Shown in pieces: positions 1 through 64,000 of a stretch of 64,000 bases of DNA. A program made the translations under genes and the position numbers. The first letter of the stretch is position 1. Each line of letters starts with the position of its first letter. Source of the stretch: Acidobacteriota bacterium. GTDB taxonomy: Bacteria > Acidobacteriota > Thermoanaerobaculia > Gp7-AA8. Below the pieces are notes generated by a model that saw only the letters and a list, made by a program, of their open reading frames with translations, had not been told where the DNA came from and made no database searches. The DNA lies in the NCBI GenBank assembly GCA_021325515.1, contig JAJPHC010000013.1:188001-252000 (forward strand). Reading direction: 5' to 3'.

Positions 1-1057
1 GGACGTTGTAGAGGCCGGTCAGCGCATCGTGCGTCGACGCCTCCAGCAGCTCTTCCTGCTGCGCGATATTGCGAAGTGTCACGATCGTCGAAGATTCCGT
101 CTCTCCCGCGAACCGGAACGGCGTGATGTGCACGTCGTACGGCTGATCGTCGATGCGGGCCGGCCCATGTTCCGGAAACGTCAGCAGCGGCGTCATGTCC
201 ATGCCGAAGTAGAGCAGTCCGAAGATCTCTTCCGCGGCGCGATTCGCGTAGAGCAACGTCTTCGTCGAGCTGATGATGAAGACCGCATCGGGGACTGCGT
301 CGAATGCAGCCTTCAGATAGTGCTGCTCGGTGATGTCTTCGAGGATGACGTTCGCGTAGGTCGTCCCCTGATGCCGCACGACGCTCACGCGGACGTTCGC
401 CACGCGGCTCTGATTGTCCAGCGAGTAGACGAGATAGAGCGCCGAGCCTCCGCCGCGCTCCAGCAGTTGCCGCACCCGTTCCGGCGCGGAAAACGCGACG
501 AGATCGAAGAGCGTCGCGCCGGGTGACGGCGGCTGCTTCGAGAGAAGGCGATTCACGAAGCTCTCGCTGACGTGGACCACGAGCCCCGTGTCGCGATCGA
601 TGACCGCGCTCGGATGCGGCGACGAATGCAGGATCGTCTGGAAGAGCGTCTGCGCCTCCCGCCGCGCGCTGCGCTCGCTCACTTCTCGCAGCTCGCGCGC
701 GACGGCCGGCACGAGCCGCGCGAGATTCTCCTTGAGCACGTAGTCCTGCGCGCCGCTGCGCATCATCTCGACGGCGATGTCCTCGCCGACGACGCCGGAG
801 ACGACGATGAACGGCACATCGAGTCCGGATTCGCGAAAGATCTTCAGCGCATCAGGCGCACTGAACGCAGGGAGGCAGTAGTCGCAGATGACGAGATCGA
901 ATGCGGAGCCGCGTGCGAGCTCTTCCCGCAGCCGTGCTGCCGTCTCGATGCGCGTGATCTCCGTCTGATAGCCGCCTCGCCGCAGCTCCATTCCGAGCCG
1001 CGCGGCATCGCGCTCCGAGTCCTCGATCAGAAGGAGGCGGATGGTGCTGTCGCTCAT
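1..1057 (-). CDS. REC-PAS-PAS-GGDEF response regulator, C-terminus outside window
   Basis: Translating the minus strand from the ATG at 1057 gives 352 codons that stay open to the window edge. Residues about 1-125 are a receiver domain: acidic cluster in LLLIEDSERD, phospho-acceptor Asp in LVICDYCLP, conserved Lys in DYVLKENL. Two PAS-like segments follow (about 145-250 and 255-340). The last visible residues, STHDALTGLYNV, are the start of a GGDEF domain, so the whole protein is probably a diguanylate cyclase. The start codon overlaps the stop of the kinase gene upstream as ATGA, so the two are translationally coupled and the kinase is the likely phosphodonor. The GGDEF active site is not visible, so cyclase activity is inferred. 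Confidence 0.85.
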   Translation of the reverse strand, partial: MSDSTIRLLLIEDSERDAARLGMELRRGGYQTEITRIETAARLREELARGSAFDLVICDYCLPAFSAPDALKIFRESGLDVPFIVVSGVVGEDIAVEMMRSGAQDYVLKENLARLVPAVARELREVSERSARREAQTLFQTILHSSPHPSAVIDRDTGLVVHVSESFVNRLLSKQPPSPGATLFDLVAFSAPERVRQLLERGGGSALYLVYSLDNQSRVANVRVSVVRHQGTTYANVILEDITEQHYLKAAFDAVPDAVFIISSTKTLLYANRAAEEIFGLLYFGMDMTPLLTFPEHGPARIDDQPYDVHITPFRFAGETESSTIVTLRNIAQQEELLEASTHDALTGLYNV

Positions 1058-2352
1058 CTCTGCGCGAGCGTTCGTTCTTCATGAGGACCCGTCGTGAAGT
1101 AGAACGTCGCTCCCTTCTCTACCTCTCCCTCTGCCCAGATTTTTCCGCCGTGGCGATGCAGGATTCGCTGCACCGTCGCCAGACCGATACCTGTTCCCTC
1201 GAACTGTTCCCTCGAGTGCAGGCGCTGGAACGCGCGGAACATCTTGTCGGCGTATGCGGGATCGAAGCCCGCGCCGTCGTCGCGGATGTAAAGCGCCGGG
1301 CGCCCGTTCTGATCGGTGATCCCGAACTCGATCGTCGCGTGCGGGCGTTTCTGCGTGAACTTCCAGGCGTTCGACAGCAGGTTCTCCAGCACGGCGCGCA
1401 GCAGGCGGCGGTCGCCGTTCACGACGATTCCCCGCTGGATGCGCACCGACACTTCGCGCTCCGGCTCGCGCTGCCGCAGGCCGTCGATCACCGACTGCGC
1501 GAGGTCGGAGAGGTTCACCTCTTCGAGGTCCAGCTCCGCGCGGGAGAAGCGCGACATCTGCAGCAGGCCGCCGACGAGCTCCTGCATCTGCAGCGCCGCA
1601 TCGCGGATCCAGTGAACGCATTCCCGTCCGCTCTCGTCCAGCCCGCGGCCGAAGTCGTCGAGCAGCATCTGCGTGAAGCCGTCGATGCTCGCGAGCGGCG
1701 CGCGGAGATCGTGCGAAGCCGAGAACGCGAATGCTTCGAGCTCCTTGTTCGCCGATTCGAGCTCGAGCGTGCGGCGGCGGAGGATCACGTCGTTCGAGTT
1801 GGCCTCGTCGAGAAGGCGCCTGATGGCCGCGCTGAGACGGCCGAGCGAACCGGAGGCAGATGGTGCCGCGCGGTTGTCGATTGCCAGCGCCATCTCCGTG
1901 AGCGCGCGCCGGCTGAGCAACGTAAGCGCAATGGCCGCCAGAAGCGCGGCGATGATCGCGGCTACGGCCACCGTCGTCATTCCGGCCAGCGATGGCGGCC
2001 GCGCGAGTTGTGTCTCGGTGCACAACGTCGCCGGTCCGCGCGTGAGGTTCACCGTCGTGCAGAGTTGCGACTCCGTCGCCGCTGCGTGGACGCCGGCGAG
2101 ATTCTTTCCATCGATCGTGATTGCCCCCGCTCCTTCGGCGCCGGCGAGCGTGGTCGCGAACGCGCGCAGCATGTCATCCGTCAGCGGAGTCTTTTCGCTC
2201 GCCGCGGCGAGCTGGGTGATGGCCCCGCGGATGGCGGTTCCGGGCCGGCCTGGTTCGGTGGTGTGGCGCGCGATCAGAAGAACGCCGAGCGTGACGAGGC
2301 TCACGACGACGGGAGGGACGAGCAGGGTGACTCGTTCGATGCTGCGCGCCAT
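1054..2352 (-). CDS. membrane sensor histidine kinase
   Basis: 432 residues. A first membrane segment lies near residues 8-28, a periplasmic region of about 100 residues follows, and a second membrane segment (TTVAVAAIIAALLAAIAL) lies near 125-145. After a coiled linker come HisKA with the phospho-acceptor H-box ASHDLRAPL and an HATPase domain with N box (ENLLSNAWKF), G1 (IRDDGAGFD) and G2 (GTGIGLATV). This is the bacteriophytochrome-like kinase class that phosphorylates stand-alone receivers. It overlaps the REC-PAS-PAS-GGDEF gene by 4 bp, its likely partner. The periplasmic ligand cannot be told. It is divergent from the efflux/polysaccharide operon with only 38 bp between, so both promoters must lie in that gap or in coding sequence. 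Confidence 0.9.
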   Translation of the reverse strand: MARSIERVTLLVPPVVVSLVTLGVLLIARHTTEPGRPGTAIRGAITQLAAASEKTPLTDDMLRAFATTLAGAEGAGAITIDGKNLAGVHAAATESQLCTTVNLTRGPATLCTETQLARPPSLAGMTTVAVAAIIAALLAAIALTLLSRRALTEMALAIDNRAAPSASGSLGRLSAAIRRLLDEANSNDVILRRRTLELESANKELEAFAFSASHDLRAPLASIDGFTQMLLDDFGRGLDESGRECVHWIRDAALQMQELVGGLLQMSRFSRAELDLEEVNLSDLAQSVIDGLRQREPEREVSVRIQRGIVVNGDRRLLRAVLENLLSNAWKFTQKRPHATIEFGITDQNGRPALYIRDDGAGFDPAYADKMFRAFQRLHSREQFEGTGIGLATVQRILHRHGGKIWAEGEVEKGATFYFTTGPHEERTLAQR

Positions 2353-2390
2353 ATCGGTCTGAGCTTTGCATCGACTGCAAGAAGCGTCCC

Positions 2391-3290
2391 ATGAGAACCA
2401 GCGCTGTGTTGGCCGTGCTGCTGCTGTTCGCGCAAGCCTGCGCCAATACGCCGGAGACTCGGGAGCTCACGCCGCACGCCGTCGAGATGCGCGGAGAGCT
2501 GGCTGCCAGCCGGAGCGTCAGCCTCTCCGCTCCGTTCGACGGAACCGTCAGACGGCTGGTCGTGCGCGAGGGCGATGCCGTTCACGAAGGCGATGAACTG
2601 CTCGAGCTCACGAATCCCGAGCTCGGTCACAACCTGGCCATCGCCCGCGCGCAGCGCGAGCTCGCCGAGCGAAGGATGACCGCGGCGCCGGACGATGCCG
2701 CGATCACGCAGGCCGCGGCGATCGCCGCCCGGAAGAAGGCCACGCGCGACCGGTACCGCGCGCTGTACGCGACACGCGATGTGACGCTGCGGGAGCTCGA
2801 GGAGGCGGAGAACGAGTACTCCGCTGCGCTGCGCGATCTCGCCGCGATGCGGGCGGCGAACAGCGCGAATCCGCGCATCGCCGCGATCGAAGCGGAGCGC
2901 GCGCGCGACGAAGAGAAGCTGGCGGAAGAACGGATGCGATCGATGACGCTGCGCGCGCCGATCGAAGGAGTCGTCACGCATCTCGACGCGGTGGAAGGGC
3001 GCGAAGTCGCCGGCCGCGCGCCGCTCATCGAAGTGACGTCGATGGGCGCGCTGGAGGCTCGTGCCGATGTCGATCCCGATCTGCTGCGCGTGATCCGCCC
3101 CGGCATGAGCGCCGAGGTGCGGATCATGACCGTGCCGCCGCGCGTCGTGCTCGACAAGGTCGCGTATGTCGTCCCATCCCGGAGCGGCCAACAGGGCGAG
3201 CGCCACGCGACCGTCGTCGTGAAGATTTCCAACCCTGACCATTCGCTGCAGCCGGGAACTCCGGTGATGCTGACGGTGAAGACGCAATGA
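2391..3290 (+). CDS. HlyD/RND-type periplasmic adaptor (membrane fusion) lipoprotein
   Basis: 299 residues. The N-terminus is a lipoprotein signal with lipobox-like LLLFAQAC (Cys17). Lipoyl/biotinyl half-motifs flank a long Ala/Arg/Glu-rich coiled-coil hairpin (about 80-190): FDGTVRRLVVREGDAV before it and LRAPIEGVVTHLDAVEG after it. A beta-barrel segment and a short membrane-proximal domain follow. Such proteins link an inner-membrane transporter to a TolC-type channel. The next gene is a TolC homologue (ATGA overlap), but no RND, ABC or MFS pump gene is adjacent. What follows is a run of polysaccharide genes, so a role in polymer export is the contextual inference. Confidence 0.88.
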   Translation: MRTSAVLAVLLLFAQACANTPETRELTPHAVEMRGELAASRSVSLSAPFDGTVRRLVVREGDAVHEGDELLELTNPELGHNLAIARAQRELAERRMTAAPDDAAITQAAAIAARKKATRDRYRALYATRDVTLRELEEAENEYSAALRDLAAMRAANSANPRIAAIEAERARDEEKLAEERMRSMTLRAPIEGVVTHLDAVEGREVAGRAPLIEVTSMGALEARADVDPDLLRVIRPGMSAEVRIMTVPPRVVLDKVAYVVPSRSGQQGERHATVVVKISNPDHSLQPGTPVMLTVKTQ

Positions 3291-4495
3291 GCGGACCACG
3301 GATTTTCATTCGGGCCTGTTGCGTGTTGTCCGTTGCCTGTTGTCTGTTCTCCGCCGGCGCGCAGACCTTCGACGACGTTCTCCAGCGCGCTGCCATCCAT
3401 CGCGATCTGCAGGCGCCGGCTGTTGCTTCGGGTGCTTCCATCCGCATCGAGACGACGACGGGCATCTCGCGCACGCAGGACCTCTTCTTTCAATCGCCAT
3501 ACGAGAGCCGTTCCGCTTCTGCCGTCATCGCGGTCGACTACCCGCTGTTCGACCATCCATCGCGGGCGATTGCGGAAGCGATCGCGAAGAATGAGCTCGA
3601 ACAGGCGGAGCGCGCCTCGAGGCTCACCGGCGCCGATTTCGAAGTGCTCCTCGACGCCTACGCCGCGCTCTGGCTCGCGAACGACGAGATCGCACGGACG
3701 TCCGCGCTGTCGAAGGATGTGGAGACGATCGCCGGCCGCGGAGAACAGCTCGTGCGGCAGGGCGCCGTCACGAACATCACGGCGACGCAATGGGATGAGA
3801 TTGCGCTCGCGCTCCGCTCCCGCATCCTCGATGCGGAAGTGCGCAAGCTCGACGCGGAGTCCAAGATCCGCCAGTACGTCGACGAAGAGGTCACTCCCTC
3901 GATCGATCCGCCCGTTCTGCCATCGGCGGTCAGCGTCGACGATGCCGTGGCGCGCCATCCGGACGTCCTCATGGCCTCGGCTCGCGTCGAGCGCGCGCGG
4001 CTCGCGGTCGAAGAGGTGGAGAACGTGCGCCGTCCGCAGTTCGGTTTCTCCGGCTTCGCAGGTCTCGGTGCCGCGGACGCGACGTTCCAGCGCGAGCGGT
4101 CGGACGGCACGTTCGGCATCTACGGCTTGCGCTTCCGGATGACGTACTCGCTTCGCGAACGGACATACGCGGCGGCGTTCTCCCGCGCGCGGCGCGAGCT
4201 CGAGACGGCCGAGGCGCAGCGCGAGCTCGTCACGCGGCGGGCGAGGGGGGAGGTGGCCTCCGAGAAGTTGAGGATCGATACGCAGCGGCGAAGGATCGAG
4301 TTGCTGAACGAGTCCATCGATGTCGCGAAGCGCCGGCAGCAGTCGCTGGTTAGACTCGTTGCCGCCGGCGTGCAGCCTGATATCGAGGAACTGCGGGCCT
4401 CCGCCGAATCGCTCGCGCGCGAGCTCCGCCTCAGCGAGGCGCAGGCCGAGGCCTGGAAGTCGTGGCAGCGCCTGCGCAGGCTCGGTGCAACGTGA
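3287..4495 (+). CDS. TolC-family outer membrane channel
   Basis: 402 residues with a signal peptide (hydrophobic 6-24, cleavage after SAGA). The body is mostly long amphipathic helices with the two-fold repeat typical of outer-membrane efflux proteins, including the NP-free helical pairs around 70-160 and 290-395. The length is close to but slightly short of classic TolC (about 430-490). It starts within the stop of the adaptor gene (ATGA) and ends overlapping the GTG of the PelF gene, so adaptor, channel and glycosyltransferase are co-translated. Its job is probably the outer-membrane exit duct for whatever this operon exports. Substrate unknown. Confidence 0.88.
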   Translation: MSGPRIFIRACCVLSVACCLFSAGAQTFDDVLQRAAIHRDLQAPAVASGASIRIETTTGISRTQDLFFQSPYESRSASAVIAVDYPLFDHPSRAIAEAIAKNELEQAERASRLTGADFEVLLDAYAALWLANDEIARTSALSKDVETIAGRGEQLVRQGAVTNITATQWDEIALALRSRILDAEVRKLDAESKIRQYVDEEVTPSIDPPVLPSAVSVDDAVARHPDVLMASARVERARLAVEEVENVRRPQFGFSGFAGLGAADATFQRERSDGTFGIYGLRFRMTYSLRERTYAAAFSRARRELETAEAQRELVTRRARGEVASEKLRIDTQRRRIELLNESIDVAKRRQQSLVRLVAAGVQPDIEELRASAESLARELRLSEAQAEAWKSWQRLRRLGAT

Positions 4496-5967
4496 GCACC
4501 TCGCGGATTTCCGTACTCCTGACGACCGAAGGAACCTATCCCTTCAGCAGCGGCGGTGTCAGCACCTGGTGCGACACGCTCATCCGCGGAACGCCCGACA
4601 TTCGCTACACCCTCCTGCCGCTGCTGATGAATCCGCACGTCGAGCTGCGCTACGCGCCGCCGTCGAACGTGCGGAAGATGATCCGCGTGCCGATGTGGGG
4701 CATCGAGGATCCGAACGAGTTCATCGCCGATGTCCCCTTCGCGCATCTCTACGAGCGCGCGCGGCAGACGCCGCAGCATGCCGTCGAGGCGGAGTTCATC
4801 CCGCTCCTCGGCCGCTTTCTCGACGCCATCCTGCGCAGCGATCCCGACTGCGACGCGACCGCACGAACGCTCGTCGAGATGGAGGAGTATTTCCGCCGTC
4901 GCGATTACAACAGGACCTTCAAGTGCCCTGCGGTGTGGGACGCGTTCACGTCGCGGATGGAATCGTATGGAGAGGCGATTGGCGTTGCTCCCGCGCTCTT
5001 CGATCTGACTGAATGCCTCCGCTGGCTCTATCACTTCCTCATCGTGCTCAACGTGCGTGTGCCGCGTGTCTCGGTCACGCACTCGACGGCCGCCGCGTTC
5101 TGCGGCATTCCCTGCATCACGGCGCGCGTGCGCGACGGCATCCCGTTCATTCTCACCGAGCATGGCGTCTATCTGCGTGAACAGAATCTCTTCCTGTCGC
5201 GTTTTCGCCGGCTGCTGTTCGCGAAGCATTTCCTGCTCAGCCTCATCACGGCGATCGCGCGGACGAACTATCGCTTCGCCGACGTGATCGCGCCGGTGTG
5301 TTACTACAACACGCGCTGGGAAGTCGCGCACGGGACGCCGCGCGAGAAGATCGAAGTCATCTACAACGGCGTCGACACGGATCGCTTCTCGCCCGGCGTG
5401 CGGCCTGACGGTCCGCTGCACGTCGTGGCCACGGCGCGCATCGATCCTCTGAAGGACATCGAGACCTTTCTTCGCGTCGCGGCGACGATCGGCGGCGGCG
5501 TGCGCTTCTCGATCTTCGGCGCGGTGAGCGACGAGAAGTACTACGCGCGCTGCCTCGCGTTGAAGCGCGAGCTCGGGATCGACGTGACGATGGGCAGCGC
5601 GGCGCGCGACGTCGTCGAAGCGTATCGCTCCGCCGATGTCGTTCTGCTCACCAGCATCTCCGAGGCGTTCCCGTTCTCGGTGATCGAGGCGATGGCGTGC
5701 GGATGCGCCGTGGTTGCCAGCGATGTCGGCGGCGTGCGCGAAGCGCTGGAAGGATGCGGCGTCGTCGTCCGGCCGCGCGATGTCGAGGGATTCGCGCTCG
5801 AAGTGCGGCGGCTCCTCGATGACGGGCCGCTGCGCACGCGTCTTGGCGCACGCGCGCGTGCGAAAGTGCTGGAGCGCTTTCGCATTGACGAATCGGTCGC
5901 CGGGTATCTGAGTCTTTACAACGAATACGGAGTTGCGGCGGCGCCGCCGGTGGAGGCTGCCGGATGA
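4492..5967 (+). CDS. pelF: PelF-like GT4 glycosyltransferase
   Basis: 491 residues from the GTG at 4492, which overlaps the upstream stop as GTGA. This start puts the hallmark PelF N-terminus ISVLLTTEGTYPFSSGGVST at residues 5-24. An in-frame ATG 30 bp upstream lies inside tolC and is less likely. GT4 features: the donor-site loop VIYNGVDTDRFSPG and the E-x7-E motif ISEAFPFSVIEAMACG near residues 385-400. PelF is the cytosolic UDP-GlcNAc/GalNAc-using transferase of Pel-type polysaccharide synthesis. None of PelA, B, C, D or E is seen here, so the polymer need not be Pel. Confidence 0.88.
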   Translation: MSTSRISVLLTTEGTYPFSSGGVSTWCDTLIRGTPDIRYTLLPLLMNPHVELRYAPPSNVRKMIRVPMWGIEDPNEFIADVPFAHLYERARQTPQHAVEAEFIPLLGRFLDAILRSDPDCDATARTLVEMEEYFRRRDYNRTFKCPAVWDAFTSRMESYGEAIGVAPALFDLTECLRWLYHFLIVLNVRVPRVSVTHSTAAAFCGIPCITARVRDGIPFILTEHGVYLREQNLFLSRFRRLLFAKHFLLSLITAIARTNYRFADVIAPVCYYNTRWEVAHGTPREKIEVIYNGVDTDRFSPGVRPDGPLHVVATARIDPLKDIETFLRVAATIGGGVRFSIFGAVSDEKYYARCLALKRELGIDVTMGSAARDVVEAYRSADVVLLTSISEAFPFSVIEAMACGCAVVASDVGGVREALEGCGVVVRPRDVEGFALEVRRLLDDGPLRTRLGARARAKVLERFRIDESVAGYLSLYNEYGVAAAPPVEAAG

Positions 5968-7523
5968 CTCCGCGCGAGCTCGCCGCCGATGTGCTCGAGC
6001 GCACGGGTGTGCCGCGCGATGCGTGGGAGATCACCGCACAGCTCGAGGCGATGGGGTTGCGCGATGCCGATGCGCGTGCGGCTGGCGGGCATCGCGATCT
6101 CTTCGAGCTCGGCCGCTCGATCTTTTCGCTCGTGCAGCGGGGGGAGGTCGCCGCGCCGGCGGAAGCCGAGGATCCGGCGAAGCCGTTGCATCCTATCCTC
6201 GAATTTCTCGGTCACTACGCGAATGGATCCATCTTCGCGATTCCCATGCTGCTGCAGGCCGCCGCGATTCTCATCTGGGGCTACGGCCTGTGGGGCGCGC
6301 TCAACGTCAACGTGCGGACCGGCACCGCGATCGCGCTCGGTTTCATCGCGAGCTATGTGCTCACCGGCGGTTTCGTGCAGGCGATCACGCGCCGCGGGCT
6401 CTTCTACAACTATCAGGAGGAGCCGGCGCTGGCGCGCTGGGTCGTGCTTCGCGGATGGTGGATCGCCGCGCGCATCGTCCTCGGAATCGTCCTTCCGGCA
6501 TTCCTCTTCAATGGACTGTATGGATGGCTGCCGTGGGATCTGTTTCTGATCGCGGCACTCTATTACTCATCGCTGTCGCTGCTGTGGCTCAACTTCTCGA
6601 TGGTGTACGTCACGCGGCGGCGGCAACTGATCATCGTCATCACCGCCGCGGCGCTGGGCGTCGTGATTCTGCTGGCGGAGCGGCTGCACTGGAACGTGAT
6701 CGCGGCGAATACCGCTGGGCTGCTGTTCGCGGCGGCCGTCAGTTTTCTGGCCGGCCTGCGCGCGCTCGGCGGCATCGTGCATCGCAAGCCGCACAATCCG
6801 CCGCGGCTCACGGTGCTCGTCTATGCGACGTCGCGATGGTTCCTCTATGGACTCCTCTACAACGCGTTCGTCTTCGCCGATCGCGTGATGGCGTGGACCG
6901 CGAGCACGGCGCGCGAAGATCTGCCGCCGTACACCTTCTGGCTCAGCGCGCGGTATGAGCTCGGGATGGATCTCGCGCTGATCGTGGTGATGCTGCTCTC
7001 CGGCGCAGTGGAGGCCGCGGTGCAGACATTCTCCGGCAGGCTCGTGCCGGTGCAGAAGAGTCTGGCCGGCGGCGAACGCGCGCGGTTCGGCGAGTGGTTC
7101 GCGCGATTCCATCGACGGCGGATGCTCGCGCTGATTCCGGCGGCGTTGATCGCGATCGCGATCGCGCGCATCGGCGTCTCCCTGGTGTCGCGACTGCCGA
7201 ATGCGGACATCCGCATCGGGATGACGTCGCGCTCCGCGATGATCGCATTCTGGCTCGGCGCGATCGGGTACTCGCTGCTGATGATGGCGCTGCAGAACGC
7301 GTTGATTCTGCTGACGCTGTCGCGCGTGGACATGGCGCTGAAGTCGATCGCCTGGGCGCTCGCCGCGAATCTCGCCGCCGGCTTCACCTGCAGCCGCGCC
7401 ATTCACTACGCGAGTGCAGGCGCGGGGCTCGTCGCCGGTGCGGCGGTGTTTCTCATCCTCACCTGGCGTGATGTGCGGCGGGCCGGGGAGCGGCTCGACT
7501 ACTTCTACTACGCGTCCTTCTGA
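5964..7523 (+). CDS. polytopic membrane protein, possibly PelG-like exporter
   Basis: 519 residues; starts in the stop of pelF (ATGA). An N-terminal soluble segment of about 85 residues contains a short motif AGGHRDLFELGRSIF, then about 10-12 hydrophobic spans to the C-terminus, which ends with an aromatic tail (DYFYYASF). PelF and PelG are adjacent in Pel-type loci, and this protein has a similar size and a flippase-like distribution of spans. I do not recognise clear PelG sequence motifs, so the exporter assignment rests on position and topology. An alternative is an unrelated polysaccharide membrane component. Confidence 0.6.
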   Translation: MTPRELAADVLERTGVPRDAWEITAQLEAMGLRDADARAAGGHRDLFELGRSIFSLVQRGEVAAPAEAEDPAKPLHPILEFLGHYANGSIFAIPMLLQAAAILIWGYGLWGALNVNVRTGTAIALGFIASYVLTGGFVQAITRRGLFYNYQEEPALARWVVLRGWWIAARIVLGIVLPAFLFNGLYGWLPWDLFLIAALYYSSLSLLWLNFSMVYVTRRRQLIIVITAAALGVVILLAERLHWNVIAANTAGLLFAAAVSFLAGLRALGGIVHRKPHNPPRLTVLVYATSRWFLYGLLYNAFVFADRVMAWTASTAREDLPPYTFWLSARYELGMDLALIVVMLLSGAVEAAVQTFSGRLVPVQKSLAGGERARFGEWFARFHRRRMLALIPAALIAIAIARIGVSLVSRLPNADIRIGMTSRSAMIAFWLGAIGYSLLMMALQNALILLTLSRVDMALKSIAWALAANLAAGFTCSRAIHYASAGAGLVAGAAVFLILTWRDVRRAGERLDYFYYASF

Positions 7524-7525
7524 TC

Positions 7526-9580
7526 ATGTACACGCTGCTGGCCATCGACTCGACGCTGCGGATTCTCTTCGCGATGGCCGTGCTGTTTCTGCTGGTGCCG
7601 CGCCTGGCGGGCGTCACACCGTGGCGCGGATCGCTTCGTGATTTCTGGTTCGACTTCGCGTGGGGCGTCGTGGCGCTGACGATCGGCGGGCAGATTCTCA
7701 CGCTGCTCAAGCTCTATGCGCTGCCGACGCTGCTGCTGCTCTGCGGCGCCGTGATTCTCATCGCCCGCTCCCTGCGCCAGCAGCGGTCGCCCATCGCACT
7801 CCTCGGCAGTGCACAACGTTCGGTCACCCTCGCCGTGATCAATCTGCTCGAGCGGCGCGTGTCGCTGCGGCGCCGGTGGCTGCGCATGCGCCGGACGCTG
7901 CGCGCATCGATGCGCATCGATGCCGCGAAAGGGGCGTGGATCGCTCTCGCGCTCGTGGCCGCGGCGTTCCGCCTCTATCGCCCGTTCGCGACCGCGAACC
8001 TCGGCTACTCCGACAGCTACGTCCATCTCTATCTGGTCAAGCTGCTCGATCAGGGACGGCAGATCGATCCTGCGTGGGGTCCTTATCCGCGCGGCATGCA
8101 CTTCCTGCTGCTCGCCATCCAGCGGCTCACGAATATCGACGAGATTCTCCTCGTGAATTTTTTTGGAGCCATCGCCGGCGTACTGCTCACGCTCGCGATC
8201 GCGTGGACGGCGCGCGAGCTGTCGGGGTCGAACAAGGCCGGCCTGATCGCGGGACTTCTCTTCGCGACCATGGTCGGCGGCGCCCGCCAGTACTTCATCC
8301 TCGGCGGAAGTTTCGATACGACGGACAGCGGAAGGGCCGGCGCGATGTCGCGGCAGCCTTACGAGCGCGTCCCGGCGGGGATCGGCGAGTTCGACGTGCT
8401 GCTGACCGCGTTCCAACGCCAGGCGTCGACGCTGTCGCAGGAGATGGCGATCATCTTCCTCTTTCCCGCGGCGGTGTTTCTGCTCGGATCGTTTCGCGGC
8501 GACCGGCGCGCGCGCCGCGGATTCATCGGCTGCACCGCGGCGATCGCCGCAACGCATTCCGGCGTGCTGATTCCGCTCGTGCTGCTCTGCGCGGTCATCG
8601 CGCTGCAGGCGCAGGCGGTTCGCGATGTGATTCGCGGCGCTCTGGCCGGCCTCGCCGGCATCGCGATCGGATCGACGTGGCTCCTCGGTTTCATCGCCTA
8701 TCCATTCGTTGCAGCAGGCACGCATCCGGGATCGACGGCGCTCTTCTACTTCCCGTTCCTGCGCCATTTTGCCGGCGACGCCGCGGGCGGAACCTCGGAG
8801 CCGCAGGTCGAGGCCTACAACACCATCACGCCGTTTCTGATCGCGATGGTGGTGGTTGCGGTCATCGTGATGGTCCGCGACGGCCGGGCAAGCGAGCGAG
8901 ACGCTCGAGCATGGGGGAGGAGACGGTTGCTCTCGATCCCTCTCTTCTTCCTCGTCTTCTTCACCATCCACATCGCGTCCCGCTATCACCTCCCGCAGCT
9001 CGTCGAGTCGCGCCGCAACAGCGAGTGGTTCCTCGCGTCCATCGCGATGCTGCTCGGCGCCGCGCTGGTGCAACTGCCGAAGGCGATGCAGTTCCTCGCG
9101 GTCGCCGTCTGGCTGATCAGAGTGCCGTGGCCGGGCGCGCTTCGCGATCAACTGCTCAACTACTCCGGCTACGGATCGGCATCGCTCGCGGTCGTCGAGA
9201 TCGCGCACACGTACGAGCCGTTCACCTGGACTCTGGTCAGCTACGGCCAGGAGTATCCGATGGTCCTCGGCCGCGGATTTCATCTGGCGGCGACCGATTT
9301 TCTGAACCGCTACGATCCCGCGGCGCGCGACCTCGAGATCCCGACTCGATACGTCTTCCTGCTCACGGAGCGCGTGCCGCATCGCTTCGAGGTGCACGAC
9401 TGGAAATCGAAATTCAGCCGGACGGAGATCGAGCGCCGCCTCGAGACGTGGTGCCAGTTGTATCGCGCGACACACGACGACATTCGTCTCTTTCTCGACG
9501 ACGGCAACGTGCAGGTGTTCGAGATCGTGCGATCGCAGGAAGCGGCGAACCGGATTGCGACGGAGGCGCGGATGCGATGA
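7526..9580 (+). CDS. large polytopic membrane protein, GT-C-like
   Basis: 684 residues with roughly 12 hydrophobic segments, starting 2 bp after the previous stop. After two N-terminal spans and a basic loop (RRVSLRRRWLRMRRTLR, about 110-130) the protein has FATANLGYSDSYVHLYLVKL. An acidic residue in the first outer loop after a membrane span is typical of GT-C fold glycosyltransferases that use polyprenyl-phosphate sugars. A C-terminal soluble region of about 140 residues follows the last span. No family name is recognised with certainty. Its place between a PelF-type GT4 and a GT2 supports a role in assembling or modifying the polymer. Confidence 0.6.
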   Translation: MYTLLAIDSTLRILFAMAVLFLLVPRLAGVTPWRGSLRDFWFDFAWGVVALTIGGQILTLLKLYALPTLLLLCGAVILIARSLRQQRSPIALLGSAQRSVTLAVINLLERRVSLRRRWLRMRRTLRASMRIDAAKGAWIALALVAAAFRLYRPFATANLGYSDSYVHLYLVKLLDQGRQIDPAWGPYPRGMHFLLLAIQRLTNIDEILLVNFFGAIAGVLLTLAIAWTARELSGSNKAGLIAGLLFATMVGGARQYFILGGSFDTTDSGRAGAMSRQPYERVPAGIGEFDVLLTAFQRQASTLSQEMAIIFLFPAAVFLLGSFRGDRRARRGFIGCTAAIAATHSGVLIPLVLLCAVIALQAQAVRDVIRGALAGLAGIAIGSTWLLGFIAYPFVAAGTHPGSTALFYFPFLRHFAGDAAGGTSEPQVEAYNTITPFLIAMVVVAVIVMVRDGRASERDARAWGRRRLLSIPLFFLVFFTIHIASRYHLPQLVESRRNSEWFLASIAMLLGAALVQLPKAMQFLAVAVWLIRVPWPGALRDQLLNYSGYGSASLAVVEIAHTYEPFTWTLVSYGQEYPMVLGRGFHLAATDFLNRYDPAARDLEIPTRYVFLLTERVPHRFEVHDWKSKFSRTEIERRLETWCQLYRATHDDIRLFLDDGNVQVFEIVRSQEAANRIATEARMR

Positions 9581-10731
9581 CGATCTCTGCCCGATCGGCG
9601 CTGCACAATCTTCATGTCGCCGCGGTCGTGCCGGCGTACAACGTCGCGGACGAGCTGCCGGAAGTGCTGCGCTCGATTCCCGATTCGATCCGCACGATCG
9701 TGGTCGTGGATGACGCATCGAAGGACGGCACGGCTGCGCTCGCGCAGCATCGCGCGACGATCGACCATCGCGTCATCGTCATGCGTCACGCGGAAAACCT
9801 CGGCGTCGGCGGCGCGATGGTGACCGGCTTCCGCACGGCGATCGACGCCGGCGCGGACATCATCGTGAAGATCGACGGCGACGGGCAGATGCCGCTGTGG
9901 CTCGTGCCGCAGCTCGTCGAGCCGCTGGCCAACGGCACCGCCGATTACACGAAGGGGAATCGCTTCCGCGACTTTCAGGCGCTCCGGCAGATGCCGCTCG
10001 TGCGGCGCGCCGGCAACGTGATGCTCGGCTTTCTGGCGAAGGCCGCGACCGGCTACTGGCAGTGCTTCGATCCCACCAACGGATTCATCGCCGTGCGCGC
10101 CGACGTGCTCTCGCAGGTGCCGCTGAAGAAGATCGATCCGACGTATTTCTTCGAGACCTCGATGCTGGCGCATCTCTATCTGATCGGAGCGGTGGTGAAG
10201 GAAGTGCCGATGCCGGCGCGGTATGCCGGTGAGCATTCCAGCCTCCGGATCGGGCGCGTGCTCCGGCAGTTTCCGCTCAGGCTTCTCGCGGCGCTCGCGC
10301 GGCGGCTCGCGTTGAAGAACTTCATCTACGACTTCAATCTCGAATCCATTCATCTCGCCGCCGGCCTTCCGCTCTTCCTCGGCGGCGTGCTGTTCGGCGC
10401 GTGGAAGTGGTTCTGGTACGCGGAGCATGAGCTCGCGGCGCCGACCGGCACCGTCGTCCTGCCGGCTCTGGCGATCATGCTCGGGGTGCAGTTCCTGGTT
10501 AGTGCGGCGATGCTCGATCTGCAGGGCGTCCCGCGCGAGCCGGTCAACAGCGGCTCACTGCTGCCGGATGTGGCGCTCGATGAAGGGGCGCGCGGCGGCC
10601 GAGAACCGTTCCCACGGGAAGCGGAACCGCCGCTCGTAAAAGAGAGGGCGCGCGTGCGGCGGATCGAGGAGGCGCGCGGGATCGACGTCGTGAAGCACCT
10701 CGCGCCGGAGCACGACGAGTTTGAGAAATGA
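9577..10731 (+). CDS. GT2 family glycosyltransferase with C-terminal membrane spans
   Basis: 384 residues; ATG overlaps the upstream stop (ATGA). GT-A fold with VAAVVPAYNVADELPEVL at the N-terminus, VVDDASKDGT, and a DGDGQ metal-binding motif in VKIDGDGQMP. This is the polyprenyl-phosphate-sugar-synthase/DPM-like type. Two C-terminal hydrophobic spans (about 265-285 and 295-320) would anchor it in the inner membrane. The recognisable family part ends near residue 326 (about 10555). The last 58 residues are charged and lie exactly antisense to the end of the PIG-L gene. They may be read-through after loss of the original stop. Confidence 0.85.
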   Translation: MTISARSALHNLHVAAVVPAYNVADELPEVLRSIPDSIRTIVVVDDASKDGTAALAQHRATIDHRVIVMRHAENLGVGGAMVTGFRTAIDAGADIIVKIDGDGQMPLWLVPQLVEPLANGTADYTKGNRFRDFQALRQMPLVRRAGNVMLGFLAKAATGYWQCFDPTNGFIAVRADVLSQVPLKKIDPTYFFETSMLAHLYLIGAVVKEVPMPARYAGEHSSLRIGRVLRQFPLRLLAALARRLALKNFIYDFNLESIHLAAGLPLFLGGVLFGAWKWFWYAEHELAAPTGTVVLPALAIMLGVQFLVSAAMLDLQGVPREPVNSGSLLPDVALDEGARGGREPFPREAEPPLVKERARVRRIEEARGIDVVKHLAPEHDEFEK

Positions 10732-11316
10732 CTCTCCGAACAGCCCGAGCCATGTCCGCCGCTGGCTCCGGTATCGCCACGCCAGCATCGAGGCCTGCAG
10801 CGCTTCGCGGAACCGCAGCCGCGTCTTCGCTCCTCCGTCGCGGATGGGGGAGAGGACGCGGAAGAGCTGGCCGTAGCGGTTGCCGCGGTAGAGCGGATAC
10901 TCGCGGCAGGGAATGCCTCGCTGCTGCGCGAAGGCCACGGCGACGAGATGCGCGGCATCGTGATCCTGATGGCCGCCCTCCCAGGCGAGCGTGAGCACTT
11001 CGCCGATCTCGATCTGCTGCAGCGAATGGTTGAGCATCGTCAGCGCGGCCTCGAGATGATCGACGAGCGATCCATCGGGAACGCAATGCTCGGAGCCGAG
11101 GAAGTGAATGTCGTGCTCGTCGACGCCGAGGTTGAGGAGGACCGAGCGCGACTCGGCATCGCGGACGGCCGCGGGCACGCTCGCCGCGCCGTTCGTCAGG
11201 AAGACGCAGAGGACGCGCCGCCCTTCCCTCCGCTCGCGGGAAATGCGCGCCGCGACGCCGTATTCGTCGTCCTGATGTGCGAAGACGCACAGCAACGCGT
11301 TCTTCTCGCTAGACAT
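10555..11316 (-). CDS. PIG-L/LmbE family N-deacetylase
   Basis: 253 residues. Zinc-site motif AHQDDEYGVAAR near the N-terminus (the family form is usually AHPDDE) and a second metal motif GGHQDHDAAH near residue 115. Family members hydrolyse the N-acetyl group of GlcNAc-containing substrates. With a GNAT-family acyltransferase directly upstream (8 bp overlap) and a PelF/GT2 operon converging on it, the likely target is an N-acetylated hexosamine in the cell-envelope polysaccharide or its precursor. No signal peptide, so it acts in the cytosol. Its 3' end overlaps the GT2 gene by 177 bp. Confidence 0.87.
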   Translation of the reverse strand: MSSEKNALLCVFAHQDDEYGVAARISRERREGRRVLCVFLTNGAASVPAAVRDAESRSVLLNLGVDEHDIHFLGSEHCVPDGSLVDHLEAALTMLNHSLQQIEIGEVLTLAWEGGHQDHDAAHLVAVAFAQQRGIPCREYPLYRGNRYGQLFRVLSPIRDGGAKTRLRFREALQASMLAWRYRSQRRTWLGLFGESFLKLVVLRREVLHDVDPARLLDPPHARPLFYERRFRFPWERFSAAARPFIERHIRQQ

Positions 11317-12151
11317 GATCTGTCGAAGCCCACGTCAGCGCCCAGCGCTGTTCGAGACGGATGCTCGCATCGAACGCCTGTGCGAGAAAGCGGAATCGAT
11401 GCGGCCCCGGCAGGAAGCCCGCGCGGAGCAGCGTCGCGAAGTGCGGATGATCGCGGCTCACCAGCGCGGCGGCAAGACGCACGCCGCGCCGCCGCGCATC
11501 GCGGATCGCATCGTCGATCAGAGCCCGCAGCGCGCGCGGCTCGCCGCCGAAGTCGACGAGGCAGTGCGTGTTGACGCCTTTCAGAACGCTGTCCCGCGAC
11601 ACGAGATGCGCTTCGTTGTTCTCGCGCCGCACGTATTTCCAGATCGGACTCGCATCGAAGCGGGCACGGTCGGCGATCTCCTGTGCCGTCGGTGCGGAGC
11701 GCGGAAAGGGAATCGGAATGGATCCGAGTGTGGGCCGCACGAGGACAGGCGCCGAGGTGACGGCCTGCCAGCCGGCACGCTTCATCCCTTCGAGTACTGC
11801 GGGACGGATCTGCCACGCGATTCCAAGCGGTGCCTCATGGCGCACGGCATCCGCGGCGAAACGCGCGAGCTTCGTGAAAATGCCCTGCCGGTGCATGCGC
11901 GGATCGACCATCGCATCGACCGCGAGCAGCGCGCGCACCTCGCGCTCGACGATGTAGAAGCGGCGAGGAACGAAGCCGAAGTGTCCGACGACGCCGCTGC
12001 CGTCCTGCGCGATGAACATCCGTCCGCCGGCGAATTCCCACGCCCAGAACGCGGGATCCTGCTTTTCGCGATCGACGCCGGGAAACGCGCGCCGCCGCAA
12101 CGCGAGAATCGCATCGCGGTCGCGCTCGCCCGCTTCACGCATCTCGATCAT
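11309..12151 (-). CDS. GNAT-family N-acyltransferase
   Basis: 280 residues. The N-terminal half is a GNAT fold: REAGERDRDAILALRRRAFP, the beta4 segment VVGHFGFVPRRFYI, and the acyl-CoA loop VDPRMHRQGIFTKLARFAADA (Q/R-x-x-G-x-G/F variant). The C-terminal half resembles the second lobe of large GNAT proteins found in polysaccharide and lipid-modification loci. It is the first gene of a two-gene unit with the PIG-L deacetylase, so deacetylation followed by re-acylation of an amino sugar is a reasonable proposal. The substrate is unknown. Confidence 0.78.
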   Translation of the reverse strand: MIEMREAGERDRDAILALRRRAFPGVDREKQDPAFWAWEFAGGRMFIAQDGSGVVGHFGFVPRRFYIVEREVRALLAVDAMVDPRMHRQGIFTKLARFAADAVRHEAPLGIAWQIRPAVLEGMKRAGWQAVTSAPVLVRPTLGSIPIPFPRSAPTAQEIADRARFDASPIWKYVRRENNEAHLVSRDSVLKGVNTHCLVDFGGEPRALRALIDDAIRDARRRGVRLAAALVSRDHPHFATLLRAGFLPGPHRFRFLAQAFDASIRLEQRWALTWASTDHV

Positions 12152-12171
12152 CTGAAGGTAAAGTACCGCAT

Positions 12172-12414
12172 ATGCCCTGCGAGCACGCCGGTCCTCAGGA
12201 ACTGATGGAGATGGCCGAGCGCCATCTCGAAGGAGTGCCGCGTGAACAGTGGCGCGGCCGCCGCTTCCGCTGGTCGGAGAACGTTTCCGGCGGGATGTGG
12301 GCCTCGGTCACGCTCGAGATCGAGCGCCGCAACGACAACTGGATCGTCACGCGCCTCGATCGCAGTCAGGATCCGCTCAACGAGTCAGAGTGCGGCTTCA
12401 CCGAGCTCGCATAA
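12172..12414 (+). CDS. small conserved-looking hypothetical protein
   Basis: 80 residues starting at the ATG after AAGGTAAAGTACCGCAT, a weak Shine-Dalgarno. It is a soluble, charged alpha/beta sequence with RWSENVSGGMWASVTLEIER in the middle and no signal peptide or membrane span. It is divergent from the GNAT gene (20 bp between starts) and is followed by a strong hairpin. No family recognised. Confidence 0.6.
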   Translation: MPCEHAGPQELMEMAERHLEGVPREQWRGRRFRWSENVSGGMWASVTLEIERRNDNWIVTRLDRSQDPLNESECGFTELA

Positions 12415-12432
12415 GCCCCAGCGTCCCATCGT

Positions 12433-12462
12433 CCCCCTCTCCCCGCAAGCGGGGAGAGGGGG
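12433..12462. terminator. perfect 14-bp hairpin between convergent genes
   Basis: Inverted repeat CCCCCTCTCCCCGC (12433-12446) and its complement (12449-12462) with a 2-nt AA spacer. It lies between the plus-strand 80-residue gene and the minus-strand OB-fold gene, so it could terminate both. There is no T-run. A closely similar hairpin is at 41123-41152, and both are followed by a GGGGTG/GGTGTGGGGC-like stretch, suggesting a dispersed repeat family. Confidence 0.6.
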
Positions 12463-12482
12463 CCAGGGGTGCGGGGCCGCCC

Positions 12483-13304
12483 TTACTTCGAAACCTTCGC
12501 CTCTTCGATGATCACCGGATAGCGATACCCCGCCCCGAAGTCCTTGTCGACATGCACGACGCCGCTGATGGTGACGACGTCGCCGACGGCCACGACATCG
12601 CCGGTGGTGATCGCGATGTCGTTGTCGCTCTTATCGGCGGAGCCTGAGCCGTCGCGAAGGTGGATCCAGTTTTTCCCGAGGATGCCGCCGAGGAATTTGA
12701 CGACCTTGCCGCGGACGACGACGGGCTTGTCTTTCAGTGAATCCTTCGCGGCCCAGATCTCGGCCACGGTTTTCGCATCGCTGCCTTCGGCCTTCGCGAC
12801 TTTGATCGGTGTCGTGTCAGGCGTGGCGACGCTCATGTGCTGCTGCGCCGGAGTGGCGGTGTTGCCGCCTTCGAGCGTGCCGAAGAGGATCTTGTCGAAC
12901 GTCCGCTTGAGCGTCTTCGACTCGAACTTCTCCGCGGTCATCTGGACGCTCATCGAGACCTTGTCGCCCTTTTTCACGGCGGTTTCGCGCACCGCGGCCC
13001 AGGTGTCGCCGCTCGAGGTCTTCAGGCGCAGGTACGTGTAGCCGCCCGCGTTGAAGGTTTCTTCCACCGTTCCGGAAACGGTGCCGCCGCCCTGGCTCGG
13101 GGGTGGTGGCGCGACGGCTGGGTGGCCGGGAGGAAGTGTGGCGGTGGTGCTGGTGAGAGGAGGCGCGACCGTGCCCGGCGCAGGCGCAGCGGTCGAAGCA
13201 GCGGCGGCTTGCGCGGCGGGGGCGGCAGGTGCTGCGACCTCGCTCTTTTGCCGGCAGCCGAAGAGCGCGATCAGTGCAATGAGGAGAAGGAAGGCTCGTT
13301 TCAT
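12483..13304 (-). CDS. OB-fold lipoprotein associated with multiheme cytochromes
   Basis: 273 residues from the ATG at 13304 (an ATG six codons upstream is possible). Lipoprotein signal with lipobox LIALFGC, then an Ala/Pro-rich low-complexity linker to about residue 80. Two small beta domains follow. The first (about 80-150) contains GTVEETFNAGGYTYLRLKT, the second (about 185-273) VVVRGKVVKF and GKNWIHLRDGSGS, the usual OB-fold nucleic-acid-binding-like pattern. Similar NrfJ-like OB proteins occur near cytochrome c genes. The function is unknown. It follows the isomerase gene by about 100 bp and is probably the last gene of the cytochrome locus. Confidence 0.7.
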   Translation of the reverse strand: MKRAFLLLIALIALFGCRQKSEVAAPAAPAAQAAAASTAAPAPGTVAPPLTSTTATLPPGHPAVAPPPPSQGGGTVSGTVEETFNAGGYTYLRLKTSSGDTWAAVRETAVKKGDKVSMSVQMTAEKFESKTLKRTFDKILFGTLEGGNTATPAQQHMSVATPDTTPIKVAKAEGSDAKTVAEIWAAKDSLKDKPVVVRGKVVKFLGGILGKNWIHLRDGSGSADKSDNDIAITTGDVVAVGDVVTISGVVHVDKDFGAGYRYPVIIEEAKVSK

Positions 13305-13406
13305 GACGACACAATGTCGCATGATCCGGCCGAAGGCAAAAGAACACGGTCACGCCAGAATGTGTTCGTCGTCACATTTCCTCCCCGATGATCCAAAACG
13401 GAGCCG

Positions 13407-15044
13407 TCACTGCAGTTTGTGCTGGGGCGGAGTCGCTGCAGTGAACTCATTGTCTTTGACGAACCCCGCAATCGCCGCGTCGTCCACTTCGATCTTCGAC
13501 GCCGCGCGCAGCTTCTGAATCCAACGGTCGCGCTCCGTCTGTCTCTTGAGATCGAGGCACTTGGCCTGGACCTTCTCCTTGACTTCATCGAAGGTCATTT
13601 GCCGCGGCGGTTTGATCTCCAGGACTCGAATCAGGTGCCATCCGCTCGAAGAGTGAAGGGGGTTCGATGTCTCGCCGGCTCCCATTTTCAGAACCTCCTT
13701 GAATGCCGGCGGAACCTTGTCTGCGGTAATCCAGCCGAGATCCCCTTCCTGCATCGAGGAAATCGGATCCCGCGAATAGCGTTTGACGGCCGCGGAAAAT
13801 TCGAGCCCTTCCCGCATGGACTTGCGAACCTGAACGGCGTCCTTCTCACTCGACAGAAGGATTTGCGCGACGTGCCGCTGTTCTGGCGCAACGAACTCCG
13901 ACTTGTGCTCGTTGTAATAGCGGGAAGTCTCTTCGGCGCTCGCCGCCAGGCCCTTGAAGACATGATCGCGGAACAGAACGGCTTCCATGAGGTACTCGCG
14001 ATACTTCCGTACTTCCTCGGCAATGGATGCTTCCGCCGCCGTATTGCGCGCTGCTGCTTCGAGCATCAGCAACGGTGAGTTGATTGTGGAGCGGATTCGC
14101 GAGTCGATCTCGTATTGCGCCCGCTGCGGCGGCAATGCAGCCCACTTGCGCAGGTCGGCGTCATTGAACGTCTCACCGGCTGTAATTCGTCCATTCTGAT
14201 CCCAGCTCGCCAGTACTTTGTCTCTGGGTGTGTTCAGCAAGCCGGCCGGCGTGCAATCACAGTCCGCGCGTACGACGTGATACCGCCGCCACAAATCGTC
14301 GGAAAACTCGCTCTTGCGGGCTTCGATACGGCGTGCCTGCAGGACCCCGGCGATCTGATCCTTGACCTTCTCGAACGGCGGCAGCTCGACTTCGGCCTTG
14401 TTCTCGACGAAGACCAGATCGAATCCGTCCCGCGTTGGAATGATGTCCGAAAGCTCTCCCGCCTCCAGCCTGAAGACGGCATCCTCCCACGCCGGCTCCA
14501 TCTGTCCCCAGTTGACGATGTCGCGTCCTCCATGAACACGGGAGTCGGCAATGGAGCAGCTTCGGGCGAGCGACTCGAGGTCCTCGCCGTGCAGGATCGC
14601 AGCTCTCGCCTCTTGCGCTTCGGTCCGCGTATTGAAACGGATCTCCCGGAGCACGATGACCGTCGCCAGCTTCTTCCAGGCCTCACGGATTTCGTCGGGA
14701 CCGGGAACCGCTTTCGAGTCGATCTCCGACTTGATGAGAAAGCTCTCCACGCGGGTTCGCTCGAGATCGGTCGTCAGCTTGACTACAGTGGGGTCGCGAT
14801 CGAGTCCGATTTCATAGGCTTCCTGGACCATCAGCTTGTCGTCGATGACGATCTTCAGGAACTCGCGCGCCTCCGCGTTTCCGCCGAGGAACTTGGCGTG
14901 TCCACTGTGGCGATCGGAAAAGAGATCGACGATGTCCTGTGCTGTAACAGGGTCACCGTTCACCTTTGCCAGTGTTCTGTTGTCCGCGGTCGCGAACAGC
15001 GGAAACAGAAGGAGCATGAGCGCCGGAATGATTCTTCTTGTCAT
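13407..15044 (-). CDS. periplasmic peptidyl-prolyl isomerase with two parvulin domains (SurA/PpiC-like)
   Basis: 545 residues from the ATG at 15044, chosen because it gives a signal peptide (IIPALMLLLFPLFATA) and overlaps the upstream gene by 92 bp. Longer in-frame starts have no signal. After a SurA-type N-terminal domain (LAKVNGDPVTAQDIVDLF) come two PpiC rotamase domains. The first is near 145-245 (VLREIRFNTRTEAQEARA to GWDLVFVE-like FDLVFVENK). The second is near 395-495 (HVAQILLSSEKDAVQVR, GDLGWITADKVPPAF, GWHLIRVLE). Parvulins of this kind recur beside extracellular multiheme cytochromes. Here the gene closes a cytochrome/barrel operon, so it likely folds those exported proteins. Confidence 0.88.
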   Translation of the reverse strand: MTRRIIPALMLLLFPLFATADNRTLAKVNGDPVTAQDIVDLFSDRHSGHAKFLGGNAEAREFLKIVIDDKLMVQEAYEIGLDRDPTVVKLTTDLERTRVESFLIKSEIDSKAVPGPDEIREAWKKLATVIVLREIRFNTRTEAQEARAAILHGEDLESLARSCSIADSRVHGGRDIVNWGQMEPAWEDAVFRLEAGELSDIIPTRDGFDLVFVENKAEVELPPFEKVKDQIAGVLQARRIEARKSEFSDDLWRRYHVVRADCDCTPAGLLNTPRDKVLASWDQNGRITAGETFNDADLRKWAALPPQRAQYEIDSRIRSTINSPLLMLEAAARNTAAEASIAEEVRKYREYLMEAVLFRDHVFKGLAASAEETSRYYNEHKSEFVAPEQRHVAQILLSSEKDAVQVRKSMREGLEFSAAVKRYSRDPISSMQEGDLGWITADKVPPAFKEVLKMGAGETSNPLHSSSGWHLIRVLEIKPPRQMTFDEVKEKVQAKCLDLKRQTERDRWIQKLRAASKIEVDDAAIAGFVKDNEFTAATPPQHKLQ

Positions 15045-16101
15045 GATTGATCCTTGCCGTGGCGATGATTTCCGTCGCCACACGGTCGGTGAGAGAGACG
15101 CTATTGGAGATTGCGCCGAGCATGAGAAAGCCGGTGTAGTCCGTTCCTTTGCGGTCGTCCTGGACGGCCCAGAGGATCCTTCCGGCACGGACATCGACGA
15201 GGGTGACTTCGAGATCCAGCGCGGGAGTCGGCGTCCCGTTGCGTGCAACAGGGTCATCGAAGCGATAGATCGTGCCGCGAAGGAAGAGGGGAGTTCCAAT
15301 CGCTTTTGCGAGTGTAAGAAGATCCTGCGATCCCACCTTGTGAAAAGAGATGCGTGCCTTCAATGCAGCATCGCGAACCATCGTGGGATTGATCACTGTG
15401 AATCCGGCAGCCTCCAGACGCAAGGCCAGAACATCCGCAACCAGCCGGACAGCTTCCGGCACGGATGATTCATTGTCGAATGGGAGAATGCAGATGGGGC
15501 GCGTGTGGTCGAGGTCGGGGTCGCTGTAGGAGAGAGCGCGCCGACGGAAGCTCTCGCGGGGGATGGCCTGCGCACGATGTTCGACGCAGGAACCGCAGGG
15601 GAAACCATTCAGCAGCATGGCAACGGCCTGTGGTGCGAGTTCCGCCAGGGAATTCTTCTCCCCAAAGCCGAGCGCCCGTTCCGTGTCTTTGCTGGTCAGG
15701 CCCGCGATGTTCGACCATTGTGTGCTGCCTGCGGCGTCGACGAGCCGTGCGGTGAGCCCAATGGAGGCGTTGCGCGTCTGTGCGTACGTGTAGACGGTGA
15801 TCGTCAGAATCGCGGATGCTCCCGCGCTTGTGAGAACCGATTGACGAACGTCGTCGCCGAGAAAATCGAAATAGCGGATGCGCCGCTGCTCCAGCAGTGA
15901 TTCGATGTCGTTGCCGGTTGCCACGTTCCAGCCCTTTGCAGCGACCGCTTTCGCCAGAAGCGGCGGGAGAATTTCCTGAGCGCTCTGTTCGCCGCTGACA
16001 TTGTCGAGCGGCATCAGCACGAGCGTAGCGGCGCCCGCGGATGCGGCCGGACCCGCGAACAGCAGCAAAGCCAGAGCGGCCGATGTGAGTCGGATATTCA
16101 C
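14953..16101 (-). CDS. periplasmic protein with two CsgG/GNA1162-like domains
   Basis: 382 residues. Cleavable signal (ALALLLFAGPAASAGA). Two similar alpha/beta halves: TLVLMPLDNVSGEQSAQEIL near 27 and PICILPFDNESSVPEAVRLV near 205. Each is followed by a helix-rich segment and a strand of the form AILTITVYTY or PLFLRGTIYRF. This is the anticodon-binding-like fold shared by CsgG, TolB N-domain and GNA1162 proteins, present twice. The first half has a CGSC pair near residue 175. It overlaps the preceding lipoprotein gene by 4 bp and the isomerase gene by 92 bp. Probably an outer-membrane assembly or secretion accessory of the cytochrome/barrel system; this is inference from fold and position. 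Confidence 0.65.
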   Translation of the reverse strand: MNIRLTSAALALLLFAGPAASAGAATLVLMPLDNVSGEQSAQEILPPLLAKAVAAKGWNVATGNDIESLLEQRRIRYFDFLGDDVRQSVLTSAGASAILTITVYTYAQTRNASIGLTARLVDAAGSTQWSNIAGLTSKDTERALGFGEKNSLAELAPQAVAMLLNGFPCGSCVEHRAQAIPRESFRRRALSYSDPDLDHTRPICILPFDNESSVPEAVRLVADVLALRLEAAGFTVINPTMVRDAALKARISFHKVGSQDLLTLAKAIGTPLFLRGTIYRFDDPVARNGTPTPALDLEVTLVDVRAGRILWAVQDDRKGTDYTGFLMLGAISNSVSLTDRVATEIIATARINHDKKNHSGAHAPSVSAVRDRGQQNTGKGER

Positions 16102-16667
16102 TTCAGCAGCGTCCCCAGTTCGCGCCGAACGAGCCGTCGCGTAGCCTCGGTCAACGATTCGCCGCCGACGCCAAACAGACGCGCGGAGAGGCCGGTGCCG
16201 CTGCGCGTCTGCCCCACCGACCAGATCGTGGTTCCGCTGTGCGTCTCGACCAGGCGCACTTGAATCGTGATCTCCGGAGCCGACGTGGATCCACTGTGAC
16301 TTTCGCCGTAGTCGACAACGCTGCCGGCGAAGATGCCGTCGACGCCCAGCTCTTTTCCGATCTTCTGATAATCGGCGGGGCTCAGGGCGTCTGTGCTGAT
16401 GCCGGAGGAGCGTACGAGTTTCGTGACCTGTCCCGGCTCGCTCACTTGAAAGACATCCATGGCGAGGAGTTCGAGATAGAAGATCTTCTGTACCTTGTCG
16501 CCCGAGGTCCGGTCTTGTGCAAGGCTGTCGAATGGGAGAACCGCGACCGTCTTGATCGCACCGAGATCGGCATTGGCGTGAACGAACCTTGTCTGATGAT
16601 TCGAAATGCCGCAGGCGGTCAGCAGCAGGATCGCGAATGGTAGAAGCTGGCGGCGCGATGGAATCAT
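16098..16667 (-). CDS. CsgG/GNA1162-like lipoprotein
   Basis: 189 residues from the ATG at 16667, preferred because GAGGGA lies about 6 nt upstream. An ATG at 16679 overlaps the barrel gene's stop and would add four residues. Lipobox FAILLLTAC. The mature protein has KTVAVLPFDSLAQDRTSGDK, then ELGVDGIFAGSVVDYGES and ITIQVRLVETHSGTTIWSVG. This is the single-domain version of the fold seen twice in the next gene. It sits directly after the beta-barrel gene and is likely a periplasm-facing outer-membrane lipoprotein that helps assemble or stabilise it. Confidence 0.7.
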   Translation of the reverse strand: MIPSRRQLLPFAILLLTACGISNHQTRFVHANADLGAIKTVAVLPFDSLAQDRTSGDKVQKIFYLELLAMDVFQVSEPGQVTKLVRSSGISTDALSPADYQKIGKELGVDGIFAGSVVDYGESHSGSTSAPEITIQVRLVETHSGTTIWSVGQTRSGTGLSARLFGVGGESLTEATRRLVRRELGTLLK

Positions 16668-16675
16668 GGAGTCCC

Positions 16676-18805
16676 TCATTTCATGAACGTGAGCGTGGCA
16701 AAGAATGAGCGCTGTCGCAGCGAGCCCGACTCGAGACTTGTCGTAACGGACGTGTAATTGAGGTCGGCCGTCACCCAGCGATTCATCGACCAGCGCGGGT
16801 TGAGGATTACGCGCCGCGCACGGCGGTTCACCGTCGGATCGATATCCTGGTCATAAGACGCTGCAAGTGAAACGGTTCCCTCGCCGAACGGAAACCAGTC
16901 GGCGTGATAGCGCTGGGTGAATCCCGACGTCGTCAATCCGGCTGCCCAACCCAGTTTCACGGAAAGCTGGAGCGGCCGGCCGGGACGCCAGAGGAAATCA
17001 GAGAAGACACGCTCGTCGCGTTCTGCTCCGAGGAACTGCACTGCGGGATCGCTGGATGAGGACTGGATCCGCTGAAGCGTTCCATTGAGCAGCATCCGCA
17101 ACGATGGCGTGAGCCGGATGTTGCCCGAAAAGTCGATGTAGTGCCGCACCGCCGAGTTTGTGCCGGCGATGACCTGGTTCTGCACACCGGCATTCGCCGT
17201 CAGCGACACCGACTGGATGACGAGCGCCGTGACGTGCAGCGCCTTTGTGTCGACGCTGAAACGGCTCTCCTGAATCGTCTCATCCTGTCTTCCCAGCTCC
17301 AGTGTGATGCGAAGCTCGCGTGTTGGCGCATAGTCCGCGAACGCCGTCGTGTCATTGAGGGCGTCGGCTCTTCCGCTATAGGTGTCAGCCGTTCTGCGCA
17401 GAATCTGGCTGCGCAGGGAAAAATGGTGGGGCAGGTCATATTGCACGCTGAACAGATGCTGCAGGTCGGCGCTACGGGTGTCGGGACGGCCGGCAAACCG
17501 TTCGCGCAGCGACGAAAAGATGGTGGTGTAGGCGGCGACCGCCTTCTTCGACGGCTGATAGGTAATGGTCGCGGAGCCGTTGACGTTGTTCTGCGACCCG
17601 TTATGAGACCCGCCGGCAGCGATCGTCGTGTGATAGAAGGCTTGAACTTCCGTAATGAGCGCCGGTTCGGCGTTCACTCCAAAATTCACGACCTTGAACC
17701 AGCGCGCCGTCGTGAGCGTGAACGTAATGGAGTAGAGCGATAGTGCGCTATTGAACGCGGTGCTGGCGGAAGATAGCTGCTGCCACAATTGTCCGTCCTC
17801 GCTCGTATAGACGTCCCATGTGATCGGCCCTCCGCCATGCTGTAATGGGTTCCCCGACGGTTCGCGCACGATCACCCTGATTTCATCCACGCGGTCCGCA
17901 TGTCCGAGATCGATGAAGAGGTTTTGAAACGAGGAGCTGTCGGGGCCGAGCGAAATCCCGGCACTCGCATTCACATTGGCATCGGTCAAAGCGGCATTGG
18001 CGGTGGGCGGGTGATCGCGGGAGTCGAGCGGTGTTTCGTCGATGGAATTCAGCGCACGATTGATGGCGACCGGCGTTGGCACGGATGCCGGTGCATTACC
18101 GGTTGCCGTTTCTCTCAAGCTGACGAGTTGAGTGCTCGCATCGGCGGAAACCGCCAGCTTTCCGCCGAAATGCGTCGAGCTCCAGGTGAGGCTGCCGGCG
18201 TGCGCAGTCGTGGTTCTCTCGTATCCTGCCTTTGCGTCGGTCGAATCGAAGTAGCGTTCTTCGGCCGTCGCCTGCAGGCCGCGCCAGTGATATTGAAGCG
18301 ACGAGAGGAAGGAATCGTCGGTGAGATCCGTACCCGACGTGTCGTCGCGCGTCGCATTGCGGCTGGCGAGAATGTGTGTGACCGGCAGATCGTCGGGCTG
18401 CCAGGTGAGCTGGCCGATGCTTCTCTGGATCGTGCGTGTGAAGCCATCGTCCTGCTCCCTCGTATGGAGCGTGAGCCACTCATTGCGAACCATGATCTGC
18501 AGATTGCCCGGGTTCCACAGCAGCTCGGCGAGTGGCTGAAACTGGGTCGAGCGGTGATCGCGCTCGGTCGAAACGAGATTCTGTGAGCCGCGAAAATTAT
18601 CGACCCGGCAGAAGAGGCGCACCAGAGAAGTCGTCGTCAGGGTCTCGTTCAGACGCAGGTCATATTGCTGCCGGATTCCACTGGTCGCCGACGTGGTGCT
18701 CTCTCGATTTTCATAAGACACAGTGGCTCGCCCGAAAAGATCGCCGCCAAAGGCCGCGAAGCAGCTCCAGAGAAGCATCGACAAGACGGCTGCGCGGACT
18801 CTCAT
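16676..18805 (-). CDS. outer-membrane beta-barrel with discoidin-like insert, candidate electron-conduit porin
   Basis: 709 residues with a signal peptide (AAVLSMLLWSCFAAFGG). Most of the protein is short alternating amphipathic strands (for example RVILNPRWSMNRWVTADLNY) and it ends with SFFATLTFMK, a hydrophobic last strand typical of outer-membrane barrels. An internal region (about residues 285-395) reads like an F5/8 type C (discoidin) domain: NLFIDLGHADRVDEIRVIV, WDVYTSEDGQLWQ, RWFKVVNFG. The gene overlaps the ten-heme cytochrome gene by 4 bp. In porin-cytochrome conduits (MtrAB/OmbB-OmaB type) a barrel gene accompanies a periplasmic multiheme cytochrome. This barrel has no recognisable MtrB CXXC motif, so the conduit role is contextual. 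Confidence 0.78.
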   Translation of the reverse strand: MRVRAAVLSMLLWSCFAAFGGDLFGRATVSYENRESTTSATSGIRQQYDLRLNETLTTTSLVRLFCRVDNFRGSQNLVSTERDHRSTQFQPLAELLWNPGNLQIMVRNEWLTLHTREQDDGFTRTIQRSIGQLTWQPDDLPVTHILASRNATRDDTSGTDLTDDSFLSSLQYHWRGLQATAEERYFDSTDAKAGYERTTTAHAGSLTWSSTHFGGKLAVSADASTQLVSLRETATGNAPASVPTPVAINRALNSIDETPLDSRDHPPTANAALTDANVNASAGISLGPDSSSFQNLFIDLGHADRVDEIRVIVREPSGNPLQHGGGPITWDVYTSEDGQLWQQLSSASTAFNSALSLYSITFTLTTARWFKVVNFGVNAEPALITEVQAFYHTTIAAGGSHNGSQNNVNGSATITYQPSKKAVAAYTTIFSSLRERFAGRPDTRSADLQHLFSVQYDLPHHFSLRSQILRRTADTYSGRADALNDTTAFADYAPTRELRITLELGRQDETIQESRFSVDTKALHVTALVIQSVSLTANAGVQNQVIAGTNSAVRHYIDFSGNIRLTPSLRMLLNGTLQRIQSSSSDPAVQFLGAERDERVFSDFLWRPGRPLQLSVKLGWAAGLTTSGFTQRYHADWFPFGEGTVSLAASYDQDIDPTVNRRARRVILNPRWSMNRWVTADLNYTSVTTSLESGSLRQRSFFATLTFMK

Positions 18806-20085
18806 CGCGGATATCCCACGCTGTATGTCTGAAGGCCGTGGCAGGTCGATGTACAGGAGCCCCCTACCGCGGTCTGGATGAAAGTCGTGATTCCGGGGAA
18901 GCCTCCGCTGAGGATCAATGCGCCATTACGCGTGCTTCCGTGTGACTCGTGGCAGACCGTGCATCCGATGCGGCTGGCGGCATGGCTTGTGTGTGAAAGG
19001 AAGCGGCTGCCGCTGCTGCCGTCCACATAAACGTTCCGCGCGTGACATTCGAAACAGATTTCCTCCTCGGACTTGCGCAGCAGATACCGATACGAGGAGC
19101 CGTGCGGGCCGCGAACCGAGTCGTCGCCGCCGTGACAATCACTGCAGGTGATGATGCTTCGGACATCGAAACCTTCGGCGAAGGAGCGGGGATCGATACG
19201 GGCATTCCGTCCCTCGCCCTGAATCGGGTGATAAGAGGGATTCGCGGGATTCGTCAGCCTGGCGATATCCGGCTGGCCCGCCGGTTGTTTCGTCCACGAT
19301 GAATGGCACTTGAAACAGATCTCGTATTCATGCTCGTCTCCGGGATCTGCCGCAGCGACGAACCGGTAGGTTGGAACTACACCGGCGCCTCCGTTCACGA
19401 CCTGCACACGTGACACGCCGGCGAGACGGTTGGTGCGGTCGGATGACGAAGGCGCCGGATCCCGGATGACCTGATGGGCGTTGTGACAGTCGGAACAGGT
19501 GACATGCCTGTGATTGACCGGGAATGCCGCATAGCGCGAAGGATCGCCGTCTTCGTCGCTGCGATGCGTTCCGCGTGCAGGTGCCCCGTGCACGAATGCT
19601 CTTGTCAGTTGGCTGCGGATGTCCGGCCCCCGCGAGCCGTCATGACAGTCGTTGCAGAGAGCGGACTCACGTCTCTTGAGCAAGGACGGAATCACTCCTG
19701 CCGCGTCTCTTACGCCGTGAGGATCGTGGCAGGTCGTGCAGCGGCTGGCCTGCTGCAGCGCGTGAGCGGACTGCGCCCACGTCGCGTTCCCTGGAAATGC
19801 TCCCGTCTGTGACGTACCAGCGTGGCAGACGAAGCACAGAGTGTCGTCATTCGGCCCGAAGAGACCGCGGTCCAGCCGCAGTTGGCTCGTCGTGCGACGG
19901 TCCGTCTCCTGATCGTGACATTGCAGGCAGGAACCGGGCTGGATATCCATGCGGCGTTGCGGACCATGAATCGGATCTCCATGTCCCGTGCTCTTGTAGA
20001 CCCCGTCTTTTGCAGAGGCGGAGAGGGCATAGAGGAGGCAGAGCGTTGCGGCGACGAGCGTGCCAGGCCTCATTGGTTGTGACAC
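18802..20085 (-). CDS. ten-heme c-type cytochrome
   Basis: 427 residues; signal peptide TLVAATLCLLYALSASA. Nine CXXCH motifs (CLQCH, CFVCH, CTTCH, CNDCH, CSDCH, CFKCH, CSDCH, CFECH, CTVCH) plus a final CTSTCH, a CX3CH variant that can also bind haem. Several have the doubled-CXXCH signature CxxCHxxHG that supplies distal His ligands. A central 100 residues between hemes 5 and 6 is haem-free. It starts 16 bp inside the end of the hexaheme gene and ends on the barrel start (4 bp overlap). It is the best candidate for the periplasmic or barrel-embedded cytochrome of the conduit. Confidence 0.9.
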   Translation of the reverse strand: MSQPMRPGTLVAATLCLLYALSASAKDGVYKSTGHGDPIHGPQRRMDIQPGSCLQCHDQETDRRTTSQLRLDRGLFGPNDDTLCFVCHAGTSQTGAFPGNATWAQSAHALQQASRCTTCHDPHGVRDAAGVIPSLLKRRESALCNDCHDGSRGPDIRSQLTRAFVHGAPARGTHRSDEDGDPSRYAAFPVNHRHVTCSDCHNAHQVIRDPAPSSSDRTNRLAGVSRVQVVNGGAGVVPTYRFVAAADPGDEHEYEICFKCHSSWTKQPAGQPDIARLTNPANPSYHPIQGEGRNARIDPRSFAEGFDVRSIITCSDCHGGDDSVRGPHGSSYRYLLRKSEEEICFECHARNVYVDGSSGSRFLSHTSHAASRIGCTVCHESHGSTRNGALILSGGFPGITTFIQTAVGGSCTSTCHGLQTYSVGYPR

Positions 20086-20909
20086 TCCTGGCAGGTGGAA
20101 TCGATGGAAACGCCGTCCGCGTAGATCGTGGATTTCCTGTTGTCGGAACCGTGCGCCTTATGACAGGAGAGACAGTTCACCTCGTCGTCGGTACTGGGGA
20201 TGGTGTCGTCGGCCGGTGTGGAGACCGGTACACGCGGCAGCGAAACGTTAGACCAGACACTGTAATCCGCGATCGCCGATCCGAAGATCTTCTGATCGAC
20301 CGAGTGATGGGTCGGGTCGCCGTGGCATTGGCCGCACCACTTCGAGACGCCCGTCTTGTAGCGGATGTTCGATGGCGCGTAGACCTGGTTTGGATTCGTG
20401 CCGTCGGCATGCACCGTCTGGTTCGCAATGATGGAGACGGGAATCAGGCCGGTGCGCGTCGGATCCGGACGGAGGTTTCTGTAGTTCTCGTTGCCATGTG
20501 GATCGTGGCAGGTGGTGCAGCTCAGGATCATCGCTGTGGAACCGCCGGGCGGCAGTTCCGGTGCCGGCGCACCGAGATGATGAGCATGATCCGTCGTCGT
20601 GCCGCCGCTGGCGGGGAAGGTGCCGCCGGCGGTGGTTTGCGTCACGGGTGAGAGCACGTCCGGCGCGTTCGGGTTCGAGCCGTCATGACAGGAGAGACAG
20701 AGCTCGATCGTGGTTCCGCGCAGGAGCAGCATCGGAGCCGGCGTGGGATCGTTGTCGGTACGCATCGGCTGCCCGCCGCTGGAGTTGTGTTGCGTATGGC
20801 AGTCGGAGCACACCATGCTCGAGCCGTAGTGCCAGTCGCCGGCGGACGCCGCACGCGCGTGAAGGAGCGTGAGCGTAATGAAGAAAATCGCTACAGATGA
20901 CCGGGGCAT
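20070..20909 (-). CDS. OmcS-like hexaheme c-type cytochrome (short form)
   Basis: 279 residues; signal peptide IFFITLTLLHARAASA. Six CXXCH: CSDCH, CLSCH, CTTCH, CGQCH, CLSCH, CQECH. The order and local context match Geobacter OmcS as I recall it: first CxxCHTxH followed by a PMLL segment and CLSCH, then CTTCHDPHG, a W-C-x-x-C-H motif (SKWCGQCH), VNCLSCHKAHGS and a C-terminal CxxCH only a few residues from the end. The His of CSDCHTQH corresponds to the residue that in OmcS ligates a haem of the neighbouring subunit. It is shorter than OmcS (432 residues), with the loops trimmed. First gene of the unit with the ten-heme cytochrome and barrel. Confidence 0.88.
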   Translation of the reverse strand: MPRSSVAIFFITLTLLHARAASAGDWHYGSSMVCSDCHTQHNSSGGQPMRTDNDPTPAPMLLLRGTTIELCLSCHDGSNPNAPDVLSPVTQTTAGGTFPASGGTTTDHAHHLGAPAPELPPGGSTAMILSCTTCHDPHGNENYRNLRPDPTRTGLIPVSIIANQTVHADGTNPNQVYAPSNIRYKTGVSKWCGQCHGDPTHHSVDQKIFGSAIADYSVWSNVSLPRVPVSTPADDTIPSTDDEVNCLSCHKAHGSDNRKSTIYADGVSIDSTCQECHNQ

Positions 20910-21018
20910 TGTCCGTCTCGCCAGGATCGAGGTTAGGCATTTCGTTTCGCGCGGAATGGGCTAGGAGTCACGCGTCGATGTAGTCGCCGTCACAATCTCC
21001 GGAGTCCTCGCAAAAAGT

Positions 21019-21046
21019 GAGAGGCCGGCGCGAAGGCCGGCCTCTC
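21019..21046 (-). terminator. Rho-independent terminator after hexaheme cytochrome gene
   Basis: GC-rich 11-bp stem GAGAGGCCGGC with a 6-nt loop. On the minus strand it is followed by ACTTTTTGCG, a five-T run. It lies 23 bp past the stop of the 377-residue cytochrome. It separates that gene from the downstream hexaheme/ten-heme/barrel unit, so the latter needs its own promoter in 20910-21018. Confidence 0.8.
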
Positions 21047-21069
21047 GTGCTGAATGGGGTTTGATGGTC

Positions 21070-22203
21070 TCACCAGTGACCAGCAGCGAGGTCACCGCCC
21101 ATCGGGTGGCAGGACTTGCAAAGGGTCTTGTAGGTTCCGCCGCCTTCCTCCGTCGTATCGGCCGCGGTCGGGCTCGGGAAGATGAGTGCGAACGGATTGT
21201 TGTTGCCGTGAGCCTTGTGGCAGGTGAGGCAGCCCGGCGAGTCGGTCGCCGCGGTTGCAGTTGCGCCAGCCTGATAAACCTTGAGGTTCGAGGCTACCGT
21301 GAAGCCGCTGTTCACTGTAAAGGAGCCGATCTTGACGAGACCCGTTGGATGGCGGACGAATGCCGAGCTGGCTCCGTTGCCGTTGCTGACACGGTCGGCC
21401 GCCGTCTTGTCGCCGCCATGGAACTCGCCATGGCACACGCCGCAGAACTGGTCCATTCTGTTGCTGCTCTTGGAACCGTTGAAATTCACCTCACTACCAT
21501 CGGCCAGGCGGCTATAAACGACGGAGCCGCGGCCATAGTAGTTCTGCATGTTGCCAGAGCCGAATGTATAGGTGTTACCTCCGAGGATCGTGACATCCTT
21601 CGTTCCGTCAAAGGCGGCGGCTTTCGCCATGCTCGGGCTGACGTTGCCGACCTGTGCCGACGTGATCGCGAGACGCATCGCATAGGGAACCAGGTTGCGG
21701 AAATTCGCGCTGCCGTGCGGTGAGTGGCAGCTCACGCACTCGAGCTCGCCCGTCGAGAAGTAGTTGCCAATGTTCGTACCGTCGTATCCCGGAGGACGAA
21801 CTGTCGAACCGATCCTGTGGCCGCCGCCCGTCGCATCCTCGCGGACACCGCCCGCGGAGCGAACGTACGCGTTGACGTTGTCGCCATAGACGTCAGGAGC
21901 GAAATTCTGGTCCTTGTGGCAGGTCTCGCAAACGTCATCGTTCTTCAGCAGGTAGGAACGCCCGGGGCCCGGATTCGGAGCCGGATAGTATGGGTTGATC
22001 GTCCGGTTCGGCGATGTGATCGTCGTGTTCGGCGTAGTGATCGCCGACCCGTCGGTCAGGTTGTTGTGCGCACTGGCGTGCATCGAGTGGCAATCGGAAC
22101 AGTTCATGTTCTCTTGGTAATGATAGTTGCTCGCTGTCTGTGCCAGCAGCGGCAGAGCCGCGATGGCCAGCAGAGCCGTCAGGATGACTGTCAGTTTTCT
22201 CAT
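21070..22203 (-). CDS. OmcS-like hexaheme c-type cytochrome, candidate filament subunit
   Basis: 377 residues; signal peptide LTALLAIAALPLLAQ, and a strong Shine-Dalgarno AAGGAGAG (22213-22220). Six CXXCH: CSDCH, CETCH, CVSCH, CGVCH, CLTCH, CKSCH. Context again follows OmcS: CSDCHSMH at the N-terminus, CVSCHSPHGSANFRNL, then DQFCGVCHGEFH followed by FVRHPTG (OmcS has a similar RHPAG), GCLTCHKAHGNNNP, and the last CxxCH close to the C-terminus. The Asn/Gly/Thr-rich inter-haem loops suit an extracellular protein. It stands alone between a 395-bp regulatory gap and a terminator, suggesting strong independent expression, as expected for a filament subunit. Confidence 0.9.
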   Translation of the reverse strand: MRKLTVILTALLAIAALPLLAQTASNYHYQENMNCSDCHSMHASAHNNLTDGSAITTPNTTITSPNRTINPYYPAPNPGPGRSYLLKNDDVCETCHKDQNFAPDVYGDNVNAYVRSAGGVREDATGGGHRIGSTVRPPGYDGTNIGNYFSTGELECVSCHSPHGSANFRNLVPYAMRLAITSAQVGNVSPSMAKAAAFDGTKDVTILGGNTYTFGSGNMQNYYGRGSVVYSRLADGSEVNFNGSKSSNRMDQFCGVCHGEFHGGDKTAADRVSNGNGASSAFVRHPTGLVKIGSFTVNSGFTVASNLKVYQAGATATAATDSPGCLTCHKAHGNNNPFALIFPSPTAADTTEEGGGTYKTLCKSCHPMGGDLAAGHW

Positions 22204-22598
22204 GATCCGTTACTCTCCTTGGCGCCTCCGATTACCTCCGGAGGTCATTCGCTCTCTTCCTTGAGCGATGCCGGTGCCACCTGAGTCACAGGCGTGTGTT
22301 TGTAGCGTAAGTGATTGACGCAGCAGTACCTGGATCCGCCTGTCACAAGGACACGTCTTCTTGTGCGAATCCCCACATGCGAAGATTTCCCCACAATGGC
22401 TGCGTGAATTTCCGCAATCGGGCTTCATTCGTGCCGGAACAGTGGATTTCTAGTCAGAACCTGGTGATCTGCAAGCGTTCTAGTGCCGGCGATTCGCACA
22501 ATGGGATTCGCGTCCCGACACCCGACATTGTGACGGCGGACACACGACCGTGTGCCTTGAAGAAATGGACGGCGCAGAATGGTGCGGCGCGGCGCGAA
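22204..22598 (-). promoter_or_regulatory. 395-bp intergenic leader of the hexaheme cytochrome gene
   Basis: No coding region seen. On the minus strand there is a near-tandem repeat TGTGGGGA(AATC)TTCGCA / TGTGGGGATTCGCA at 22364-22395. An 11-mer TTGTGCGAATC occurs at 22361-22371 and inverted at 22491-22501. A short hairpin (CAT-GCTC / GAGC-ATG arms, about 22227-22275) and the palindrome CCTCCGGAGG (22235-22244) lie just before the ribosome-binding site. These look like binding sites and a structured leader. I could not match any known riboswitch class. Confidence 0.5.
22422..22435 (-). promoter_or_regulatory. weak sigma-54-like -24/-12 element
   Basis: Minus strand GGCACGAATGAAGC: GG and GC at the right 10-bp separation, and a good GGCACG half, but AAGC instead of TTGC at -12. 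About 220 bp upstream of the hexaheme start. Considered because an NtrC-type activator is encoded nearby. The mismatch makes it doubtful. Confidence 0.2.
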
Positions 22599-23498
22599 TC
22601 AGCGCTGAGGCGCGAAGACCTGCACGCGTGAGTTGCCGCGCTCGACGACATAGATGTTGTCTTTGTCGTCCACGCAGAGGTCGGAAGGAAACGACAGCTC
22701 GCCGTCGAAGTACCCCAAGCCTCCGAGCTGGCCGAGAAGAACGCCATCGCGGGTGAAGATCTTGACCTGGTGGCGCAATTCATCGCTCACGAGAATATGG
22801 CCGCTGGAGTCGAGCGCGATGCCGGAGGGGAGCGAGAAGTTCGCTGCTCCCATTTCATGCCGTCCCCATCCTCGGAGATAGTTGCCCTGGGAATCGAACA
22901 ACTGGACGGCCAGCGCCTGTTGATCGGCGACATAGATCGTCCCGTCGGGTCCCACGGCGATGGCACAGATCGAGCGGAATTGCCCCTCATCCGTGCCGCG
23001 GCTTCCGAATTGTGTTCGCTTGCGGCCGTCGGGATCGAAGACGAAGATCTGCGCCGACTGGTTGTCGGCGACATACAGCCGTCCATCCGAATCGTAAGTC
23101 ACGGCGCCGATGATCGGCTGGCCGTCGATGCCCTTAAGGTCCAGATCGCCGTTGTACACGCCGCGATAGTTGAAGAGCCGCACATGACGCCGGTCGCCCT
23201 CGACGACTGCGATGTTGTCACGTGGTGCAACTGCGATCCGCACGGGATCGTGAAGATAGCGGGCCGACGAGAACGAATAGAGCTCGCCGCCGTCAGTGCG
23301 AAAGACGGACATGGTCGCGTTGCCTGTGTCAGCGACCCACAGCTCCTGATGCTTCGCATCGAACGCGATCGCGTGCGGCCTGGAAAACGTCCCGAGATAG
23401 AGATGTTGATTGAAGATGGCGACGCTCTTGTAGCCGAAGGGCTCTTCTGCCGCCATTCCGGCGGCGATTAGCAGCAGCACGGCGATACTACTGCGCAT
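22599..23498 (-). CDS. exported NHL-repeat beta-propeller
   Basis: 299 residues from the ATG at 23498, which gives a signal peptide (SSIAVLLLIAAGMAAE) and overlaps the 42-heme gene's stop by 11 bp. About six NHL repeats, each with a pattern like FSRPHAIAFDAKHQELWVAD, GQFRSICAIAVGPDGTIYVA or FSLPSGIALDSSGHILVSDE, ending in NIYVVERGNSRVQVF. Such propellers are protein-interaction scaffolds. NHL genes are repeatedly found next to OmcS-type and other multiheme cytochromes. It is coupled to the 42-heme cytochrome and upstream of the hexaheme gene, so it is probably an extracytoplasmic assembly or docking partner. Confidence 0.85.
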   Translation of the reverse strand: MRSSIAVLLLIAAGMAAEEPFGYKSVAIFNQHLYLGTFSRPHAIAFDAKHQELWVADTGNATMSVFRTDGGELYSFSSARYLHDPVRIAVAPRDNIAVVEGDRRHVRLFNYRGVYNGDLDLKGIDGQPIIGAVTYDSDGRLYVADNQSAQIFVFDPDGRKRTQFGSRGTDEGQFRSICAIAVGPDGTIYVADQQALAVQLFDSQGNYLRGWGRHEMGAANFSLPSGIALDSSGHILVSDELRHQVKIFTRDGVLLGQLGGLGYFDGELSFPSDLCVDDKDNIYVVERGNSRVQVFAPQR

Positions 23499-26400
23499 GT
23501 TGTACGCCCATCGACTCGCTGGAGGCATGGCACTCGACGCATAGTGCGCGTTGCGGGTCGGCACGAAGGATCATCCGATTTTGCGAGCCGTGCGGCGAGT
23601 GGCATGCCAGGCAGTTCATCGCCTGCTTGGTCCGCGGGTCGATGACGTTCGATCCGACCGGGTGTCCGAACTGCGCATGACCGCTGTGGCACTTGGAGCA
23701 GACGGCGGTGATGTCTCCCTTGAGAAGGTGCGGGTTGTTCGATTGGTGCGGCTCATGGCAGCTCGTACAGCGTCCGCCGTTTGCCTTCAAGGGATGGATC
23801 GAGACCGAGCGGTCCATCTGGGCTTTGATGGCCTTATGACAGCCCAGGCAGATCGCGCGTTCATCGTTGCCCTTGATCAAACCCTTTTCGTCCGCTGTAT
23901 GCGGTGTGTGGCACGTCGTGCAGCCTGCCTCCAACGCCTTGTGCGCTCCCGGCTTCTGTGCAGCGGCGCGGATCGGTGAGTGGCAGCGGTAACAGAGCTC
24001 CGTTGCGGTCTTTGTCTGCAGTGCGGATGGTTTGGGGCCGGCAACATCATGGCAACGGGCGCATCCGCTGAAAACCTCGTGGGGCTTCGAGCGGATGAGA
24101 TGCGCCTGATTCGAGCCGTGCGGATTGTGGCAGGAAACACACTGCAGCGCCGATGCCGGGAAGTGCTTATGGGCTGTAGCCAGCCTCGCCTCGGCTGGAT
24201 CGTGACAGGTACGGCACAGCGTGTTCGCGTCATCGACGAGAAGCCGGCCGTTGCTGGAGGCATGAGGTGCATGGCAGGTATCGCAGTCGCCTCCCGCAAA
24301 TGGCGGATGCACAGAGGTGGCGTTCTTGAGCTTCGACAGTGACTCGTGACAGGTAAAGCAGAGCGCCTCGCCCTTCTTCTTCAATCCTTTCGCATTGTCC
24401 GACACGTGTGGGCTGTGACAACTGATGCATTCGCCCTTTTTCACAGGCGAGTGCACAACGGGTTGCACGAGCTGTTTCGTAATGCTCGCGTGACAGTCCG
24501 TGCAGAGTGAAGGTCCAAGGCGCGCGATCAGGTGCTTGGCGCGGCCGGCGTGCGGCGTGTGGCAGGAAAGACAGGCACCCTTTCGTGCCGGCTCATGGAT
24601 CCACGCTCCCTTGCGGTACTTGTCGGCGAAATCGCCGTGACAGGTTTCGCAGAGCTCGGGCGCCTGCGCATTGAGCGTTGCCGGCGAGCCTGGTTTGACG
24701 GCTGCTACATGACACGCACCGCAATCGCCATCGACGAATGGATTGTGACCGTAGGGATTGAAGAGGCCCTTCTTCTGCGAAAAATGCGGATCGTGGCAGG
24801 TCGTGCAGTCGGCCTTGGCGAGCGAGTAGTTGTTGTGCGCCTTCTGCATCGCTTCGGTATCCGTCTGGTGACAGCCGCCGCAGAGCTGTGACACCGGCTT
24901 GTTGAGCAGGGAGCCGTTCTCGGATGCGTGGCCATTGTGGCAGGCCGTGCATTTGCCTTCTGCTACCGGCGCATGGATATGTGCTCCGCCGCGGCGCATC
25001 TTTTCGTTCATCGCCGGGTGGCAGCCGAGACAGATCAGGCGCAGATTGCCCTTCAGGTTTGCCGGCTCCGCGGAGCCATGCACGTCGTGACAGCTCTCGC
25101 AGGAGCCCGCGAGCACAGGTGGGTGAACGGACTTCGCTTTCTGCAGGCTCGTCGCGACGTCCTCGTGGCAGGTGTTGCAGAGCTTCGCCGTATCGTCTTT
25201 CAGCAGCGCGGGACGGTCGGTTGAGTGCGGCGCATGGCACGTCTGGCATTCGCCCGACGCGGCCGGCGCATGTACGTGATCGCCGCGTGATGCGATGAGG
25301 GCTTTGTGGCAGCCCATGCAGAGTTTGTCGCTGGAAGTGACGAGCAGCTTCTCATTGGACGAAGCATGCGGCGTATGGCAGGCCGCACATTGACCATCGC
25401 GGACGGGGACGTGAACGACGCGCCGGGTAAATTCGGCTTTCTTATCGTCGTGACAGGTGAAGCATGTCTCGGCAACAGGCTTCTTCAACAGGCGCGGATT
25501 GGCCGTGCCATGCGGCGCGTGGCAGGAATCACAACCGGTCGCTAACGCGGGGTGGATGGTCTTTTCAGCGTTCCATCCCTTCACGGCGTCCGCATGGCAC
25601 TGCTTGCAGAGAGCCTCACCCTCTGCTTTGAGCAGTTTGGCGGCCGGTGCAGCGTGTGGTGAGTGACAGGCCGTACACTGACCCTCGCTGGCCGGTTTGT
25701 GACGGGAGGCGCCTTTCAGTTGCTGCTCGATCGAATCGTGGCATGTGATGCAAAGCGACTTCTGATCGCTATTCAGGAGCGCTTTCTGATCCGAGGTGTG
25801 GGGTGTGTGACAGGTGGTGCAACTGCCGGACTTGAACGCCTCGTGGACGTTCTTGTCCTTCTTCATGTCGTCCTGTTTGTCAGTGTGACAGGTAAAGCAG
25901 AGGTCCGGCTCTTGTGTGGCCAGAACGGGGGTCTTCGATTCGGATGCAGGTTTGTGACAGCTCGTGCAATCCGACACGGGAGGATGCGTCACGCTCTTGA
26001 GCAATCCTTTTTCCGGCGCGGAATGCGGCGAATGGCATGAGGTGCAGTCTTTAGTCAGGGTATATCCGCTGTGCTTCGGTTCCGGCCCACGACCTCCCGG
26101 CCGGTGGCATGACACGCAAAGGTCGGCCAGAGGCTTCGTCAGGCGCCGTTCATTGGGGCTTGCGTGTGCGTCGTGGCAATTGAGGCAATTCTCTCCGGCC
26201 GGCTTGTGAATGCTCGCCTGTGCGAACTTCTTCTGTGTGTGGCACGTGAAGCAAAGCTGATTGCCGTCGGCGCGCAACAGTGCGCGATTGTCGGAGGCGT
26301 GCGGCAGATGACACTTCGTGCACTTGCCTTCGGCGACCGGCACGTGTACGTGCGCCGCTTTGAACGACTCCTCCTGCTTCTTATGGCAGTCGAAGCAGAG

Positions 26401-26655
26401 ACCCGGCTCCTCTTTGACGAGCACCAGCGTGCCGACGATTCCATGCCGCTTGTGGCAGCTCTCGCATCCCTTCGCATCCTTGAACGGCGCGTGTACATCT
26501 TTCTTCGACTGCTGCTGCAGAACCGGCTGGTGACAGTCCACGCAGTCTTTCGACGCGAGCTTGCGCGTCGGAGCTCCCAGGCAGAAGAGGGCTGGCAGCA
26601 GGCAGCAGGCGAGATAGAAGACGAAACGTGAGAGCGCTGTCTGCTGCCTGATCAT
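23488..26655 (-). CDS. 42-heme c-type cytochrome
   Basis: 1055 residues from the ATG at 26655, selected because it yields a signal peptide (FVFYLACCLLPALFCLG). The frame is open upstream but there is no signal and it runs antisense into the kinase gene. I count 42 CXXCH motifs from CVDCH to CVECH, about one per 25 residues. They alternate in a two-haem unit of roughly 45-50 residues: CTxCHxPHxSxxxxLL, then LCxxCH, then a basic stretch and HxPV before the next. This is the doubled-CXXCH family. No other domain or membrane anchor is seen. A rigid haem wire of this length could span the periplasm or reach outside. Coupled to the NHL gene downstream. Confidence 0.92.
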   Translation of the reverse strand: MIRQQTALSRFVFYLACCLLPALFCLGAPTRKLASKDCVDCHQPVLQQQSKKDVHAPFKDAKGCESCHKRHGIVGTLVLVKEEPGLCFDCHKKQEESFKAAHVHVPVAEGKCTKCHLPHASDNRALLRADGNQLCFTCHTQKKFAQASIHKPAGENCLNCHDAHASPNERRLTKPLADLCVSCHRPGGRGPEPKHSGYTLTKDCTSCHSPHSAPEKGLLKSVTHPPVSDCTSCHKPASESKTPVLATQEPDLCFTCHTDKQDDMKKDKNVHEAFKSGSCTTCHTPHTSDQKALLNSDQKSLCITCHDSIEQQLKGASRHKPASEGQCTACHSPHAAPAAKLLKAEGEALCKQCHADAVKGWNAEKTIHPALATGCDSCHAPHGTANPRLLKKPVAETCFTCHDDKKAEFTRRVVHVPVRDGQCAACHTPHASSNEKLLVTSSDKLCMGCHKALIASRGDHVHAPAASGECQTCHAPHSTDRPALLKDDTAKLCNTCHEDVATSLQKAKSVHPPVLAGSCESCHDVHGSAEPANLKGNLRLICLGCHPAMNEKMRRGGAHIHAPVAEGKCTACHNGHASENGSLLNKPVSQLCGGCHQTDTEAMQKAHNNYSLAKADCTTCHDPHFSQKKGLFNPYGHNPFVDGDCGACHVAAVKPGSPATLNAQAPELCETCHGDFADKYRKGAWIHEPARKGACLSCHTPHAGRAKHLIARLGPSLCTDCHASITKQLVQPVVHSPVKKGECISCHSPHVSDNAKGLKKKGEALCFTCHESLSKLKNATSVHPPFAGGDCDTCHAPHASSNGRLLVDDANTLCRTCHDPAEARLATAHKHFPASALQCVSCHNPHGSNQAHLIRSKPHEVFSGCARCHDVAGPKPSALQTKTATELCYRCHSPIRAAAQKPGAHKALEAGCTTCHTPHTADEKGLIKGNDERAICLGCHKAIKAQMDRSVSIHPLKANGGRCTSCHEPHQSNNPHLLKGDITAVCSKCHSGHAQFGHPVGSNVIDPRTKQAMNCLACHSPHGSQNRMILRADPQRALCVECHASSESMGVQHAQ

Positions 26656-26784
26656 GCTGCGGACAGTACGACCGTCTCTGCCCCGCGCAACATGGCGTCT
26701 TACACCGGCGCACGTGACGAAGCACACGTGCAGATGTGACTCGCGGGCTGCGCAATTTTCCCCACCATCCTTATCTTCGATCAC
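26656..26784. promoter_or_regulatory. divergent promoter region, 42-heme gene / haem kinase
   Basis: 129 bp between divergent genes. It holds an inverted repeat GCACGTG (26710-26716) / CACGTGC (26725-26731) and a third CACGTG at 26782-26787 over the GTG start. TTTCCCCAC at 26757-26765 is shared with 22386-22394 upstream of the hexaheme gene. No clear -35/-10 or -24/-12 pair: the best GG...TTGC candidate has spacing one base too long. Confidence 0.45.
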
Positions 26785-28128
26785 GTGAAGAGGTTTGCCG
26801 AGCTCGCACGCGACTGGCGCTTCCGGACACTCGTCCCGGTGATCACCGTCAACCTCCTGGCCTTCGGCGGGCTGTATTTCCTGATGTACCACTTTGCCGT
26901 CAACAATCTGATGCAGGCCAATACCGGTGCCGGTGAGCTGATCTTCGACGACCTCTCTCTCTATTACGAAGACTCCACGACGGAGCATCGCGTCATGTCG
27001 ATGGTGCCGCGGATGCAGCACATCGCCACGGCCCACGGGCTTGCGAGCCTCACCCTCTTCGCCATGAATGGAGACCGCATCATCGAAGTCTCCGGCGTCC
27101 CCTTTCGCGGTGACGAGAGCAAGCGCCTCGTGCTGGAGCGTTCCCTCGGGAACGCACGCTCCTGCCAGCACTGCCACGACCCGAGCCTTGCGCGGCTGGC
27201 GGTGATGCAGCTCAGCCTCGACCTGACGGAGCCGATGGCCGAAGCGACGGCGCGCGTGCAAAAGCGGTTCGCGCTGGCCGGGGTTGCCTGGATTCTCGTC
27301 CTGCTGCTGCTCATGTGGACGGTGCGCGTCGTCATCGGCCGCCCGATCGCGCGCATCGGAAAGAGCATCCGCCCCGACATTCCTCACGATCTCGATGGGC
27401 TGGCGCGTGCGCACAAGCAGCGCGAGGAGAACATCGCGCGGCAGATGGTGCGCGCCGAGCAGCTCGCGTCGCTGGGGGAAGTCGCCGCCGGGTTGACGCA
27501 CGAGATCAAGAATCCGCTGGCCGGCGTCATCGCCGCGCTGGAGCTGTTGAGAAGCGAGGACGGCGACGAGGGGACGATCGTGCTCGTCGATCAGATGCTC
27601 GCCGAGTTGCGCCGTGCGACGAGCACGCTGGACTCGCTCCTGCGCCTCGCGCGTCCCCGCCCTCCGCAGCGATCCGAGGTGGATCTGGCGCGCGTGGTGC
27701 GCGAGGTGACGTCGCTGTTCGCGGCGCGCCTTCGCCGGCAGGGAATCGCACTCGAAGTCGATGCCGATGACGGCGCAGCTCCTCTGCTGCTCGACTCCGG
27801 GCTCATGGTTCAGCTATTGGTCAACCTGTTGACCAATAGCATGCAGGCGACGGAGCGCGGCGGAACCGTCGCCGTGCTCTATCGCAACCGGCAGTTGATC
27901 GTGCGCGACACGGGCCGCGGCATTTCGCAGGCCGATCTCGATCGAATATTCGTCCCCTTCTTCACGACGAAGGAGGAAGGCACCGGGCTCGGCCTCGCCA
28001 TCTGCCGGCAGATCGTCGAGCAGCACGACGGCCGCATCGAGGTGCAGTCCGAAGTTGGGAAAGGCACGTCGGTCATCGTGACCTTCGCCGGAGAGGAGAG
28101 CGCAAATGGCGCACTTGCTGTTGGTTGA
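26785..28128 (+). CDS. sensor histidine kinase with periplasmic c-type haem motif
   Basis: 447 residues from GTG at 26785. Membrane spans at about 17-37 and 163-184 enclose a 125-residue periplasmic domain. Just before the second span lies SCQHCHDPS (CXXCH at 127-131), so the sensor probably carries covalent haem c, as in Tll0287-like/DUF3365-type sensors. A short HAMP-like segment follows, then HisKA with LTHEIKNPLAG (His239) and HATPase with LLTNSMQA, VRDTGRGIS and GTGLGLAIC. This is the NtrB-type kinase class. It overlaps the NtrC-type regulator by 23 bp and diverges from the 42-heme gene, so it likely senses redox state or a haem ligand and controls the cytochrome genes. Confidence 0.9.
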   Translation: MKRFAELARDWRFRTLVPVITVNLLAFGGLYFLMYHFAVNNLMQANTGAGELIFDDLSLYYEDSTTEHRVMSMVPRMQHIATAHGLASLTLFAMNGDRIIEVSGVPFRGDESKRLVLERSLGNARSCQHCHDPSLARLAVMQLSLDLTEPMAEATARVQKRFALAGVAWILVLLLLMWTVRVVIGRPIARIGKSIRPDIPHDLDGLARAHKQREENIARQMVRAEQLASLGEVAAGLTHEIKNPLAGVIAALELLRSEDGDEGTIVLVDQMLAELRRATSTLDSLLRLARPRPPQRSEVDLARVVREVTSLFAARLRRQGIALEVDADDGAAPLLLDSGLMVQLLVNLLTNSMQATERGGTVAVLYRNRQLIVRDTGRGISQADLDRIFVPFFTTKEEGTGLGLAICRQIVEQHDGRIEVQSEVGKGTSVIVTFAGEESANGALAVG

Positions 28129-29479
28129 AGACGAGGCGCTGTTGCGCTGGGCGTTGCGCGCACGGCTGGTGCGGGCCGGCCATCAGGTCGACGAGGCGTC
28201 CCGCCTGTCCGAAGCGGAGGAGCTGCTGAAGCGAAGGAAGCCCGATCTCGTGCTGCTCGATGTGAACCTTCCCGACGGCAACGGCATCGAGTTTCTCGCG
28301 GCGCAGCACGAAAGACTGTCGGAGAGCGTCGTCATCGTCTTCACCGCGGACGGCCGCGTGGAAGATGCCGTGCGGGCCATGAAGCTCGGCGCGTGGGATT
28401 TTCTCTCCAAGCCCGTGGATCAGGACGAACTGCTGCGCCTCCTCGATCGCGCCTCGGCCTTCCAGCGGCAGGGGCTCGATGCCGAGACGTCGCGCCGCGC
28501 GCGCGAGCGCAACACGCGCGTGAAGATGATCGCCGAATCTCCGGCGATGAAGGACGTCCTCCGGATGGGCGCGACGGTGGCCAACGCCGGCGCGACGACC
28601 GTGCTGCTGCGCGGCGAGACGGGCGTGGGGAAGGAAGTCGTCGCCCGCTACATCCATTCCGCATCCCAACGGGCTAACGCGCCGTTGCAGGCGCTCAACT
28701 GTGCCGCGCTTCCGGAGCATCTCGTGGAGAGCGAGCTGTTCGGCTACGAGAAGGGAGCGTTCACCGACGCGAAGTCATCGCGGAAAGGATTGTTCGAGCT
28801 GGCCGACAGCGGCACGGTGATCCTGGACGAGATCGGCGAAGTGCCCCCCGCGCTGCAGGCCAAGCTGCTGCGCGTTCTCGAAGAGAGAACCCTGCGCCGC
28901 CTCGGCGGCTCGCGCGAGATCGCGGTGGACGTCCGCGTGATCGCCTGTACCAACCGGCCGCTGGAGATGGAGGTCGCGAACGGGCGCTTCCGCGAAGATC
29001 TCTTCTATCGATTGAATGTCTTTCCGATCACCGTGCCGCCGCTGCGCGAACGGGTGGAGGACATCATCCCGCTCGCCGTCGATTTCCTGCAGCAGTTCGG
29101 CGCCGCGGCGGGGAAGCGGTTCACCGATATCAGTCCCGAGCTGCAGCGAAGACTCCTCGAGCATCAGTGGACGGGAAACGTGCGCGAGCTGCGCAACCTG
29201 ATGGAGCGCGCGGCGATCCTCGAGAACGGCCCGGTGCTGACGGGCCGCTCGCTGCCGCTCGATGCGACGGCGATTCCGCCGGTCGCTGCGGCGCAGGCGG
29301 AAGAGGAGATCGTGCCGCTGGACGAAATCGAATTCGTGATGGTGCAGCGCGCGCTGCGGGCAGCCCGCGGAAACCAGTCGCAGGCTGCGAGACTGCTGCA
29401 GGTGAGCCGCGACCAGTTGCGGTATCGGGTGAAGCGGTACCGGGAACTGGGGCGGGAACTGGCGGTGGCGGACGAGTAG
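28106..29479 (+). CDS. sigma-54-dependent NtrC-family response regulator
   Basis: 457 residues. Receiver domain 1-120 ([12 protein letters not shown], Asp in [13 protein letters not shown], Lys in FLSKPVD). AAA+ domain about 140-370: Walker A GETGVGKE, sigma-54 contact loop GAFTDA, Walker [11 protein letters not shown], arginine finger region [15 protein letters not shown]-terminal Fis-type helix-turn-helix [20 protein letters not shown]. The contact loop reads GAFTDA rather than canonical GAFTGA, a natural variant. The partner is the haem-motif kinase directly upstream. Target promoters are expected to have -24/-12 elements; the most obvious candidates are the cytochrome units. Confidence 0.93.
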
Positions 29480-29628
29480 CGGACACGACGGCAGGCATTG
29501 ATTTAAGATAACTGTTGTTCCCGTTCCCGTTCTAATGGCGTACTCTTGACGAAAGCGTGACGCACCTGCGCGACGATTAGGGTCCGTCGTCGCAGATCAA
29601 CCATCGGTCCACATAACAGGAGTCTGAC

Positions 29629-32600
29629 GTGAGAGAACGCACCGGAGCTGCGCAGGCAGCTCGCCTTGTCGCCTTTGCTGTTGCCGTGATCATGGTTGCC
29701 TCGACAGCTTGGGCGCAGACGCCGCCAACCTGGAATGGCGGAACACCGCTCTGCGGCGTCTGGAGCACGGACTGCGTCGGCGGCACGGCGATCAAGCCCG
29801 CCGTCTGGCCCAGCGATGCGCAGTGGATTCCTTACTCCTGGGGAACCACCTACCCCGACGTGAGTCTCAGCGACAAGCATCCGATCCGCGATCAGCGAAC
29901 GCTCGATCCGTCGAATGGCGGCGCCCGGCCGCAGAACTACGTCAACGTCAGCTCGGGATGTCCCGACCAAACCCTGCCCAGCATCTATTACTACTTCGAT
30001 CCGGCCGGAGACAGCGGCAACGGAATGATCTATTTCCGGTGGCGCGTCGAGCAGATCGCAAACAACTATGCGATTGGTCCGAGTGCCGGTCCCTACGGCT
30101 CGACCGATCCCTGGAGCTCGGCGCTCTGGACCGTCTTCCTCGATCTCGACGGAAACGGCTATCGCAACTTCGCCATGCATCTGAATGGGTCGAGCGGTGC
30201 GCCGGCGACGCCCGTCGACATCGTTCGCTCCATATGGAGCAACGCGAACACGAACTCGATCGACTACATCGGTTCGCCGGCAGACATCCATAGTCTTTTC
30301 GTCAATCCGACCGGATTCGCGACTGCGACCGGCGGGCCTCTCTACCAGTTCAGCGGCGGCACGCCTGCAGCAATTCAGTGGCCCAACGGCGCGAGCGAAA
30401 CGACGTGGGACTACGGCACCACACGCTCGATCAACATCAGCACCGGTGCGTGCGAAGAGTATTTCGTCGACTACCAGATTCCGGTGCGGATGCTGAACGC
30501 GTCTGCATTCAGTGGTCCGACGATGTCGAAAAACACGCCGTTCCAGTTTCTCTTCGCGACGGCGAACAGCCTCAATGATCCATTTCAGAAGGACGTCGTC
30601 TGGGAAGGTAACTTCGTTTGCGATGCGTCATCGCCGGGGCCCTTTGGCGATGCACTGACGCTCGCGCACGGCATCATTCCGCAGCCGATTGCGACATCGA
30701 TTACGGCGTCGGCGCCCAACAGTTGTTCGGTCTTCGTGTCGGCGCAGATCATGGACGCGCTGACGGTGACGAACTGCGCGACGATCAATCAGCTCGTACA
30801 GGCGCAGTTCAAGTACTACTACGACGTCAACGGCAATGGTGTGGATGACGATGGCGGAACGTGGGTGAACATCGGCGATCCGACGACGCCTGTCGGAACG
30901 ACCGTCACGGCGAACTGGAACATCCTGAATCTGATCCAGGGCCAGTACCTGATCGCACTCGAGATCACCGACAACCGCGGTCACACGACCCAGACGTGGA
31001 TGGGGAAGGCGTCGGGCCCTCTCGAGCAGTCGTTTGGCACCGACCTGGGTGGTCCGGGCGGCACGACGCGCCATCTCTACACGAACGTACCGCCCTTCGA
31101 GCCGACATATGCCTATGCAGGACTTCAGCCTGCGACGCTCGGCATCAGCTACGCCAAGGTGCAGGTTGGCGGCGCATGCGGCAAGCCGGTGCCTACGATC
31201 ACGAAGACGCCGAGCAACACGACCCCGCAGCAGGGCACGGCGGAGAATTACACCTTCACGATCGACAACACGCAGTCGGCGACGACGATCACCGTCTCTC
31301 AGTTGAATGACACGCTGCCGGCGGGCTTCACGTATCAGGGCAACAGCGGCACGCTCGGTGCGCCATCGACGGCGCCTTCGGTTGGTGCGACCGGTGCGCT
31401 GACCTTCACCTGGTCCCCAGCCGTTTCCGTGGCAGGCGGAACGTCGAAGACGTTCGTCGTACAGACGAATGCCGGAACGACGGGCGGAAACTTCTACAAC
31501 AGCGGCTCCTTCACGACGAGCGTGGGAGTGCTGACGGGCACCGACGGCAGCGGCGTGAATGTGAAGACCGCCGCGCTGACGGTCACGAAGAGCATCGCGC
31601 TCTCCTCTGCACCGGGCGTTCCGATTACGAGCTGTAATCGAAATGACTCCGTCGTCTTCACGATGGTCGTTGCGAACAACTCGGCCACCGCGACGAGCGC
31701 CACGACGGTGACGGACGCGTTGCCCGCCGGATTTACGTACGTTAGTGCGTCTCCGGCTCCGACCTCGGCGCCGGGTGTGGGTACGAACGGAACCGTGACG
31801 TGGAGCGGACGCTCGTTCCCGACGAGCGGCGCAGGACAGACTCAGACGTTTACGATCACCGCGATTGCGACGATCGCCGGATCATTCACGAACACGGTCA
31901 ATGTGACCGACCCCGCGATCACGCCGGTGAGTGCGAGCGCGAACCTGTTCGTCGCCGGTCCGATTCTCTCGATTACTAAGACGGCATCGACGAACACCGT
32001 GACGCGTCCGGGCTCCGGCACTACGCCGGTCACCTATACGATCGAGTACGCCAATGTCGGGAACCAGACCGCGAATTTGACCTATCTCGGCGATACGTAT
32101 GGAACGCCTGCTATCCCAACGGGCTGGGCCTTCACCACGGCAGGCAGCTCCGGAAACTGCAACGGCCCTGATGCAGTCGCGGTCATTACGATCAACAGCG
32201 GTGGCTCGGGTTATACGTCCGCGCCCACTGTGAATATCGGTGGTCCGGGAGCTGGCGCGGCAGCGACGGCCACGATTACTGCCGGCGTCGTTACCGCGAT
32301 CACCATCACAAATCCAGGAACCGGCTACACCTCTGCGCCAGCGATCACCTTCTCCGGTGGTGGTGGCGGATCCGGTGCGAGTGCGACCGCGACTGTCTTC
32401 AGCGGCGTTGCCTGCACGAACCTCGGAACGCTTGGCGCCGGTGCGACCGTGACCCGGACGCTGGTCTTCAATGTCGGCACGACCGCCGCGCTGACGACGC
32501 AGACGAACACCGCATCGATCAACGCAACGAATGCCGCCACGCAGACGGCGACGTTCAACACGCTTGTTCAGACGACGACGTGCACGAACACGAACTACTT

Positions 32601-35600
32601 CTTCCGTTCAACGACCGGCGCGGTGTCGACGGGTGCGAATGGATACGCGGTCGGCTACGCCAATATGACTTCGAACGGCACCGGTTACACGTCGGCGCCG
32701 GCGGTCGCATTCTCAGGAGGTGGCGGTACAGGAGCTGCCGGAACCGCGGTTGGCAATTCGACCGGCGGCGTTGCGGGCGTCAACATCACGGCAGGTGGGA
32801 GCGGCTATACCTCGGCGCCGACGATTACCCTCACAGGCGGTGGCGGTACGGGCGCGGCAGCGACGGCCGTGCTGACCGATAACCAGCGGCTTGCTCTGAC
32901 GACGCAAGGCGCCAGCGACACGACGGCAACTATCACAGTAAAGACGCTCACGGAACTTGCCCGTTTCTATTCAGATCCCGTCGATACTACGACTGCCTAT
33001 TTGCTCAGCAGTGCCAGTGTCACGACGTTCTGGGACAACCCCGTTCCGAACGGTAGCAAGGTGAAATACACGATTACGCTGAACGACTGGGACTCAGTCA
33101 ATAACACGCTGACACTGATCGCGAGTACCGGTGCAAAGACGCAGAACAACGGCGGCCAGTTCACCGACGCGTTTACGGTTCCGGCAAACACGATCCTCAA
33201 AGCGAATCATCGACTGCTATGGATCATCTCCGTTGAGGATCCCAACGGCAACGCGAATACAACGGATACGCTGCACTTCAACGGCCCGACGCTCGCACAG
33301 ACGAGCTATGGCACCGTCTGTCTCTCCCCGGTTCGCATCTCGATCACAAAGAGCTCGAACAAACTGTCGGTCTCGAATAGCGGCAGTGACACGATTTCGT
33401 ACACGGTCACGGTCAACAATCCCTCAAGCGTAGCGATCCCCGGCACGCTCGTTTACGATCCGCTGCCGGCAGGTCTGTCGCTTACATCGACGACTCCTTC
33501 CACCGGTACGGTCACGACAGGCACGGCGAACTGCCCGACAGTGTCCTCGACACAATGCATTCAATGGAACATCGGCAGCCTCGCTGCAGGTGCATCGGTG
33601 ACTCTTACCATCAATGCGAATGTTCTGAGCTCGATTACCGGCTCGTCAGTCACCAATACAGCGACGGTCACCGACAACTACACGCCGAACCAGAGCGCTT
33701 CGATCTCCGCGGTAATCGCGAGCCCGAACGTGCTCATTTCCAAGGTGTCGAGCGGAAACAACTTCGTTCCGGGCGACAAGTTCTCGTACACGATTGCAGT
33801 CGTCAATACCGGTACCGGCGCCGCATCCAGTGTGACGGTCACCGATACGATTGCCAGCTACCTGACGCCGCTCAGCTACACGACGTCGGCGACATCGGTT
33901 GCTTCGATCGCGGTGACGAACGGCGGAAGCGGATACACGAGTGCTCCAGCCGTCTCGTTCAGCAGCGGCACTGCTACGGCCACGGCGATCGTTTCCGGGG
34001 GACAGGTCACGGCTGTTCTGATCACGAACGGCGGCAGCGGCTATGCTTCCGCTCCCACGATCTCATTCAGCGGCGGCGGTGGCTCTGGTGCCGCAGCGAC
34101 TGCACAGCTCGCGGGCACGTTGACGAGCACAACGCTCGTCGGCTCCGCGTTCACGTTCAATGTGGGCTCTCTCGGTGCCGGCGCGACGACTCTGCTCAAC
34201 ATCACCGTGCAGGTCGCATCCTCCGGTGTTCCCGCGGGAACGACGCCGGTGGTGAACACGGCATCAGTGACCGACAGCTACAACCCGACGCCTCGCACGG
34301 CATCGGTCACGGTGCAAATTACGGCGAACCCTGTGCTCACGCTGATTGAAACGGCGACGCCTTCGGCGAATCGTGTCGTGTTCGTCAACGTCACAGCGGG
34401 CGGCTCGTATCCGACGCCTCCCACCGTGTCGATCTCCGGCAATGGCTGTACCGGCGTTACCGCGATCGTCAACACGAACCCTGTCGGCGCCCTTTCCGGT
34501 CCCTACACCGTCACCGGTGTCACCATTACGAATCCCGGCAGCGGATGCACGGGTACGCCCTCTGTGACCTTCAGTGGATCCGGCGGAGCGGCGGCGACGG
34601 CGACGATCGGCCCCGCGCCGGGCGACACGATTACCTACCTGCTCACGCTTTCGAACACCGGCAACGCCGATGCATCGAATTGCGTGATCAATGGCACAGT
34701 ACCGGTGAACACCAGCTACACGAGTGGCGGCACGTTCAGTTCCGGTTCGGTCAGCTCGAGTCCGGTCACGATCATTCCCGGTGCTAATACGCAGCTGACG
34801 TACGTCGTCACCGTCAACTCGAGCCTTCCGTACTCGTACTCCTCGCCCTTTGGCGTCACCGCGCTGCCGCAGAGCGGAACGGCGACATCGTCCAATGCGG
34901 CGGCTCCGGCACCGGTAAGCGTGTCACTGAACACCGGCACATCGCCGAAGTACACCATTACCGATACTCCGGATGGCAATACCTACGCTGACCCTTTGAC
35001 CACGATTCCGAGCAATGCAATCAATGTCAGCACGTTCAACGTGGCGGACGCCTCGCTGCTCAGCATCGGAAGTTACGTAGCGATCCCGAACGGCGCGGCC
35101 TATCAGGTTGTCGAGATCACGGCGAAGAGCGGTAATACGATCACCACGAGCAGCGCCATTACCGCGGCGGCCGGTGCGAACGTTCTGCCGGTCGAGCTCT
35201 ACACGCTGGCCTATGGCAACAGCGGCGGGGGCAACGGCCAGAACGTCGTCGTCAGCGACATTCTCCCCTCCGGTCTCTTCTACGCAGGTACGCCGATCAG
35301 CAGCGTCGCGAGAGCGACGATCGTGTCCGGCGGCAGTGGTTATGCGACCGCACCGTCAGTCACGATCAGCGGCAGCGGCTGCACCGGTGCAACCGGCACT
35401 GCGGTGATCAGCGGCGGCGCCGTCACAGGTGTGATCATCACGAGCGGCGGTTCGGGCTGCACCGGCAACCCGACGATCTCCTTCAGCGGCGGCGGCGGAA
35501 GCGGCGCAAGCGCGAATGCGGTTCTGGTCGCGCCGGTGCCTAATAGCGCGCCCTCCATCGGCAGCACAGGAACCGTTTCGTGGAACGTCGGAACGCTCAA

Positions 35601-38600
35601 TAGCGGCGCCACGGGTACCGTGCAGTTCCTGGCATTCCCCAGCGCAGCGGGAACGTATACGAATACGGGGATCATTACCGATGGAACTGCATTGAATGAT
35701 CGCAACGCCTACGATCAGGCGACCACGACCTTCGGTGCACTCAATCCGACGAAGTCGACGACGACGCCGGAAGTCATCGCGGGATCCGGCGTTGCGCACT
35801 ACGTCATTACCGTCACCAATCCTCTGAGCACGACGACGGCGTCGAATGTCGCGGTCGTCGACAACCTCCCCACCGGCTTCACCTACAAGGCCGGTTCAAC
35901 GGTCATCAACGGAACGCCGGCCTCCGATCCGTGCAGCGGCTGCGTCGCCGGCATTCGCGTCGACGCCGGCGGCAGCGGTTACACCAGTGCGCCGGCCGTC
36001 AGCTTCAGCGGCGGTGGCGGCTCAGGCGCGGCGGGGACGGCGAACATTTCCGCCGGAGTGGTCCGCTCCATCACGATCACCAGCGGCGGCACCGGCTACA
36101 CGAGCGCGCCGGCGATCAGCTTCAGTGCCGGTGGCGGCTCGGGTGCGAGTGCGACTGCGCTCGTTCCGACACCGACCGTGCCTGTCTGGGGCGGCCTCTC
36201 GATCGCACCAAGCGGGACGCTGACGATCGCATTCGATGCGAACGTCTCCGCGAACGTTCCTACCGGCACGTACAACAACGAGATCATCGTCTCGGGCTCC
36301 ATTCCCTCACTGACGTTCGACTACCTCGGTACGACGGCGGAAGATGTGCACGTCTGCGCGTCTCCTTCGCCGATTACCGCGCCAACTGCCTGCGCGAACT
36401 CGACAGGCAATGTCGCCTCGATCGCGTTCAGGCCGACAGCGACGTATAGCTGGTCGATCAATAACGGCGCGATCATCACCAATTCATCGACCGGTACCGT
36501 CAACAGCATCACAGTCGGCAGCGGCGGGTCTGGTTATGGCGCAGCTCCGACCGTGACGATCTCCGGTGGTGGCGGCAGCGGCGCGACGGCAACGGCTACA
36601 GTCTCTGGCGGCGTCGTCACCGCGGTCACCATTACGAATCCGGGCAGCGGTTACACGAGTGTACCGACCGTAAGCTTCAGCAGCGGCACTGCTACTGCGG
36701 CCGCGGTTCTCGGTACCGGCATTGTCTATACCGCTGGGACCACGTCGCCGACGATTACAGTGACGGCGACCGAAGACACGTGCTCGCTGGTCTCTACTGC
36801 TACACCGTCTGTTGTGGGGCCGGTGATTACGGCACAGCCGCAGGACGTGACCTATTGCACTGTGCCGACGACGATCTCGATGAGCATCACCGCGTCCGGG
36901 TCGCCGTCGTATCAATGGCAGCTCGATACCGGATCGGGCTTCAATAATGCTCCAAACGGCGGAATCGGAGCCGTTGGGACAGGCGTGGGTGCCAACACCG
37001 CGACGTATCAATATCGAGCGGATGCGACGACGAGCGGCTACAAGTTCCGTGTCCTGCTTTCCGCCTCGAGTTGCTCTGTGACATCGAATACCGTGACGAT
37101 CACGTCGTCATGCAACCCCGATCTGCAGATGACGACCGACACCGGCTCGCCGAACCCCGTCTATGCAGGTGAGAACCTCGTCTACACGCAGCAGTTCACC
37201 AATATCTCCACGCAGGACACCAACAGCGGCTTCGTGAGCACGATTGTGTGGGAACCGATTCCGGCGAATACGACCTATGTTTCGTCGTCCGTTGGATCGG
37301 GCACTAATGGCTTCACCTGTTTGAACACGACGAACGGTGTGGTGTCGATCGCGATCGTTTCGGGCGGCTCGGGCTATGCGACCGCGCCCACCGTCAACTT
37401 CAGCGGCGGCGGCGGCTCCGGTGCCGCGGCGACGGCGACCATTTCCGGCGGCGTCGTCACCGCGATCACGATCACCAATCCAGGTACGGGCTACACGTCT
37501 GCTCCGTCCGTTGGCTTCAGCTCGGGCGCGGCCTCTGCGACCGCGACCGTCGGCGCTGCACTGACGTGCACGACGACGAACGTGACCAACAGCGGTGCGC
37601 TCAGCCCGGTGTTTACGCTCACCGTCAAAGTCGATCCGGCCACGCCGGACGGCACCGTTATCACGAACACCGTTCGCGTGACGACTCCGAACGACTCGAA
37701 TCCGAACAACAACTTCACCACGACGACCAACACGGTGCAGCGTCGCATCGACGTGCAGACGGCGACGACCGACAATGCGAACACACCGCCGTACGGTCCG
37801 CACTTCATCTATCCCGGCAATCCTCCCACTCCGCAGAATCTGACATGGACGACGGTCGTCGCCAACGGCGGCCCGTCGCAGGGTACGAACGTCGTCGTCA
37901 CCGACCCGATGCCTGCCGGCTTCTCCTACAGCTCGAGCAGCATCACCGGCGCGGGCAACAGTTGCTCGTACTCGTCGGCGACGCAGACGCTCACCTGCAC
38001 CATTGCCAACCTCGCCCCGACGCCGGCGGTCTGGTTCACTGGCGGCACGGGTGGTACGTCCGCCACGGCAAGCGTGTCCGGCGGTGCGGTCACGGCGATC
38101 ACCGTCAATCCAGGCTTCGGCGGCAGCGGTTACACAATCGCGCCTGAAATTCTGCTCGCTGGCGGTGGTGGTACCGGAGCGAGAGCAATCGCAACCATCA
38201 CCGGCGGTGTCGTGACCGGGTTCACGATCACGAACCCGGGCACTGGCTACACTTCCGCGCCGACGGTCTACTTCGCGGGCGGCGGTGGCACGCCGAGCGC
38301 GGTGGCCACGGTGTCCGGCGGTGCCGTCACCGGCTACACGATCACCAGCGGCGGCAGCGGATACACGTCCGCTCCGACGGTCTTCATCAATGTGAGCGGA
38401 GGCAGCGGCAGCGGCGCCACTGCGATTCCGACCATCTCCGGCGGCTCGCTGACCGCACTCGCCGTCAACGCGGCGGGCAGCGGTTACACGAATACGCCGG
38501 TCATCCAGGTTCTCGGCACCACGACCGTCGACACGCAGCAGATCACCGACGCCGTCACGGTCACGTACAACGAGACGGATCTCTATCCGGCCAACGATCC

Positions 38601-41103
38601 TTCGTCCGACACCGTCTCCATCCTCGCTCCCACGTTGGTCAAGATGTTGACCATGAACGGCTCCATCAACCGGAAGAACGGGGCGGTCACTCTCACCTGG
38701 CAGACCTCCTTCGAGCAGGACAACCTCGGCTTCCATGTCTGGCGTGAGACCGCCGACGGCAAGCGCACCGAGCTGACGACACACATCATCACCGGCTCCG
38801 CGCTGCAGACGGCGCACAAGGTCAACACCGTGCGCAGCTACCGTTTCGTCGATCCGAAGCCGCCCGCCGGCTTTGCGCAGTACTACGTCGAAGATGTCGA
38901 TCTGAAGGGCGTGCGGACGTTGCATGGACCGGTCGCTCCGCGGGTCAGCACCTACGACGTGAGCGGCGGGCCGGAAACCGATCCCGATCCGGGTCTCGGT
39001 TCGGTCGGCGGCATCTTCACCACGCCTGCCGGCTTCGGTGTGACGCCTGCCGCACCAGCGGCGACGCCTGACACGCGCCTCGCGCAGCAGTGGCTCGTCG
39101 CCAACAGCAACGCGGCGAAGCTCGTCATCACGCAGAATGGCTGGTATCGCGTCAGCCGTGCGGATCTCACCGCGGCGGGCTTCGATCCGGGCGCCGTGAG
39201 CAGCCGCCTCTCGCTCTTCGCCGATGGCATCGAGGTACCGATTCTCGTCAACGATGGCGGCGATGGCAGCTTCGATCCAGCCGACACGATCGAGTTCTAT
39301 GGCACGGCGATCGACACGCCGACGGCCGGTGGCCACATCTACTTCGTCACGCTCGGCAAGGGAAAGACGCTTCGCATTACGAAGCAGGGTGCAGCGAAAG
39401 GTGGGGCTGCCTCACCGGCCAGCTATCCATACACGTTCTCGCGCATCGAGCGCACCGTCTTCTTCTCCGCTCTGACGAACAACGGCGATAACGACAACTT
39501 CTTCGGCGCGGTCGTGACCACGTGGCCGGTGAGCGAGAACCTCACCGTCACGAATCTCGATCCGAACAGCGCGTCAGCGCAGGTTCAGCTCGTGATTCAG
39601 GGCGCCACCGACAACTTCGATCACGTGATCTCCGTGACGCTCAACGGCCACGAGATCGGGCCGATTGCGTTCCGCAGCCAGGCGCGCAGCGTCTCGAACA
39701 TCAGCGTGCCGGTGTCGTATCTCGTCGACGGTGAGAACACGCTCACCTTCACGGCAACGACGAACTGGGATGACGTCAGCGTCGTCGAGTCGGCGAAGAT
39801 CAGCTACCAGCATCTCTTCAAGGCCGACAACGGTGCACTCGCGTTCACTGTGGCCGGCGGCACGCAGGTGAGCGTCAGCGGATTCGCGGCGACGGACACT
39901 GTGAGCGCGTTCGATCTGACCGATCCTCTCAATCAGGTTGCGCTCACCGTGACGGCGTCCAATGGAACCGCAACCATCACCGCGCCGGGCAGCGTCACGC
40001 GCTCGATTCTCGTCATCGGATCGTCGCGCATCCAGGCGCCGTTGCAGGCCGTGCTCAATCAGCCGTCGAAGTGGAACGCCACGACGAACGCGGCGAAGAT
40101 GGTCATCATCTCCAACCGCGCCTTCCTCGATTCGGCGAATGCGCTGAAGGCGGCGCGCGACGCGCAGGGCATCCCGACGCAGGTCATCGACGTGCAGAAT
40201 CTGTACGACGAGTTCTCGTTCGGCGCCCATTCGCCCTACGCAATCCGCGACTTCCTCAAGCGCAGCGCTTCGTGGTCCACGCCGCCGCACTACGTCATCC
40301 TGCTCGGCGACTCCAGCTTCGATCCGCGCAACTACTACGGCATGGGCAATTACGACTACGTGCCGACGAAGCTCGTCCCGACGTACTACCTGAAGACCGC
40401 GAGCGACGACTGGTTCGCCGACTTCAACGACACCGGCATCCCGTCGCTGGCCATCGGCCGCATCGCCGTGCGCACCGCGGCGGAAGCGCAGACGGTGATC
40501 GGCAAGCTGACGCGCAGACCGGCGGCACCGCCGTCGGATCCATGGGCGCAGAAGGTCGAGATCATCTCCGATGCTCCGGTCGATGCGCCGTTCGAGAAGG
40601 GTGCGGATCAACTCGTGCCGCTCGTTCCTCAGCCGCCGTACACGGTCGATCGCATCAGACTGCAGAACGCGTCATCGACGGCAGTGATGGACGCCTACAA
40701 CAACGGCTCGCTGATCCTCAACTATCTCGGCCACGGTTCGGTGGAGGTGTGGGACAACGGTTCGTTCAGCACGAGCGCGGCCTACACGCTGACCAATGGC
40801 GATCGTCTGCCGTTCGTCATCACGATGAACTGCCTCAACGGCCACTTCCACGATCTCTTCACAGAGAGCATCGCCGAAGGTCTGTTGAAGAGCACGAATG
40901 GTGGTGCGATCGGAGTCTGGGCATCCTCGGCGCTGACGACGCCCGATCAGCAGTGGCTGATGAACATGGAGCTGTACCGCCAGATCTTCAACACGAATCA
41001 GTCGATCGGCGACGCCGTGATCAAAGCCAAGTCCGCCACGCAGGACAAGGACGTGAGAAAGACGTTCATCCTCTTCGGCGACCCGACCCTCCGGCTGCAC
41101 TAA
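29629..41103 (+). CDS. giant secreted DUF11-repeat protein with C-terminal C25 (gingipain-like) peptidase
   Basis: 3824 residues; GTG at 29629 with AGGAG 6 nt upstream; signal peptide ending TAWAQ. Residues 30-520 are a unique N-domain. About 521-2970 hold a series of DUF11-type beta-sandwich repeats, recognisable by a start like LTVTKSIA or ISITKSSN and [11 protein letters not shown]. At least nine glycine-rich cassettes built on [21 protein letters not shown] interrupt them. A fibronectin-III-like segment is near 3005-3110, a C25-associated N-domain ([16 protein letters not shown]) near 3160, and the C25 caspase-fold domain at about 3485-3824. The likely catalytic pair is His3702 (NYLGHGS) and Cys3735 (TMNCLNGHF). 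It ends FGDPTLRLH with no type IX sorting domain. Likely a surface protease-adhesin. Confidence 0.88.
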
Positions 41104-41113
41104 CCAGCCAGCT

Positions 41114-42559
41114 TCACGAGCTCCTTCTCCCCTGCGAAAGCAGGGGAGAAGGTGTGGGGCAGGGCGTATAGAACGCGATCACCGTTCGCCCGCCGCGGCC
41201 GCTGAACATCCGCTTCGCACGCGCACGGACGCGGATCTCCCACTGTGCCGGCAGCGCGTCGACATCGCTGGCGAACATGGCGATCGCGGAGCAGTCTCCG
41301 GGCACGGCACGCAAGGTATCGGCGCGCGGCGGCACATCGAGATCGATCACCCGTACGCCGCTGCCGAGGAACACGCTTCCGCCGTAGGCCCACGGCTGCG
41401 ATAGCGCGACGTCCGTGAAGTGCTGCGAGGCGAGCCAGCGTGCCGCATCGACGGCGTTGGTCGAGCGCCGCATGACGTTGCCGAGCCCTCCGAGTCCGAG
41501 TGGAATCGACAGCGCGAGACATGCGATCGCCAGGCGCCGCCGCTCCGGCCGCGAATACCACAGCGTGAATCCGTGCGCCGCGAACAGACACACGAACGGC
41601 ACGATCACCTGCACGTAGCGAAACTCCTTGTGGAAGATCGTGCTCAGACATGCGATCGGAAATGCGACGAAGGCGAGGAATCGGCGGCGGTCACCATCAC
41701 GCACCGCGACGGCGAGCAGTGGGAGCGCGCTGAGCGCGATCCACCGCCCGGCGTTCGCCAGGTACCACCATGGTGCTTGCGCGACGGTGAGCGAGGATGC
41801 GTCGCCCCGCACGAACGTGAGCTGCGCGAACTCGATGAGGCTTCCGAACCATCTGCCCCATGTGAGCCAGTCATACAGGCCGGCGAACAGGATGAAGCCG
41901 GCGACGCAGCCGGCGAGAAACAGCGGCAGGCGACGCGGCCGCCGGGCACCGAAGAGTGCGGCCAGCGAGGCGGCGAAGATGATTTCGCTGTAGCGCGCCG
42001 TCGCGGCCAGCGAAGCGATGACGCCGGCGAGCACGACGGCCGCGCTCGAAGAATCATCTTCGAGCAGAAGGGCCGCGGTCAGGATGCAGCTCACGGCAAT
42101 GACGCGCGGGAGAAGCGTGCTGCCATAGACGATCGGGATCCAATGCGAGCCGTAGAGAATCGCGGCCCAGGACGCCGTGCTCCCGCCGTACCAGCGGGAG
42201 CCGAGGCGATAGACGAGCGCGATGTTCAGAATCGAGAAGAAGACGAACGGAAGCCTTGCGGCGAACGCGAGCTGCAACGGGTCGCGCAGGCCCGCCGCCC
42301 ATGCGAGCCGCAGGAATGGCGCAACGATGACGTCGGGGATGAAGAGGCTTCGCACTTCCCACGCCGCGTGCGCGAAGCCGGTGCTTCTATGGAGTGCCTG
42401 CTGGAGGATCTCGAGATCGTCGCCCGTCTGAAAGCCGTGAAAGCGCCAGGCGAGATACGTTCGCACGGCAAACGAGAGCAGGAGGAATCCGCCGAGTATC
42501 CGCCGGTGGTGGGCATCCACGCAGCGTGAGCGTATCACGAGGCTAACGCGTGGCTGCAC
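41114..42559 (-). CDS. GT22-like polytopic mannosyltransferase
   Basis: 481 residues with about 9-10 membrane spans. The N-terminal region GFQTGDDLEILQQALHRSTG and, 20 residues on, AAWEVRSLFIPDV follow the GT22/PIG-B-like pattern (acidic pair in the first outer loop, then WEx-RS-x-P). Members transfer mannose from polyprenyl-phosphate-mannose to lipid-linked glycans. The last ~15 residues (TPSPLLSQGRRSS) are encoded by the hairpin at 41123-41152, so the natural C-terminus may have been extended. It is followed by only 10 bp before the giant gene's stop on the other strand. Substrate unknown. Confidence 0.65.
   Translation of the reverse strand: MQPRVSLVIRSRCVDAHHRRILGGFLLLSFAVRTYLAWRFHGFQTGDDLEILQQALHRSTGFAHAAWEVRSLFIPDVIVAPFLRLAWAAGLRDPLQLAFAARLPFVFFSILNIALVYRLGSRWYGGSTASWAAILYGSHWIPIVYGSTLLPRVIAVSCILTAALLLEDDSSSAAVVLAGVIASLAATARYSEIIFAASLAALFGARRPRRLPLFLAGCVAGFILFAGLYDWLTWGRWFGSLIEFAQLTFVRGDASSLTVAQAPWWYLANAGRWIALSALPLLAVAVRDGDRRRFLAFVAFPIACLSTIFHKEFRYVQVIVPFVCLFAAHGFTLWYSRPERRRLAIACLALSIPLGLGGLGNVMRRSTNAVDAARWLASQHFTDVALSQPWAYGGSVFLGSGVRVIDLDVPPRADTLRAVPGDCSAIAMFASDVDALPAQWEIRVRARAKRMFSGRGGRTVIAFYTPCPTPSPLLSQGRRSS
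41123..41152. terminator. perfect 13-bp hairpin at giant gene 3' end
   Basis: CCTTCTCCCCTGC (41123-41135), loop GAAA, complement at 41140-41152, 20 bp after the giant gene's stop and inside the last codons of the opposite-strand GT22-like gene. A GNRA-type loop on a GC-rich stem suggests transcription termination. Related in sequence to the hairpin at 12433-12462. Confidence 0.55.
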
Positions 42560-42562
42560 CCT

Positions 42563-43729
42563 TCAGTGAGCGGCGCGGCGGCGGGGCGGCGGGGTGTACG
42601 TGACTCGCCAGATCACGTTCGCGCCGTCGTCGGAGATCAGCAGCGAGCCGTCGTTCAGCACGAGCAGTCCGACCGGCCGTCCCCACACGTTCCGGCTCGC
42701 TTCGTCCGGCGACCAGCCGATGATGAAATCGTCGTAGCCGCCCGCGGGCCGGCCGCTCTTCATCGGAATGCGCACGACCTTGTAGCCCGTGCGCCGCGAG
42801 CGATTCCAGGAGCCATGCATCGCGACATATGCATCGCCGCGCCAGAACGTGAGGCCGAGCGCGGCGGAGTGCGCCTGCAGCAGCACGTCGGGCACGACCG
42901 CCGTCGCGACGAGATCGGGCCGCTGATTGCCGAGCGAGGGATCGGCGTTCTTTCCGATGTACGAATACGGCCAGCCGAAGAACGCGCCATCCGCAACGGA
43001 CGTCGCGTAGTCCGGCACGAGATCATCGCCCAGCCCGTCGCGCTCATTCACCGTCGTCCACAACGCACCGGTGACCGGCTCGATCGCGAGGCCGGATGGA
43101 TTTCGCAAGCCTGTGGCGAAGATGCGCTGCTCCGAGCCATCAGGATTCATCTGCAGAATCGCCGCGCGCCGCGGATCGGACTCCGGAGAGTTGTTGCCCG
43201 TGGAGCCGACGCCCACGTACAGCTTCGCGCCGCTCGCATCGAATACGAGATTGCGAAGCGAATGCGAGCCGCCGGAAGGCAGCGTTGCGATCGTGACCGG
43301 CGTTCCCTTCGCCGCCGTCTGATCCGTCGTGTACGAATAGCGCAGCACGGCATCGCTGTCGCCGACGTAGAGAGAGCCATCGTGAAAGGCGATGCCGAAC
43401 GGTTCGTTGAGCCCGCGCGCGAACGCGTAGCTCTCCTCGGCCACGCCGTTCTGATCCGCGTCGCGCAGCACCGTGATGCGATGCGCGAAGGTCTCTGTCA
43501 CGAAGACATCGCCGTTCGGCGCCTGCGCCATGTAGCGCGGTCCTGACAACCCGGCCGCGAATTGCGTGATCGCGTAGCCAGACGGCAGCAGCAGCTGCGC
43601 GCCCGCAGGCTTCGTCACGACGATGGGGCCGTTGTCGACGCTCGGCGTTGCGTGGGGCGCCGCGAGCTGGCTGGGGAGGATCTCGTGATGCTGCAGCGTC
43701 AGGGTCGCGGCGAGGAGAAGCGGGAGCAT
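42563..43729 (-). CDS. exported PQQ-type sugar dehydrogenase-like beta-propeller
   Basis: 388 residues from the ATG at 43729 (an upstream in-frame ATG would run into the preceding gene). Short signal peptide (PLLLAATLTLQHHE). Propeller motifs of the glucose/sorbosone dehydrogenase family: SGPRYMAQAPNGDVFVTET, GLNEPFGIAFHDGSLYVGD, ATGLRNPSGLAIEP, HGSWNRSRRTGYKV and GRPVGLLVLNDGSLLISDD. The typical RNP, HGSWNR and GRPVG signatures are present. Family members oxidise aldoses or sorbosone with PQQ in the periplasm, though many are uncharacterised. Starts 1 bp after the REC-PAS-GGDEF-EAL gene, so may be co-transcribed. No PQQ biosynthesis genes here. Confidence 0.8.
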   Translation of the reverse strand: MLPLLLAATLTLQHHEILPSQLAAPHATPSVDNGPIVVTKPAGAQLLLPSGYAITQFAAGLSGPRYMAQAPNGDVFVTETFAHRITVLRDADQNGVAEESYAFARGLNEPFGIAFHDGSLYVGDSDAVLRYSYTTDQTAAKGTPVTIATLPSGGSHSLRNLVFDASGAKLYVGVGSTGNNSPESDPRRAAILQMNPDGSEQRIFATGLRNPSGLAIEPVTGALWTTVNERDGLGDDLVPDYATSVADGAFFGWPYSYIGKNADPSLGNQRPDLVATAVVPDVLLQAHSAALGLTFWRGDAYVAMHGSWNRSRRTGYKVVRIPMKSGRPAGGYDDFIIGWSPDEASRNVWGRPVGLLVLNDGSLLISDDGANVIWRVTYTPPPRRRAAH

Positions 43730-43730
43730 G

Positions 43731-45800
43731 TCAGCAGAGATTCTCCGGCGGCATGGGAGCCGCGAAGAAAAACCCTTGTGCAAAATCGATGTCGAGTCCG
43801 CGCATCCGCTCGACCTGCTCGGCCGTCTCGAGTCCCTCGACCGTGACCTGCATTCCGAGGAGCCGCGCCAGCATGGAGATCGTGCGGACGATGTCGTCGC
43901 CGCGCCGCTCGTCCTGATCGAGCAGGAACGAGCGATCGATCTTCAACACGTCGAACGGGAAGAGGCGCAGCGAGCTGAGCGACGACCAGCCGGTGCCGAA
44001 GTCATCGAGGCTGAGCCCGACGCCGAGCGTTCGCAGCTCGCGCAGCAGGCTGGCCGCGGCCTCCGCGCTCTCGATCAGAACGCTTTCCGTCACTTCGAGG
44101 TGAAGCCGCTTCGCCGGCAGTCCGCTCAGCATCAACGCATCGCTGACGCGCGCGACGAGATGCGGTTGCAGCAACTGGCGCGGCGAGAGATTGACGTGCA
44201 TGTCGTAGCCCTGGCAGACGCCGGCGCGGTCCCACGCCACGAGCTGCTGCAGCGCTTCGCGGAGAACCCAGTCGCCGATCGGCACGATGAGGCCCGTCTC
44301 CTCCGCGACGGAGATGATCTTGTCGGCGGAGATGAGCTGGTCGCCGCGCTGCCAGCGGATCAGCGCCTCGACTCCCACCGTTTTTCCCGAGGCCATCGAG
44401 ACGATCGGCTGGTAGTAGACGCGCAGTTCCTGCCGCTCGATCGCGCGGCGCAGATCGGTCTCGAATTGCAGCAGGTTGAGCGCGCGTTCGTGCATGGCGG
44501 CGTCGAATACTTCGTGCCGCGCCTTGCCGTTTGCCTTGGCGCGATACATTGCGATGTCTGCGTCGCGCAGCACGTCCTGCGGGCGCGCATAGCCGCTCGC
44601 GCTGAATGCGATTCCGATCGAGACGCTGGTGAAGATCTCGTGCTCGCCGATCACGAATGGGAGCAGCAGATCGTTCTGGATGCGGCAGGCGGTCCTCACG
44701 GCGGCGGTGATGTCGTCGATGCCCTCCACGAGAATCGCGAACTCGTCGCCGCCGAGGCGGGCCACGGTGTCGACGGTGCGCAGCGTGTTGCGGAGACGCC
44801 CTGCGACCGCTACGAGCAGCTCGTCGCCGATGACATGACCGAGGCTGTCGTTGACGACTTTGAAGCGATCGAGATCGAGGAAGAGAACGGCGTAGCAGGA
44901 TGCCGCGTGGCGCGACTGGTTCTCGATCGCGCGCTGCAGGCGGTCCATGAAGAGCGCGCGATTCGGAAGATCGGTCAGCGCGTCGTGAAATGCGTCGTGC
45001 GTCAGGCGCTCTTCGGCGCGTTTCCGTTCGGTGATGTCGGTCGAGGAGCCGGCGATGCGCGTGGCGATTCCGTCCGCGTCGCGCACGGCGAGGCCGCGGC
45101 TCAGCATCCACCGTTCTTCGCCGTGTCGCGTCCGGATGCGATGCTCGTTCTCGAAGTGGGGAGTGCGTCCCTGCAGGTGCGCCTCGAGCGCGCTGCGCAG
45201 AATCGGCGCATCGTCGGGATGCACACGCGCCAGCCATTCATCGGGCGAGTTGCCGATCGCTCCCTCGTCGTAGCCGAACATCGACTTCCAGCGCGGCGAG
45301 TAGAAGACTTCGTTCGTCCTGAGGTTCCACACCCACAGCCCGTCGTTCGCGCCGCGCGCGGAGAGCGCGTAGCGTTCTTCGCTCTCGCGGAGAGCCTGCA
45401 GGGTGCGGCTCTGCTCGAGCGCGTAACGGATGGAACGCTCCAGCAGCGGAGCATCGATCTGCCCTTTGACCAGATAGTCGGCCGCGCCGGCGCGCATCGC
45501 CTCCAGGTCGATCTCGCCGTCGGTCTGGCCGGTGAGGAGAACTAACGGAGCGCTGCACCCCGCCTCACGCGCCAGCTTCAGCAGCTCCAGGCCGTCGCGG
45601 CGGCCGAGGCGGTAATCGATGAGATAGAGGTCATGCTCGCGGCGGCAGATTGCCTCCAGCGCCTCGTCGAAGGTCGGAATCCAGTCGAGGGAAAAGATCG
45701 TCCGCTTGCTGTCGGCGAGGAAATCGCGCGTGACGACGTAGTCGTCCTCATCGTCATCGACGAGGAGAATTCGTACGGCGCGTGCTTCCGCTTCAGACAA
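43731..45800 (-). CDS. REC-PAS-GGDEF-EAL c-di-GMP signalling protein
   Basis: 689 residues from a TTG at 45800, the only plausible start: it overlaps the receiver gene's stop by 8 bp and places VRILLVDDDEDD at residue 10. Receiver about 10-130 (Asp in LYLIDYRLGRRDG). PAS/PAC about 145-275 (WSMFGYD-like KSMFGYDEGAIG). GGDEF about 280-440 with an intact RLGGDEFAIL site. EAL about 450-689 with VGVEALIRWQ, HVNLSPRQL, LTLDDFGTG-like LSLDDFGTGWSSL and TVEGLET. Both catalytic motifs look complete, so it could make and/or degrade c-di-GMP. Controlled by phosphorylation from the adjacent kinase/receiver, by inference. Confidence 0.88.
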   Translation of the reverse strand: MSEAEARAVRILLVDDDEDDYVVTRDFLADSKRTIFSLDWIPTFDEALEAICRREHDLYLIDYRLGRRDGLELLKLAREAGCSAPLVLLTGQTDGEIDLEAMRAGAADYLVKGQIDAPLLERSIRYALEQSRTLQALRESEERYALSARGANDGLWVWNLRTNEVFYSPRWKSMFGYDEGAIGNSPDEWLARVHPDDAPILRSALEAHLQGRTPHFENEHRIRTRHGEERWMLSRGLAVRDADGIATRIAGSSTDITERKRAEERLTHDAFHDALTDLPNRALFMDRLQRAIENQSRHAASCYAVLFLDLDRFKVVNDSLGHVIGDELLVAVAGRLRNTLRTVDTVARLGGDEFAILVEGIDDITAAVRTACRIQNDLLLPFVIGEHEIFTSVSIGIAFSASGYARPQDVLRDADIAMYRAKANGKARHEVFDAAMHERALNLLQFETDLRRAIERQELRVYYQPIVSMASGKTVGVEALIRWQRGDQLISADKIISVAEETGLIVPIGDWVLREALQQLVAWDRAGVCQGYDMHVNLSPRQLLQPHLVARVSDALMLSGLPAKRLHLEVTESVLIESAEAAASLLRELRTLGVGLSLDDFGTGWSSLSSLRLFPFDVLKIDRSFLLDQDERRGDDIVRTISMLARLLGMQVTVEGLETAEQVERMRGLDIDFAQGFFFAAPMPPENLC

Positions 45801-46251
45801 GGCGATCGGGAGGAAGTTCGACGATCTCGATCCAGTACCTGCCGAGATCCCGCATGACGGCGACGAGGCCGTCGAAGCTGACCGGCTTGGTGATGAAGGA
45901 GTTAGCGCCGAGGTCATAAGTTCTGTAGATATCCTCTTCAGCTTTCGAGGTGGTGAGCACGACGATCGGAATGCGGCGCAGATCGGGATCGGCCTTGATC
46001 TCCCGCAGCGCCTCGCGGCCATCCTTCTTCGGCATGTTCAGGTCGAGGAGGATGAGGCCCGGCGTCGGCGCGGCGTCGGGATCGGAGTAACGGCCGCGCC
46101 GGTAGAGATAGTCGAGCAGTTCGTCGCCATCTTCGACGAAGCGGAGATCGTTGACGACGCGGCTCTCTTCCAGCGCGTCGGCGGCGAGCATCCGGTCCTC
46201 TTCATCGTCATCGGCAAGGAGAATGACGATTGGTTTTGCAACTTCAGACAT
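45793..46251 (-). CDS. single-domain response regulator (Rcp1-like)
   Basis: 152 residues, receiver only: acidic cluster ILLADDDEEDR, phospho-acceptor in LILLDLNMPKKDG, T/S in VVLTTSK, Lys in FITKPVSFDG. This is the Rcp1/CheY-like class typically paired with phytochrome-type or PAS kinases. It overlaps the upstream kinase by 8 bp and the downstream REC-PAS-GGDEF-EAL gene by 8 bp. It may act as phosphate shuttle or sink between them. Confidence 0.92.
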   Translation of the reverse strand: MSEVAKPIVILLADDDEEDRMLAADALEESRVVNDLRFVEDGDELLDYLYRRGRYSDPDAAPTPGLILLDLNMPKKDGREALREIKADPDLRRIPIVVLTTSKAEEDIYRTYDLGANSFITKPVSFDGLVAVMRDLGRYWIEIVELPPDRLV

Positions 46252-48013
46252 GGTGCTCTCCCTGTTTCAGCGGGAGGGTGACGATGAACGTGGAACCCTC
46301 TCCCGGTGTGCTGTGTGCCTCGATCGTTCCGCTGTGGCGTTCCGCTATTCTGCGACAAATCGCCAGTCCGATGCCGGTTCCTTCGTACTGGCCTCGGCCG
46401 TGCAGCCGCTCGAACATCGTAAAGATGCGCTCGGAATACTTCTCCTCGAAGCCGATGCCGTTGTCTTCGACGATGATGCGGCAGCGCGAGCCGCTCACGA
46501 CGGCGTCGATCTTCACGAGGGCGGGAACGTTCGGCCGGTGGAACTTCAAGGCGTTGCCGGCGAGATTCTGCAGCAACTGGCGCATCTGCAGCGGATCGGC
46601 CTCGATCTCCGGCAGCTCGCCGATGTAGATGTGACCGCCTGTGTCCTGCATCCGCACTTCGAGATCGTGTGCGACTTCGTTGGCGATCTGCGCCAGATCG
46701 ACGGTGACGAACGGCTGGCCCTTCGTCGTGACGCGCGAGAATGCGAGGAGGTCGTTGATCAGGATCTGCATCCGTTTCGCGGCGCCGCGCATGCGATCGA
46801 TGTAGTCCTTCGCCTGCAGCGGCAGATCCTTCGCATACTTGTTCTCGAGCAGATCCCCGAAGGCCTGAATTTTCCGCAGCGGCTCCTGCAGATCGTGCGA
46901 TGCGACGTACGCGAAATCCTCGAGCTCGCGATTGCTCTGCTCGAGGCGCTTCGTGAATTGCCGCATCTCTTCTTCGGCGCGCTTGCGCTCGCGGATGTCG
47001 CGCGCGATGACGACCGCGCCGCTTTCCGTCGCCGAGCCGGTCACCGGCGAGATGGAGACGCTGACGTCGATGAGGGCTCCGGTGCGATGGCGGAAGATCC
47101 GCTCCTGATCGCGGATCGGTCCCTTGCGCGCGAGCTCACCGAGGGTGCGGGAGATCGTGTCGTCGAGATCGTGCGGCTCGAGCGCATCGATCGAGCGACC
47201 CAGGATGTCGGTCTCGCTGTAGCCGAGCAGCGTCGTGACGGCACCGTTGATGACGCGGATGCGCGCATCGGCATCGATCACGAACAGCGCATCGGCCATC
47301 GTCTGCAGAATCTCTCGCGCGGCGCGCGCGGCGGTGATGTGCTGCAGGCGGTGGCGGCGGATCGCCTCCCACGCGCTGATGATGAAGGCGAGAACGGGGA
47401 TGAAGCCGAGAGGGCGCATGGGGACGCCGAGCATCGGCAGGAAGTCGATCGACGCGATGTAGACGACGGCGAAGCTGATCAGCAGACGCGCCACGCGCTG
47501 TCTCCGCCGGCGATCGTGCGTGCGTCGCAGCTCGGCGACACCCTCGCCGACGTGCGCCATCAGCGCGCCGGCGAAGAAGATGAGGAACGGTGCGGCGAGC
47601 ACGCCGAGGCGCGGATACCAGCCCCAGGAATGAAGCTCTGTGCGGCGGACGAACGCCGGCGTCGTCGCGGCCAGCAGCGCAAAGATCGCGGATGCGATCC
47701 AGAGTCCGTGCACGATCCGGCGGCGCTGATCGCGCAGGCGCAACGCGGTCGTGGTGAAGTCGTACATCGCGGCGGGGAGGAACGAAATCGCGAACAGCGC
47801 GATGCGAGCCCAGATCGCAGAGGCGCTCGCCGTCGTCGCGGCGAGCATGAACGTGAACGCCGCGAACCACAGCCCGACGAGCGCGATCATCACGCAGAAG
47901 AGCACGCCCACGCGCGAAGCACGCTGGCGCATGAAGATGACCGCAGCGAGAAGGAAGAGCGCGATGCCGACGACAGCCCACGGGACCGCGAAGGCATTCC
48001 AGTGGTAGGGCAT
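46244..48013 (-). CDS. 7TM-PAS sensor histidine kinase
   Basis: 589 residues. About seven N-terminal membrane spans (residues 10-215, 7TM-HisK type) are followed by a PAS domain (about 235-345: MADALFVIDADARIRVINGA to VVIARDIRERKRAEEE). HisKA comes next with ASHDLQEPLRKIQAF and HATPase with NLAGNALKF, VEDNGIGFE and GTGIGLAICRR. First gene of an overlapping kinase, receiver, REC-PAS-GGDEF-EAL cassette. The ATG lies 14 bp after a long inverted repeat, which could influence expression of the whole cassette. Ligand not evident. Confidence 0.92.
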   Translation of the reverse strand: MPYHWNAFAVPWAVVGIALFLLAAVIFMRQRASRVGVLFCVMIALVGLWFAAFTFMLAATTASASAIWARIALFAISFLPAAMYDFTTTALRLRDQRRRIVHGLWIASAIFALLAATTPAFVRRTELHSWGWYPRLGVLAAPFLIFFAGALMAHVGEGVAELRRTHDRRRRQRVARLLISFAVVYIASIDFLPMLGVPMRPLGFIPVLAFIISAWEAIRRHRLQHITAARAAREILQTMADALFVIDADARIRVINGAVTTLLGYSETDILGRSIDALEPHDLDDTISRTLGELARKGPIRDQERIFRHRTGALIDVSVSISPVTGSATESGAVVIARDIRERKRAEEEMRQFTKRLEQSNRELEDFAYVASHDLQEPLRKIQAFGDLLENKYAKDLPLQAKDYIDRMRGAAKRMQILINDLLAFSRVTTKGQPFVTVDLAQIANEVAHDLEVRMQDTGGHIYIGELPEIEADPLQMRQLLQNLAGNALKFHRPNVPALVKIDAVVSGSRCRIIVEDNGIGFEEKYSERIFTMFERLHGRGQYEGTGIGLAICRRIAERHSGTIEAHSTPGEGSTFIVTLPLKQGEHHV

Positions 48014-48026
48014 TGGAGGGATTGTA

Positions 48027-48144
48027 TGGGATGGGACGGATGGGACCTATGGGACCTATGGGACCTATGGGACCTATAGGCGGAGCGCGGTTCCACCCAT
48101 TGGTCCTATAGGTCCCATAGGTCCCATCCGTCCCATCCCATCCC
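48027..48144. repeat. long inverted repeat with 9-bp tandem core
   Basis: The left arm 48027-48080 contains GGGACGGATGGG then four tandem copies of GGGACCTAT (48042-48077). The right arm 48105-48144 is the reverse complement of the same arrangement with only two copies. The spacer 48081-48104 is unrelated. The arm copy numbers differ (4 versus 2), which suggests slippage. It lies between two minus-strand genes (after the DUF4388 gene, before the 7TM kinase). The 12-bp core GGGACGGATGGG recurs in the hairpin at 60906-60935. Confidence 0.85.
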
Positions 48145-49665
48145 TTACAGTCGATACTTCTTCTTCGCCTCCGCGACGCGCGGGTCTCCCTTCAACAACT
48201 TCCCTGCGCGATCGAGATAGGCGCTGGCTTCCATCTTCTGGCCGAGCACGGCCTGGATGCAGGCGGTGTAGAGATAGGCGACGGCGGCGTTGGGGTCGAT
48301 GCGCAGCGCATTCTTCAGCAGCTTGAGCGCGGCGAGCGGCGGGGTCACGTCCAACTGATAGCGCACCCACGCGACCTCGGCGGCGTAGGTACCGTTCTGC
48401 GCTTCGCACTCCATCGCCATTTCGAACGACGACAGCGCTTCGCGCAGCCGGCCCGCGGCCATCATGTTTCTGCCTGTGGCGTAGAGCGCTTCGGGATCGA
48501 TCAGCGCGGCGGTGGTGCGCTGGGCGGCGGCGGCCGCTTCCTCGCGCAGCTTCTCGCGCCGCTTGATGAGTGCCGCGCGGCGATCGGGGTGCGCCAGCTC
48601 CGCATATGCGCGGGCATAGGCGAGGAACACTTCCTGCGCCTTGTCCCGCAGACCATCCGCGGCCTTCTCGTCGAAGCGTGAAGGGTGAAAGCGATCCGAC
48701 TGCTCGACGAACTTCCGGTTGAACACGAGCGGGCCGTCGGTCTCCTCGACTCCGAGGAGCTCGAATGGATCCTTGCGGCGGAAGGAGAGGTAGGCGGCCA
48801 TGACCTCTTCCGCGTTCGCACCGGCCGGTGCGAACGCTGCTGCAACGGCTGGTTGGGGTGGTGCAGCGGCTGGTTGGGCCGCGGGGATGTCGATGTCTTC
48901 GAAGAAGGTCGGGACTTCGATGAAGGGCTCGTCGGTCAGGGAGACGATGCCCAGCAGCATCAGCGCATACACGATCCGGTTCAGATCGTCGGCATCGATG
49001 CCCGACTTGTTCCTGACGTCGTCCAGCGTCTCCGCTTTTCGCGCGGCATCGACGATCGTCTGCTGATCCTTCGTCAGCCTGATCTCATCGAGGGCGAAGA
49101 AGGGCTGCGCGGCGAGCGAGAGGTGCTTCTTCTCCGCGCCGGCCAGCGCCTCGTCGCACGTCTCCTGCGCTTCCACCTTCATGATGCCGGTGACGAGAAG
49201 CTGCGGCGTCCTGACGCGCAGCGCCGAATTGATCGGGGGAACGTCGTAGGAGATGTCGTACGTGCCGCTCGTCCAGCTGAACGGCTCGAGCAGTTTCCGG
49301 CCGAGGTTCTGCTGCAGCATGCGATAGAGCTCGGTGGGCGAGATGAGCTTGCGCTCCGTCAGCACCTCTCCGAGCGGGATGCCCTGCGCCGTGGAGAGGT
49401 TCAGGGCGGTCTGGCTGTCTGCTTCCGTGATCTTGTTCTGCGCGACGAGAAAGCGGAGGAGCGTCTCCGTCGCGATGTTCGACCAGCAGTCGACAGGCGA
49501 GCCGGCATCGAAGATGATGCGCTTCTCGAGCTGGTTGCGGCGGATCTCGAGCACCGCACTCTTTTCCGACTGTGCCAGAGCCAGCAGGAGAACGGGATAC
49601 GGAGTATCGTTCAGTTGACCACTGCGGTCACGGAGGATTGCGGCGAGTCGTTCCGGAGCGGGCAA
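48145..49665 (-). CDS. DUF4388 / J-domain-like / TPR protein
   Basis: 506 residues, soluble. N-terminal PatA-like DUF4388 domain (about 1-110: LNDTPYPVLLLALAQSEKSA, LEIRRNQLEKRIIFDAGSPV). A middle winged-helix-like segment follows, then an Ala/Pro linker near 265-290. A J-domain-like module is near 305-370 (KDPFELLGVEETDGPLVFNR, ELAHPDRR), with no canonical HPD tripeptide. C-terminal TPR-like helices run 395-500. This architecture is common in Acidobacteriota and delta-proteobacteria and is associated with gliding/polarity or regulation. No function assigned. Confidence 0.75.
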   Translation of the reverse strand: MPAPERLAAILRDRSGQLNDTPYPVLLLALAQSEKSAVLEIRRNQLEKRIIFDAGSPVDCWSNIATETLLRFLVAQNKITEADSQTALNLSTAQGIPLGEVLTERKLISPTELYRMLQQNLGRKLLEPFSWTSGTYDISYDVPPINSALRVRTPQLLVTGIMKVEAQETCDEALAGAEKKHLSLAAQPFFALDEIRLTKDQQTIVDAARKAETLDDVRNKSGIDADDLNRIVYALMLLGIVSLTDEPFIEVPTFFEDIDIPAAQPAAAPPQPAVAAAFAPAGANAEEVMAAYLSFRRKDPFELLGVEETDGPLVFNRKFVEQSDRFHPSRFDEKAADGLRDKAQEVFLAYARAYAELAHPDRRAALIKRREKLREEAAAAAQRTTAALIDPEALYATGRNMMAAGRLREALSSFEMAMECEAQNGTYAAEVAWVRYQLDVTPPLAALKLLKNALRIDPNAAVAYLYTACIQAVLGQKMEASAYLDRAGKLLKGDPRVAEAKKKYRL

Positions 49666-49730
49666 GCGGGACGATTGTAGGTAAACGTGGGCCGCTTCTC
49701 CACCGTCTCATCGCCATCAAGGAGGCAGCT

Positions 49731-50141
49731 ATGAAAAGCAAATGGATTACCGCAGTCGTCGTCGCGATGTTCAGCGCGTCGCTCGCGGTCGCAGCTCCGG
49801 GTGGGCACGGACACGGCCGCGGCGACAGAGTCGCAGAGAAACTCAACCTCTCCGACGCGCAACGGCAGCAGTGGCGCGACATGGAGCGCTCGTTCCATCA
49901 GGACAACAAGGCGTTCCTCGAGCAGGCGCGCAAGACACGCCAGGACATTCACGCGGCCGTCGAAGCGAACGACATGGCGAAGGTGCAGGCACTCGAGCCG
50001 GTGCTTCAGGCCAATCGCGAGCAGATGAAGCAGCTCCGCGAAACGCAGGAGCAGAAGCTGCTCTCGATCCTCAACGACGAGCAGAAGGCGCAGTATCAGC
50101 AGCTGAAGGCCGAGCGGCACTCCCACCGCAGAAAGCCGTAA
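49731..50141 (+). CDS. Spy/CpxP-like periplasmic protein
   Basis: 136 residues from the ATG at 49731, preceded by an excellent Shine-Dalgarno AAGGAGG (49719-49725). Signal peptide SKWITAVVVAMFSASLAVAA, then a His/Gly stretch (GGHGHGRGDR). An all-helical body carries two LTxxQ-type motifs: LNLSDAQRQQW and LSILNDEQKAQYQQL. This matches the Spy chaperone/CpxP family, which protects periplasmic proteins and can bind metals. Divergent from the DUF4388 gene. Confidence 0.82.
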   Translation: MKSKWITAVVVAMFSASLAVAAPGGHGHGRGDRVAEKLNLSDAQRQQWRDMERSFHQDNKAFLEQARKTRQDIHAAVEANDMAKVQALEPVLQANREQMKQLRETQEQKLLSILNDEQKAQYQQLKAERHSHRRKP

Positions 50142-50223
50142 AGCAGGCGAGCGGGTGCGGACGCGACGTCCGCACCCCGCTTCGGGACCTCCTTTTGCAG
50201 GTGTCCTATTGGAGGTTCCCCCC

Positions 50224-50688
50224 ATGAAAAGAACTTTGTGGCTCGCGCTCCTGCTTTGGAGCGTCATTCCCTGCGCTGCCCAAACCCCAGCCTCACCCCA
50301 CGTGATGATCACTGCGAATGAGATGAAGTGGTCGGATGTCCCGCCGATGCTGCCGAAGGGAGCGAAGCTGTCGGTGCTCTCCGGTGATCCGGGGAAGGAA
50401 GGGATGTTCGTCGTGCGGCTGAAAATGCCGGCTGGTTACAGAGTCCCGCCGCACTGGCATCCGACGGACGAGCACGTGACCGTGATCAAAGGCAATCTCG
50501 CGCTTGGAATGGGTGACAAGGCCGATGTGAAGAAAGCGAAAGCACTTCATATGAACGGCTACGCCCTGCTTCCCGCAACGATGCACCACTACGCGATCGC
50601 GAAGGAAGCTACAGTGGTCGAGATCTGGGGGAATGGTCCCTTCGTGATCAACTATGTGAATCCCGCCGACGATCCGTCAAAGAAATAG
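50224..50688 (+). CDS. exported cupin-domain protein
   Basis: 154 residues from the ATG at 50224 with GGAGGT 8 nt upstream. Signal peptide LALLLWSVIPCAAQ. Cupin motif 1 is VPPHWHPTDEHVTVIKGN and a second motif region is YALLPATMHHYAIA; the HxH-E-H set could bind a metal. Close to ChrR-like/anti-sigma cupins. Substrate unknown. Its last 41 bp overlap the opposite-strand permease gene. Confidence 0.82.
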   Translation: MKRTLWLALLLWSVIPCAAQTPASPHVMITANEMKWSDVPPMLPKGAKLSVLSGDPGKEGMFVVRLKMPAGYRVPPHWHPTDEHVTVIKGNLALGMGDKADVKKAKALHMNGYALLPATMHHYAIAKEATVVEIWGNGPFVINYVNPADDPSKK

Positions 50689-52126
50689 CGGCAAGCATCA
50701 GTCCGAAGACGAGCATCGTCCATAGCACCAGTTCATTGGGTGGCAGGACGAACACGATGGTGATGATCGCGATCCAGAGCACCGCGATTCCATTCACCAC
50801 CTTCGACCACCGGCCGAGGCTCCACGGAGCCTCGGCCTTCAGTCCGTAGCGGAGCTTCAGCAGGATCGGAATCCCGTAAGCGAGATAGAGGCAGATCGTG
50901 CTGATCGACGTCACGACGAACCACGCCGCGGCATAGAGACAGAGCAGCACCGAGAGCGCGGAGGTGACGAGGATCGCGACGTGCGGCGTCTGATGCCGGC
51001 CGCTGACGCGCTTGAGCCATCGCGAGCCGGGCATGCCGTCGTCGCGCGCGAATGCGTACCACATGCGGCCCATCGATGTGACGGAGGCGACGCCGCAGAG
51101 CCACATCGCAACGCCGATCACCAGCGCGATGATCTGCGAGAGGAGCGGCGGCAGATTGTTCGCGATGATGAAGAGAACGGGATAGGGATCGTTCGCCGTC
51201 GCCGCGACATCGCCGTGCGGGATGCACCACGTCAGCACCATCAGCATGACGTAGCCGGCGATCGCGGAGACTCCGACCGAGAGCACGATGCCCCACGCGC
51301 TGTTCATCCGCGCGAGCTTCGTCTCCTCCGCCAAGTGCGCCGAGGCGTCGTAGCCGGTGTAGGTCCACTGCGCCTGCAGCAGCGAAAGGACGAAGAGCAG
51401 GGCAACCGGCGCGGCCTTGTAGAGCGATGCGAGCGGCGGCACCAGCTTGAAGATTGGCGATGGAAAGGCGCGATCGCCGATCGCCATCAGCTTCGAGGAC
51501 TCGAACAGGTCTGCGCTCGGCCGGAATGAGAAGAGAAAGCTGCCGGAGTTGTGGTGCCGGCCGAAGAAGGCGAGCGAGATGACGATCAGCAGCACGCCGC
51601 CGATGTGCCACCAGACGCTGATGTCGTTGAGCCGCGCCGTCAGTCTGATGCCCCAGAGATTCACCGCGATCTGTGGAATGAGAATGAGCACCATGACGAT
51701 GAGCTGCGCCGACCACGACGCAGGTTTGTGCGTGACTGCGCCGATGAGGTAGATCGCTGCGGCCAGGTTGATGCCGGCAGTGATCGAGACCTGGCCGATC
51801 ATGTTGAGCCACGCCGTGGCCCAGCCCCAGCGCCATCCGCCAATGCGCCGCGCCCAGAAGTAGAGGCCTCCCGCGGTCGGATACGCCGATGCGATTTCCG
51901 CCATCGACGCGGCGACGCACATCGTGAAGAGGCTCACCACCGGCCAGCCGATCGAGTTCACGAGCGGCCCGGCGAACTTCAGTCCATATCCGAACAGCAG
52001 CACCGCACCGGTGAGGATCGAGATGATGGAAAAGGAGACGGCGAAGTTCGCGAAGCCGCCCATCTCGCGCAGGAGCTGCTGGCGATAGCCGAGTTGTTCG
52101 AGATCCCGTTCGTCGTCGCTGAGCAC
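50648..52126 (-). CDS. APC-family amino acid permease
   Basis: 492 residues, about 12 membrane spans. N-terminal signature of the amino-acid/choline transporter group: LGYRQQLLREMGGFANFAVS, then TGAVLLFGYGL and ASMAEIASAYPTAGGLYFWA. Characteristic TYTGYDASAHLAEET lies near residue 260. Probably an inner-membrane importer of amino acids or GABA/choline-like amines. Convergent with the cupin gene (41 bp overlap). Its upstream 130 bp contain the promoter for the divergent GspG-like gene. Confidence 0.88.
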   Translation of the reverse strand: MLSDDERDLEQLGYRQQLLREMGGFANFAVSFSIISILTGAVLLFGYGLKFAGPLVNSIGWPVVSLFTMCVAASMAEIASAYPTAGGLYFWARRIGGWRWGWATAWLNMIGQVSITAGINLAAAIYLIGAVTHKPASWSAQLIVMVLILIPQIAVNLWGIRLTARLNDISVWWHIGGVLLIVISLAFFGRHHNSGSFLFSFRPSADLFESSKLMAIGDRAFPSPIFKLVPPLASLYKAAPVALLFVLSLLQAQWTYTGYDASAHLAEETKLARMNSAWGIVLSVGVSAIAGYVMLMVLTWCIPHGDVAATANDPYPVLFIIANNLPPLLSQIIALVIGVAMWLCGVASVTSMGRMWYAFARDDGMPGSRWLKRVSGRHQTPHVAILVTSALSVLLCLYAAAWFVVTSISTICLYLAYGIPILLKLRYGLKAEAPWSLGRWSKVVNGIAVLWIAIITIVFVLPPNELVLWTMLVFGLMLAAISLTDRRRDSHS

Positions 52127-52223
52127 GATCTGCAGTGTAGCGGCGGAAGGCGGACGGCAGAAGGCAGAGGTGCGCAGGAGATAGGGGAAGTGTGGGCCGG
52201 CGTATGCGCTTCAACGGATTGCC

Positions 52224-52261
52224 TTGACAAATCAACGGTGCTGTACTAATGTATTAGTACA
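52224..52261 (+). promoter_or_regulatory. sigma-70-like promoter with embedded 20-bp palindrome
   Basis: TTGACA at 52224-52229 with a TAATGT at 52247-52252 (17-bp spacing). The perfect palindrome TGTACTAATGTATTAGTACA (52242-52261) covers the -10 region. Its shape resembles operators of YtrA-type GntR repressors. It is followed by AGGAG (52264-52268) and the ATG of the GspG-like gene. No GntR gene is in the window. Confidence 0.6.
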
Positions 52262-52275
52262 CTAGGAGAAAACGA

Positions 52276-52689
52276 ATGAAAATGTTCGCAAAAGCTCTGA
52301 TCACTCTGACGATTGCCATGCTCGAAATTGCCGCGTACGCGCCGACCGACGCGGAGCGGGCACGATGGACGATGTTTGACCTCCGCTCCGTTGCGACGGC
52401 AGCCGCCGCATACAAACAGGACCATGGCTCATACCCTGTGGCAAGCACGATGGACGAATTGAAAGCGCTCGTGCAGCCGACGTACGTGAAGAGCCTTCCG
52501 CTGCATGACGCCTGGGGGAATGGCTTCCGTTACTCTTCCGACGGGAAGACGATGCGGATCGTCAGTGCCGGCGCAGACGGTCAGTTCAAGGAGCCGACAT
52601 GGACGACTGCCGCCAAATGGATGAGCGACTTTGGAGAAGATGCGGTCTGGGCAGACGGAGGCTTCACGCGCAACTGGGAGTACAAGTAG
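52276..52689 (+). CDS. GspG-like (type II pseudopilin C-domain) exported protein
   Basis: 137 residues; AGGAG 7 nt upstream. N-terminal hydrophobic segment AKALITLTIAMLEIAAYA, but no prepilin peptidase site or GFTLIE motif. The mature part matches the soluble domain of major pseudopilins: AVATAAAAYKQDHGSYP-like segment, PLHDAWGNGFRYSSDG and MRIVSAGADGQF. Stand-alone proteins of this sort are frequent in Acidobacteriota. Without a pilin helix it is unlikely to polymerise. The regulated promoter and lower-GC leader suggest conditional expression. Confidence 0.75.
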   Translation: MKMFAKALITLTIAMLEIAAYAPTDAERARWTMFDLRSVATAAAAYKQDHGSYPVASTMDELKALVQPTYVKSLPLHDAWGNGFRYSSDGKTMRIVSAGADGQFKEPTWTTAAKWMSDFGEDAVWADGGFTRNWEYK

Positions 52690-52775
52690 CGCTGATCGCA
52701 CCTGTGTAAGGCTGCCTCAGCAACTCCTGACAATCGTCACTAGGCGCGGTTTCGTGACGGGCCGATCATGAGCTC

Positions 52776-53510
52776 ATGAATGAGCAGCGCTCGGATTTCC
52801 TGACCGTGATCGCCATGGCGGTCGTCGTCTATGCCTTCACGAACATGATTCACGAAGGGCTCGGGCATGGCGGCGCGTGCCTGTTGCTGGGCGGCCGGGC
52901 AAAGGAGCTCTCCTCGCTGCACTTCGCGTATGACGAAGGAAGTGTGACGGCTGCGGAGTCGAAGATGATCTCGGCGGCGGGATGTGTGGCGAATTGGCTC
53001 GCGGCAGCCGCCGGGCTGGTCGCATTTCGCCGCCGCAGGACATTCGCGCGCTGGCTCTTCACCGCGATCAACCTGATGATGCCCGCGGGCTACCTGCTCT
53101 TTTCCGGCGTGATGAAAGTCGGCGACTGGGTGAATGTCTGCCGCGACTTGCCGCAGGCAGTCTGGCGCCCGCTGTTCGCACTCGCCGGTGCTGCGCTCTA
53201 TTTCCTCAGCGTGCGCTTCTCGGCGCGCCTAATCGGCGAGCCGCTCTCGCGTCCGGCCACGATCTCCTACGTGACCGGCGGCCTGCTCTACTGCATCTCG
53301 GGGCTGTTCAATCCGCACGGCCCGCTGCTGATCGCGATCTCCGCCGCTGCCGCGTCGTTTGGCGGCACGTCGGGGCTGATGTGGTTCGACGAGTTCGTGA
53401 AGGAACAGCCGGTGACCATGCTGGTGCAGCGAAGCAACGCGTGGTTAGCCGCCGGCGCCGTGGCGGCCGTTGTCTTCATCGGAGTCTTCGGTCCCAGCCT
53501 GCGATTCTGA
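52776..53510 (+). CDS. membrane protein with HEGLGH motif
   Basis: 244 residues, about 6 membrane spans. The first span ends FTNMIHEGLGHGGACLLLGG. An HE...H motif at the end of a first transmembrane helix, followed by GG, recalls M50-type intramembrane metalloproteases, but the spacing is HExxxH rather than HExxH. A later acidic residue in a span (MKVGDWVNV) could be a third ligand. No clear RBS. Function unknown. Confidence 0.6.
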   Translation: MNEQRSDFLTVIAMAVVVYAFTNMIHEGLGHGGACLLLGGRAKELSSLHFAYDEGSVTAAESKMISAAGCVANWLAAAAGLVAFRRRRTFARWLFTAINLMMPAGYLLFSGVMKVGDWVNVCRDLPQAVWRPLFALAGAALYFLSVRFSARLIGEPLSRPATISYVTGGLLYCISGLFNPHGPLLIAISAAAASFGGTSGLMWFDEFVKEQPVTMLVQRSNAWLAAGAVAAVVFIGVFGPSLRF

Positions 53511-53527
53511 AGGGCGAAGCGGCGGCC

Positions 53528-54280
53528 TCAGTGCTCCGCGGCCGCGGCTTCCGCGAGGATCTTGTTCACCATGAACTCGCGCTGCAGGAGGTGATCGCCA
53601 TATCCCTCCTGCGTGATGAACTTGAAGGTCGTGTCGCCATCGGGGAGATTCTTCGGCAACTGGTCGCGCGAGAAGCTCCAGCGCTCGACGACTCCTTTTG
53701 AAATCGCTTCTGTCCCCTGCGCCGTCAGCGCCTTGTCCGCCGCCTCGGCGGCGCGAACGGAAGCCTGCGCTCCCGAGTCGACGGAAGCCTGGGCCGCGTT
53801 GCCGCCGAAGCGGTTCGATCCCCCATCGCGCGCGGTGAGCGGCTTGACGCTCACGACGGTTGGCGGACCAAGAAGAATGAAAACGCGGCCGCGATCGCTT
53901 TCCGAGCCGCGCGTCCGTCCGCTGCCGAACATCTCATCCGCGAACCTGATCCGGCGTTCCTTCTCCGTCGAGCCTTTGGTGAACGTGGCCCATCCCGGAT
54001 AGAGCGCGTCGAACGTGTTCCCCGAGCCGTCGCCGCCACCGGCGACCTCGCGGAAGAGAGCGACGAAGCGCTTGTCATACCGTGCGGAATCGACGGACTT
54101 CGTCTGGGGACTGAATCGCAGAAACGCCGCGAGCTCGCGCTTCGCCTCGGCCGTCTTGTTCGCGCCGCTGTATGCGAGTGCGTCGTAGAAGTGCAATGCG
54201 GTGAGGGAGCACGCATTCGCCGCGTGTCGGCATTCAAGATTCGCTCGGGGGGTCGTTGGAACCGAACTACCTGAATGCAA
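53528..54280 (-). pseudogene. TPR-GWxTD protein, 3' fragment of a split gene
   Basis: 250-residue open frame. From about residue 25 (54208) it is a TPR-like helix pair (LTALHFYDALAYSGANKTAE), then a GWxTD-type domain: YPGWATFTKGSTEKERRIRF, RGRVFILLGPPTVV and a C-terminal VERWSFSRDQLPKN. The first ~24 residues are low-confidence sequence with no signal peptide. The missing signal and first TPR are encoded at 54957-55145 in the short gene upstream. The two halves appear to be one ancestral gene interrupted at 54209-54956. It may still be translated as an orphan fragment. Confidence 0.6.
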
Positions 54281-54315
54281 GTTTCACTCGGGCAAATACG
54301 CGGGTCAAGTCCCGG

Positions 54316-54861
54316 CTACTTATGGTGGCAATCGGGAGCTGGCGAGTAGTGGTCCCGCGACTCCGCGATTTGGTAGAACGCATCCTCCATGTCCGGTGTG
54401 ACCGATGGGCATCCCGGCGTGTGATAGAGATGCGTCGCCGGATCGAGAAATGCCACATAGGCTCCGTCGCCGGCCGCGCGCTGCCGCTGCTCGAACGTGG
54501 CCCTTAACCACTCCTTTTTCATAATGGCTTCCTGCTCTTCGGCGGTTGTCTTCGGCCGATCGGGCCGAGATTGCCGCTTTAGCGTGATCTCATTCGCGAC
54601 GTACTCCATCGGCTCTTTCACGGTCACCCGTCTCGCCGTCACGAGTTCCCATCCGTCCTTCCCGAGCCGGTTGAGCGTCGAGTCATAGACCTCATCGTGA
54701 GGAGTGATCGTGATGTACTCCCATTGCGGAGCGGGTTCGGGAACGCGCTCCGCTGCTGGCGGGATCGGTTGCGTGGAGGATGCGCGCGCTTCCGTGCGCG
54801 CACACCCCCCGAGAAGAACGATCGTAATGAGGAACGCGGGAACCCTGATGATGTTGGTCAT
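54316..54861 (-). CDS. lipoprotein with DUF4177-like domain
   Basis: 181 residues; lipobox ITIVLLGGC. After an Ser/Pro/Glu-rich linker, QWEYITITPHDEVYDSTLNR followed by KDGWELV resembles DUF4177 (WEY...LN.lG.eGWELV). The C-terminal half contains YHTPGCPSVTPDMEDA. It overlaps the upstream 95-residue gene by ATGA. Its base composition looks a little lower in GC than its surroundings, and it sits between the two halves of the split TPR-GWxTD gene, so it appears to be part of an insertion. Confidence 0.7.
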   Translation of the reverse strand: MTNIIRVPAFLITIVLLGGCARTEARASSTQPIPPAAERVPEPAPQWEYITITPHDEVYDSTLNRLGKDGWELVTARRVTVKEPMEYVANEITLKRQSRPDRPKTTAEEQEAIMKKEWLRATFEQRQRAAGDGAYVAFLDPATHLYHTPGCPSVTPDMEDAFYQIAESRDHYSPAPDCHHK

Positions 54862-55145
54862 CGTCGATATCCATCCGTAACGCCGTGCTGCATCAACCGT
54901 TGGGTCAGATCGTCCGTATCTGCCGTTGTCGGCACGTCGTAGCCGCTATCGTTTTGCGCCTGCGTGTGCTGCGGCTCGGCCAGCCGCTCTGCGTCGGGCA
55001 CGGCTGCTTCGAGCAGCTTCACCGCATCGTCGAAACGCTTTTCGTTGATTGCCTGCCGCGCCTGCCCGATCGCGGTGCCGGGGTCGCCGGCGAATGCCAG
55101 CATGGGAAAGAGAATTAGAGCGACGAGATTTTGCAGGCGGGACAT
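54858..55145 (-). pseudogene. signal peptide and first TPR of split gene, 5' fragment
   Basis: 95-residue frame. Signal peptide LVALILFPMLAFAG, then a TPR-like helix pair GTAIGQARQAINEKRFDDAV / KLLEAAVPDAERLAEPQHTQ, up to about residue 63 (54957). The rest (QNDSGYDVPTTADTDD...) has different character. Joining residue 63 to the fragment starting near 54208 restores a continuous signal-TPR-TPR-GWxTD protein. The frame may still be translated and coupled to the lipoprotein gene. Confidence 0.55.
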
Positions 55146-55152
55146 CCCTCCA

Positions 55153-56769
55153 TTATCCCACTGCCTTCCGCATCTGCCACAGCAGGTGGCTCAGGTGATC
55201 CCGCCGCGTCTCGCCCGTCGTCACGATCAACAGCTTCGTGATCTTGAGCTCCAGCGGGTCGGTGAAGAGCAGGATCAGCATCTCGCGGATGAAGCTCGTG
55301 TTGAGTGTGATGTCGTTGTCGGTGCCGACGCCGAGGCGGATGCCCTTCTTCTCCCACCAGGAGAAGGGATGGTCCTTGTAGTCGGCGAGCTCGCCGGTGA
55401 GCTTCTTGTTCGAGGACGGCAGCGATACGAGGGTCAACCGCTTGTCGATCATCCGGTTGAGCACGTCGTGCTGATAAGACTCGACCTCGCGCGCGTGATG
55501 GAACTTCGTCTTCGTCGCGCGCGTCGCCTCGCTGTCGCTCAGTGGCACGCCATTCAGCAGCTTGTCGCGGATCTCTTCACGGCCGCTCCAGTCCATGTCG
55601 GCGATCTCGTTGCGCTGCCGTGACGCGATCGCCTCGCCGCGCGCGTTCGCGCGAAACACGCGCTGCAGCAGTGCGTGGAAGTAGAAGTTCGGATTGATGC
55701 CCATCGACAGGCCGTGCTCGATCGCGTCGACGTGCCAGATGTTCATCGCGTTGTCGACGGCCTGCACTCCCTGGCGCAGCGTGTTCCACGTCTCGCCGTG
55801 ATGGCTGCGCGTGCGGAAGCCGTACGCCTGCAGCTTGCGCATGCCGACGCGCATCTCCTGGAAGTGCGTTTTGCGATAGAAGCCGCGCTCGTCGCCGACG
55901 GTGTCGACTTCCGTCATCACATCGCCCAGCTCCGGATATTGCTTCAGCAGCTCGATGATCTGCCGCACCTGATCATCGAAGCTGGCGCGCTTGGAGGGAT
56001 AGCGCGCCGCGTCGTAGAACGTCGACTCTTTCCGGAAGCTCGGCGAGAGAACGAACCGGAACGCCGGCACTTCCGACTGAAACGAGCGGAAGCCGTCGTA
56101 GAGACCGAGCAGCACATCCTCCGGCGTGAGTGCGGCGATGCCCGGAATCTGCTCGGCGGAATCGGTCGTCTCGCGGAAAAGCGTGAACTTCAAACGCACG
56201 GAGCCGACATTCGCCGTGCGATAGAGGCGGCTCGCCAGGTGATACGCCGCCTCGCGATGCGCCTCGCGCGAGGTGAGGATCAGCTTCGCGAGATAGAGGA
56301 TCCTGAGATAGCGATCGAAGCGGTCGTCATCGCCCAGCCGGATCAGCCGATCGACATCCGCGGCATTGCGGATCGGCAGCGCGTCCTCTCCATACACCTC
56401 GCGGATCTTCCGCTCATAGAGCGCGCGGTTCGGTCCCTCCAGCAGCGGCTGCAGCCGCGGATAGATGAACTCCGCGTCGAGCGAGCCGGTGAGATGAATG
56501 TGCTCGTCGCGATAGGGAATCGGAAACGCGCGGAAGAAGGCGCCGAGAGACTTCGACACCGGATGGGCGAACAGCGCCTCGATCGGCTCGGCGTTCAGAC
56601 GAAAGCGGCCGAGGAGCTGGTGGAACTCGCGGATGCAATGCGCGGCTTCCTCCGGCAGCGGCTGTTGCTGCGCGAGGAGCAGAGTGTCGTCGAGCGAGAG
56701 GCCGCTCGTCTCGCTGATCAACTGTGTGAAAACTCTCGTGAGCTCGTGAACGAGATCCATTGCACTCAT
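55153..56769 (-). CDS. adenosine/AMP deaminase-like metal hydrolase
   Basis: 538 residues from the ATG at 56769 (a second ATG at 56760 is equally possible). Metal/active-site signatures of the adenosine deaminase family in order: DEHIHLTGSLDAEF (HxH, about 107), FRTRSHHGETWNTL (His, about 325), VDAIEHGLSM (about 350), and SLPSSNKKLTG with the final LGVGTDND (about 490). It is considerably longer than typical ADA (330-350). The extra ~150 residues lie between the HxH and the central His, so the substrate may be a nucleotide or other purine derivative. Cytosolic. Divergent from the next gene by 17 bp. Confidence 0.8.
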   Translation of the reverse strand: MSAMDLVHELTRVFTQLISETSGLSLDDTLLLAQQQPLPEEAAHCIREFHQLLGRFRLNAEPIEALFAHPVSKSLGAFFRAFPIPYRDEHIHLTGSLDAEFIYPRLQPLLEGPNRALYERKIREVYGEDALPIRNAADVDRLIRLGDDDRFDRYLRILYLAKLILTSREAHREAAYHLASRLYRTANVGSVRLKFTLFRETTDSAEQIPGIAALTPEDVLLGLYDGFRSFQSEVPAFRFVLSPSFRKESTFYDAARYPSKRASFDDQVRQIIELLKQYPELGDVMTEVDTVGDERGFYRKTHFQEMRVGMRKLQAYGFRTRSHHGETWNTLRQGVQAVDNAMNIWHVDAIEHGLSMGINPNFYFHALLQRVFRANARGEAIASRQRNEIADMDWSGREEIRDKLLNGVPLSDSEATRATKTKFHHAREVESYQHDVLNRMIDKRLTLVSLPSSNKKLTGELADYKDHPFSWWEKKGIRLGVGTDNDITLNTSFIREMLILLFTDPLELKITKLLIVTTGETRRDHLSHLLWQMRKAVG

Positions 56770-56786
56770 GCTAACGTGACTGCGCC

Positions 56787-57650
56787 ATGAAGCGGGCAAT
56801 CGCTCTGTTCCTGGTTGCGGCAATGCCGGCTGCAGGCGCAGTGCGGCGAGCGGTGACGCAGCCGTCTCCGCCGAAGCGGATGAACTGGGCGATCACGCTC
56901 ACCTTCTCCGATCTGACCGCCGCGATCTCCTCCTCGGGGTCGGTGACGGTGAAGCGCGGCGGGCTCACCTGCGCGGCCTCGCTGGCGGAAGCGCAGCGCG
57001 TCGAGCTCGAGCAGCTCGTGAAACGCGCGGAGCCCGCCCGCTGGCCGGCGACGCGCGAGGGCGCGGTGCTGAAGCTGACGCGGGACGCGGAGAGCTTCGA
57101 GGCCTCGGTCATTGACTCCGCGCTTCCTTCCGATCTCTCCGCGCTGTATGCCGGCGCCGCCTCCGTGCGCGACGCGAACTTCAACGTCTGTACGACAGGT
57201 GCAGCGAATGGTTGGGCTATCGAAGCGTATGAAGAGGGCGGCTTCATCTACCGATATCACCGCGTCACGGCGGACGCATCGGGCAATGTGACCGTGCAGC
57301 CGAGCTCGCGCGGAACTGTGTGCACGCATCTGCTCGACCCTGTGGAGACGGCGCAATTCGCGGAGCTCGCGCTCGCCGCGCAGCCGCTGGCGTGGCTGCC
57401 GACGTATGTCAGGAAAGAGAATCCGAGCGGCTGCTGCGATCAGATCCACACCGGCCTGCGCCTCATCCGCTTCAGCGGGGTAACGTCCGCGATGTTCGCG
57501 ACGGACTGGTTCTCGGACCACGATCCGCTGCCGCCCGATCTCACCGCGCTCTACGAGCGGCTCTTCGGCCCGCTCGGCACATCTCTCTTCGAGCGCTACG
57601 GCGCGGCCTGCGGCCCCATCTGGAATGCGGACGCCTCGTCCGTAAACTGA
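56787..57650 (+). CDS. exported hypothetical protein
   Basis: 287 residues. Signal peptide RAIALFLVAAMPAAGA, then a basic/proline segment (RRAVTQPSPPKR) and a mixed beta-rich body with about six Cys, including GCCDQIHTG, that may form disulfides. Two similar-looking blocks (AEAQRVELEQLVKRAEPARW and ETAQFAELALAAQPLAW) suggest an internal duplication. No family recognised. Confidence 0.65.
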   Translation: MKRAIALFLVAAMPAAGAVRRAVTQPSPPKRMNWAITLTFSDLTAAISSSGSVTVKRGGLTCAASLAEAQRVELEQLVKRAEPARWPATREGAVLKLTRDAESFEASVIDSALPSDLSALYAGAASVRDANFNVCTTGAANGWAIEAYEEGGFIYRYHRVTADASGNVTVQPSSRGTVCTHLLDPVETAQFAELALAAQPLAWLPTYVRKENPSGCCDQIHTGLRLIRFSGVTSAMFATDWFSDHDPLPPDLTALYERLFGPLGTSLFERYGAACGPIWNADASSVN

Positions 57651-57652
57651 AC

Positions 57653-58969
57653 CTAAAACTGGAAGTAGATGAACGGCGTCTCGTCCGCGGGCCAGAGGAA
57701 GAAGAACGCGATGCCGGCCGCGAGCCCCGACGCGATCAGCGCCGCCGTGCTCCATCGCGCGGGATCGAGCCTGATGGCATGCAGCACGAGGAACAGCGCG
57801 ATCAGCGCGATCGTGCTGAAGAAGAAGATCGCCAGCAGGCCGCGCCCCTGCAGTGCGAAGTCGAAATCGAAGAGCACGAACTTGCGCATCGCGGCGAGCA
57901 TCGCGTGTGGCTCGCGCACGCGGAACACGATCCAGGTGAAGAGGATGAAGAGCTGCGTCGCGATCAGCGAGCGGCCACGCCAGACGATGAGCGCGATCGC
58001 ATGGAGCGCGCCCCACAGGACGAAATTCCACGACGCGCCGTGCCACAGGCCGCCGAGCAGCATCGTGATCAGCAGATTGCGGATGCGATGAGCGCGATTG
58101 CCGCCGAGCGGAATGTAGAGGTAGTCCCGCAGCCACGACGACAGGCTGATGTGCCACCGCCGCCAGAACTCCGACGGGCTGCGCGCGAAGTACGGACGAT
58201 CGAAATTCACCGGCAGCTCGAAGCCGAACACGTGCGCCAGCCCGACCGCCATGTCGGTGTACCCGGAGAAGTCGCAGTAGATCTGCACCGCGAAGGCGAT
58301 GGTCGCGATCCAGATGACGATGCTCGGCCATTGCGCCGGATCGGCGAACACCGCGTTCGCAAAGACGGCGACGTTGTCGGCGATGAGCACTTTCTTCGCG
58401 AGGCCGCGCGTGATCCGCAGCACCGCAAACTCGTCGATGCGGATGGCGATCGGCCGCTCGAGCTGCGGCAGGAACTGCTTCCCGCGCACGATCGGTCCCG
58501 CCACCAGCTCCGGAAAGAACGCGATGAAGAGCGCGTAGTCCAGCGGTGAGCGGCACGCCGGAATCTCGCCGCGATAGACATCGACGATGTAGCTGATGGA
58601 GTGAAAGGTGTAGAACGAGATGCCGAGCGGCAGAATGATGTGCAGCAGCACGGGATCACGGCCGAGGAGTGCGGCGATGTTGGCGCTGAAGAAGTCGAAG
58701 TACTTGAAGATGCCGAGCAGCGTGAGATTCGCCGCGACGCTGAGGCCGACGAGCAGCCGGCTGCGCCTTCTCTCGAGCGCGAGTCCGATCGCGTAGTCGG
58801 CGAACGTCGTGATCAGCAGCGGCAGCAGAAAGAGCGGGCTCCACCAGCCATAGAAGAACCAGCTCGCCAGCAGCAGGATCGTCTTGCGCCCCGCCGTGTT
58901 GCGCACGGCCGCCACCGCAGTGACGACCGCGAGGAAGAAGAGCAGGAACTGAGGCGTCTGGAACAGCAT
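57653..58969 (-). CDS. MBOAT O-acyltransferase (AlgI-like)
   Basis: 438 residues, about 11 membrane spans. Canonical features: ILPLGISFYTFHSISYIVDV, FFPELVAGPIVRG, QIYCDFSGYTDMAVG, PSEFWRRWHISLSSWLRDYL, YIPLGGNR and the catalytic His in GGLWHGASWNFVLWG. AlgI/DltB/PatA proteins move acetyl or acyl groups across the membrane to an extracytoplasmic glycan. It overlaps the SGNH-like gene by 1 bp, the usual partner that completes the transfer. With no polymerase gene nearby, the target glycan is not identified. Confidence 0.92.
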   Translation of the reverse strand: MLFQTPQFLLFFLAVVTAVAAVRNTAGRKTILLLASWFFYGWWSPLFLLPLLITTFADYAIGLALERRRSRLLVGLSVAANLTLLGIFKYFDFFSANIAALLGRDPVLLHIILPLGISFYTFHSISYIVDVYRGEIPACRSPLDYALFIAFFPELVAGPIVRGKQFLPQLERPIAIRIDEFAVLRITRGLAKKVLIADNVAVFANAVFADPAQWPSIVIWIATIAFAVQIYCDFSGYTDMAVGLAHVFGFELPVNFDRPYFARSPSEFWRRWHISLSSWLRDYLYIPLGGNRAHRIRNLLITMLLGGLWHGASWNFVLWGALHAIALIVWRGRSLIATQLFILFTWIVFRVREPHAMLAAMRKFVLFDFDFALQGRGLLAIFFFSTIALIALFLVLHAIRLDPARWSTAALIASGLAAGIAFFFLWPADETPFIYFQF

Positions 58970-59727
58970 CAGAGGTGCTCCTCGATGAACTGCGTCAGCT
59001 TCGCGGCGCCGGCGTCGTTGGGATGCGTATCGTCGCGGAAGCCGCCGGCGTCGAGCAGGTGGGTCGCGTCGAGCACCTGCGCATTCTCGAGGTGCAGCGA
59101 AATGTCAGGGTAATGCGCGCGCACGATCGGCGAGAGCGGCGCGAGCACGACGACGACGTGACGGCGCTTCGCGATCGCCTCCAGCAGCGCGCGCTGGTGA
59201 GGATCGACGGCGAACGCTTCACGGCTCATCCACACCTCGCGTGCCGCAGCGTGTCCGCGGGCGAAGAGGCTCTCGAAGGCGGCGCGGACGATCCAGCGCG
59301 AGCGGATGCGCTCCCGCCAGTCCGACATCGCGGGCATTCCGCTGAGCGCGCGCGACTCCTCACTCGGGCGCAGCCCGTACATCCACCATGCGTTCCATCC
59401 CTGCGCGTTCAGCGACGATCTCGCCGCGAGCTGCCACGGAGTCACGACGAGCACGATCGTCTTCGTGTCGCGCAACTCTCCGGCGATCATCGCCGACTCG
59501 CTGAGCAGTTGTCCCGGCGTTGCGAGATTCGTCCCCACGCGCACGCCGTACATCGCGACGGAGTTGCCGATGACCGCGAGCCGCGGGTGCGTTCGTAGCA
59601 GCCGCACGACTTCGCCGATCCGCGCACGGTCATTGGGCAGATGCAGGAAGACGAGCGGCGCGATCAGCCACGCGAGGATCAGGCCACCTGCGACCGAGGC
59701 GACGGCGATCGACGCGCGGCGAGTCAT
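58969..59727 (-). CDS. SGNH-hydrolase-like membrane-anchored partner of MBOAT
   Basis: 252 residues from the ATG at 59727, which overlaps the MFS stop as ATGA. One N-terminal span (ASVAGGLILAWLIAPLVFLHL) anchors a periplasmic domain. A block I-like LAVIGNSVAMYG supplies the Ser, and the C-terminal FRDDTHPNDAGAAKL supplies the Asp-x-x-His pair of SGNH/AlgJ/DltD-type enzymes. It pairs with the MBOAT gene to form an O-acylation module. Divergent overall, so the call rests on these two motifs and on context. Confidence 0.7.
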   Translation of the reverse strand: MTRRASIAVASVAGGLILAWLIAPLVFLHLPNDRARIGEVVRLLRTHPRLAVIGNSVAMYGVRVGTNLATPGQLLSESAMIAGELRDTKTIVLVVTPWQLAARSSLNAQGWNAWWMYGLRPSEESRALSGMPAMSDWRERIRSRWIVRAAFESLFARGHAAAREVWMSREAFAVDPHQRALLEAIAKRRHVVVVLAPLSPIVRAHYPDISLHLENAQVLDATHLLDAGGFRDDTHPNDAGAAKLTQFIEEHL

Positions 59728-60893
59728 GCCGGGGCCACGCTCCGCAAGCGCATCATCGCCATGATCCCCAGCAGCGGCCCGATGCCGAGGGCCGCAAACG
59801 CATAACGCCACGTGATGTGCTCGACGAGCAGCGGCACGAGACGAATGGAGAAGGTCGTGATCAGAAATCCGATGCACGTCTGAATCGTCAGCGCGGTGCC
59901 GAGGTAGCGCGGATCGCCGTGCTCGGTGACGGAGGCGGAGAATTGCGCGGAGTCGGCGACGACGCTCGCGCCCCAGATCGCCACCACGATCAGGAGCAGG
60001 ACGGGTGGACCGCCGTAGAGAAATCCTACGAGGAAGCAGCAGGCGCCGCTGATCGCCATCGCGGCCGCCGCGACGATCGCGCGGCCGGCGCGGTCAGCCA
60101 CGATCCCCGCGAGGACACAGCCGATCGCTCCGCATCCGATCATCACGAACGACGCCGCCTCGGCCAGCACCGGCGGCTCGCCGCGCTGCGCAAGACTGGC
60201 GCGGATCATCACCGGCGCCCACGTCCACATCGCATACAGCTCCCACATGTGTCCGAAGTAGCCGAAGTTCGCGAGACGAACGCCGCGATTCCGAAAGACG
60301 CGCGTGATCTGCGTGATGTCGAACGGCTGGTTCGACAGCGCATACGGTCCTTCGCGGACGAAGGCGGCGATCATCAGGGCGCTGATGACGGCGAAGAGCG
60401 AGGCGATTCCGACATTCAGGCGCCAGCTCTTCGGGCCGATGGCGTGGATCAGATACGGCGAGGCCTTGCCGATCGTGAGCGCGCCGATCAGCACACCGAG
60501 CGCGACACCGCGCCCTTCGCGGAACCATGTCGCGATCAGCTTCATGCCGGGCGGATAGACGCCGGCAAGGCAGATTCCGGTGATGCCGCGAAGGATGATC
60601 GCGGTGACGGCATCGTGTGCGAAGAGCGCGAGCAGCGCGTTCGCGAACGCGCCGGCCAGCGCGCAGGCCGTCATGAGATGGCGTGCGGAAAGGATGTCGG
60701 GAAGATTCAGCAGTGCGCTGATGAGCGTGCCGGCGACGAAGCCGAGCTGCACCGCGAGCGTGAGCCAGGCCGTCTGCGGCTCGGAGAGATGCCACTCGCG
60801 CGCGATCTGCGGCGCAACGGCCGAGGCGCCGAACCAGAGCGCCATCCCGAAGAGAACGGCGGAGGAGATCAGCGCGAGCGCGCGGGTTTTCAC
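59724..60893 (-). CDS. MFS transporter
   Basis: 389 residues from the GTG at 60893. Longer starts would run through the hairpin at 60906-60935 and add a charged, proline-rich tail. Twelve membrane spans. Motif A region LPDILSARHLMTAC, and GITGICLAGVYPPGMKLIAT resembles nitrate/nitrite- or cyanate-type MFS members. The duplicate motif is ADRAGRAIV. Substrate unknown. Directly precedes the SGNH/MBOAT pair, with a 4-bp overlap. Confidence 0.85.
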   Translation of the reverse strand: MKTRALALISSAVLFGMALWFGASAVAPQIAREWHLSEPQTAWLTLAVQLGFVAGTLISALLNLPDILSARHLMTACALAGAFANALLALFAHDAVTAIILRGITGICLAGVYPPGMKLIATWFREGRGVALGVLIGALTIGKASPYLIHAIGPKSWRLNVGIASLFAVISALMIAAFVREGPYALSNQPFDITQITRVFRNRGVRLANFGYFGHMWELYAMWTWAPVMIRASLAQRGEPPVLAEAASFVMIGCGAIGCVLAGIVADRAGRAIVAAAAMAISGACCFLVGFLYGGPPVLLLIVVAIWGASVVADSAQFSASVTEHGDPRYLGTALTIQTCIGFLITTFSIRLVPLLVEHITWRYAFAALGIGPLLGIMAMMRLRSVAPA

Positions 60894-60905
60894 AGATGGG
60901 ATTAT

Positions 60906-60935
60906 GGGACGGATGGGGCAGATCCCATCCGTCCC
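60906..60935. terminator. perfect 12-bp hairpin, shares core with 48 kb repeat
   Basis: GGGACGGATGGG (60906-60917), 6-nt loop GCAGAT, complement 60924-60935. It lies between the DJ-1/PfpI gene stop (60944) and the MFS start on the minus strand, so it may be a terminator or attenuator. The same 12-mer and its complement form the inner part of the inverted repeat at 48027-48144. Confidence 0.6.
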
Positions 60936-60943
60936 GTTCGAGC

Positions 60944-62011
60944 TCACATCCTGCTCTTCACTTTCGCAAACTCCGGCACCTTGTTCACGACGTCGCGATC
61001 CGGATATCCGGCGTCGAACGCCGCCTGCAGTTTCCGGGCGGCATCGTCGATGCGATCCGCGCGCGCGTACTCTCTTGCGGCATCGAAGAGAAGATGCGCG
61101 GCCGTGTGCGGATCATGCTCGGCGGCCGCGGCAGTCGCGAATGCCTCCGCTGCTGCGGCGTGATCATTTTTCTCGCGCAGAAGAACCGCGAGGCTGTACC
61201 AGCCGTCGGTGTTTTTCGGATCTTCCTTCAGGACCGTGCGGTAGAGCCTCTCCGCTTCGCTGAAGTTCTTCGACTCGTACTGCATGTCCGCGGTCTGCAG
61301 CAGACGGCCGTTTTCGTCGGTGCTCGGATTCAGATACGCGTACTTCAGCGCGAGATAGGACTCAGGCGTCCAGTGGTACTCCATGTACGTTGCCACCTGA
61401 TCCGCGACGCGGCGGCCGAGGAGGCGGGCGACGACGTTGAGCGATCCATCGATGCCGGCCGAGATGCCTGCGGTCGTGACGACGTGGCCGTTGTCGACGA
61501 AGCGGCGGCCGTCCTGGACATGTGCCCTGGGTGCTTCGCGGCGCAGCCCTTCGATCGCGCCATGAAACGTCGTCACCTCGAGATTGTCGAGCAGCCCCGC
61601 TCGCGCCAGGACGAAGGCTCCGGTGCAGACGCTCTGCGCAATCTCCGCCTCCTGCGACGCCTTCTTGGCCCAGGCGAAGAACTGCGGATCGTCGTAGATC
61701 TTCGACGACGGGCCGCCGGGGAAGATCACGATGTCCGGCTTCGGAGCCTCCGCGATCGAGTAGTTCGGGACGACTTTCATCCCCTGCGCATCGACCGGGT
61801 CCGTGGTCTTCGAGACGACGTAGACGTTGAACGCGGGCTGACCATTCGCTGCACCAAAGCGCGCGGCGTCGTTGTAGACCTCGAAGGGCCCTGTCCAGTC
61901 CAGCGGCTCAGCGTTTTCGTAGACGACGATCGCGACGTTGCGCGTGTAGGTGCGCTCGGCAGCGGCGATGGGCAGCCCGGCGAGCAGAACGAGGAAGAGA
62001 AACTTTTGCAT
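60944..62011 (-). CDS. exported DJ-1/PfpI-family protein with C-terminal TPR
   Basis: 355 residues; signal peptide LFLVLLAGLPIAAA. Residues about 22-205 are a class-I glutaminase-like/DJ-1-PfpI domain: VAIVVYENAEPLDWTGPFEV, FPGGPSSK, and the nucleophile elbow AQSVCTGAFVLARAGLLD with Cys near 127. Then GISAGIDGSLNVVARLLG as in the GATase-like N-domain of AraC-type (FtrA-like) regulators. Residues about 235-345 are TPR repeats (EAERLYRTVLKEDPKNTDGW). A secreted DJ-1 domain fused to TPRs is unusual, and the activity is unknown. Confidence 0.82.
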   Translation of the reverse strand: MQKFLFLVLLAGLPIAAAERTYTRNVAIVVYENAEPLDWTGPFEVYNDAARFGAANGQPAFNVYVVSKTTDPVDAQGMKVVPNYSIAEAPKPDIVIFPGGPSSKIYDDPQFFAWAKKASQEAEIAQSVCTGAFVLARAGLLDNLEVTTFHGAIEGLRREAPRAHVQDGRRFVDNGHVVTTAGISAGIDGSLNVVARLLGRRVADQVATYMEYHWTPESYLALKYAYLNPSTDENGRLLQTADMQYESKNFSEAERLYRTVLKEDPKNTDGWYSLAVLLREKNDHAAAAEAFATAAAAEHDPHTAAHLLFDAAREYARADRIDDAARKLQAAFDAGYPDRDVVNKVPEFAKVKSRM

Positions 62012-62122
62012 GTGTGCCTCCTGCGAGAAGGGTGGCGCGGCGGGCTGGTATACGCAGCAGAAATGCAGCGAAACGGATGCAGGCGGCAGGCAACTGGCGG
62101 ACGGCCGGCAGGGATCGGCCGT

Positions 62123-62824
62123 CTATCGTGAAAAGATCCGCTCGAACTCCTCGCGGCGCGCGCGGCTGAGCTTCACCTGCGTGCCGTCTGCGAGCACGAG
62201 CGTGCAGTCGCCGCGGAACATGGGGTGGATCTCGCGCACGCGATCGATGTTCACGATCGCGGAGCGGTGCACGCGGACGAAGTGCGCGGGATCGAGGCGC
62301 GTCTCGATCGCGGCCATCGTTTCGCGCAGCAGGTGCGACTTGCCGCCGGCGTGCAGGGTAACGTAATAGTCGGCGGCCTCGATCCAGTCGATCTCGGAGG
62401 TGTTGACCACGACGAACCTGTCGCGGACGCGCACGAGGAAGCGCTGGGCGAACGTCGCGCTGCCGCGCGTGCGGAGCTGCGTCTTCGCGCGCTCGAGCGC
62501 GTGGAGGAAGCGGTCGTCGTCGAAGGGCTTGAGCAGGTAGTCGAGGCCGTGCGCGTCGAACGCCTGGATCGCGTAATGGTCGTAGGCCGTCACGAAGATC
62601 ACCACGGGAACGGCGCCGAGGCCGATTTCTTCGAGAAGTTCGAAGCCGCCGACTTCCGGCATCTGGATATCGAGAAAGAGAATGTCGGGGCGCGTGCGCG
62701 CGATCAGCGCCGCGGCATCGGCGCCGCTGCATTCTCCGGCGATCTCGACTTCGCCGTCGCGCTCCAGCAGCAGTCGGATCGAGTGGCGCGCGAGCGGCTC
62801 GTCATCGACGATCAGCGCCTTCAC
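62123..62824 (-). CDS. LytTR response regulator
   Basis: 233 residues from GTG at 62824, overlapping the kinase stop as GTGA. Receiver 1-120: ALIVDDEPLARHSIRLLL, phospho-acceptor in ILFLDIQMPEVGG, Lys in YLLKPFDDD. The LytTR DNA-binding domain is about 135-230: RFVVVNTSEIDWIEAADYYV, HFVRVHRSAIVNIDRV, VLADGTQVKLSRARREEF. Activated by the adjacent LytS-type kinase. Targets are not visible in this window. Confidence 0.93.
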   Translation of the reverse strand: MKALIVDDEPLARHSIRLLLERDGEVEIAGECSGADAAALIARTRPDILFLDIQMPEVGGFELLEEIGLGAVPVVIFVTAYDHYAIQAFDAHGLDYLLKPFDDDRFLHALERAKTQLRTRGSATFAQRFLVRVRDRFVVVNTSEIDWIEAADYYVTLHAGGKSHLLRETMAAIETRLDPAHFVRVHRSAIVNIDRVREIHPMFRGDCTLVLADGTQVKLSRARREEFERIFSR

Positions 62825-63825
62825 GATGCCACCTGCAGCGGCAGCATGATCGAGGCGAGGACGCCGTCGCGTTCCGCGCGCAGTTCGAATCTCTGATCGC
62901 TGCCGTACAACTGGCGCAGACGCTCGCGTGTGTTGTGCAGTCCGATGCCGTCCGCATGCGCCGCCTGCAGCGCGCCGCTGTTGAAGATCTCGATCTGCAG
63001 ATGGGCATCGCGACGGAAGGCGCGCACGAGGATCGTGCCGGCTGCCGCGCTGCGGGCGATGCCGTGGCGAATCGCGTTCTCCGCCAGCGGCTGCAGGATG
63101 AAGGTCGGCACCATCGCTCGCCGCACCTCGGGGGAGACATCGATGCCGATGGAGAGCCGGTCGGAGAAACGGCCCTGCTGGATCTCGAGGTAGCGCTGCA
63201 GCATCGCACTCTCCTCTTCCAGCGTGACGCGCTGCCGTCCGGCGCGATCGAGCGTGTAGCGCAGCACGTCGCTCAGGCCGGCGATCATCGTCACCGCACC
63301 GCTGTTCTGTCCGGTGCGCACCAGAGAGCTGATCGTGTTGAGCGTGTTGAAGAGAAAGTGCGGCTGCAACTGCAACTCGAGCGCATGCAGCCGCGCGTTC
63401 ATCAGCGAGCGTTGCAGTTGGACGGCCTGTGCCGCGCCGGCAACGGTGATGTAGAGAATGAGCTCGATCGGCAGCCGCGCGAAGAGCAGCTCCGAGATCG
63501 GCGTCGTGGCCCACGTCGGATTCATCCGGTCGTACGGCCGCATCGTGAGCGTGAGTGCAATCCAGTAGCTGATGTGCAGCACCGCGGCGATGAAGGCGGC
63601 CAGCATGTGAATCAGCAGCGCGCGGCCCCGTGGCGGAATCACCGGCACGCGACGGGTGAGCCAGACGATCGCGAACGTCAGAGCGAACCATCCTTCCCAC
63701 ACCAGCACGTAGTGGCCGACGAGCAGCGGAACCGAATGCCCGTGCGTGATCATGCTCAGCCACACCTGCGTGCCGGAGATGAGGCCGAGCGCCGTCCAGC
63801 ATGCGGCGGCAGGAAGCCATTTCAT
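62821..63825 (-). CDS. LytS/YehU-type histidine kinase
   Basis: 334 residues from the ATG at 63825 (a TTG at 63843 is an alternative). Four membrane spans (about 5-145), then the His_kinase domain with LQLQPHFLFNTLNTISSLV (phospho-acceptor His) and an HATPase with LQPLAENAIRHGI and GIGLHNTRERL. Co-translated with the LytTR regulator. Signal unknown; the spans have only short loops, so sensing is probably within the membrane. Confidence 0.92.
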   Translation of the reverse strand: MKWLPAAACWTALGLISGTQVWLSMITHGHSVPLLVGHYVLVWEGWFALTFAIVWLTRRVPVIPPRGRALLIHMLAAFIAAVLHISYWIALTLTMRPYDRMNPTWATTPISELLFARLPIELILYITVAGAAQAVQLQRSLMNARLHALELQLQPHFLFNTLNTISSLVRTGQNSGAVTMIAGLSDVLRYTLDRAGRQRVTLEEESAMLQRYLEIQQGRFSDRLSIGIDVSPEVRRAMVPTFILQPLAENAIRHGIARSAAAGTILVRAFRRDAHLQIEIFNSGALQAAHADGIGLHNTRERLRQLYGSDQRFELRAERDGVLASIMLPLQVAS

Positions 63826-63908
63826 GAGCGTAGTGTGGCGCAAACGCGATCCGTGTTGACGGATGTGCAGCGAAAGTGGGCTGGCGTGCAGCGAACGGGA
63901 TCGAGGCT

Positions 63909-64000
63909 TCAGCTCTGCATCGCCACGCGATTCCTGCCGCGGCGCTTCGCCTCGTACAACTTCGCGTCGGCGGCCTGAAACAGCTGCTCGCGCTCCATGC
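63909..64000 (-). CDS. C-terminal end of a GGDEF protein (partial)
   Basis: The minus strand from the right edge reads REQLFQAADAKLYEAKRRGR then NRVAMQS and a TGA at 63909-63911. This is the conserved end of a GGDEF domain (xxADxALYxAKxxGRNRV). Only 30 codons are visible, so the catalytic motif and N-terminal domains are outside. It ends 84 bp upstream of the LytS kinase start. Confidence 0.75.
   Translation of the reverse strand, partial: MEREQLFQAADAKLYEAKRRGRNRVAMQS

Follow-up and report, generated by a model that had tools for sequence, protein, structure and literature searches.

The window analysed here is a stretch of 64,000 nucleotides from an Acidobacteriota genome (contig JAJPHC010000013.1, positions 188,001 to 252,000). 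On its minus strand, a run of multihaem cytochrome and accessory genes includes a stop-free frame of 1055 aa with exactly 42 CXXCH motifs (Table 1). A mechanically called ORF of 1337 aa at this gene is the same frame, longer at the upstream side only.

Table 1. Features of the 42-haem locus (window coordinates)
Feature	Position	Strand	Evidence
PpiC-type prolyl isomerase, OscH-like; probable true start ~15050	13407..15299	(-)	Pfam Rotamase_2 106 bits; conserved
GNA1162-like protein, OscG-like	14953..16101	(-)	Pfam GNA1162-like 24 bits, slightly under cut-off; conserved
CsgG-like protein, OscF-like	16098..16679	(-)	Pfam CsgG 23 bits; conserved
Putative outer-membrane barrel, discoidin-like insert, OscE-like	16676..18805	(-)	Conserved in 17 homologous loci and in Desulfuromonadales-order loci
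9-haem cytochrome, same gene run	18802..20085	(-)	9 CXXCH
6-haem cytochrome, OmcS homologue	20070..20909	(-)	6EF8 OmcS E=1e-13; 56.5 bits to OmcS-type HMM
6-haem cytochrome, distant OmcS-family relative	21070..22203	(-)	19.6 bits to OmcS-type HMM
NHL/beta-propeller protein; start 23498 inferred, mechanical ORF start 23564	22599..23498	(-)	Pfam NHL 113 bits; adjacent in homologous loci
42-haem cytochrome, 1055 aa, fused OscI-OscJ homologue	23488..26655	(-)	42 CXXCH; register with 26- plus 16-haem pairs
OscJ-like part, haems 27-42, residue ~661 to end	23488..24675	(-)	Split 16-haem proteins match residues ~666-1045
Fusion joint, haems 26/27, residues 650-668	24652..24708	(-)	In other genomes: stop, new start, second signal peptide there
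OscI-like part, haems 1-26, residues 1 to ~660	24676..26655	(-)	Split 26-haem proteins match residues ~28-652
Predicted signal peptide of the 42-haem protein (~residues 1-28)	26572..26655	(-)	Hydrophobic N-terminus in sequence; model helix 7-26
Divergent histidine kinase	26785..28128	(+)	Pfam HisKA, HATPase_c; CXXCH (CQHCH) ahead of second hydrophobic segment
Sigma-54-type response regulator, kinase partner	28106..29479	(+)	71% identical neighbour in genome G002

The count of 42 haems in one polypeptide, as given by the first-pass annotation, is exact, and residue shuffles of the protein yield a mean of 0.64 CXXCH (maximum 5). The motifs follow one another at 22-29 residues, with ~24.5 residues per haem overall. 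The regular alternation of two unit types that had been noted is also present, a 23-residue unit CxxCHxxH...L alternating with a ~25-residue unit CxxCH...H.P, and the Pfam search agrees that no other domain is detected, finding Paired_CXXCH_1 alone, in 22 stretches. The description as a two-haem repeat holds for this alternation but not in the sense of a plain, uninterrupted repeat, since three irregular triplets (haems 7-9, 24-26 and 33-35) break the chain into blocks of 9, 17, 9 and 7 haems. Recent growth by duplication is not supported: two phyla share the fixed count of 42, and in DNA even the most similar pair of di-haem units reaches an identity of only 0.65 (median 0.54). A doubling of 21 haems was likewise rejected: self-comparison does not favour an offset of 21 and the block plans differ, a separate 21-haem family (11 loci, 21 haems in all) being built as 7+7+7 as against 9+17+9+7.

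The protein scores 467 bits against the MtrA/DmsE family TIGR03508 (cut-off 192.2), a value inflated by repeats and spread over seven stretches, and its best match amongst solved structures is 6R2Q chain A. We take this entry to be MtrCAB and its chain A to be MtrA, as the length of 333 aa fits, although the molecule label of the record reads otherwise. The resemblance to MtrA/DmsE (PMC7198977) extends to the paired CxxCHxxH units and the spacing of ~25 residues per haem, but there are 10 haems in that family and 42 here. The MtrA-like sequence and the haem density support the earlier suggestion of a long haem wire as the likely form. In the AlphaFold2 model (pLDDT 33) the sole part above 60 is a helix at residues 7-26.

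Homologues of the chain were aligned in 44 rows from two phyla: 28 from Acidobacteriota, 12 fused and 16 split, and 16 from the order to which a Desulfuromonadaceae genome belongs. Every one of the 44 rows keeps the 42 haems in alignment, at identities as low as 34%, and in the 28 Acidobacteriota rows 40 of the distal histidines are invariant and a 41st is kept at 71%. Between remote rows single units are poor guides to orthology, with 9 of the 42 recovering their own place in one distant row. The register was therefore tested by shifting; in eight of eight deep pairs every offset up to 20 scores lower. The one-chain form occupies 12 rows, one of them with 43 haems. In the 32 split pairs the same chain is encoded as adjacent exported genes of 26 and 16 haems, the break falling without exception after haem 26 and each half having its own signal peptide. 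In the fused chains the distance between haems 26 and 27 is 23-28 residues, within the range of the other steps.

The 26 plus 16 order is that of OscI and OscJ. The genes GSU2495 and GSU2494 are oscI and oscJ of the omcS-companion operon of Geobacter sulfurreducens, osc, according to PMC13194489, which, citing Shen et al. 2025, gives roles for OscD/E/F/G/H; the 26 haems of GSU2495 are recorded elsewhere (PMC12977616, PMC2996986). The 42-haem chain is homologous to this pair, in register and syntenic with it, and the break of the split forms and the fusion point coincide at a single module joint, across which the haems are spaced as usual. Since it is a single open frame of 1055 aa and not two separate exported polypeptides, it is a fused variant rather than a canonical OscI/OscJ pair. 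The sequence comparisons make a strong case that homologues of OscI (26 haems) and OscJ (16 haems) have been naturally joined in an Acidobacteriota genome. Parsimony gives two changes between the fused and split forms on the tree, where long branches meet, and a single fused clade is not rejected (p-AU 0.31). Frames of '1092 aa' in the Desulfuromonadaceae order were rejected as fused proteins, as they contain a stop and are 26- plus 16-haem pairs.

The surroundings of the chain are also those of osc. In all 12 loci examined in the Desulfuromonadaceae order, the genes run barrel, CsgG, GNA1162, prolyl isomerase, 26-haem, 16-haem and NHL, with 6-haem genes nearby, and the same cluster genes surround the 42-haem gene or the 26- plus 16-haem pair in Acidobacteriota. 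Profiles built from Acidobacteriota clusters match the Desulfuromonadaceae-order loci for the prolyl isomerase, the beta-propeller and the OscE/F/G-type neighbours; the letters E, F, G and H were assigned via gene order and published roles. The coupling to an NHL protein claimed earlier is supported, an NHL gene being adjacent at nearly every homologous locus. Two observations go beyond that annotation: the chain corresponds to a known 26-/16-haem pair, and the NHL protein is one part of a conserved OmcS-nanowire cluster that extends further.

OmcS-family hexahaems are present in the cluster. The 6-haem protein of one homologous locus is OmcS (6EF8, 2e-118), but those of the window are distant from OmcS, so that filament formation is not implied; the more distant of the two had no match to solved OmcS in a single-sequence search, and the OmcS-type HMM had none in the 9-, 10-, 7-, 4- or 42-haem proteins. 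The locus shares with OscI/OscJ the 26 and 16 haems in full-length register, the prolyl isomerase, channel-like proteins, beta-propeller and OmcS-type hexahaem, and differs in its single 42-haem chain, its far-diverged hexahaems, its gene order and an additional 9-haem cytochrome. Between the divergent 42-haem and kinase genes no sigma-54 promoter was found, and sites across the window occur at chance numbers.

Preservation of the total of 42 across two phyla suggests that OscI and OscJ would normally be joined end to end as one fixed-length wire. The fusion adds evidence of the Rosetta-stone kind that the pair works as a single unit with its parts in a defined order, and the constancy of the total predicts a single conductor of fixed length. 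The published giant cytochromes consulted vary in haem number even amongst close relatives. The PCC3 proteins (PMC5566968, PMC10734462) are similarly haem-rich, with few residues per haem, and have been proposed as periplasm-spanning wires, but their counts range from 10 to 85 and their cluster differs.

Our preferred reading, which we consider probable, is that the fused OscI-OscJ chain forms a linear haem wire with bis-His ligation, which probably lies in the periplasm and serves OmcS-type filaments. Once the protein is exported and loaded with haem, all 42 haems would be bis-His ligated and stacked as a single MtrA-like line; in split species, OscJ would dock onto the end of OscI, making haems 26 and 27 neighbours. 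The rod, predicted to lie in the periplasm, may be the electron link that connects donors in the inner membrane or periplasm with the OmcS-type hexahaem filament, which the neighbouring products (the prolyl isomerase, the OscE/F/G-like channel proteins and the beta-propeller) may fold, export and shape. At the MtrA pitch of 8.9 Å, 41 steps would give a length of ~36 nm. It is conceivable, though we put this forward only tentatively, that the chain is a molecular ruler, a ~36 nm rod directly bridging the inner membrane and the filament base, with the haem number fixed by the width of the envelope and OscI plus OscJ providing the same rod in two pieces.

A rather unlikely alternative is an outer-membrane conduit, in which all or one end of the chain sits inside the neighbouring barrel as MtrA does in MtrB and projects into the outer membrane or through it, with no dependence on an OmcS-type filament. 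The likeness to MtrA/DmsE is consistent with this, as is the constant presence of the barrel candidate in the cluster. That protein has a strand alternation of z 2.6 and an AlphaFold2 pLDDT of 30; a few of its relatives match barrel families below threshold, and one relative gives a weak match to PF11854 (5.6e-4). A conduit would also suit the fused lineage f39, where the 42-haem gene lies in a different cluster with 4-haem, 7-haem, NHL and prolyl isomerase genes, in which OscE/F/G-like profiles gave no match, so that the chain is not tied to OmcS-type filaments in every lineage. The f39 cluster resembles the Uet gene set (PMC10734462), which groups NHL repeat units and a prolyl isomerase with a porin and a multihaem cytochrome. 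Compared with the locus in the window, Uet has an undecahaem instead of the 42-haem chain, and tetrahaem and trihaem partners instead of OmcS-type hexahaems. Against a conduit, crossing the membrane would take roughly a quarter of the length of a 42-haem chain, the MtrB-type porin family (PF11854) has no match in the genome, nor is there an MtrB family match in the cluster, and PMC13194489 reports the OscE/F/G products as parts of OmcS secretion.

The wire reading also has to be weighed against roles outside directed electron transfer. As the chain is encoded alongside genes for the folding, secretion and shape of OmcS nanowires, it could be a haem-rich template or haem donor for filament building, outside the electron path, but the invariance of second ligands for essentially all haems suggests tightly held electron-transfer haems and makes this improbable. 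Marginally less probable still is a charge store, with the haems chiefly an electron reservoir; a capacitor role has been published for giant cytochromes (PMC7399161) and would fit the very high haem density, but a store has no need of an exact number or module order, which are kept here in register at 34% identity even in two-piece form. Repetitive genes are prone to mis-assembly, yet a frameshift or false joining of repeats, the artefact against which the first-pass annotation had warned, can be practically dismissed, since full-length relatives with 42 haems each occur in two genomes of other genera (55% and 54% identity) and the total recurs in register in the 44 rows.

OmcS-type filaments conduct electrons outside cells, and how electrons get to them through the periplasm is a matter of debate. 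The separate 26- plus 16-haem pair is already known, so the existence of homologues with the same haem count, a further caveat of that annotation, holds for the pair, but the literature found assigns it no function. A search of the literature for a 42-haem protein found nothing. For structural studies, the fused form offers the pair as one polypeptide. The 26- and 16-haem genes were not expressed under the conditions of metal-respiration studies, as summarised in PMC5539420. The same four core genes (beta-propeller, 16-haem, 26-haem and prolyl isomerase) form an operon, published without assigned function, in the SEEP-SRB1 sulfate reducers that partner methanotrophs (Skennerton 2017, PMC5539420). 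That operon is deltaproteobacterial, unfused and has no recognised porin, whereas here a conserved barrel candidate is accompanied by two CsgG/GNA1162-like genes; these three may answer the 'no porin found' gap of the methanotroph-partner operon.

The reading frame of the 42-haem cytochrome codes for 1055 residues, in which an automated count finds exactly 42 CXXCH motifs, the number proposed in the first-pass annotation; residue shuffles of the protein average 0.64. That annotation also described a regular two-haem repeat. Two unit types do alternate, one of 23 residues with a His at +7 and one of about 25 residues with a His at about +15 to +18, but the regularity fails at haems 8/9, 25/26 and 34/35, where the first unit has two His (+7, +20) and the second none. 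In a profile self-comparison, the triplets 7-9, 24-26 and 33-35 are more like one another than other units are, most clearly at haems 8, 25 and 34. Since these triplets resemble each other, the chain is divided into blocks of 9, 17, 9 and 7 haems.

Full-length 42-haem relatives (55% and 54% identity) are encoded outside the genus, by one genome from the same family and one from a different family of the class. Extending the search to the class and phylum yielded 12 rows with a single chain, one of which has 43 haems, and 16 genomes in which two adjacent genes for 26 and 16 haems replace the single chain; these counts describe the loci fetched, a subset of the genomes searched. In a 28-row alignment, with split halves joined as rows purely for analysis, all 42 haems are in register at identities down to 33.7%. 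The distal His is invariant at 40 positions and present in 71% of rows at another, leaving the last haem as the only one lacking a conserved second ligand. The constancy of 42 haems is notable, since haem number in published giant cytochromes differs even among near relatives (PMC7399161; PMC10734462).

The 26- plus 16-haem pair itself is already known. Skennerton et al. described a four-gene core operon (six-bladed propeller, 16-haem and 26-haem cytochromes, prolyl isomerase) in methanotroph-partner sulfate reducers, Geobacter, Anaeromyxobacter and others, assigning it no function and detecting no known porin (PMC5539420). We also searched the order to which a genome titled Desulfuromonadaceae belongs, where the cytochromes are split in every complete locus examined, with counts of 26 and 16 (15 plus one CX3-4CH in one row). 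Sixteen pairs from this order align with the window protein with 42/42 haems in register (34-38% identity). A global alignment between two 42-unit repeats might impose the register, so a unit-shift test was run on 8 deep pairs; zero shift gave 16-24 and every other shift at most 15.

Split 26-haem proteins stop about 9-16 residues past the point where haem motif 26 begins, and their 16-haem counterparts open with their own signal peptide. The haem 26-27 distance in fused proteins is 23-28 residues, similar to ordinary steps and to the 18-23 residues at the joint that follows haem 35. On the simplest interpretation, separate OscI-type and OscJ-type proteins meet end to end. Fusion requires two changes on the tree and a single origin is not rejected; under our chosen rooting, the split state would be ancestral. 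In a 43-haem fused protein (L098/L135) the extra CXXCH sits at the fusion joint, between haems 26 and 27.

Some Acidobacteriota pairs (L051, L078; G066) are much nearer to the Desulfuromonadaceae-order pairs than to other Acidobacteriota pairs (same-position scores about 42 versus about 20), which suggests transfer between phyla. In the one-contig genome G446, the 26-haem-type and 16-haem genes (L125, L126) lie about 200 kb apart; the former shows only 21 haems, possibly through a frameshift.

Gene order in all 12 Desulfuromonadaceae-order loci is barrel candidate, CsgG-like, GNA1162-like, PPIase, 26-haem, 16-haem and NHL, with further multihaem genes, mostly 6-haem, nearby. The window has the same genes, ordered 42-haem, NHL, 6-haem, 6-haem, 9-haem, barrel candidate, CsgG-like, GNA1162-like, PPIase. 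The earlier proposal of a link to an NHL scaffold is supported: an NHL gene adjoins the 42-haem gene here and accompanies the cytochrome pair in 12/12 of those loci.

Features of the window
Feature	Position	Strand	Remarks
Small exported protein	12483-13322		no Pfam match
PPIase	13407-15299	-	
GNA1162-like	14953-16101	-	
CsgG-like	16098-16679	-	
Barrel candidate	16676-18805	-	
6-haem cytochrome	20070-20909		
NHL	22599-23498	-	
42-haem cytochrome	23488-26655	-	
Histidine kinase	26785-28128		divergent; one CXXCH (CQHCH)
3824-aa protein	29629-41103		several DUF11 repeats, C-terminal peptidase C25 domain; adjoins regulator gene

A 6-haem protein from one Desulfuromonadaceae-order locus is OmcS (6EF8, E=2e-118), and the window 6-haem protein in the table matches OmcS at E=1e-13. 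An OmcS-type HMM scores the two window 6-haem proteins at 56.5 and 19.6 bits and Acidobacteriota relatives from split clusters at up to 401 bits, matching none of the control cytochromes (42-, 10-, 9-, 7- and 4-haem). PMC13194489 names GSU2495 oscI and GSU2494 oscJ, and for the osc operon reports roles in folding (OscH), secretion (OscE/F/G) and morphology (OscD). The window therefore holds a divergent cluster of the osc type in which OscI and OscJ are fused. Individual osc letters are assigned to window genes provisionally, through gene order and role. The sequence evidence for the barrel and for the predicted localisation is weak.

The closest solved relative of the 42-haem protein is MtrA, whose ten bis-His haems extend over 80 Angstrom (PMC7198977); at that pitch 42 haems would cover 364 Angstrom. 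Neither the 42-haem protein nor the barrel candidate, the two tried, gave a usable AlphaFold2 model. A rod of 364 Angstrom could span much or all of the periplasm, reported as >40 nm in G. sulfurreducens versus <30 nm in most microbes (PMC10954620), and feed OmcS-type filaments. Since PpcA-E are reported to charge OmcS directly (PMC10954620), the rod would serve alongside that route or as an alternative to it.

Fused 42-haem proteins of the family-level lineage f39 (L122-L124, L128, L135-L137) lie in a different cluster with 4-haem, 7-haem, PPIase and mostly NHL genes, in which OscE/F/G-like profiles found zero matches; L136 has an exported protein of roughly 590 aa that might be a further barrel. 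Proteins of about 600 aa with exactly 21 haems, built as 7+7+7, form a separate family (L012, L013, L014, L058, L060-L066); where surroundings were read, this family has its own neighbourhood of NHL, 4-haem and 7-haem genes, in many cases joined by PPIase and a kinase/regulator pair. Related 13-haem proteins keep a single count in the three loci seen (L059, L138, L139).

Of 9 related kinases beside 42-haem, 26/16-haem and 21-haem loci, 7 retain a CXXCH in a comparable position, which suggests that a c-haem sensor kinase controls such clusters. The small exported protein has counterparts near the 42-haem cluster of genome G033 and the 21-haem cluster of genome G009.
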